Shown piece by piece: positions 1 through 30,076 of a stretch of 30,076 nucleotides of DNA. A program made the position numbers and the translations under genes. The stretch is from a virus, in IMG/VR virus record IMGVR_UViG_3300020182_000132, positions 1 to 30,076 of that record. One strand, 5' to 3'. Position 1 is the first letter of the stretch, and each line of letters starts with the position of its first letter. Under the pieces are notes generated by a model. That model ran no database searches. It saw only the letters and a program-made list of their open reading frames with translations, and was not told the origin of the DNA.

Positions 1-516
1 GAATTCGAGCCTATTTATAGTTTTTTGCTTCAAAAACGTGGATCGCTTACTCCTTTCTTCGTTTCTTTACCTCAGTACAAAGCACCTCGCGATACAACTT
101 TCGCTACGTTTGTAGCAAGTAATACATTTACGATGGCAGCCGCAGGAGCCGCAGGAGCCACAAACATTCTGATTACTCATGCGAGCTACGATAAAGACAC
201 AAAGGGTAAAGCAAAGCCAGGAGATATGTTTACAATTACAGACAGTTCGGACTCTAACCACAAAAAAATGTATCAGGTTACTCGTGTTGAGCATGATGCT
301 GACTATCTATCTGGTAGCACTGCACCAAGTGCTAGCCAGCTCCGAGTGCATTTTACTCCTGCACTTCAAAGAGCAGTAGCCACAGGCTCCGGTTCAGAGG
401 TAGAGTTTAACGATCCAAAGTTCCGTGTAATTCTAAAAAATGACGTACAGGAATATGATTTAAATACACAGAATCTATACAGCTTTTCTCTAAAGCTAGA
501 TGAGGCCCAACCCTAA
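1..516 (+). CDS. distal tail / minor tail protein, 5'-partial
   Basis: The reading frame is open from base 1, so this is the C-terminal ~171 residues of a longer protein. The TTG at 25 is probably not the start, because the upstream codons read EFEPIYSF and run straight into LLQKRGSLTPFFVSLPQ. The pattern of an aromatic-rich segment about a full-length loop, a 'GDMFTITD..KKMYQVTRV' beta segment, and a C-terminal 'VILKNDVQEYDL..LYSFSLKLDE' is what I associate with the phage tail protein encoded just upstream of J-like tail-tip genes (Dit or lambda L-like position). The stop overlaps the next start as TAATG at 514-518, implying coupled translation. Seen: the open frame, the overlap and the residue pattern. 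Inferred: the role as adaptor between tail tube and tail tip. It could be any small baseplate-hub protein, so the exact name is uncertain. Confidence 0.6.
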   Translation, partial: EFEPIYSFLLQKRGSLTPFFVSLPQYKAPRDTTFATFVASNTFTMAAAGAAGATNILITHASYDKDTKGKAKPGDMFTITDSSDSNHKKMYQVTRVEHDADYLSGSTAPSASQLRVHFTPALQRAVATGSGSEVEFNDPKFRVILKNDVQEYDLNTQNLYSFSLKLDEAQP

Positions 517-3500
517 TGACAATCCGAACACTTAACAGTACCCTTAAAAATTCTTTGATGAACTATGACCCTTTTGTTGTAGCGCATCTTATCAAGTTTG
601 AAAAGCCTCAAAGTGTGGTTCAGTATGGAGGCAAGTTAAAAGGTTTAGCTACTGATTATACTTATATTACCGATGCTCAATACGATATTGAATATGATGA
701 TGGCACTACAACTACAGAAGGTGGCGCTATATCTGCTCAGCTATATCGTGCAAATAAAGTTACTAAGTTAGGCACTGTAAACGAGAGTATACAAGCAAAA
801 GCGTCAAATATGACTCTGGTACTAGACTCTGCAAGTTTAGGAGCTAGTGCCACTACTAGTGCTACCTTTACCTCTTCTGTTATGGCAGGTACTGTTGATT
901 TAGCCGCAGAAGGCTTTCAAGAAGGGGACAAAATACTTTTATCAGGTTCTGGTAACACGAATGATGGTACTTATGTTCGTATTGATAGTTTTCAAAATGA
1001 GGGTAAAAGTATTACTTTTACTCAGATTAGTGCTATCTCGGTAAACGGAACAGCACAGACATATACTGTTACACTGGCCGCAGAAGAACTAAATACCTTA
1101 CTTACAGATAAATCATCTTCCTCTTATACTAGTTATATTAACCGAGAGGTTATTATTTACAAAGTACATATTAATCCTGCTACTCGCGCTATTATTGGTG
1201 CACCTTATCTTTACTTTAAAGGTATTACTAGCGGGGCTGCTATTAATGAGAAGTTAGATTCTTCAGAAATAACATGGACACTTTCAAGTCACTGGGGAGA
1301 TTTCTTACGTGTTCAAGGTAGACTGACAGATGATGCAACTCATCGAGCTTTACGTTCTGATGGCTCTCCTGATATAGACTCTGTGGTTAAACCAGAATAC
1401 GCAGGAGACTTAGGTTTTCTCCATGCCAACACAGCAATTAATCATATGGCTACTTATAACACGGTAGAAATAGAGTATAAACAAGTAGATATTAATGGAG
1501 GCTGGCCTGGAGGTAAAAGACTTCGAGAAGTAGAAGTTAATGTTCCTCGCCAAACCGATCTTCAGTTTAATATTCAATCAAAAATGTTACCTGTAGTATA
1601 TGGTGTTCAGAAAATAGACTCTTTTCCTATCTTTGTAGACACAAATAAAAGTAACTCAGCGGAAGTTTATAGAGCAGATGCTCTTTGTGAAGGCCCAATA
1701 GCAGGTGTATTAGATATATACCTGGAAGACAATAGTACTATATGCCTAGATAAAGCAGACTTTGATACTAGGGATACTTCAGGGACAAATTTTAATGCAG
1801 ATAGTGTTGAAATTATATGTTCTGGCAGAATGGACAGAGGAGATACTCTAGCACACTATACAGGCTCTACAGGGTCTGCCTTCAATTTTACTGGTACTTT
1901 CCTAAGTGACGCGGAGCAGTCTCGCGCCATGCAAGAGTATATAGAAACCTATCAAAATGTATCCTACTCTTCTAGTTCCACAGGTGCGGCTAACTCCTCT
2001 ACAGGAGATGCTACAGGTATTCTTCACAGAGGAACTCACAGTATTACAAGCCCTTTGAACGCTTCTTTTACTTTTCATACTGGAAAAGAAAATCAAAAAG
2101 CAGACGATAAGTTAGTCTCGATGGCTCAGGGCAACCAGTTTAAAGTTCAAAATGACTATTATACAGGTAAAGCGCAGTACTGGTCACCTTCTCATAGAGT
2201 ATTAGATACAGCGTATGTTGTAGGAAAATATACTATTGCAGAGGGAGAAACTACTCTACCTGAAATGAAATTTGTCGTTCGAGGCAGAGACCCTGAATGC
2301 TATAATTATGATTACAGCTATAAACAAGATTCAAGCCAGACGAATGCATCTGTCGGCACTTTCAGTTTGGGAGATACTGTAACTCTTAAAAAATCAAATG
2401 GTAATATGTCAGATGCGTCAGTAACAATTATTGACAAGTGGTCCACTTTTGATTCCGATGGTAATAGAGATCATAGATTTAGATTCTCTCCTGCGCCTAA
2501 TTTAGGAACAACTACGGCCTTTTACATGCAAAAAAGCACTAGTAATTGGCATATGCAAACCTGGGATCATACAGAAAATGCCGACGATGTAGCAGCAAAT
2601 TTATATCATTCTAGTTTTTCTGTGGCGGCAGGAACAAATCGAGGAAGAAAAGTTACTTTAACTTCTCCGAGCACAGCCTTTGAACATGCAGTTAATCACG
2701 CGGAAGCAATAATAGGTATTTATGATGCTGCAAATTCTGGGCTAGTAGCTTCTAGCTACTCTGATTTTTCCTATAATGCTAGTACTAATATTATAGACGA
2801 TCTTACCCGACTAACTTCAGATCCGGGTATAGATAGAATCTATGTTAAAAATGCTATACAGTTAGATAGTGGAGCCAGTAGTACTAATGATTATTACAAT
2901 GGTAATATTATTACTCTTACTGATAACTCGGGAGAAGCTCCTTATATCCAAGAAAGAAAGATTATAGACTACGATGGTGCCACCAGAGTTGCTATAGTTG
3001 ACGCTGTTTGGGACTATAACTTTTTACCTTCCACAAGTATGACATATTCAGTAGGCTCCGTAGGAGATAGACGAGTAACAATTAACCCTGCAATGCAACT
3101 GTTAGACTATATGACTAACAAAAGGTATGGTAAGGGTTTGGATATTACTAATGATATAAGTATAGACGCGTGGACACAAGCAGCTAGAGAGTGTGATACT
3201 CGCTCAAATGTAACCGTAGCAGTACCTACAAGTGCTAGTGTTGTGGCGGGAGAAGTTTATAAGTACCCATCTTCAGGTGCTCTGCAGTTTATGGGAACTG
3301 TAGAAAGTGTAGCTACTTTAGGGGGCAAAAAACAAGTAGTATTTAAAGATGTTGTAGGTAAACTAGGCACTAAATGGAATTCTTGGCAGTCTTTTGCTAG
3401 TGGTCAGCTTTATTGGCACAACTCTACATTGTACGCGGGTACAGGTAGTGTTGTTGCAACAGCTCCTACTGGAAGTGGAATTACGCTATCTTTAGCAAAA

Positions 3501-6500
3501 GTTGGAGGGGGTAGTCTAGCTGTCGATTTAGCTAGTGCATCTGCTAATGGCAATCCTGTTGTGAAAAAGTATAGTACTCTTACTCTAGGTTATACAGATT
3601 CCGGATACTCCTTATATGATGGAGACGATGTTAAGTATTGGAGATACCTAGGTTGGGATGATAATTCTCAAAGAAACGTTACTCGTCACCAAATGAACCA
3701 AGTAATAGACACTAAGTTACCTCTATTTGATAACATCAATAAGATGTTAAACCAGTTTAACGGTATTTTAAGATATACAGCAGGCAAGTATGAGCTAGAA
3801 GTTAAAAGCAAGAAAGGAACTGTAGATACCGCAGAGCAGATATCAGCAGAAGACATAATAGGTACAATTAAACTTAGCGATAAAGGACTAAAAAACAGTA
3901 AAAACTATGTTAGTACTTCTATTATTGATCCTAATAACAAGTTTGAGGGAAGAAGTATTTCTTTCTTTAACTCTACATATCTTAAAGAAGATAAAGGCAT
4001 TCAAAAGAAGGGTCAATTTAGTTTACCAGGCATAACAAACTACTTTAATGCTAGGTTTAATATTAAGCAGTATCTAGATGAATCCCGCTATGGTTTAACT
4101 GTACAATTTACAATGGCACCTAGAGGTCTTTTATTAGTTGCTGGTAGTATAATTGAATTTACATATCCTCGTTTTGGTTACACCTCCAAAGCATTTCGTA
4201 TTACTAACCTTAACTTTAAAAAGGATGGTACAGTAGATGTAACAGCGGACGAGCACAATGATGATGCTTATGTTATCCAAGAAGGTGGAAACGGGTACGG
4301 CGTAATAGAAGAGCCAGGATCAGGACAAGCACCTGAACCTTTACCTATTCCTGCTCGTCCTACCAATCTACAAGCGACTCAAACAAATCAAGGAGAAGTA
4401 GTTCTTACTTGGACAAATACAAGTACATTTACAAGCGCTTCTCATGAAGTCGAAATTTATCGAGGAACTGTAAATAACTTTACACATTCTTCCGTAACAA
4501 AAATAGGTTCTTCAACTACAGATGTTTATAACGACCCTATAAGTACAGGCTCTGGACTAACAACTCGTTACTACTGGATACGTTATGTTGTTCGTATGCC
4601 TCAATTAAACCTAGCAGGCTCAGAGTTTAGAAATGTACCTTCTTTGTACTACCCAAATACAGATGATTCTGGTTTTACAAACGGAGAAGGTATTACAGGA
4701 GTAGGTTTAGCAGTAAATGCCGTACGAACTATCAAGCTAGATCCTGGCACAACTTCTTCTTTTGTGTATCAAAATGATGAAACAGGTATTGAATCAGGCT
4801 ATGCTACAACTACTACTATTACAACTACCAAAACGAATGATGCAGGTACAGTTACTTATGTGTGGAAGTTAAATGATGTAGTTATAAGCGGAGCAACAAG
4901 CGCTAACTATACTTATACACCGCCCAATGCTTTTGGAGATATGCCTCAGAAAGTATCTGTGCATATGACAGACACTGTAGGTTCCGAGACCTTTACCGCT
5001 ACTGACTTTATAATGTTTACAGCTACTAAGATTGTAGTAAATGGTACAATTGGAGCCAATGGCTTCACAGTCACAGCGAGTAATGGTACACATAATTTTT
5101 CTGCGAGCAGTACGGGTGCTATAAGTAGTGTATCAAGTTACTCTAGTACTTTTACAGTGCTTAAAGGAACTACTGCTTTAACTTACGATGCAAGTGGAAG
5201 CCCTGCTGCGAATACTTACAAACTTGGTTCGTTTACAAATATTTCTCCAGCTAACTCAGTGGTGCCTATAAATACGAACGGAACAGTCACTATATCGAGT
5301 AGTTCAGGTAATCTTTTATCGGGTACTAGTGTTACTCAAGCTATTTTTGATGTGCCTATTATAGAGAATGATTCAGGTTCTACAATTGCTATATTTAAAA
5401 TGTCCATAACAAAAACTTTAGATGGTGGAAACGGCGATGCAGGTGTTAAAACAGCACTTGTTTACGCATATCAGAGATCTAGTAGTGCATTAACTAGCAA
5501 CCCAGGAGCTGTTACGGTTAATCTAAACAATGGAACAATATCAACATCGACTTTAGCAAACAGTTGGAAAAAAGAAATACCTTCCGGAACTGACCCTATA
5601 TATGTAGTTGCAGCTAGTGCGGCAGGTACAGGCAGTTCGGATAACATTGCAGCAAATGAGTGGTCCGCTCCTGTTGTTCTTTCTCAAAACGGTGACGACG
5701 GTTTAAATTCTGCAACTGTATTTATCTATAGAAAGACGAACTCTGCTTCAGAAAGCACCAAACCTATTGGAAACACTACTTATACTTTTAGTGGTGGAGG
5801 AGTTTCTTTCGCTAACGCTAATAATTGGAGCGCAACCATTCCTAGTGGTACAGAGACTTACTTATGGGCAAGAACAGCCACTGCCTCCAGTACTTCTGCT
5901 ACAGACATCATTGCGGACTCAGAATGGTCAAACGCAGAACTGCTTTCTGTAGGGGGTGGAGACGGTGTTCGTGGTGGTGGTATCTTTACATTTGAAGAAA
6001 GTACTGATAGCAACATTAGTGCTACAACGGCTTCGAAGTTTGCAGGTACACTTGATGATACAGCAGCAATAGCAGTAGCAGCAGCAGTAATCGCAGCAGC
6101 TTCTGATAGTACTATTCGTCCTAATGACCGAATAACTGTAACTGACAACAGCGCAAATAAAGCAGGAACTCGAGTTTACACAGGTTCTGCGCAAACGGCC
6201 TCCGGAAGTGTTTCTACGGGGGACTTTAGCTCGCTTGTTGTAGAAACTTTTGATGGAAGTGTAATCGTTGATGGTACTTTAAGTGCAGATAAGCTAGCAG
6301 CAAATACTATTATAGGTAATAATATAAAAGTTGGTAGTAATTTAGAGCTAAATACTAGCGGAGCATTTTATACTAGTAATAAAACATCTTATACCGATAA
6401 CGATGCTGGTTTCTTCTTAGGCTATACAGGAGGTGCACATAAGCTAAATCTTGGTGATGCAACTAACTATCTTAAATGGGACGGAACTAACCTAAATGTA

Positions 6501-6794
6501 GCCGGAACAATTGCAATGACAAGTAGTAGTACCATTGGCTCTGGGTCTACAACAATAGGTGATGTAAACACAGCCGCTTCTAATGCGGGCACAGCCGCTT
6601 CTAATGCTCAAGGTACTGCTAATAGTGCAAGCTCTGCCGCATCTGCAGCACAAACTACGGCTACCGCAGCGGCTAGTACTGCCGGAGGAGCTTCTTCGGG
6701 AAATAGTAGAGCTTTTATGAATAGTAACGGTTTAGTAGTTGTAGACGGTTCTGGAACTAAACGAGTAAAAATAGGAAACTTAGGTTCTTTATAA
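516..6794 (+). CDS. lambda J-like tail-tip / host-specificity protein
   Basis: A 2092-residue protein forming the tail tip that contacts the host. The N-terminal half has J-like blocks: 'MLPVVYGVQKI' near residue 356 followed by 'ALCEGPIAGVLDIYL'; 'INPAMQLLDYMTNKRYGKG' near 855; 'FDNINKMLNQFNGILRY' near 1072; and 'APRGLLLVAGSIIEFTYP' near 1200, as in the central hub of gpJ. A fibronectin type III domain lies at about 1285-1375 (starts PARPTNLQATQ, with VVLTWTN and YYWIRYVV). Two tandem ~87-residue beta modules at 1640-1725 and 1726-1814 share G-D-x-G starts, 'IPSGT(D/E)', and 'D.IA..EWS.A..LS'. The C-terminus has the 'DGTLSADKLAANTI' motif common in J-like proteins (~1918), then an Ala/Ser/Thr-rich linker and a short end domain. 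The start overlaps the upstream stop by 1 nt, with a weak GAGG at 502-505. Identification as a tail-tip protein is secure; receptor specificity cannot be read. Confidence 0.85.
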   Translation: MTIRTLNSTLKNSLMNYDPFVVAHLIKFEKPQSVVQYGGKLKGLATDYTYITDAQYDIEYDDGTTTTEGGAISAQLYRANKVTKLGTVNESIQAKASNMTLVLDSASLGASATTSATFTSSVMAGTVDLAAEGFQEGDKILLSGSGNTNDGTYVRIDSFQNEGKSITFTQISAISVNGTAQTYTVTLAAEELNTLLTDKSSSSYTSYINREVIIYKVHINPATRAIIGAPYLYFKGITSGAAINEKLDSSEITWTLSSHWGDFLRVQGRLTDDATHRALRSDGSPDIDSVVKPEYAGDLGFLHANTAINHMATYNTVEIEYKQVDINGGWPGGKRLREVEVNVPRQTDLQFNIQSKMLPVVYGVQKIDSFPIFVDTNKSNSAEVYRADALCEGPIAGVLDIYLEDNSTICLDKADFDTRDTSGTNFNADSVEIICSGRMDRGDTLAHYTGSTGSAFNFTGTFLSDAEQSRAMQEYIETYQNVSYSSSSTGAANSSTGDATGILHRGTHSITSPLNASFTFHTGKENQKADDKLVSMAQGNQFKVQNDYYTGKAQYWSPSHRVLDTAYVVGKYTIAEGETTLPEMKFVVRGRDPECYNYDYSYKQDSSQTNASVGTFSLGDTVTLKKSNGNMSDASVTIIDKWSTFDSDGNRDHRFRFSPAPNLGTTTAFYMQKSTSNWHMQTWDHTENADDVAANLYHSSFSVAAGTNRGRKVTLTSPSTAFEHAVNHAEAIIGIYDAANSGLVASSYSDFSYNASTNIIDDLTRLTSDPGIDRIYVKNAIQLDSGASSTNDYYNGNIITLTDNSGEAPYIQERKIIDYDGATRVAIVDAVWDYNFLPSTSMTYSVGSVGDRRVTINPAMQLLDYMTNKRYGKGLDITNDISIDAWTQAARECDTRSNVTVAVPTSASVVAGEVYKYPSSGALQFMGTVESVATLGGKKQVVFKDVVGKLGTKWNSWQSFASGQLYWHNSTLYAGTGSVVATAPTGSGITLSLAKVGGGSLAVDLASASANGNPVVKKYSTLTLGYTDSGYSLYDGDDVKYWRYLGWDDNSQRNVTRHQMNQVIDTKLPLFDNINKMLNQFNGILRYTAGKYELEVKSKKGTVDTAEQISAEDIIGTIKLSDKGLKNSKNYVSTSIIDPNNKFEGRSISFFNSTYLKEDKGIQKKGQFSLPGITNYFNARFNIKQYLDESRYGLTVQFTMAPRGLLLVAGSIIEFTYPRFGYTSKAFRITNLNFKKDGTVDVTADEHNDDAYVIQEGGNGYGVIEEPGSGQAPEPLPIPARPTNLQATQTNQGEVVLTWTNTSTFTSASHEVEIYRGTVNNFTHSSVTKIGSSTTDVYNDPISTGSGLTTRYYWIRYVVRMPQLNLAGSEFRNVPSLYYPNTDDSGFTNGEGITGVGLAVNAVRTIKLDPGTTSSFVYQNDETGIESGYATTTTITTTKTNDAGTVTYVWKLNDVVISGATSANYTYTPPNAFGDMPQKVSVHMTDTVGSETFTATDFIMFTATKIVVNGTIGANGFTVTASNGTHNFSASSTGAISSVSSYSSTFTVLKGTTALTYDASGSPAANTYKLGSFTNISPANSVVPINTNGTVTISSSSGNLLSGTSVTQAIFDVPIIENDSGSTIAIFKMSITKTLDGGNGDAGVKTALVYAYQRSSSALTSNPGAVTVNLNNGTISTSTLANSWKKEIPSGTDPIYVVAASAAGTGSSDNIAANEWSAPVVLSQNGDDGLNSATVFIYRKTNSASESTKPIGNTTYTFSGGGVSFANANNWSATIPSGTETYLWARTATASSTSATDIIADSEWSNAELLSVGGGDGVRGGGIFTFEESTDSNISATTASKFAGTLDDTAAIAVAAAVIAAASDSTIRPNDRITVTDNSANKAGTRVYTGSAQTASGSVSTGDFSSLVVETFDGSVIVDGTLSADKLAANTIIGNNIKVGSNLELNTSGAFYTSNKTSYTDNDAGFFLGYTGGAHKLNLGDATNYLKWDGTNLNVAGTIAMTSSSTIGSGSTTIGDVNTAASNAGTAASNAQGTANSASSAASAAQTTATAAASTAGGASSGNSRAFMNSNGLVVVDGSGTKRVKIGNLGSL

Positions 6795-6814
6795 TACCAT
6801 GAAAAAAATAATTC

Positions 6815-6843
6815 TTGACATAATACCCCAATTTAGCTATAAT
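6815..6843 (+). promoter_or_regulatory. consensus sigma70 promoter (TTGACA-17-TATAAT)
   Basis: TTGACA at 6815-6820 and TATAAT at 6838-6843 are separated by exactly 17 bases, in the only clear gap between the J-like gene and the fibre genes. An A-rich block (6802-6814) precedes it, like an UP element. The predicted start near 6850 leaves a leader of about 14 nt, with GGAGG at 6852-6856 seven bases before the ATG at 6864. It matches two leftward promoters in this window, including 17 identical bases (aaaaataattcttgaca) with the one at 22493-22521. It should drive the genes from 6864 to 15015 by unmodified host RNA polymerase. Confidence 0.85.
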
Positions 6844-6863
6844 TCTGTAATGGAGGAAATCAA

Positions 6864-7202
6864 ATGAGTGCAGCCCGCTACAACCTAGTTATTGACCAAG
6901 GTTCCGACTTTGCCATTAACTTTACAGTCAAAGAAGATGGATCAGCTAAAAATCTGACAGGCTACTCTGCGCGTGCTCAAATGAGAACATCAAAGACAGC
7001 CTCTTCAGTAGCCGCTACTTTTACGTGCACTATTAGTACTCCTACTAATGGAACAGTTACAATGTCTTTACCAAATGCAACCAGTTCAGCATTGACTGCA
7101 GGAACTTATGTCTATGATTTAGAAATTTTTACTGCTAACAATGCTATTGTAACGAGACTTTTACAAGGATCGGTAGATCTTACTCAAGAGGTTACTCGAT
7201 AA
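6864..7202 (+). CDS. small virion structural protein (baseplate/fibre-associated, BppU-N-like)
   Basis: A 112-residue all-beta protein. It begins 'ARYNLVIDQGSDFAINFTV' and continues with 'LTGYSARAQMRTS', 'TVTMSLPNATSSALTAGTYVYDLEI' and 'VTRLLQGSVDLTQEVTR'. This order (Y-x-L-x-I-x-Q-G-x-x-F, then LTGY.aR.qiR, then G.Y.YDLE, then V.RLLqG.v...pEVTR) is what I know as a widespread small phage structural protein resembling the N-terminal domain of baseplate upper protein BppU. The assignment is from memory of that pattern. It is the first gene after the consensus promoter, with GGAGG seven bases before ATG, so it should be strongly expressed. It overlaps the next gene as TAATG. It probably attaches fibre components to the tail tip; that role is inferred. 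Confidence 0.6.
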   Translation: MSAARYNLVIDQGSDFAINFTVKEDGSAKNLTGYSARAQMRTSKTASSVAATFTCTISTPTNGTVTMSLPNATSSALTAGTYVYDLEIFTANNAIVTRLLQGSVDLTQEVTR

Positions 7203-7567
7203 TGGCAATTACTATTACAGCAACGCCTATACAGAATGGTATCGAAGTAACAGGAGCTACTACAACTATTTCGGCGTCAGGCATATCTATAGGCAATACA
7301 AGTGCAGGAAGTATGGGCATCACTAGCGTGTCGGGTCTGTCCGCAACAAATGTACAAGACGCACTAGAAGAAATAGCAGGGAATACCTTTCAACAAGACG
7401 GGCAGCCATCAGGTTCTCAAGTCAATGAGGGAGATACTTGGTATGACACGGACGACAATCAATATAAAATATATCGCGAAACAAGCAGCGGAGTATTTCA
7501 GTGGGTACCTATAATTGTAGGTTCAGCTGAGGATGACTCAGACACTCTTGACGCAGGAGCCTTTTAA
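7202..7567 (+). CDS. small tail fibre-associated protein
   Basis: A 121-residue protein beginning MAITITATPIQNGIEV. The middle has 'ATNVQDALEEIAGN', a short helix motif that recurs as a connector in many phage fibre proteins. The C-terminal half has 'GDTWYDTDDNQYKIYRE' followed by 'VFQWVPII', a pattern of tail-fibre attachment or chaperone-like domains. The tail is acidic (EDDSDTLDAGAF). The ATG overlaps the preceding stop by 1 nt, with AGAGG about 10 bases upstream, so it is co-translated with the 112-residue protein. No enzymatic motif is visible. A structural role in the fibre complex is inferred from content and position. Confidence 0.55.
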   Translation: MAITITATPIQNGIEVTGATTTISASGISIGNTSAGSMGITSVSGLSATNVQDALEEIAGNTFQQDGQPSGSQVNEGDTWYDTDDNQYKIYRETSSGVFQWVPIIVGSAEDDSDTLDAGAF

Positions 7568-7588
7568 GGCTAACCCCGGAGACCCTAA

Positions 7589-8641
7589 ATGGCTCAAACA
7601 ATTCAAATCAAACGCAGTACGTCTACCGCAACTCCTTCAAGCCTTGTCGCAGGTGAACTTGCGTATTCAGGTAAGTCAGATAGTAATAAGTTATTTATAG
7701 GCCACCCCGATGGTTCAACAGGACCTGTTGTTATTGGCGGTGTGTACTACACTGGAATTATTGATGGTGCAACTAACGCAAATACTGCAAGCAAACTTGT
7801 AAAACGAGACGGCTCAGGAAACTTCAGTGCTGGTACAATTACAGCTACTTTAACAGGTGATGTAACTGGTGATGTTACTGGTAACGCAGATACTGCCACA
7901 GCTCTTGCTTCAGGCAGAACGATTGCAATCACAGGGGACTTAACGTATACTTCTCCTAGCTTTACAGGTGCTGGTGATGTTACCGCAGCAGGTACTCTTG
8001 CAACAGTAAACTCAAACGTAGGGCAAGCAGGTTCGGCTACAGCAGTACCAGTTATTACAGTCAATGCAAAAGGTCTTGTTACTGCAGTGTCTACTGCCTC
8101 AATATCAACTTCTTATAACTTAGCAGCGGATTCAGGTACTACTAATGCGGTAGCGGGCGGCGAAACTTTAACTATTGCTGGAGGCACTGGTGTAGATACT
8201 GTTGTAAGCGGTAATACTGTTACAGCAAGTATTGGTCAGGCAGTAGGAACTTCTGATGCTGTAAGTTTCGGAAATATTACAACTAGTGGATACCTGAGAG
8301 GCCCTGCCACTTTCACTATTGATCCAGCGACACACGCTGACAATACGGGAACTGTAGTTATCGCTGGTAATCTAACAGTTAATGGTACTCAAACTACTGT
8401 TAATTCTAATACTGTTAATATTGGCGATGCCATTATGACATTGAACAGTGATGAAGCTGGTACACCTTCAGCAAATGCTGGTATTGAAGTTGAACGTGGT
8501 ACCGCAACAAACGTATCTCTTCTTTGGAATGAAGGCAGTGATTATTTCCAAATAAATGACGGTTCTACCACTTCCAAGATATTAACAGCAGGTAACTTTG
8601 CCTCGTCCTTCACAGGAACACTAGACGGCGGAACATTCTAA
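7589..8641 (+). CDS. tail fibre protein with Mtd-N-like N-terminal domain
   Basis: A 350-residue protein. Residues 1-55 (MAQTIQIKRSTSTATPSSLV, then GELAYS...KLFIG) look like the tropism-determinant N-terminal fold found on many phage fibres, which anchors them to the tail. The rest is low-complexity beta repeats rich in T, G, A and N ('GDVTGDVTGNADTATALAS'; 'AGNLTVNGTQTTVNSNTVNIGDAIMTLNSDE'), typical of elongated fibre shafts in marine phages. The C-terminus reads 'ILTAGNFASSFTGTLDGGTF'. GGAG at 7578-7581 sits seven bases before the ATG. The next gene begins with a near-copy of this N-terminal domain. A fibre role is well supported by composition and context; the receptor is unknown. Confidence 0.72.
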   Translation: MAQTIQIKRSTSTATPSSLVAGELAYSGKSDSNKLFIGHPDGSTGPVVIGGVYYTGIIDGATNANTASKLVKRDGSGNFSAGTITATLTGDVTGDVTGNADTATALASGRTIAITGDLTYTSPSFTGAGDVTAAGTLATVNSNVGQAGSATAVPVITVNAKGLVTAVSTASISTSYNLAADSGTTNAVAGGETLTIAGGTGVDTVVSGNTVTASIGQAVGTSDAVSFGNITTSGYLRGPATFTIDPATHADNTGTVVIAGNLTVNGTQTTVNSNTVNIGDAIMTLNSDEAGTPSANAGIEVERGTATNVSLLWNEGSDYFQINDGSTTSKILTAGNFASSFTGTLDGGTF

Positions 8642-8659
8642 AATAAATTTTAATCTCTA

Positions 8660-8671
8660 GCGTATATACGC
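8660..8671. repeat. perfect 12-bp palindrome GCGTATATACGC
   Basis: GCGTATATACGC lies in the 48-bp gap between the 350-residue fibre gene and the 76-residue gene, about 8 bases before the AGGAG ribosome-binding site at 8679-8683. It is too short and too AT-rich in the core to be a terminator and has no T-run after it. It could be a protein-binding site or chance. Confidence 0.3.
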
Positions 8672-8689
8672 AAGTTATAGGAGAGCCAC

Positions 8690-8920
8690 ATGGCACAAAC
8701 GATCAAATTAAAGCGCTCGTCTTCGGCGGGCTCTATTCCTACTCATTCACAACTAGAGTTAGGCGAAGTTGCTATCAATACTGCGGACGGTCGTATGTAT
8801 ATGAAAGACGGAGCTAATGCCATTGTCTGGGTAAATAAAACTTCTGAAATTACAGGAACCACTCCGCAAGCATCGGACGGAACAAATAAGCCCGTAGGGT
8901 ATGTTTGGTATGTAGTCTAG
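8690..8920 (+). CDS. short fibre-anchor protein, paralogue of the upstream fibre N-terminus
   Basis: A 76-residue protein that starts MAQTIKLKRSSSAG, almost the same as the MAQTIQIKRSTST of the 350-residue fibre, and continues 'QLELGEVAINTADGRMYMKDGANAIVWV', the same Mtd-N-like fold. It ends after ~20 more residues with 'GTNKPVGYVWYVV', so it is essentially a stand-alone anchor domain without a shaft. AGGAG at 8679-8683 lies six bases before the ATG. Its stop is one base before the start of the giant repeat protein, which has no clear ribosome-binding site of its own and may depend on translation of this gene. One reading is that it is a split anchor for the giant fibre downstream. Confidence 0.62.
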   Translation: MAQTIKLKRSSSAGSIPTHSQLELGEVAINTADGRMYMKDGANAIVWVNKTSEITGTTPQASDGTNKPVGYVWYVV

Positions 8921-8921
8921 A

Positions 8922-11900
8922 ATGACTATTAAGGTCTGGAACGGTTCCGCAGTACAAGAACCTGAGCAAATAGTAGTTAAAGCTGCAGCGGGAACGTTGC
9001 GGTTTGTAAACTATGTCGTACAGAAAGTTACGGATGGAAGTCTTAACACTGTATGGAATGCTATCTATAATACAAGCCGGACTACCGATACTTCTAGAAG
9101 CTCTACTACTACCTTTACTACCACCTATAATACAAGTGTTAGCACCAATGTTAGCACAACCACAGGCTTTGACACAATTAGGGGAACAACGAGAAGTACT
9201 GCGAGTACTTACACTACTTCTTTTGATACTTCTGCTGTCACTTCAAAGTCTACCACTACAGCCTATAGCACTACTTTCGGTACAACTGCAAGCACAACCA
9301 CTACTTATGTTAGTAACTTCGATACAACTCGAGGTACTACAGTAAGTACCACTACCTCTTTCAATACTACTTTTGCTACATCGAAAGATACTACTACGGC
9401 ATTTACCACTACCTTTGATACTGCTACTAGTGTGGCTACTACTACTGCATTTACTACAACGTATGAAACAACTCGTGCCACTGCAGTAGATACGACTACT
9501 ACGTTTACAACTACTTTTGCTACCAGTGCAACTACTAATACTGTATTTACTACTACGTTTAATACTACGACTACGAAGTCTACGACTACTGCGTATACTA
9601 CGACTTTCAATACGAGTACAACTACTCTGCGAAATACTACTACAACGTACACTACTAACTTTAACACTACAAAAAGTACTGTTACTACTTTCAATACAGA
9701 ATTTGCTACAGGCACTAGCAGGGCCACTACTACAACGTATACTACTACGTTTAATACAACCCGATCCACTACTATAGATACTACAACTGCTTATACTACA
9801 ACTTTCAATACTAGCAGATCTACAACTATAGATACTACCACTACGTTTAATACTACGACGACTCGTAGTACTACGACTACGTATACGACTAATTTTAATA
9901 CTTCAAGAGGTACTTCTAAGTCTACTACTGTAAACACTACTACGACTTTTGATACTTCTCGAAGCACTTCTAAATCTACAACTACTGTATTCAATACTCA
10001 GACTTCAAGAGGTACAGATAGAGCAACCACTACGACCTTTAATACTTCTCGAAGCACAAGCAGGGGTACCAGCAGAGCTACTACTACAACTTTTCTCACA
10101 GGAACTAGCCGCAGTACTACTACAGCTTTTGTAACTGCTACAAGCAGAAGCACAAACAGGGCAACCACTTCCGTTTATGACACAAGCAGAGGTACTTCTA
10201 AAGTTACGTCTAAGTCTACGACTACTGCTTTTGCTACTGGAACGAGTAGAACTACCACAAGTGTTTACAATACTTCAAGAGGAACAAGCAGAGGTACTAG
10301 TCGCGGAACAACTACTGTTTTTGGAACAGGTACAAGCCGAGGAACAACAACAGCGTTCAACACTACAACTACCTTTACTACTACTCGCGCATCAAATACG
10401 GTATACGCTACAAGTAGAACTACAGGTACTTCGCGAGGGACTACTACTGCTTTTGCAACTGCTACAAGCAGGTCTACTACAACCGCTTTTAACACTACCA
10501 CTACTTTTGCCACAAGCAGAAGCTCCACTACAGTTTATACTACTAGTACAGCATTTTTGACCTCTAAGTCTACGACTACCTCATTTAGTACTACGACTAC
10601 CTTTACTACTTCGAGAACGTCCAGCACAGTATTTACTACAACTACTAGTAGATCTACTAGTACTAGCAGAACTACTACTTTTGGTACTACTACGAGTAGA
10701 AATACAGGAGAGTCGAGATCTACTACAACCAGTTTTAATACTAGTAGAGGTACAACTTTTGGTACTACGACGACTTTTGGTACAACAACGAGCAGAAGTA
10801 CAGGAGAATCTAGAGGGACTACTACAAGTAGAACTACTAATACAAGTCGTACTACTACATTTACTACAACAAGTGCTTTTGGTACTACCACTAGTTATAC
10901 TACAACTACTTCGTTTAATACTACGACTACTTTTGGTACTACTACCGCTTATGTGGCAAATACTTCTAGAACTACTAATACTTCAAGAGGTACGTCTCGT
11001 GGTACGTCTCGTGGTACGTCTCGTGGTACGTCTCGTGGTACAAGCAAAAGCACTACAACTGCTTTTGTCAGGCAGACTGCTTTTAACTCACTTGTAAGCC
11101 GAACTACGACTTACAATACAAGCCGTACTACTACTTACCGAACATATTACTACTCTCGAAGTCATACAAGTAGAATTACCAGCAGGACTACTACTTTTGC
11201 CACTAGCAGGACTACTACTTTCTTCCAAGACGTACGACACAATACTGCTGTAAGTCAAAGTACGACTACTTCCTACACTACTTCGTACAGTACTGCATTT
11301 ACTACTTCGTATACTACTTCATATAGTACTGTCTTTGGTACTGCTACTACTTTTGGAACAGCAAAAAGTCAAAGTACCGCCACAAGTAGAGCAACTGGTA
11401 CTAGTAGAGGAACAGGAGAATCTAGGGGAACTACTACAAGTAGAGGCACAGCCACAAGTCGTACAACTACTTTTGGTACTAGTACTGCTTTTGGCACTAC
11501 TACTGCTTACACTACAACTACTAGTTTTGGTACAGCAACAAGCAGAGGCACTACTACAAGTCGTACTACTACGTTTGGAACTAATAGAAGCACTACAACT
11601 TCTTATACCACCAGTACTGCATTTGTAACGGCTACGAGCAGGACTACTACTTTTGGGACTACAACTGCTTTTGGCACCGCCACAAGCAGAAACACTACTA
11701 CTACCTATAATACAAATAGATCAACAGGTACGAGTAGAGGTACGACTACTACTTATACTACAAGTAGAGGTACAACTGAATCAAGAAGTACTACTACTAC
11801 TTTTGCCACAAATAGAGCGACAGGTACAAGCAGATCTACTAGCTCTGTATTCAATACAGGTACTAGTAGAAGTACTACCACTGCTTTTGGTACTACCACT

Positions 11901-13340
11901 ACTTTTGCCACAAATAAAAGTACCACGACTACTTTTAATACAAACAGAGCAACAGGTACAAGCAGAGGTACAACTACCGCATTTACAACTGCTACTAGCA
12001 GAAGTACGACTACTGCATATACTACGGCATTTACTACTACATTTGCTACAAGTAAAAGCACGACTACTTCGTTTAATACTACAACTACTCGTAGTACGAC
12101 GACTACGTATACTACTGCCTTTTCTACTGTATTTAATACTTCTTTGAGTACTACCACTACATTTACAACTACTTTTGGTACTACAACTACTAGGGCTACA
12201 ACGACTGCGTTTAATACTAATACTACGCTTTCTACGACTACCGCATTTACTACTACGTTTACTACTACTTTTGCAACGAGTAAAAGTACAACTACTGCGT
12301 TCACTACTACTTTTGCTACTGCAACAAGTAAGAGTACTACTACAACTTTTAATACTACTTTTGCAACAAGTAGAAGCACGGGCTGTGTATACACCACTGC
12401 GTATACTACTACGTTTGGTACAAGTAATATAACATCAAAAGCAACCACCACAGCATTTGTTACTGCTACTAATAGAACAACGACTAGTACTTATACTACT
12501 ACATTTGGAACAAGTAGAGGCACTTCAAGAACCACCACTAGTACATATAATACTATATTTAATACTAGTAATGTAACCGATAAATCAACTACTACGGCGT
12601 TTAATACTACTACGTCTCGTTCTACTACGAAAGACACTACTACTACGTTTATAACTAGCAGAACTACTACAAATGAAACTGGTTGCACTTATACTACTAC
12701 TTTCGCAACAAGTAGAGGCACTACAAAATCTACTACTACGGCATTCTCAACCGCAACATCTAGAGTAACTAATTTTGATACAACTACTGTATTCGATAGT
12801 TCTAGAAGCACTTCGAGAAGCACTAGTAGCCAATACACTACTGTATTTAATACGAATAAAGGCACGAGCAGGTCTACTACTTCTGTATTTAATACAGCCA
12901 CTAGTAGAGGAACAGACCATCAGACAAGCACCGTATATGATACAACAGGAGGAACTTCAAGAGTTACTTCGAGTGCTTTTGCTACCGTATTTAATACTAC
13001 TGTAACGACTGCCAAAAGCACGACTACAGCATTTGATACCTCTAGAGCTACTTCCAGGAGTACTACCAGTGCCTATACTACTACGTTTGCTACTTCTAAG
13101 AGCACGCAAGTTACTACAACCACTGCGTTTTCTACAATTTATAATACTACCCGTAGTACAACTACTACGCGTACAACTACTTTTGAGACTAGCAAAGCGA
13201 CCTCAAGAGCTACCACTACCACGTTTGGAACAAATACAGTTGTATACGAACGTGTCACAAGTACAGGAGTTGAAACCGAGGTTTCATCTTCTTCTGCACA
13301 CAACTCACGATATTGGGATGGATCACAATGGACGGAATAA
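8922..13340 (+). CDS. giant Thr/Ser/Arg/Phe tetrad-hexad repeat protein, putative tail fibre
   Basis: A 1472-residue protein in three parts. Residues 1-47 are a normal-looking domain (VWNGSAVQEP, ending TDGSLNTVWNAIY). Residues ~48-1440 are pure repeat, and the last ~30 end 'NSRYWDGSQWTE'. In the repeat, anchor residues (mostly F, Y, R, K, rarely V, A, I, L, N, G, H) recur every 4 or 6 residues in every segment I indexed: tetrads like F-N-T-S or R-G-T-S and hexads like R-S-T-T-T-A. Anchors and most Thr thus share one parity, and small residues (N, S, G, A, T) fill the other, as in one long beta arrangement with two faces. It is strongly basic, has only a few Cys, and carries many N-T-S/N-T-T triplets. 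The ATG is one base after the previous stop, without a clear Shine-Dalgarno, suggesting coupled translation. A virion fibre role is inferred from position and composition; I recognise no family. Confidence 0.7.
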   Translation: MTIKVWNGSAVQEPEQIVVKAAAGTLRFVNYVVQKVTDGSLNTVWNAIYNTSRTTDTSRSSTTTFTTTYNTSVSTNVSTTTGFDTIRGTTRSTASTYTTSFDTSAVTSKSTTTAYSTTFGTTASTTTTYVSNFDTTRGTTVSTTTSFNTTFATSKDTTTAFTTTFDTATSVATTTAFTTTYETTRATAVDTTTTFTTTFATSATTNTVFTTTFNTTTTKSTTTAYTTTFNTSTTTLRNTTTTYTTNFNTTKSTVTTFNTEFATGTSRATTTTYTTTFNTTRSTTIDTTTAYTTTFNTSRSTTIDTTTTFNTTTTRSTTTTYTTNFNTSRGTSKSTTVNTTTTFDTSRSTSKSTTTVFNTQTSRGTDRATTTTFNTSRSTSRGTSRATTTTFLTGTSRSTTTAFVTATSRSTNRATTSVYDTSRGTSKVTSKSTTTAFATGTSRTTTSVYNTSRGTSRGTSRGTTTVFGTGTSRGTTTAFNTTTTFTTTRASNTVYATSRTTGTSRGTTTAFATATSRSTTTAFNTTTTFATSRSSTTVYTTSTAFLTSKSTTTSFSTTTTFTTSRTSSTVFTTTTSRSTSTSRTTTFGTTTSRNTGESRSTTTSFNTSRGTTFGTTTTFGTTTSRSTGESRGTTTSRTTNTSRTTTFTTTSAFGTTTSYTTTTSFNTTTTFGTTTAYVANTSRTTNTSRGTSRGTSRGTSRGTSRGTSKSTTTAFVRQTAFNSLVSRTTTYNTSRTTTYRTYYYSRSHTSRITSRTTTFATSRTTTFFQDVRHNTAVSQSTTTSYTTSYSTAFTTSYTTSYSTVFGTATTFGTAKSQSTATSRATGTSRGTGESRGTTTSRGTATSRTTTFGTSTAFGTTTAYTTTTSFGTATSRGTTTSRTTTFGTNRSTTTSYTTSTAFVTATSRTTTFGTTTAFGTATSRNTTTTYNTNRSTGTSRGTTTTYTTSRGTTESRSTTTTFATNRATGTSRSTSSVFNTGTSRSTTTAFGTTTTFATNKSTTTTFNTNRATGTSRGTTTAFTTATSRSTTTAYTTAFTTTFATSKSTTTSFNTTTTRSTTTTYTTAFSTVFNTSLSTTTTFTTTFGTTTTRATTTAFNTNTTLSTTTAFTTTFTTTFATSKSTTTAFTTTFATATSKSTTTTFNTTFATSRSTGCVYTTAYTTTFGTSNITSKATTTAFVTATNRTTTSTYTTTFGTSRGTSRTTTSTYNTIFNTSNVTDKSTTTAFNTTTSRSTTKDTTTTFITSRTTTNETGCTYTTTFATSRGTTKSTTTAFSTATSRVTNFDTTTVFDSSRSTSRSTSSQYTTVFNTNKGTSRSTTSVFNTATSRGTDHQTSTVYDTTGGTSRVTSSAFATVFNTTVTTAKSTTTAFDTSRATSRSTTSAYTTTFATSKSTQVTTTTAFSTIYNTTRSTTTTRTTTFETSKATSRATTTTFGTNTVVYERVTSTGVETEVSSSSAHNSRYWDGSQWTE
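10989..11036 (+). repeat. four exact tandem copies of a 12-bp unit (ggtacgtctcgt)
   Basis: The unit ggtacgtctcgt occurs four times head to tail with no mismatch, in frame, encoding (Gly-Thr-Ser-Arg)x4. Flanking copies of the same peptide use different codons. Elsewhere in the gene the peptide repeats are spelled with mixed Thr codons, so this block looks like a recent expansion by slippage or unequal recombination. Confidence 0.9.
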
Positions 13341-13480
13341 ACCTCAAAGACTTAAATCACAAATTAGAAACAACTTTAGAAATCGTTATGGAGCACTTCG
13401 TAGAAATGGAAGAGCGCATGGAAGATTTAGAACTTCAACTAGAGGAACTAGAAAATGGGTCTAACAAGACTAGCGGATAA
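13328..13480 (+). CDS. 50-residue acidic coiled-coil protein
   Basis: ATG at 13328, TAA at 13478-13480. It begins MDGINLKDLNHKLETTLEIV and is dominated by E, L and M (EERMEDLELQLEELE near residues 28-42) with a heptad-like Leu/Met spacing, so a coiled coil is likely. It overlaps the giant repeat gene by 13 nt at one end and the next gene by 26 nt at the other. Without it, the 114-nt stretch 13341-13454 would be empty. A long shadow ORF (13033-13464) in the same area has the Leu/Arg-rich composition of an off-frame translation. Its place just after a fibre gene, small size and coiled coil recall T4 gp57A-type trimerisation chaperones or SlyX, but I see no sequence proof. It is real in my judgement because composition, spacing and overlaps all fit this operon. 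Confidence 0.6.
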   Translation: MDGINLKDLNHKLETTLEIVMEHFVEMEERMEDLELQLEELENGSNKTSG

Positions 13481-14333
13481 TGATGAGCTAGGAAACAAAG
13501 CAGCGCACTTCTTTAAATCTGGCAATATAATGCGTACAGATGAAAATAATGAAGTTACAAAACTAACAGACTTATTACCTGCTTACGGCAACTGGCATAC
13601 ACCTTTAGAGTATGATATATGGTATGATATAGCGGAAGAGGTAATCACTGGCTATACATACACAGACGTATTTTCTAAGTGTCTAATGCTCCGCGTGGCT
13701 TCTTGGGAGAAAGCTTGTCGAACAATGAGGCTAGCAGCAAGGGAGCCGGTAACAGAAGAAGGCTTAGCTATTTTTAACGAATTACGTGATAATAGTCACG
13801 ATAAATATAAACTTAGCAAAAGAAAACAGAAGAAGCATAAATTTGTTATTTTTCTTCCCGGCACTAATATACTAGATAAGGTGTTAGACTACGACAAGAC
13901 TAAAAGAGCTGTGGCTCAAGGAGCTGTGCTCAAGTGTCACCCTTTGACAGCGCCAGGAATGGTAGCGTACCTCAAGTCGGAGTTCGGTAGAGAAAATGTA
14001 CTAGCTAAAAAGTTATCGGGGCACCGTCTTTTAGATGAAGCAGACATCGTAGGATGTTGTACTAATTCAGAAATGGGACTAATTGCTCTTGCCAAAGGCA
14101 AAACAGTTTATACTTTTGATTTAAATGACAAGCTACAAACCACGTACTGTGCTATTTATAAGGCAGTCTGGGGCAAGGACGATATGCCTAGCACAGAAAG
14201 ATTTATAAGACTACTTTCAGCTAAGTATTCTGGTATTATACCTTACTTTATAGACAACCCTAAAGAAAGAATCGACTACTATTTTAATTTTTGGAAAGCA
14301 TACCCCCATGAAATACCTCGTCCTAGAAAATAA
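13455..14333 (+). CDS. KpsC/Kdo-transferase-like protein (putative glycosyltransferase)
   Basis: A 292-residue protein. The first ~125 residues are not recognised. The rest resembles the C-terminal lobe of capsule polysaccharide transferases (KpsC/LpsZ type): 'HKFVIFLPGTN' (128-138), 'VLKCHPLT' with the His-Pro pair at 162-163, and 'LDEADIVGCCTNSEMGLIAL' from 192 followed by 'AKGKTVYTFD'. The last block mirrors the family pattern of a hydrophobic 'aD.v.t..S..g.EAL..GK.V.tfG' that holds the nucleotide sugar. Known KpsC-type enzymes act on lipid-linked sugars. Here the gene directly follows a Thr/Asn-rich fibre, so the target could be the fibre or a host surface sugar; both are inference. AGAGGA at 13441-13446 is eight bases before the ATG. 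It overlaps the 50-residue ORF upstream by 26 nt and the next gene by 26 nt. Confidence 0.55.
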   Translation: MGLTRLADNDELGNKAAHFFKSGNIMRTDENNEVTKLTDLLPAYGNWHTPLEYDIWYDIAEEVITGYTYTDVFSKCLMLRVASWEKACRTMRLAAREPVTEEGLAIFNELRDNSHDKYKLSKRKQKKHKFVIFLPGTNILDKVLDYDKTKRAVAQGAVLKCHPLTAPGMVAYLKSEFGRENVLAKKLSGHRLLDEADIVGCCTNSEMGLIALAKGKTVYTFDLNDKLQTTYCAIYKAVWGKDDMPSTERFIRLLSAKYSGIIPYFIDNPKERIDYYFNFWKAYPHEIPRPRK

Positions 14334-15015
14334 CTATACTGCCCTTACTGTAAACTCTATCGAACAAAACATGCCAGATGCAGAGTATAAGGTCGTTCCT
14401 ATAGAAGGCGGAAAAATTCCTACGGCTTTAAAACACTGTACGGAACCAACTATGGTTGTTATGGGAGGTATAGTTTTAAATATTAAAGAAGGAGATCTGC
14501 CTTCCGCAGAAAAACTAAAAAAGCATCATTTAGCAATGAGCAGAGAAGCTGTTTTTGCAGACCACCCTAAATGGAAAAAGAATTATATTCTGCTAAAAAG
14601 TAAACTTCACGAAGGCGTTGTGGATATGTCTATTTTTATTATTAACCCTGCGAAATGGAGGACTGTACCTAAGGATGATTCAAATTTTATACTTGGAAAG
14701 AAAATAATGTATATGCCAAGATACATGAATCACAGAGACGATCCAACTTTAGGAACTTGTATGGGAGGCTACGATGTATTAAACTACGGGTCTTTGGGAG
14801 AGGATGCTTCTGTTTACAACTATCTTACACATTTGTATTCTGGAGAGGCTAATGTAAGGGACACTTTTGGATGTTGCTTTGACAAGCTATTACCTTTTAC
14901 AGAAGGTCTTGAAGACAATGAAAAGAAAATAGTTGAAAGACTAGGGAATCTTACTAAGGTAAGGGTAGGAAAGTTAAGACAGATGTTCGTAGACAGAAAA
15001 AAAGCCCCTGATTAA
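14308..15015 (+). CDS. unknown protein, possible glycosyltransferase
   Basis: A 235-residue soluble protein, last gene of the rightward operon, overlapping the KpsC-like gene by 26 nt. Visible segments are 'TMVVMGGIVLNI' (~48-59), 'KLKKHHLAMSREAVFADHPKW' split around residue 80, and 'EGVVDMSIFIINPAKWRTVP' (~102-121). The 'F(I/L)IN..KW' pattern is reminiscent of the 'GVMLINLKKW' stretch of GT8-type sugar transferases, and small proteins of this kind sit beside phage tail genes with other transferases. That likeness is weak, and no clear DxD motif is seen. There is no signal peptide or membrane segment. Its stop lies in the loop of the hairpin terminator at 15001-15024. Function should be treated as unknown. 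Confidence 0.5.
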   Translation: MKYLVLENNYTALTVNSIEQNMPDAEYKVVPIEGGKIPTALKHCTEPTMVVMGGIVLNIKEGDLPSAEKLKKHHLAMSREAVFADHPKWKKNYILLKSKLHEGVVDMSIFIINPAKWRTVPKDDSNFILGKKIMYMPRYMNHRDDPTLGTCMGGYDVLNYGSLGEDASVYNYLTHLYSGEANVRDTFGCCFDKLLPFTEGLEDNEKKIVERLGNLTKVRVGKLRQMFVDRKKAPD

Positions 15016-15024
15016 AGGGGCTTT
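15001..15024. terminator. bidirectional rho-independent terminator between convergent operons
   Basis: AAAGCCCC (15001-15008) pairs with GGGGCTTT (15017-15024) around an 8-base loop that contains the TAA of the rightward gene. Read leftward, the stem runs into a run of seven T (GGGGCTTTTTTTC), a strong terminator for the ribonucleotide reductase operon. Read rightward, the T-run is short and broken (TTTCTTC), so termination is probably weaker. It lies exactly where two convergent operons meet. Confidence 0.88.
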
Positions 15025-15029
15025 CTTCG

Positions 15030-15506
15030 TTATGGGTGAGTAGGAAATCCTATTTGTTTCTCTAGCATTCCTGCTATATTTTCTACTTGCTCTTCAGTTA
15101 CCCAGCTAACTCCTAGGTTAAACTGTATAACTCCAGGTTTAGTACCTGCTTTAGTACACATATTTTCAAAAGCTAATGTATATTTGCATACCGCTTCTGG
15201 AAACTCATCTACAAGATTAACTTCGTCTATATTAACTCTTATATCTGTTATGCCGTCTCTATGAAAAGCCTGTATCTCAGGGCAATCTTCGTTAATATAT
15301 AATGCATCAGTTTTTGCCGTTGCTCTACTAAACTCAGAATTACCAAAGTTAGGGAAAGATAACGAAATATCTGGAAACCAGATGTTACTACCAAAACTTT
15401 CTACTCTATCATTTTGTTCCACGTTATTTCTGGCAATATCGTCAAGCATACCTAAGTAGCTTAACTCACTACCAAAACGAGGGTCTTGTTCTTGTTGTTC
15501 ACTCAT
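15030..15506 (-). CDS. hypothetical protein, last gene of the leftward operon
   Basis: A 158-residue acidic protein, not recognised. It begins MSEQQEQDPRFGSELSYLGM, has Asn/Phe-rich 'SLSFPNFGNSEFSRA' near residues 48-62, and ends 'NIAGMLEKQIGFPTHP'. It contains three Cys (one near residue 75, two at ~107-116) without a paired metal-binding pattern. There is no signal peptide, membrane segment or nucleotide-binding motif. AAGGAA stands about seven bases before the ATG. It follows the ribonucleotide reductase gene by 11 nt, and its stop is six bases from the shared terminator. Position suggests co-expression with nucleotide metabolism, but no function can be given. Confidence 0.65.
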   Translation of the reverse strand: MSEQQEQDPRFGSELSYLGMLDDIARNNVEQNDRVESFGSNIWFPDISLSFPNFGNSEFSRATAKTDALYINEDCPEIQAFHRDGITDIRVNIDEVNLVDEFPEAVCKYTLAFENMCTKAGTKPGVIQFNLGVSWVTEEQVENIAGMLEKQIGFPTHP

Positions 15507-15517
15507 TTTTATATTCC

Positions 15518-17398
15518 TTATACGATCTCACAAGCACCGCCAACACAGGCGAGTTCTTGAGATCCAGTTGTGTTATCTTCTTTCTCAAACTGAGCTAAAT
15601 CTTCCCAGTTTACATTTTGTGGCATAGCCGCCACAAGCTTTTGGTACTCTTCTTCATTTATATCTTCGTATGGAGCTTGCTGATAAGTGTGATCACTTGT
15701 CGGAAGCAAACTAATACCAGAACATAGATCAAAATTATCCCAAATCCACTGTGATACTTGCAAGTATTCACTATCAGTATAGTATACAGTCACACTCGGT
15801 TTGTGCTCACACCAGTGATTCTGATAAGCTTTCCATAACCTTAGCTGATGCATTGCACCTACGTCTCGTACACAAGTACTTGCTTCTGGAGACTTAACAG
15901 GAAAGCTAAAGACTACAGAAGTAGGAGACATTACATCTTGTTCCATGGGAAACCCTGCTTGTTCCATATAGAGAGCAAGTGGGTCTTTTTTGTCTGAACG
16001 TACTCTCCGAATGTAATGCTTAGAGAAGCGAGGATGTATACCGGAAGCACTATCAACAAGCTGAGACACAGTACCAGATGGCTTAACACACGTAATAGCG
16101 ACAGACTGATTAACACCAAGCCTTTCAGCCCATTCTTTATTTGTTTCAATACTAACATCTCTCATCTCCTCTAGCCATTCTGGTAGTATGTCTGAGTCAG
16201 GGTTTCCTAGAACTTCGTGATCCATAATACCTGTTAAACTTACGCCTAACAAAGCCTCTTCTTCAGTGTTACGCTTCCAACGCACTCGCAGATATCTAAA
16301 GTCTGTAAGAGTCGATTGTAGTGTACCAATGATTGTTGCTTTGCGTACTTTTTCTTTTAATGTTTCTAACGTGTCGTCTGCTCGTACAACTACTTCTGAC
16401 AAGTTACAAAACTCGTTGCTTCGTAGAATAATCTCGGAACAAGGGTTAGTACCAAAATCGTGTTCAGCATCACGACGACCGTTACGTGCTGCAATCTTCT
16501 GTGCCGCTACGCGACTGAACAACCCACGCTCACCAGATTTAGACTCATATAGATTCTTCATCTCGGTCAAGAACGCTTCGAAGTCAGGCTTTTCTGTATA
16601 TGCTACAGAATTGTTTGCAAGCCTACGCTGGCCTTGGTCAATCCACCACTGACCTGATTTAGCTTTTGACATACGCTGATCTGAAAGATTAGAAAGACTA
16701 ATCAAAGCTGACCTACGAACGCCACCAACTACTACAATATCAGCAATCTTACAGCAGACATCATGACACTCAATACTTGTAAGTTTACGTCCCTTTGCTT
16801 TCTGGAATATTTCTACACAGAAACGGAACAAGTCTTGCAAAGGCTCTGGGCCACTTGCTCTACCACCAAAAGTTTTAAGTCTAGCACCTGCTGGACGTAC
16901 TCGGCTCATATCCCACTGAGGTAATTTACCTGCATAAAGCATGGCAATCAACTCACGAAAGGCACTCGCCCATCCTAGCTTACTATCGCTTACTACGATT
17001 GTAGAACTTGTTTTGTGGAATGTTTCTGCTACTTCTGGTAGCTTATTGATGAAGTTACGTTCTACACTAAAGCCTACGCCTGTGCCACACATCAATACAT
17101 ACATCAGCTCATCAAAAGCTCGTGGATGGTCGATATGCAAATAGCTACAGTTAAAGCCTGCTACGTTATCACGTTTCAACGCTTCACCTGCTGTCATCAT
17201 ACAACGCATAGAAGGCATAACTTCTAAAGCATTAATGGCATTCCAGATTTCTTGACCACTTTCGTCGTCTAACTGTTCTCTTTCTTTAAAGAAATCAACA
17301 TAGCGACTACAGGTTTCATCCCATGTTTCTCTGCGGCCTTCGTCCTCTAGCCATCGTGCGTATCTGCTTTTATGAATAAAACTTTGATACTGATCCAT
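15518..17398 (-). CDS. adenosylcobalamin-dependent (class II) ribonucleoside-triphosphate reductase
   Basis: A 626-residue monomeric class II reductase making dNTPs from NTPs, with the radical generated from vitamin B12 cofactor. The catalytic set is visible: 'NCSYL' with Cys84 and Cys331 as the internal redox pair; 'NPCSEI' with Asn318, Cys320 (thiyl radical) and Glu322; and the C-terminal relay 'CVGGACEIV' with Cys618 and Cys623 (C-x4-C). 'MCGTGVGFSVER' (103-114) and 'TCVKPSGTVSQLVDSASGIH' (436-455) are typical of the Lactobacillus leichmannii-type enzyme. It is somewhat shorter than that enzyme (~739 residues), apparently with a reduced N-terminal part. GGAGAG precedes the ATG, which overlaps the 5' nuclease stop as TAATG. 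It supplies precursors for the replication genes upstream and implies B12 availability in the host. No thioredoxin gene is in the window. Very secure. Confidence 0.95.
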   Translation of the reverse strand: MDQYQSFIHKSRYARWLEDEGRRETWDETCSRYVDFFKEREQLDDESGQEIWNAINALEVMPSMRCMMTAGEALKRDNVAGFNCSYLHIDHPRAFDELMYVLMCGTGVGFSVERNFINKLPEVAETFHKTSSTIVVSDSKLGWASAFRELIAMLYAGKLPQWDMSRVRPAGARLKTFGGRASGPEPLQDLFRFCVEIFQKAKGRKLTSIECHDVCCKIADIVVVGGVRRSALISLSNLSDQRMSKAKSGQWWIDQGQRRLANNSVAYTEKPDFEAFLTEMKNLYESKSGERGLFSRVAAQKIAARNGRRDAEHDFGTNPCSEIILRSNEFCNLSEVVVRADDTLETLKEKVRKATIIGTLQSTLTDFRYLRVRWKRNTEEEALLGVSLTGIMDHEVLGNPDSDILPEWLEEMRDVSIETNKEWAERLGVNQSVAITCVKPSGTVSQLVDSASGIHPRFSKHYIRRVRSDKKDPLALYMEQAGFPMEQDVMSPTSVVFSFPVKSPEASTCVRDVGAMHQLRLWKAYQNHWCEHKPSVTVYYTDSEYLQVSQWIWDNFDLCSGISLLPTSDHTYQQAPYEDINEEEYQKLVAAMPQNVNWEDLAQFEKEDNTTGSQELACVGGACEIV

Positions 17399-18219
17399 TA
17401 TACCATTCTCTCCTCAATATTGGACACATTGTCCTTGCCTATTGCGTCATCGCAATATGTTACTAAATCCATCAACTCATAGTTCTTTAGCAGTACTTCT
17501 GCGTTTTCATTCAATTCTTGTATGTACTTGTATTTGCCCTCGATGGGTATACAATCATAAATTGACATGGCATCGCCATACTGTTCTATAAGTTGTTGTG
17601 CTCTTTTCGGCCCTATGCCGTTGATTCCTGGGACATTATCACCTTTATCTCCTGTTAAACACTTGAAAGAGATATACTCTTCTGGTTTAACTTCGTAGTG
17701 CTCATGCCAGTTATCTATTGTTACCTCTTTTCGAGTAACGTAAGAAAATCTACTTACACCGTCCTGAATCAATAAGTCCCAGTCTCGGTCACTAGATACT
17801 AGCCAGATGTTTTCTAAGCCATAATCTTTTCTACGCTTTACGAGGTGGGCAGCAAGATCATCTGCCTCTACACCTTTGTAACGAAGAACTTCAAAGCTCT
17901 CTGATAGTAATTCTAGTGTTTCTTCGTACTCTTCAAAGAAGTCAATAAATGCTTGCTTCTCTGCTTCAGTTTGTTCAGCATACTTATCTTTTCGATTCTG
18001 TTTGTACTCTGGTAATATCTCTTTTCGATAACTCGATGATCCCCAATCTGCTGTGATAATAACCTTACCACAGTTGTAGGAGGTTGCTAGAGATTTTACT
18101 GTTTCTACATACTGATCACGAAAATCTGTTCTGCCTTGATGTTTCCACCGAAAAGCTAAGTTTAGTGCATCTACTATGAGTACACCATCTTGGTTGCGTT
18201 CGTTAAAATTAAAAGCCAC
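17398..18219 (-). CDS. FEN-type 5'-3' exonuclease (flap endonuclease / RNase H-like)
   Basis: A 273-residue structure-specific 5' nuclease that removes RNA primers and flaps. Metal-binding acidic residues are in the expected order: Asp17 in 'VLIVDALNLAFR', Asp58 in 'VIITADWG', Glu118/Asp120/Asp121 in 'VEADDLAAHL', Asp144/Asp146 in 'SSDRDWDLL', and Asp191/Asp194 in 'TGDKGDNVPG'. The arch has 'YRKEILPEYKQNRK' (64-77). The helix-three-turn-helix 'NVPGINGIGPKRAQQLIEQ' begins at 195. The polymerase in this operon has no 5' nuclease domain of its own, so this gene supplies that activity, as in T7 gp6 or T5 D15. It overlaps the resolvase gene by 11 nt and the reductase by 3 nt. Confidence 0.93.
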   Translation of the reverse strand: MAFNFNERNQDGVLIVDALNLAFRWKHQGRTDFRDQYVETVKSLATSYNCGKVIITADWGSSSYRKEILPEYKQNRKDKYAEQTEAEKQAFIDFFEEYEETLELLSESFEVLRYKGVEADDLAAHLVKRRKDYGLENIWLVSSDRDWDLLIQDGVSRFSYVTRKEVTIDNWHEHYEVKPEEYISFKCLTGDKGDNVPGINGIGPKRAQQLIEQYGDAMSIYDCIPIEGKYKYIQELNENAEVLLKNYELMDLVTYCDDAIGKDNVSNIEERMV

Positions 18220-18655
18220 CTATAAACTCCGTCTTTTCTGATTTCAACCAATCTTCTGCTAGTAGTACATAACAGTTTAGAAAACGAATATACAAATACT
18301 CTATAGTGTTCTCTGGTTTGTTTTCTGTTACTACAAATACTTTAGATCGGTCATATTTAAAGAATAACAAGGGCTTTTGATCGCCACCTGCTGCTTGTAT
18401 TACAATCTTCTTCCACCATCTGATAATGTTATTTGTTTTGGGTTGTGTAAATATTTTATCAGTCAGTGGTGAGTCTTTATAATTTTTTACCTCTATACAA
18501 TAATGATTTCTCTGATTAGGGACATATAAGTCCCCTTTCAGATATTCAAGAGCACCCGAGGCAGGTACTCTCTCAAATTTCAGTCCGGTCGCTTCCCTCA
18601 GCATGTCCCTCACTAGGTACTCGCCTCTCGCTCCCTTCGCTCTCGAATCTACCAT
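18209..18655 (-). CDS. Hjc/Hjr-like Holliday junction resolvase (PD-(D/E)XK nuclease)
   Basis: A 148-residue nuclease. The N-terminal pattern 'SRAKGARGEYLVRDML' carries Glu12. 'VPASGALEYLKGDLYV' carries Asp42, and 'HYCIEVKNYK' gives Glu55-Val-Lys57, the PD-(D/E)XK catalytic core. The order R-x-K-G-x-x-x-E, then GD, then E-x-K matches archaeal Hjc and related phage resolvases that cut four-way junctions. GAGGA precedes the ATG by about six bases. Sitting between SbcC-like and FEN genes, it fits branch resolution after recombination-dependent replication. A different substrate (branched or replication-fork DNA) is possible, because this fold is versatile. Confidence 0.8.
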   Translation of the reverse strand: MVDSRAKGARGEYLVRDMLREATGLKFERVPASGALEYLKGDLYVPNQRNHYCIEVKNYKDSPLTDKIFTQPKTNNIIRWWKKIVIQAAGGDQKPLLFFKYDRSKVFVVTENKPENTIEYLYIRFLNCYVLLAEDWLKSEKTEFIGGF

Positions 18656-18746
18656 CTTCGTCCTCTTCGTTCTTCTTGGGATCTGATCTTGCTTGTTCCC
18701 AGTGATTTTGTTGTGCCCACCACATTCTTCGTCTACCTGCGCTCAT
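18573..18746 (-). CDS. small 57-residue ORF bridging the SbcC-like and resolvase genes
   Basis: ATG at 18746 follows the stop of the SbcC-like gene at once (TAAGGATG), and the frame runs to TGA at 18573-18575. It begins MSAGRRRMWWAQQNHWEQAR, then turns acidic (NEEDEDG). The first ~30 codons fill the otherwise empty 93 bp between 18656 and 18748; the last ~27 overlap the start of the resolvase gene in another frame. The basic, Trp-rich start followed by an acidic stretch could bind nucleic acid or a partner nuclease, but nothing is recognised. The close coupling and lack of an alternative explanation for the gap favour a real gene. The overlap half may be unconstrained. Confidence 0.45.
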   Translation of the reverse strand: MSAGRRRMWWAQQNHWEQARSDPKKNEEDEDGRFESEGSERRVPSEGHAEGSDRTEI

Positions 18747-18748
18747 CC

Positions 18749-20539
18749 TTACTCCAGTACGCTAGTGTTTCCATCCTTGACTACTTCGATTTTTTCTAAT
18801 AGAGGGTGAGACCATCCATGAGAAACGAGATAAGTATTCATATCTTCTCGTAGTAGAACTTCTACTATACGCTCTTTTCCGGCATCATCAAGAACACTAA
18901 TAACTTCATCTAAAAACAATACATTGATTTTAGACTTTGATATACTACTCATCAGTCGACGAATGGCTATCAAAGTAGCAGTATTCACCCTAGCCAACTC
19001 GCCAGACGAAAGTGCTAGAATATCTACTACATTACCGTTATCAGTAATTTGTACGTTTAACTTATCATTTGAGACAACAAACTCAAGCGTAAACCTACCA
19101 TCAGAGAGTTCAGCCAAGTACTCATTTGCTAACTCTTCAAGTTCTCCAACCAAGTTTTCAATCTTGTATGCAAGCAATCCGTTTGTGCTAAAAGACTTCT
19201 TGAGAATCTCCAAGTCTGTCTCTAGTTTTTGGTTGCCTGCTAGTTTGCCATCGTATTCTTCTTGCTGTTCAACGAACTCTGCTGTCTGCTCTTGTATTAC
19301 TTGAATACGAGTGTTAAGTCTTGTTCGTCTTTCGTTCTCTGCTGCATTTTCTGCCAATTGGGTTCTGGCTTCCGACAACTTACTTTTTAAGTCCGCGATT
19401 TTTAAATCCACTTCCGACTCCGCCAGTATATCAGTTGGCAGAGATTTGTCGTACGAGCGATATAAGTCTTCCCAATTCTTGCGATCTTTCTCATTTTGCT
19501 CAAAGATTGCATTATTTGCTTTAATCTCATGAATTTGAGGACGAATCTTCATAGCTTTGCCATGGGCTTCGTCACGCTTCACACGCTCCACTCCAATCAT
19601 TGCTTTCTCGGAAGAAACATCAATAGGTTGCTTACAAGTGGGACACTCATCAGAAATTTTCTCTAATCTGTCCAGAGTCCGTTGAGCACCCGTAGCGACT
19701 GCTTGTAAAGACCCTAACTCTTCTTGTAAATCATCGTAGGACTCCCAAGAAACTGTACTAGAAGAGATAGCACCAATGTCTATCCTGTCGAGCATTGTTT
19801 TATATTGATTATTCTCTCGAATTTTTTTATTTTTTTCAGAGATATTTTCCTTCTCTGTCATCCAATAACGTAAAGCCTCTTCGTCTTTGGATGTATTAAT
19901 TTGTAAATCTAACATGGGTAGTATGGATGTATCGGCCAACTTATTTGTTTCTAACCATTTTTCTACTGTTGCAAGTTTCCCTGCTATGGTAGATGACGTA
20001 TTCGATACTTCCCTAGACGCGGCCTTAAATACTTCGAATAACTCAACGTATTTTTCTAAGTGTAGAAGATCAATAAGAAACTTCTTACGGTTTGCATCTG
20101 TAGCAGTTAAAAACTGCAAACTCGCATTAGTATTTTGATATACTAACTGCGAAAAGGTTTTAAAGTCAACTCCGAGAATCTCTTGTAGAGTCTTGTACGT
20201 ATTCGTAGCTGTATGGCTAGAGATATCTGTACCATTCTTTTCAAGTTTGACTTTTATATTTGTTTTGCGATTAACGGTGATCTGATAACTATCTTCATCT
20301 TTCGTAAAAGACAGAGAGATGTTATAACCATCATTCACATAACGATTAGGAATGTCTGCTTTTTTGATACCCTTAGAGTTCTTGTTATACAGTGCTTCCT
20401 CAATAATTAACGGGATGGAGGACTTCCCCATCCCGTTAGTACCAAGGATTTGTGTAACAGTATTGTCGTCTAATTGTAACTCATTACCAGAACCATAACT
20501 AAAGCAGTTATCCCATCTCAATGTTTGTAGTGTAATCAT
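18749..20539 (-). CDS. SbcC/Rad50/T4 gp46-like recombination nuclease ATPase subunit
   Basis: A 596-residue SMC-type ATPase. Walker A is 'GTNGMGKSS' (33-41). The zinc-hook 'CPTCKQP' (299-305) sits mid-protein between two helical coiled-coil arms. The signature 'LSSGELARV' (510-518) and Walker B 'VLFLDEVISVLDD' (540-552) follow, with a final His in 'LVSHGW' (571-576). All ABC-type ATPase elements are present. Length matches phage gp46 (~560) rather than bacterial SbcC (>1000). It works with the adjacent SbcD/gp47-like nuclease, whose gene overlaps it by 32 nt, to resect double-strand ends for recombination-dependent replication. The ATG is internal to the end of the gp47-like gene. Very secure. 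Confidence 0.93.
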   Translation of the reverse strand: MITLQTLRWDNCFSYGSGNELQLDDNTVTQILGTNGMGKSSIPLIIEEALYNKNSKGIKKADIPNRYVNDGYNISLSFTKDEDSYQITVNRKTNIKVKLEKNGTDISSHTATNTYKTLQEILGVDFKTFSQLVYQNTNASLQFLTATDANRKKFLIDLLHLEKYVELFEVFKAASREVSNTSSTIAGKLATVEKWLETNKLADTSILPMLDLQINTSKDEEALRYWMTEKENISEKNKKIRENNQYKTMLDRIDIGAISSSTVSWESYDDLQEELGSLQAVATGAQRTLDRLEKISDECPTCKQPIDVSSEKAMIGVERVKRDEAHGKAMKIRPQIHEIKANNAIFEQNEKDRKNWEDLYRSYDKSLPTDILAESEVDLKIADLKSKLSEARTQLAENAAENERRTRLNTRIQVIQEQTAEFVEQQEEYDGKLAGNQKLETDLEILKKSFSTNGLLAYKIENLVGELEELANEYLAELSDGRFTLEFVVSNDKLNVQITDNGNVVDILALSSGELARVNTATLIAIRRLMSSISKSKINVLFLDEVISVLDDAGKERIVEVLLREDMNTYLVSHGWSHPLLEKIEVVKDGNTSVLE

Positions 20540-21467
20540 TGTATGTTCCTATGATGTCTGGTATTTTATCAGGGTTAATTTCTAGTATGTACGTTAGATA
20601 CTCTACTAGCTCTTCTTGCACGGACATATCTTTATCCATGATAAGAGATGCCTCTGACTTACGTTTTACTACTTTTTTATCTAGCAATTCTGAGTTCTTT
20701 ACTCCGGCTAGATCTTGCATATCTCCTTCTACTTCATAGATCGTGTGATCAAAATCAGTAGGAGTCATATCTTCACTACTTGTAACTGTTTTACGAATTA
20801 GCTGTGGTAATCTAAACTCTTCCCACATCCAACTCCAGTCCTGTTCGTTAATAAGCAAGTAACCTGTTTTTACTTTACTTCTATGAAAGGAAGTAGTCAT
20901 AGGACTACCAGGATATACAATATTGCGTTGACAGTTGCTATGGGCGTGTAGGTCGCCTGCAAATACAACAGGGAAGTCTTCAAACAGGTCTAAGTCGACT
21001 TCGGGTTTAACGTGTGGCGGTATTTCTCCTCTAACGTGAGTGAATAAAGGCCGGCTCGTATCAAAATGATCTATTGCACCTTTCTTATGCAAGTCTGCGT
21101 AAGGTAGGATACTGAAACCTAAGTCATTGTCTACATAAGACACATCTACAATATGAATAAGAGGGTTAATATCCCTACTTACTTGCTTTAGCTGAGTAAA
21201 GAAAGTCTTATTCTTCTTAGTAGCTTCATGGTTTCCATCATAAATAATAGTTGGAATCTTTACTCCACGAATAAACCTGAAGTAAAGTTCCAACTCTTCC
21301 ATATTCGGAAGACGATCAAAGAGATCGCCCCCGATTATGTGCATATTACATTCTTTTTCTAGTTCATAGATCTGGTCAAAGAACATTTGATAACGGTTTG
21401 TAGCCCACTTTACTGGGACATTTTTCTGTCCCAGCTTGATGTGCCAGTCTGCCGTAAAAAGAATCAT
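20508..21467 (-). CDS. SbcD/Mre11/T4 gp47-like nuclease subunit
   Basis: A 319-residue calcineurin-type metallophosphoesterase. Metal ligands are in order: Asp7 and His9 in 'TADWHIKLG', Asp48 in 'IIGGDLFDR', Asn79-His80 in 'IYDGNHEA', His144 in 'LFTHVRGE', and Asp172/His174/His176 in 'FAGDLHAHS'. 'IVYPGSPMTTSFHR' (~184-197) is the usual segment after the active site in gp47 and Mre11 proteins. With the SbcC-like ATPase it processes DNA ends. The ATG overlaps the SSB-like gene stop as ATGA, and its end overlaps the SbcC-like gene by 32 nt, a tight pairing that suggests stoichiometric synthesis. Confidence 0.93.
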   Translation of the reverse strand: MILFTADWHIKLGQKNVPVKWATNRYQMFFDQIYELEKECNMHIIGGDLFDRLPNMEELELYFRFIRGVKIPTIIYDGNHEATKKNKTFFTQLKQVSRDINPLIHIVDVSYVDNDLGFSILPYADLHKKGAIDHFDTSRPLFTHVRGEIPPHVKPEVDLDLFEDFPVVFAGDLHAHSNCQRNIVYPGSPMTTSFHRSKVKTGYLLINEQDWSWMWEEFRLPQLIRKTVTSSEDMTPTDFDHTIYEVEGDMQDLAGVKNSELLDKKVVKRKSEASLIMDKDMSVQEELVEYLTYILEINPDKIPDIIGTYNDYTTNIEMG

Positions 21468-22090
21468 CCTACATTGAACTCCGCGTCAAGAGCTTCATCA
21501 TCAGTCTCGTCACCGTGGTTACGAACTCGATCAAGCAACTCTTTCTGAGCGTCAGCAGTAGGACGGGTCATTACATCATCCATAGATTTTAGGTCTGCAA
21601 TGGCAGCTCTCTCTTCTTCGGTAAGAGCACGAGGCTTGCACTTGAGTGCTTGCAACTGATACTCTACGTTGTAAGGAAGAGGTCCGGTCTTTACTCGCTT
21701 GAAACAAATGTCCCAGCCAGTTTCAGGGTCTGTAGGGTCGCCTAAGTCTTCGGCAGCAGTAATAATTTGCTCCCACAACTTCTTCTTGAGGTTTACTACC
21801 TTGACTTCACCGTTGTCGATGCACTGAGTAGCGTAGCTCCAGCCACACTTCAGGTCAGGATAGTACTCACGAACCCAGTCTTTTTCTTGATTATTGAATC
21901 GCTCAGAGTTTCTATCGAAAGATAGACACTCCATAGGAATGTTTTTACCGTTCTCGCCTTGAATCCAGTAGACATAACGTGCAAGAATGTCGCCAACTAC
22001 GCGCATTTTGTTGTCACCGTCTTTATACTGAAAAGATGAGATTGAGGATTTTTGGGCTCCGCCCGTTTGCTTATTGAATGATAATGCCAT
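21464..22090 (-). CDS. gp32-like single-stranded DNA-binding protein
   Basis: A 208-residue protein. Features recalling T4 gp32-type SSBs of marine phages are an early 'FQYKDGDNKMRVVGDILARY' block, 'NIPMECLSF', and the core 'DPTDPETGWDICFKRVKTG' followed by 'YNVEYQLQALKCKPRALTEEE' split around residue 150. The C-terminus is acidic (DETDDEALDAEF), the usual protein-docking tail of SSBs. I see no obvious CxxC/His zinc ribbon. It stands directly before the gp47/gp46-like nucleases, with an ATGA overlap, as expected for a recombination-replication set. The call rests on the pattern, the acidic tail and context, without a diagnostic motif. Confidence 0.65.
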   Translation of the reverse strand: MALSFNKQTGGAQKSSISSFQYKDGDNKMRVVGDILARYVYWIQGENGKNIPMECLSFDRNSERFNNQEKDWVREYYPDLKCGWSYATQCIDNGEVKVVNLKKKLWEQIITAAEDLGDPTDPETGWDICFKRVKTGPLPYNVEYQLQALKCKPRALTEEERAAIADLKSMDDVMTRPTADAQKELLDRVRNHGDETDDEALDAEFNVG

Positions 22091-22491
22091 TAGTGTATAG
22101 TCTCCAGTTGGACTTCTTCATAGATGAACGTTATTTCGTCCGGTAATACTATGAGTAGCCTGTTATCGTTAATTTCTTCTAGAGGCACAGGACAATGTAG
22201 TGCGTCTAGCGTAGTTTTTTGTGTTGCAAAATAATCCGCTGTACTTCTAAGAGAAGCCAGTGCGTAATATATGCAAAGTTCTTTTTGTGTGTACTTATAA
22301 GAATTGTAAAGAAGCATTTCTCCATGAAGAAGAAAACTATCGCCTGTAAAGTCTTTATAGGAATATTTATAGATAGGGTCATACTTGTTACGAGGGATCT
22401 GACTGTTTACCAGCATTTCCATTATAATGTTACAAGTAGCAATATTTCCTTGCGCCGTATCAAAAACCTTTTTCCAATCAAATAAGAGCAC
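22090..22491 (-). CDS. hypothetical protein with GTG start
   Basis: A 133-residue protein, not recognised. It reads 'LLFDWKKVFDTAQGNIATCN' at the start, then 'KYSYKDFTGDSFLLHGEMLL' in the middle and 'LPDEITFIYEEVQLETIH' at the end. There is no nucleotide-binding or metal motif. The GTG at 22491 is the first start after an in-frame stop, and AAGGAAG lies about seven bases upstream. The next ATG codons in frame (residues 24 and 26) have no Shine-Dalgarno. A consensus promoter has its -10 box only one base before the GTG, so its transcript would begin inside this gene. Translation of the full product then needs readthrough from the helicase gene. Its stop overlaps the SSB start as TAATG. Similar small unknown proteins beside SSB or helicase genes are common in phages. 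Confidence 0.6.
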   Translation of the reverse strand: MLLFDWKKVFDTAQGNIATCNIIMEMLVNSQIPRNKYDPIYKYSYKDFTGDSFLLHGEMLLYNSYKYTQKELCIYYALASLRSTADYFATQKTTLDALHCPVPLEEINDNRLLIVLPDEITFIYEEVQLETIH

Positions 22492-22492
22492 T

Positions 22493-22521
22493 ATTATACT
22501 TCCTTTTTACCATTTTGTCAA
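22493..22521 (-). promoter_or_regulatory. consensus sigma70 promoter, leftward (TTGACA-17-TATAAT)
   Basis: On the minus strand, TTGACA (22521-22516) and TATAAT (22498-22493) are 17 bases apart. The 17 bases ending in the -35 box are identical to those at 6804-6820. The AT-rich upstream part overlaps the 3' end of the helicase gene. The predicted start near 22486 falls in codon 2-3 of the GTG gene, so the promoter would best serve the SSB, gp47/gp46, resolvase, FEN and reductase genes further on. Confidence 0.8.
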
Positions 22522-22532
22522 GAATTATTTTT

Positions 22533-23816
22533 CTAAAGGTACTTCATGTCCCAACCCTGCTTCATATAGAACCCAACACGATTGGAGGCTTGTTTTCGAG
22601 CCGTATTTCCTTTCAGATGTATATCTATGATAACAGGGTCGATCTTACCTTCTTTTTTCCGAATCACTCGTCCACAAAGCTGTGTCAGTAGTGGTTCATT
22701 ATTTACAGGGGTTGCCAGTATAAGACAGCTAAGTGTGTCTACTGATATACCTTCTGAGAAGATAGCCTGTGTTCCGTAAAGAACATTTTTATCCCCGTAA
22801 AGTATTTCGTCTACAAGTGTTTCTCTATCTTCATGCGACACTTCACCAGTAACGCATATTGATTTGTCTCCGGTAAGTTCGGAACAAGCCTTCAAAAAGC
22901 TCACTCTATCACTCACCACTAAGACTTTGTGTCCTTTAGCGGCATAAGCTGCGGCTAAAAGTGCTATTGTATGTCTGTACTCTTCATCATTTGCTAGCTT
23001 TGTAACTCTGTTAGCCCAGGGGATTCTAGCTCCATCCATGAATCGTATCTCTGACGGTACAATGTGTACTGTAGGGGTCATATAGTTTTCTTTGGGTGGC
23101 TTGAAAAGAGTATTACCAAAGTAATCTCTGAATACAACGTGTTTTCCATCCTTTCTTTCTATAGTTCCCGACAGACCTATCTTATATCTACAGTAATTTG
23201 TATCTAGTATTTTGGAAAAGGTCGGACTACTAACATGATGCATTTCATCTAGTATGACAGTGCCAAACTCTTTACGAATCTTGTCTACGTTTCGGTACAA
23301 AGTCTGTGTATTCCCAATGACGATAGGAGCATCAAGATCAAATTGACCACTACCTATGATGCCTGCTTTAATTCCATAGACTTTCTCTACTTCCTTTGCC
23401 CACTGATTACGCAGAGGGACAGTGTGAGTAACAACAAGTGTCTTCTGACCAAGTTTACCAGCAATAGCTAAACCTGTAAATGTCTTACCCCAACTGACCC
23501 ATGCGTTGATTATGGCGTTATCTTCGATTGCGTCATAAACATCTTTCTGGCTCTGTCGTAACTCAAACTTAAACTCTGGAAATTCTACAGGCTTGTTTAC
23601 TCGCCTATCGACTATTTCGTAATTTGAGGGTATCAAATCCGTACGTCCAATAGGTAATGAGACTAACCCGTTACGAATAATTCCCATATTCTTGATCACT
23701 TCAGGTGGATCAAGAGGGTTGTGCGTAGGAATAGTATAGGTGAGCTCTTTGTCGATTCTCTCCTGTACTTCTTCGGTACAATCCATGTATATTCTGTGGC
23801 TTATGACTGCCTTCAC
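22533..23816 (-). CDS. UvsW-like superfamily 2 DNA helicase
   Basis: A 427-residue DExH helicase. Motif I is 'AWVSWGKT' (105-112), which keeps the A-x4-G-K-T frame but has two Trp. Motif II is 'ILDEMHH' (188-194), motif III-like 'LSGTIER' (215-221), and motif VI 'QLCGRVIRKKEG' (379-390) with Arg383 and Arg386. 'RQSQKDVYDAI' (87-97) resembles a Q-motif region. Size and order fit T4 UvsW and RadD-like branch-migrating helicases that remodel stalled forks and recombination intermediates. The start is GTG, overlapping the SDR-like stop as GTGA. It stands with gp46/gp47, SSB and resolvase genes, consistent with recombination-dependent replication. Confidence 0.88.
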   Translation of the reverse strand: MKAVISHRIYMDCTEEVQERIDKELTYTIPTHNPLDPPEVIKNMGIIRNGLVSLPIGRTDLIPSNYEIVDRRVNKPVEFPEFKFELRQSQKDVYDAIEDNAIINAWVSWGKTFTGLAIAGKLGQKTLVVTHTVPLRNQWAKEVEKVYGIKAGIIGSGQFDLDAPIVIGNTQTLYRNVDKIRKEFGTVILDEMHHVSSPTFSKILDTNYCRYKIGLSGTIERKDGKHVVFRDYFGNTLFKPPKENYMTPTVHIVPSEIRFMDGARIPWANRVTKLANDEEYRHTIALLAAAYAAKGHKVLVVSDRVSFLKACSELTGDKSICVTGEVSHEDRETLVDEILYGDKNVLYGTQAIFSEGISVDTLSCLILATPVNNEPLLTQLCGRVIRKKEGKIDPVIIDIHLKGNTARKQASNRVGFYMKQGWDMKYL

Positions 23817-24340
23817 GAAGTCGCCTCTTTCAAGGCAGCTTTAACGGCCTGCACTGACATATAGTTTTCAGGTACTTGCATACATATGTGTGGAATCTCC
23901 AAGTCTTGTATCATAATGCTAAGAAGAGTATCTGCCACTGTAGTCCAACGCATACTAGGAACACCGCGCAATGCTACGCCTCCGAGATCCATTGTGGTAA
24001 TCTTACATTGTTTCTCGGGACAATTCCAGTGTAAGTTGTTAGCATAGTGATTCAAAGCTGCTTTCTGCGCGGCATACATATACCCTTTGGATATATTTGG
24101 TTGGGCGGCACGAGAAGATATGTTAAAAATTATTCTGTTAGGATCAAATCTCCACTCATTGAATACATACTCTAGTAACTCTACTTGTTTGAATCCAACG
24201 TGTGCATAGTTGATGAAACACCCATACTCATTAATATCTACTCTACCTTCGAGTATATCTTCAATGCGACAAGTGTCAATGGGTATAAGGTGGTTAAGGG
24301 CAGAGTAAAGTGTACTAGTCCCGGTTATTAATGTTTTCAT
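23813..24340 (-). CDS. short-chain dehydrogenase/reductase-like protein, reduced form
   Basis: A 175-residue protein with a truncated SDR layout. Strand one is 'MKTLITGTSTLYSAL', where SDRs have TGxxxGIG; here the second and third glycines are missing. 'CFINYAHVG' (41-49) sits where SDRs have N-N-A-G. 'IIFNISSRAA' (70-79) holds the serine of the active site, and Tyr89-x3-Lys93 in 'YMYAAQKAALNHYA' is the catalytic pair. Typical SDRs have ~250 residues, so the C-terminal substrate lobe is short. The catalytic Ser-Tyr-Lys set is kept but cofactor binding looks altered. It overlaps the radical SAM gene by 26 nt and the helicase as GTGA. Substrate unknown; a joint pathway with the radical SAM protein is inferred. 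Confidence 0.68.
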   Translation of the reverse strand: MKTLITGTSTLYSALNHLIPIDTCRIEDILEGRVDINEYGCFINYAHVGFKQVELLEYVFNEWRFDPNRIIFNISSRAAQPNISKGYMYAAQKAALNHYANNLHWNCPEKQCKITTMDLGGVALRGVPSMRWTTVADTLLSIMIQDLEIPHICMQVPENYMSVQAVKAALKEATS

Positions 24341-25232
24341 AGTGCTCCTTTACTAGATTAAACGATGGTTTTCCAAATAAAGAACCATCTACGCTACATT
24401 TATTGCAGGGAGACATAGATCTGTCACCCTTCATTAGTTTTTTACGAATCTTGGTCATAGGCTTACTGAACCATACATCGTATAGAGAATCTTGTAATAG
24501 ATTGCCTACTACGTGCTCTCTGCCCCAATCATTACTACAGAACAGTACATCACCATTCCAATCGACAAACATTTTATAGAACGGGTAGTGACAAGGCTTA
24601 CCTTGTAGTGCAGTAACACTACTCTCCTCTACTCCTACCCAATCCATAACTCCGCTTCGATTGTTCAGAATTAAACCATGCTTTTCAAAATCACCCCAAT
24701 GCATACGGTACTTATAGTTTGCTTTAGGAATATCTTTCATAATTACATCAAAGTGTTCCATCTGCTCAATACCATCATACAAGTTGATATACAATATGTC
24801 GAGACCCCGTTGCGAGATCAAATCTTCAGCGTACTCTTTAGTCAGCCTATCTCCATTAGTATTGCACTCTATAGTAGCATCGGGTAGATACTCTCTAAAG
24901 GCTGATACTATTTCTGGAAACTGAGGGTTAAGTAGATTCTCTCCGAACCCGCTGAGAGATATTTTGCCTCTAAAATCATTGTTAGCAAGTTCTTTCGCAA
25001 TAGTAGCAGCACCCTTTACAGTCATATGAAGGTTTCGGTTAGGAAATACTTCTGGATCGTGTCGAGGGCAGAATACACACGTTCTATTACACAATTCTGT
25101 AGTATTAATCTCTACAGTAAGTATAGAACGTAGGGGTGAGTCTTTTGTATTCCTTGACCAGTGTGCGGCTTCTTGGTTTCTTCTGTGTTCCAAGAAGTCG
25201 TACTGGTCTACTGCTACTGTGGGTATTTTCAT
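24315..25232 (-). CDS. radical SAM protein with SPASM/twitch-type C-terminus
   Basis: A 305-residue enzyme. The [4Fe-4S]-SAM motif 'CNRTCVFC' gives Cys48, Cys52 and Cys55 (C-x3-C-x2-C). 'ISLSGFGENLLNP' (91-103) matches the 'GGE'-like SAM-binding strand of the family. 'IECNTNGDRL' (121-130) is the following conserved strand. The C-terminal part has Cys214, Cys232 ('DVLFCSNDW'), Cys276 and Cys279 ('SPCNKCS'), a SPASM/twitch-type auxiliary cluster pattern. Such enzymes modify peptides or small molecules, among other substrates. ATGA links it to the PhoH gene, and 26 nt overlap links it to the SDR-like gene. No precursor peptide gene is obvious. Family is secure, reaction unknown. Confidence 0.88.
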   Translation of the reverse strand: MKIPTVAVDQYDFLEHRRNQEAAHWSRNTKDSPLRSILTVEINTTELCNRTCVFCPRHDPEVFPNRNLHMTVKGAATIAKELANNDFRGKISLSGFGENLLNPQFPEIVSAFREYLPDATIECNTNGDRLTKEYAEDLISQRGLDILYINLYDGIEQMEHFDVIMKDIPKANYKYRMHWGDFEKHGLILNNRSGVMDWVGVEESSVTALQGKPCHYPFYKMFVDWNGDVLFCSNDWGREHVVGNLLQDSLYDVWFSKPMTKIRKKLMKGDRSMSPCNKCSVDGSLFGKPSFNLVKEHYENINNRD

Positions 25233-25888
25233 AGTTCTAGTTCATTCTTAGCAATAATATAAGTTTTGACAAAATCAGACCGCACAATGTCCTCTACCTC
25301 AAACTCAATGAAGGTAAAGAGACCCATACGCTTTAGAACTTGGAAGAAGTCTTTTATACCGTTTCCTCTCAAATCTGCCTGCCGAAAGTCTCCACAAAAC
25401 ATAATTCTACAGTTCTCACCCATACGAGTAATAATAGAATCTAGTTCATGAAAAGACATATTTTGACACTCATCAATAAGAATAACTGCATCTCTGAGTG
25501 TAATTCCTCGTATAAATGAAGTGGTCATAAACTCTACTAAATTTTTCTGTTTCAGTATTTCATAGGCATCGCCTCTACCGAACAGATCATTAGCAATATC
25601 TTTATAAGGCTCTTCATAAACAGAGGCTTTTTCCTTTTCTGTACCGGGCAAGAATCCAATATCTCTTGTAGGTACAGCACTTCGTATAATTACTAGCTTT
25701 TGAAAGGCTCCTTTTGTCATATCATCGTATGCTAGGTACGATGATATAAACGTCTTACCCGTTCCTGCAAGTCCATGCAGAACAAGGTGTTTATCAGATT
25801 CAAATGCTTTTAGCTGGTTACGTGTTAAAGGTTCTATTTCTTGCAGCTCAAAGTTGACTCCTGCAAGAGTTTTTCTTCGTTTTCCCAT
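25229..25888 (-). CDS. phoH: PhoH-like ATPase
   Basis: A 219-residue single-domain P-loop ATPase. Walker A is 'GLAGTGKT' (39-46), Walker B 'AVILIDECQNM' (134-144). 'IIRSAVPTRDIGFLPGTEKEK' is spread over 67-87 and is highly typical of PhoH. 'IMFCGDFRQADL' (~157-168) is the sensor strand, and 'DIVRSDFVKTYI' near the C-terminus the arginine region. PhoH genes are widespread in marine phages; the protein is a predicted helicase/RNA-associated ATPase, and its role in infection is unsettled. Three bases separate it from the upstream gene. A TATAAT lies just before the ATG but has no -35 partner. Confidence 0.92.
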   Translation of the reverse strand: MGKRRKTLAGVNFELQEIEPLTRNQLKAFESDKHLVLHGLAGTGKTFISSYLAYDDMTKGAFQKLVIIRSAVPTRDIGFLPGTEKEKASVYEEPYKDIANDLFGRGDAYEILKQKNLVEFMTTSFIRGITLRDAVILIDECQNMSFHELDSIITRMGENCRIMFCGDFRQADLRGNGIKDFFQVLKRMGLFTFIEFEVEDIVRSDFVKTYIIAKNELEL

Positions 25889-25891
25889 ATA

Positions 25892-26389
25892 TTATACTTT
25901 CTTTTTGGTATCTTTGAGTTTCACTTCTGAATACTCATAAAGCACCCACGGAAGTCCATGTAAGTGCAAAACCCCTGCCCAAAGCATTCCATCTTCAGGA
26001 GGGCGTGGAACGGTAAAAGGAGTGTTATGTCCTTGTACCCATACAAGTGAAGCTATATCTTTCTTCTCCACTCTTTTAATTTTTAAATATTTTAGTGTTG
26101 CAAAGCGTGTCTTTTCGTACACAAAAGGTTTTCCTACGTTGTCTATAAAGTACTTCTTACTTTGTTTTAGTATGCCGTTATATGTAGTAACCATCCTCTT
26201 GAGTTGCAGAAGATTCTTATGTGCTGTTTGCATACGCCTAGCCCCAAGAGTTCGTCCCTCTTTATTTCTATCATCTACTATCTTATCTTCAAGAAAAAGG
26301 AGTCCATCATGCAACTCCCAATTTCCTGAAGGTAATAAAAATACAGGATACTCTACACTGGTACGTATGTTACGATATGTAATCACCAT
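25892..26389 (-). CDS. hypothetical protein between PolA and PhoH
   Basis: A 165-residue basic protein, not recognised. It starts MVITYRNIRTSVEYPVFLLP, has 'NWELHDGLLFLEDKIVDDRN' in the first third and 'GRTLGARRMQTAHKNLLQLK' after it, and ends with 'LHLHGLPWVLYEYSEVKLKD' and a lysine run. There is no known motif. Start choice: a GTG at 26443 would add 18 residues but overlap the polymerase by 74 nt. The ATG at 26389 overlaps it by 20 nt, in line with other junctions here, with a weak GAG seven bases upstream. The alternation of basic and hydrophobic segments could suit nucleic-acid binding, but that is a guess. Confidence 0.6.
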   Translation of the reverse strand: MVITYRNIRTSVEYPVFLLPSGNWELHDGLLFLEDKIVDDRNKEGRTLGARRMQTAHKNLLQLKRMVTTYNGILKQSKKYFIDNVGKPFVYEKTRFATLKYLKIKRVEKKDIASLVWVQGHNTPFTVPRPPEDGMLWAGVLHLHGLPWVLYEYSEVKLKDTKKKV

Positions 26390-28649
26390 ATTTTTTCTCG
26401 AACTTTCCGCCTGAATAGTCTTCGTGAACAATCTCAAAGTCACACCCTACTGGAGCTCCTGGAATAGAGATACCTCTATCCATCTGTATAAACTTCGCTA
26501 ACTGCTCCATGTATTCTTCTACTTCTTCATCTGGTACTTCTGCTAGGATGGAATCGTGTACAAGTGCAAAGATACGAGCCTTCTTACCTGTAGCTTTGAT
26601 CCACTCACTCATGTCAATAGCACCTAGAAGGTTAATATCAGAAGCAGCAGACTGCACCAGAAAATTAAGACCAGACCTAACGCTATGACTCTGGATGCCT
26701 TTGTCTGTCGATGCGACATTTGGTAATCTCCTCTTTCTTCCGAAGAAGCTGTAAATGAAACCATTCTGTTGAATGAACTTCTGGTTCTCTTCAATCCATG
26801 ATTTTAACTTATGAAACTCTTTGAAGTAATCATCAATTACTTCCTGAGCTTCGTTTCTAGTGAAAGGTTTACCACTGTCTTTTGTGACTTGCTCACTAAT
26901 CTTATTTGCTCCGGCACCATACATGATACCAAAGGTTACGGCTTTAGCCGCCTGACGTTGCATACTGTATAGTTCTGCTACTTCGCTTACTTCACAAGGT
27001 AGCTTAAATACTTTGTGTGCAATCGCACTGTGGAAGTTGCCTCCAGACTTGAAGACATCCATAAGTGCTTTGTCTTTTGCGAGTACAGCAGCGACATATA
27101 CCTCTGCTGTGGTCAAATCCATTGCTACAATTTTATGTCCAGGAGCGGCTTTAATGCATCCCTTAACAATGGGATTGTCTCTGGGTAGTTGCTGCATATT
27201 AAGCTTGCCACTAGAGCTAAGCCGCCCACTAGTTGTGCCATGAAGGTTAAAACCTGTGCGTAAGCGACTATCTCTGTCCAACTGCGGGAAGATTTTGTCC
27301 AAATAAGTATTCTTAATTTTAGACTTTTGTCGGATAGCAAGGATAAGTCCGGGGACGTCGGATTGCGATGCCAGCTCTTGAAGAACTTCCGCATCTGTTG
27401 AATTCGCGCCCGTTCCAGTCTTTTTTCCAGTAGGAGTAAGGCCGATGAAATCAAATAATAAACTGCGAAGCTGCACAGTACTGTTAGGATTAAAATCTTT
27501 TCCATTAATTTGCTCAAATTTACTGATGGCAGGGTGCTTGTATAGTTCCGCTACTGCTTCATCAATCTCGTCTTGCATGAGAGACTGAGACTTGAGCAGA
27601 CGCTGCTTATCAAACGGTACGCCATTGTCTTGGATGTCGGTCAAAAACCGGCAACCAGGAATTAGTATATTATCATACACTTTTGCTAGACGTTTATTTT
27701 GCTTGATCTTTACGAACTTCTCATAGAGAAGAAACGTACAGGCCGCATCCATACCCGCATATAGTTTCATGATCTCAAAAGGAATATCACCCCAGTTGAA
27801 GTCATTTTTGAGAATACCATGCTGTTTACGATAGTTATCAATCCACTCGTACATTGGCTTCTCATAGTCCCCATACTTAGTGTACTTCATAGACAACTGC
27901 TTTAGACCATGAGTACCAGGGTTCTCATCAATCAAGTAGTGTAGAAGCATTGTATCTTCGAAGCTAGGGAACGTAAAGTTAAAGTGGTACTCAAAGAACG
28001 CCATATCGAACTTGGCGTTATGGAATACTACTGTTTTCTTATCGAACAACTCTTGTAGTAAACGCTCTGTTTCTTCATCAAAGCATTCTGTATCTATGTA
28101 TGCACCCCTATCAGCTTCATAACTAAGACTAATGCCAAGCATATGGCCGTCACGTGGATAAAGTCCGGTTGTCTCCGAGTCAAGAGCAACGTAAGGAAGA
28201 GGGGCGACAATAGCAGCACGTATAAAAGCATTGGCTTCCTCTGTATCTTGTATGCCCCACGCATTGTATTCAGTAATTACTACGTCTTGTTTATCGCCAG
28301 TGATGTACTCTATAATACTTTGCTTGGAGTCGTCCCATGTGCGTTGTGCTTCGGGCTTAAACGCAAGCATGGCAGGGTTAATGACAGGCAGGAACTTCTC
28401 TTCGACTTTCTTGCCAGAATATTCTGTGACCGAATTCACAGAGGTAAAGTACTTGAGTGCATCACTACCGACTAGAATAAGCCAGTCGTACGCGTCTACA
28501 TCAATCTCGATGTCGCAGTCTCGTTTAAGTACTTTTTTGATGCCTGGGTCTGAACAGAGTTGATACTGATCAAACTCAAACTCATCATCGAATTCTTTCT
28601 TAAAATTTGTTCTACTTGGTTTAGTTTCTACTAATGCAACTTTAGGCAT
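26370..28649 (-). CDS. polA: family A DNA polymerase with 3'-5' exonuclease domain
   Basis: A 759-residue replicative polymerase. Residues 1-145 are an unrecognised N-terminal extension. The DnaQ-like exonuclease has 'ALDSETTGL' (Asp157, Glu159), 'FHNAKFDM' (Asp215) and 'YAGMDAACT' (Tyr297, Asp301), so proofreading looks intact. The polymerase domain has motif A 'MDLTTAEVYVAA' (Asp511, Glu516), motif B 'RQAAKAVTFGIMYG' (Arg565, Lys569, Phe573, Tyr577) and motif C 'LVHDSILAE' (His698, Asp699). Phe573 aligns with E. coli Pol I Phe762. Motif A is odd: where Pol I has DYSQIELR and T7 has DASGLELR, the last Arg is Tyr518. There is no 5' nuclease domain; the separate FEN-type gene supplies it. It overlaps the primase gene by 8 nt. 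Confidence 0.95.
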   Translation of the reverse strand: MPKVALVETKPSRTNFKKEFDDEFEFDQYQLCSDPGIKKVLKRDCDIEIDVDAYDWLILVGSDALKYFTSVNSVTEYSGKKVEEKFLPVINPAMLAFKPEAQRTWDDSKQSIIEYITGDKQDVVITEYNAWGIQDTEEANAFIRAAIVAPLPYVALDSETTGLYPRDGHMLGISLSYEADRGAYIDTECFDEETERLLQELFDKKTVVFHNAKFDMAFFEYHFNFTFPSFEDTMLLHYLIDENPGTHGLKQLSMKYTKYGDYEKPMYEWIDNYRKQHGILKNDFNWGDIPFEIMKLYAGMDAACTFLLYEKFVKIKQNKRLAKVYDNILIPGCRFLTDIQDNGVPFDKQRLLKSQSLMQDEIDEAVAELYKHPAISKFEQINGKDFNPNSTVQLRSLLFDFIGLTPTGKKTGTGANSTDAEVLQELASQSDVPGLILAIRQKSKIKNTYLDKIFPQLDRDSRLRTGFNLHGTTSGRLSSSGKLNMQQLPRDNPIVKGCIKAAPGHKIVAMDLTTAEVYVAAVLAKDKALMDVFKSGGNFHSAIAHKVFKLPCEVSEVAELYSMQRQAAKAVTFGIMYGAGANKISEQVTKDSGKPFTRNEAQEVIDDYFKEFHKLKSWIEENQKFIQQNGFIYSFFGRKRRLPNVASTDKGIQSHSVRSGLNFLVQSAASDINLLGAIDMSEWIKATGKKARIFALVHDSILAEVPDEEVEEYMEQLAKFIQMDRGISIPGAPVGCDFEIVHEDYSGGKFEKKYGDYIS

Positions 28650-29469
28650 ATAATTTACTCTTTAGTGTTTGTACTGATTTCATGGGTAGTGCTCCTGGAT
28701 CAGTGTCCTTGAGCGCCACGTTTCTACTAGCTAAGCCTACTCGCTCTGCCATCTCTTTTACTTCTCTTGCGGCATTCTGTCCTGCGTCATCTCCATCAAA
28801 GAATATAATTACTTCTTCTACACCTTGTATAGAAAGCATACGTAACTTATCTTCATTGATGTTCTTTGTTCCAAAGCAACACACTGCATTGTCTAATCCT
28901 TTGTCATGCAGATTGATCATATCATAGATACCTTCTACTAGAATAACAGAGCCTTGTATCGGCTCTACTACAGGGTAGAGAGGCATCTTCGCACCCGCAG
29001 GCGAGATCATGTACTTGGGTGTACCACCAGTGGTGTGACGACCATTAAATGCTACAATTCGACCTGATATATCTCGCACCGGAAATACAATGCGACCAAT
29101 ATGGTCAGGATCATGATGTTGAAAAGCTTCAAACCTTTTGTATGTTTCAGGTTTGATTTCTCTCCAACTACCCGTATAGGGTATAATATTTTTGGGAAAA
29201 GACAAACCAACCGACTCAGACCTCTTCTCTCTAATTTTCTTTTTTAGTAATTCTCGTCTTAGTTGTAGTTGGTTTGCCTTTTCCCCAAAATGGGTAAAAA
29301 TGTTTCCTTTATATCCACAGGAAAAACACTGAAATACTCCAGTGATCTTATCAATCCGCATACTAGGATTTCTATCCGCGTGCTCAGGATTGAGACAGCT
29401 AACAATAGCGTCTGCGCCTTTGGGTATAAAATAAACATCTCTTGATGTTAATAGTTCTTCTACTGTCAC
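28642..29469 (-). CDS. DnaG-type DNA primase
   Basis: A 275-residue primase. The N-terminal CHC2-like zinc finger has Cys25, His30, Cys48 and Cys51 ('SCLNPEH', 'FQCFSCGYKGN'). The TOPRIM domain has Glu179 in 'ILVEGIYDMI' and 'IIFFDGDDAG' (Asp225, Asp227, Asp228), the metal-binding set. The middle has 'GRIVFPVRDISGRIVAFNGR' (125-144), typical of DnaG-like primases. It is much shorter than bacterial DnaG (~580), with no helicase-interaction domain, so it is a compact phage primase. It sits between the polymerase and a probable DnaB-type helicase, completing the replisome. Its start overlaps the small basic gene upstream by 4 nt. Confidence 0.92.
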   Translation of the reverse strand: MTVEELLTSRDVYFIPKGADAIVSCLNPEHADRNPSMRIDKITGVFQCFSCGYKGNIFTHFGEKANQLQLRRELLKKKIREKRSESVGLSFPKNIIPYTGSWREIKPETYKRFEAFQHHDPDHIGRIVFPVRDISGRIVAFNGRHTTGGTPKYMISPAGAKMPLYPVVEPIQGSVILVEGIYDMINLHDKGLDNAVCCFGTKNINEDKLRMLSIQGVEEVIIFFDGDDAGQNAAREVKEMAERVGLASRNVALKDTDPGALPMKSVQTLKSKLYA

Positions 29470-29744
29470 CTACCGATGTCCTTGATGTTTTCTTTACTGA
29501 TTACTTGGTACGCACCTTTGTTATAGGCAGGTGCAATCGTATACTTACTATCTAGCTTTGGCTTTTCTACTAACTCTGTATTATGGCCGCCCTGATCGTA
29601 AGACTTGTACTCAGGAGTCTCTCTACGATACGTAGTAGTCTCTTGTAAAGGCTGAAATTGGGGTGTATAACGCTTAGACTTAGGCAAAGGCTTTCGCTTT
29701 CTACCTGAGCTAGTGTGTCGTAAACTACCGAATGTAAGTGCCAT
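29466..29744 (-). CDS. small basic protein upstream of primase
   Basis: A 92-residue protein with a very basic first third (MALTFGSLRHTSSGRKRKPLP). 'TTYRRETPEYKSYD' follows and the end reads 'YNKGAYQVISKENIKDIGR'. I recall small unknown proteins with the 'TYRRETPEY' and C-terminal 'K.nai.i......i.r' patterns beside replication genes of aquatic phages, but no function is known to me. I place the start at the ATG at 29744, with AAAGGGG before it. A TTG at 29801 in the same frame is impossible because it falls in the -35 box of the promoter. It is the first gene behind that promoter. A disordered, nucleic-acid-binding protein is plausible. Confidence 0.6.
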   Translation of the reverse strand: MALTFGSLRHTSSGRKRKPLPKSKRYTPQFQPLQETTTYRRETPEYKSYDQGGHNTELVEKPKLDSKYTIAPAYNKGAYQVISKENIKDIGR

Positions 29745-29772
29745 ATGCTTTATCCCCTTTAAGTATCCGTAT

Positions 29773-29801
29773 ATTATACGCAAAAGAAGATAAAAAGTCA
29801 A
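29773..29801 (-). promoter_or_regulatory. near-consensus sigma70 promoter, leftward (TTGACT-17-TATAAT)
   Basis: On the minus strand TTGACT (29801-29796) and TATAAT (29778-29773) are 17 bases apart. The upstream block aaaaatatttcttgact differs in three bases from aaaaataattcttgaca at the other two promoters. The predicted start near 29766 leaves a ~22-nt leader with AAAGGGG before the ATG at 29744. It lies between the helicase gene stop (29811) and the small basic gene, and should drive primase, PolA and the genes beyond. Confidence 0.82.
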
Positions 29802-29810
29802 GAAATATTT

Positions 29811-30076
29811 TTATAGATCATCAATATCTTCGCCAGTCTTGTGCGAGGAATCATCTTTCTCTTTAGGAGTCATTGCAGTTTCTGGGCCAATCTTTAGGCT
29901 ATCCCAGTCTACTTTAGAACTAAAAGAGTTCATAGAAGCAGATCGCATTTTTACACAGTTGAAAGTGATACACTCATCTTCATGATCCCAAGTTTCTAGG
30001 GCATAGGCGGCATCTGCCGCATCAAGAATACCTTTAGCGAATCGAGCTTCACCAGTTGCGTCTGTTTGATAGGGAG
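29811..30076 (-). CDS. probable DnaB-type replicative helicase, C-terminal end (start outside window)
   Basis: The minus-strand frame is open from the window edge to TAA at 29813-29811, giving 87 residues of a C-terminus. It reads 'TGEARFAKGILDAADAAYAL', 'ETWDHEDECITFNCVKMRSA', 'SMNSFSSKVDWDSLKIGPET' and an acidic tail ending GEDIDDL. 'ITFNCVKMRSASM' occupies the place of the 'K-x-R' (KQR/KNR) strand near the C-terminus of DnaB/RecA-like hexameric helicases, and the preceding helix with 'DAADAAYALE' resembles the region before it. With a primase and PolA just downstream, a replicative helicase is the best guess. The Walker motifs are outside the window, so this is moderate only; another RecA-fold ATPase is possible. 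Confidence 0.5.
   Translation of the reverse strand, partial: PYQTDATGEARFAKGILDAADAAYALETWDHEDECITFNCVKMRSASMNSFSSKVDWDSLKIGPETAMTPKEKDDSSHKTGEDIDDL

What the first reader, a model, noticed from the sequence alone, without database searches (positions are those of the whole stretch)
8922..13340. A 1472-residue protein written in a two-word code of 4- and 6-residue units
Anchor residues (F, Y, R, K and a few others) along ~1390 residues are separated by 4 or 6 positions in every segment I indexed, at the start, middle and end. All anchors therefore share one parity. Tetrads read anchor-x-T-(S/T) and hexads anchor-x-T-x-T-x. The opposite parity carries small residues. Such an alternation suggests one continuous beta structure with a Thr/aromatic/Arg face and a small-residue face. 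I know no described fibre or solenoid class with this mixed 4/6 rule (pentapeptide, left-handed hexapeptide and triple beta-spiral repeats differ). The order of 4s and 6s and of aromatic versus basic anchors could itself encode shape. The TxT arrays also recall ice-binding surfaces, but that is speculation.
Basis: partly seen in the sequence, partly recalled or inferred. Interest (0 to 1): 0.88.

Follow-up and report, generated by a model that had tools for sequence, protein, structure and literature searches.

The report
Threonine-alternating phage fibre with glycosyltransferase partners
A marine phage makes a very long tail-region protein in which large residues recur every 4 or 6 positions on one side of an alternating threonine chain, and across many unrelated phages such proteins travel with one or two glycosyltransferase-like genes, so the protein is probably a sugar-coated virion fibre rather than a bare new fold.

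Summary
The pattern is real. In residues 48-1440 of the 1472-aa protein, 255 of 261 F/Y/R/K spacings are even and 231 are exactly 4 or 6; shuffled sequence gives about 55% odd. Relatives keep it: 52 of 52 indels outside one small region are even-length, and the threonine/anchor face evolves 2-3 times more slowly than the small-residue face. The order of 4s and 6s is not conserved, and a monomer AlphaFold model failed (pLDDT 32), so the beta-fibre idea is untested.

The main finding lies outside the given coordinates. The protein belongs to a broad phage class (sipho-, podo- and myoviruses, including KVP40, Lullwater, Cr30 and DLP6). It is followed by P12, a putative GT-B ulosonate-transferase-like enzyme, and in many lineages by P13, a GT-A fold. 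P12 accompanies 51 of 58 repeat genes found by DNA pattern alone and none of 54 control loci. In one lineage P12 sits beside Kdo-8-P synthase and a GT29-like gene. Best reading: a tail or baseplate fibre O-glycosylated by dedicated enzymes, working like bacterial serine-rich-repeat glycoproteins. The coupling is shown; glycosylation, the sugar, virion location and structure are inferred. I found no prior description in the open-access papers searched.

The parts
8922..13340 (+). TxT protein, 1472 aa: T 42%, S 14%, F/Y/R/K anchors spaced 4 or 6 on one parity
8922..9062 (+). N-terminal cap (residues 1-47, MTIKVWNGSA...TVWNA), conserved in relatives 311-1781 aa long
9063..13241 (+). alternating-threonine core (residues 48-1440), variable in length between relatives
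11136..11276 (+). irregular stretch (residues 739-785) holding all odd spacings; relatives carry a globular insert in the middle of the core
13242..13337 (+). C-terminal cap (residues 1441-1472, ...TEVSSSSAHNSRYWDGSQWTE)
   Evidence: weak DUF2510 match
13455..14333 (+). P12, 292 aa, putative GT-B (ulosonate-transferase-like) partner with invariant KxHP and near-invariant SE motifs
14308..15015 (+). P13, 235 aa, GT-A glycosyltransferase fold (model pLDDT 92.5), overlapping the P12 end
8690..8920 (+). 76-aa protein with a tail-fibre-type N-terminus, ends 1 base before the TxT start (context)
7589..8641 (+). 350-aa virion structural protein (context)
6864..7202 (+). LtfC/BppU-like tail-fibre assembly protein (context)
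516..6794 (+). central tail fibre J-like protein, 2092 aa (context)
25..516 (+). distal tail protein (context)

Best explanation
The 1472-aa protein is a fibre- or stalk-like virion component of the tail region. Its alternating-threonine core is a scaffold that dedicated phage enzymes O-glycosylate. P12, encoded next to it, is a GT-B-type transferase, probably for a CMP-activated ulosonic acid (Kdo- or sialic-like) or a relative. P13 is a GT-A-type partner that primes or extends the glycan. One face of the extended chain, threonine interrupted every second or third position by F/Y/R/K, is held by selection as the acceptor or enzyme-recognition face; the other face only needs small residues. 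The core is free to change length in two-residue steps. Shown here: the pattern, its conservation, the cassette and its distribution, and the predicted GT-A fold of P13. Inferred: P12 chemistry, that the core is the substrate, the sugar, virion location, and the role in adsorption or shielding.
For: Pattern and selection: (anchor-face threonines kept 96-97% against 71-90% on the other face). Linkage from the repeat side: DNA pattern scan alone, 51 of 58 repeat loci with downstream DNA carry P12, 0 of 54 loci without the repeat do; whole-record searches find P12 elsewhere for two of the exceptions. Linkage from the P12 side: about 67 of 80 loci have the repeat gene, 3 are cut off, and 3 of the 10 with a displaced pair have it elsewhere on the record. 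Isolated phages: Lullwater gp41/gp42, BL198 gp046/gp047, Cr30 AGS81089/81088, KVP40.0254/.0256, F86, K575 and D479 (adjacent or within two genes); DLP6 has both in one genome. Control: N-terminal homologues lacking the repeat (Xanthomonas X1, BUCTxx99, DLP6_075) have no P12 beside them. P13 matches GT-A enzymes in PDB and BFVD. P12: KxHP invariant and SE nearly so in 27 diverse members; sub-threshold Capsule_synth and GT52. One lineage places P12 beside Kdo-8-P synthase, a cupin and a GT29-like gene.
Against: P12's Pfam matches are below the curated cut-offs, and profile searches of PDB sequences find nothing. P12 lacks the QxxxD motif of KpsC-type Kdo transferases. P13 has no recognisable DxD motif, and its TM-scores to solved enzymes are modest (0.3-0.5). 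No glycan or mass-spectrometry data exist. Genetic linkage would also fit a folding chaperone. Many contigs are near-duplicates, so locus counts overstate independence.
Confidence: 0.66

Rival explanations
1. A new trimeric beta-fibre class: three chains pair along extended strands with F/Y/R/K/T on one face and small residues on the other. P12 and P13 are dedicated folding chaperones or catalytically dead GT-like scaffolds.
For: Strict two-residue parity and even-length indels; slow evolution of one face; position among tail genes; the monomer model fails as expected for an intertwined oligomer.
Against: P12 keeps the same HP and SE motif residues in diverse members; P13 is a full GT-A fold; one lineage adds Kdo-8-P synthase and a GT29-like gene. 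The random mix of 4s and 6s fits no fixed strand length. Beta structure and glycosylation are compatible.
Confidence: 0.17
2. The core is an extended, largely disordered mucin-like or sticker-and-spacer chain; parity reflects only the two-residue step of an acceptor motif, as in serine-rich-repeat proteins.
For: SRR regions are made of alternating serines that are O-glycosylated by GTs encoded alongside (PMC6973325); free length change; low AlphaFold confidence.
Against: Regular anchors at 4 or 6 and their conservation exceed what a bare acceptor motif needs.
Confidence: 0.1
3. An ice-binding TxT surface.
For: TxT motifs only.
Against: The same proteins occur in phages of temperate soil, pond and Vibrio hosts; F/Y/R/K break the TxT rows every 4-6 residues; no flat repeat of fixed length.
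Confidence: 0.02
4. Low-complexity sequence from tandem DNA expansion, without a protein-level rule.
For: Some short tandem arrays.
Against: Synonymous codon differences exceed non-synonymous ones (566 against 352 to L013); 52 of 52 indels are even in residues; the rule recurs in 65 of 87 distinct threonine-rich proteins.
Confidence: 0.02

Closest known systems
Serine-rich repeat (SRR) glycoprotein loci of streptococci, staphylococci and lactobacilli (GtfA/GtfB plus accessory GTs)
   Same: Very long protein of alternating hydroxyl residues, variable in length, between end domains, with two or more GT genes beside it (PMC6973325).
   Different: Phage virion gene rather than a cell-wall adhesin; threonine, not serine; no accessory Sec system seen; the GTs are a different type; regular aromatic/basic anchors.
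Autotransporter adhesins AIDA-I/TibA with adjacent heptosyltransferases (from memory, not tested)
   Same: Repetitive Ser/Thr-rich adhesin modified by a dedicated neighbouring GT.
   Different: Known beta-solenoid with a 19-residue repeat and outer-membrane barrel, neither seen here.
KpsC/KpsS/WbbB beta-Kdo transferases (Pfam Capsule_synth; GT99)
   Same: HP motif and a near-threshold Capsule_synth match in P12.
   Different: QxxxD nucleophile motif absent in P12; acceptor presumed to be a protein.
Bacterial sialyltransferases (GT52) and GT29
   Same: KVP40.0256 has a weak GT52 match; a GT29-domain gene lies in the Kdo-8-P synthase lineage.
   Different: Scores of P12 homologues are below cut-off; activity unknown.
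Glycosylated mycobacteriophage capsids and tails with neighbouring GTs (from memory, not in the searched library)
   Same: Phage-encoded GTs acting on virion proteins.
   Different: Substrates there are capsid or tail subunits, not a dedicated alternating-threonine protein.
Triple beta-spiral, gp5-type beta-helix and hexapeptide/pentapeptide solenoids
   Same: Repetitive fibrous proteins, some with even-numbered repeats.
   Different: Fixed repeat length; here 4 and 6 are freely mixed; no sequence match.

Membership tests
SRR glycoprotein locus | long core of alternating hydroxyl amino acids | tested here: met
   alternation of T with small residues, (threonine instead of serine)
SRR glycoprotein locus | dedicated GT genes beside the repeat gene | tested here: met
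   GT-like genes P12 and P13; their activity is not shown
SRR glycoprotein locus | GtfA/GtfB-type priming enzymes | tested here: not met
   P12/P13 Pfam scans show no such family
SRR glycoprotein locus | accessory Sec export and cell-wall anchor | tested here: not met
   no such gene named in the part of the window scanned; no LPxTG-type end
SRR glycoprotein locus | O-linked glycan on the repeats | not testable with these tools
   needs mass spectrometry
GT-A glycosyltransferase (P13) | GT-A fold | tested here: met
   model pLDDT 92.5; most top PDB and BFVD matches are GT-A glycosyltransferases or related nucleotidyltransferases
GT-A glycosyltransferase (P13) | DxD metal motif | tested here: not met
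   no DxD among conserved columns of A2; metal-independent GT-A enzymes exist
Capsule_synth / beta-Kdo transferase (P12) | HP motif | tested here: met
   KxHP invariant in 27 of 27 members
Capsule_synth / beta-Kdo transferase (P12) | QxxxD nucleophile motif | tested here: not met
   absent from the conserved columns of A5; motif from PMC10148158
Capsule_synth / beta-Kdo transferase (P12) | Pfam score above gathering cut-off | tested here: not met
   19.4 against 20 bits
Known phage fibre or solenoid class | sequence match to a curated family or solved structure | tested here: not met
Known phage fibre or solenoid class | fixed repeat length | tested here: not met
Known phage fibre or solenoid class | trimeric beta structure | tested here: inconclusive
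   monomer model pLDDT 32; trimer prediction not available

The most novel reading that the evidence does not exclude
A mobile phage system, shared by sipho-, podo- and myoviruses, builds a virion fibre or baseplate whisker from an alternating-threonine scaffold and coats it with ulosonic acids (Kdo- or sialic-like) using its own transferases and, in one lineage, its own Kdo-8-P synthase. It would be a phage counterpart of bacterial SRR glycoproteins and possibly a form of host-surface mimicry.
Probability: 0.35. Interest if true: 0.9.

Novelty: new variant of a known kind. Interest (0 to 1): 0.77.

Why it matters
If right, unrelated phages carry a portable kit for making glycoprotein fibres, so some phage fibres may present sugars as well as bind them. 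It gives testable functions to genes now called hypothetical in isolated phages such as KVP40, Lullwater, Cr30 and DLP6, and supplies a natural two-residue design rule for a long repetitive scaffold.

Tried and rejected
AlphaFold monomer of residues 1100-1472 with 9 relatives: pLDDT 32, no usable fold. Fixed solenoid turn from a ~16-residue period and a three-anchor cycle: dropped because it holds in only part of the family and fits tandem duplication. Order of 4s and 6s as a code: not conserved. tblastn of the repeat against isolated phages: no match, probably because low-complexity masking hides it; P12 and the end domains were used instead. Lullwater and DLP6 P12 as single queries: one and zero loci. 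KVP40.0257 as a P13 relative: no support. Many loci from the TxT DNA pattern are chance or antisense frames and served as controls. Literature searches found no description of the cassette.
Full report
OBSERVATION. The ORF at 8922-13340 encodes 1472 residues. Of 261 spacings between F/Y/R/K in residues 48-1440, 116 are 4, 115 are 6 and only 6 are odd (2.3%; 2000 shuffles average 55%, minimum 45%); 256 of 262 anchors share a parity. All odd spacings start at residues 739-772. Tetrads have T at +2 in 113/116; hexads have T at +2 in 109/115 and at +4 in 98/115.

SELECTION. A scan of IMG/VR with the protein gave 57 loci. Relatives share a ~47-residue N-cap and a ~32-residue C-cap (RYWDGSQWTE), while full-length forms range from 311 to 1781 aa. 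Many carry a globular insert in the middle. Between the window and seven relatives, all 52 gaps outside residues 715-790 are even (2 to 76 residues); two-residue gaps are commonest. These counts are not fully independent, because relatives share history and the alignments are of repetitive sequence. In four comparisons the anchor face changes at 11-17% of sites and the small face at 20-40%; anchor-face threonines are kept 96-97% of the time, small-face threonines 71-90%; synonymous codon changes exceed non-synonymous ones. Across 87 distinct threonine-rich proteins in the fetched loci, 65 have under 25% odd spacings (median 10%), with T/F/R/Y/K on one face and T/S/N/A/G on the other.

STRUCTURE. 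AlphaFold of residues 1100-1472 with nine sequences gave pLDDT 32. This excludes nothing: an intertwined oligomer, a glycosylated extended chain and disorder would all look like this. Aromatic and basic anchors cycle every three anchors (period ~16 residues) in the window's clade and in L024 and L017 more weakly, but not in L014, L026, L050 or L060. The order of 4s and 6s is near random.

THE CASSETTE. Directly downstream lie P12 (13455-14333) and P13 (14308-15015). In the family loci these two genes follow the repeat gene almost wherever DNA is available, although upstream tail genes and the downstream replication genes change. Three routes test the link. (a) Cap-first loci: 49 with P12, 4 without downstream DNA, 1 without P12 (L050, a fusion to a T4-gp7-like baseplate protein). 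(b) P12-first loci: 80, of which about 67 have the repeat gene, 3 are cut off, and 10 have the pair beside a small terminase-like gene; in 3 of those 10 the repeat gene is elsewhere on the record. (c) Repeat-first by a pure DNA pattern: of 58 repeat loci with downstream DNA 51 have P12; of 54 loci without a real repeat none does. The exceptions are mostly gp7 fusions, and the records of two of these hold P12 elsewhere.

ISOLATED PHAGES. P12 homologues occur in 28 of 50,697 phage records. Lullwater gp41 and BL198 gp046 (T7-like) are repeat proteins next to gp42/gp047; Cr30 AGS81089, a shorter Thr/Tyr-rich protein, precedes AGS81088; DLP6 has the repeat as an extension of a baseplate wedge protein and P12 near the neck genes. 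KVP40.0254 is a 197-aa repeat protein two genes before KVP40.0256; F86, K575 and D479 keep the arrangement. Phages with the same N-terminal domain but no repeat (Xanthomonas X1, BUCTxx99, DLP6_075) show no P12 nearby. A SAR92-clade bacterium carries the three genes close to a portal gene, presumably a prophage.

WHAT THE PARTNERS ARE. P13 folds confidently (pLDDT 92.5). Its PDB matches are mostly GT-A enzymes: LH3, the PBCV-1 capsid glycosyltransferase, alpha-1,3-galactosyltransferase, GlyE, LARGE1. Its best viral match is a 250-aa protein with TM 0.71; the length equals DLP6 AAY80_003, the gene after DLP6's P12 homologue, which also aligns by hhalign at E 1.7e-5. That the two are the same protein is my inference. 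P13 has no clear DxD. P12 has invariant KxHP, GxN, YD and KY and near-invariant SE. Its best Pfam matches are Capsule_synth (19.4 against 20 bits) and, for KVP40.0256, GT52; both families handle CMP-ulosonates. KpsC-type enzymes share an HP motif with CMP-sialic-acid transferases (PMC10148158), but their QxxxD motif is missing in P12. In L176, L182 and L234 the gene after P12 is a Kdo-8-P synthase (tested for L176 and L234, above the TIGR01362 cut-off; L182 by sequence likeness), followed by a cupin and, tested in L176, a GT29-domain protein; L201 ends inside the synthase gene. P12 is therefore most likely a transferase of an ulosonic acid or similar sugar; this is inference.

HOW IT LIKELY WORKS. 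P12, alone or with P13, modifies threonines of the core in the cell; the modified protein joins the tail or baseplate through its N-terminal domain, which differs between lineages (own cap, gp7, KVP40-type). The modified core acts as a stalk or coat, with the C-cap or central insert as a possible binding tip. The closest working analogue is the SRR glycoprotein locus, where alternating serines are O-glycosylated by neighbouring GTs (PMC6973325). Membership in that family fails, since there are no GtfA/GtfB enzymes and no accessory Sec system.

LIMITS. No experiment shows sugar, virion location or structure. IMG/VR contigs are fragments and partly redundant. The paper library holds only open-access papers. 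PHROGs and Pfam scans of the window covered the main ORFs, not every small one.

Noticed in passing
L176:6245-8785, L182:5802-8315, L234:7954-10527, L201:4517-4954: After P12: Kdo-8-P synthase fused to ~190 further residues, a WbuC-like cupin, and a protein with a GT29 sialyltransferase domain (L201 is cut off inside the synthase). A phage-borne ulosonate pathway.
   Followed up: partly
L050:88-7386, L060:6995-10861, L222, L249: T4-gp7-like baseplate wedge proteins with a C-terminal alternating-threonine extension of up to ~1900 residues.
   Followed up: partly
L070:8914-9510 (KVP40.0254): KVP40 carries a repeat protein and P12; relatives are annotated 'cell wall mannoprotein', a composition artefact.
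   Followed up: yes
L290: SAR92-clade gammaproteobacterium with the full three-gene cassette near a portal gene: a host lead for one clade.
   Followed up: partly
L031, L040, L026, L139 (middle of the repeat ORF): Variable globular insert (...YxYQRG...YYIxR...) inside the core, a candidate receptor-binding domain; the window keeps only a short irregular remnant at residues 739-785.
   Followed up: no
L097, L098, L099, L102, L103, L105, L106, L117, L120, L136: P12 and P13 placed beside a small terminase-like gene, away from the repeat gene.
   Followed up: partly
window 15030-29801: Minus-strand replication module: ribonucleotide reductase, SbcCD-like nuclease, SSB, helicase, radical SAM protein, PhoH, DNA polymerase, primase.
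   Followed up: no
window 8690-8920: 76-aa ORF with a tail-fibre-type N-terminus and no fibre body, 1 base before the repeat gene; conserved in close relatives.
   Followed up: no
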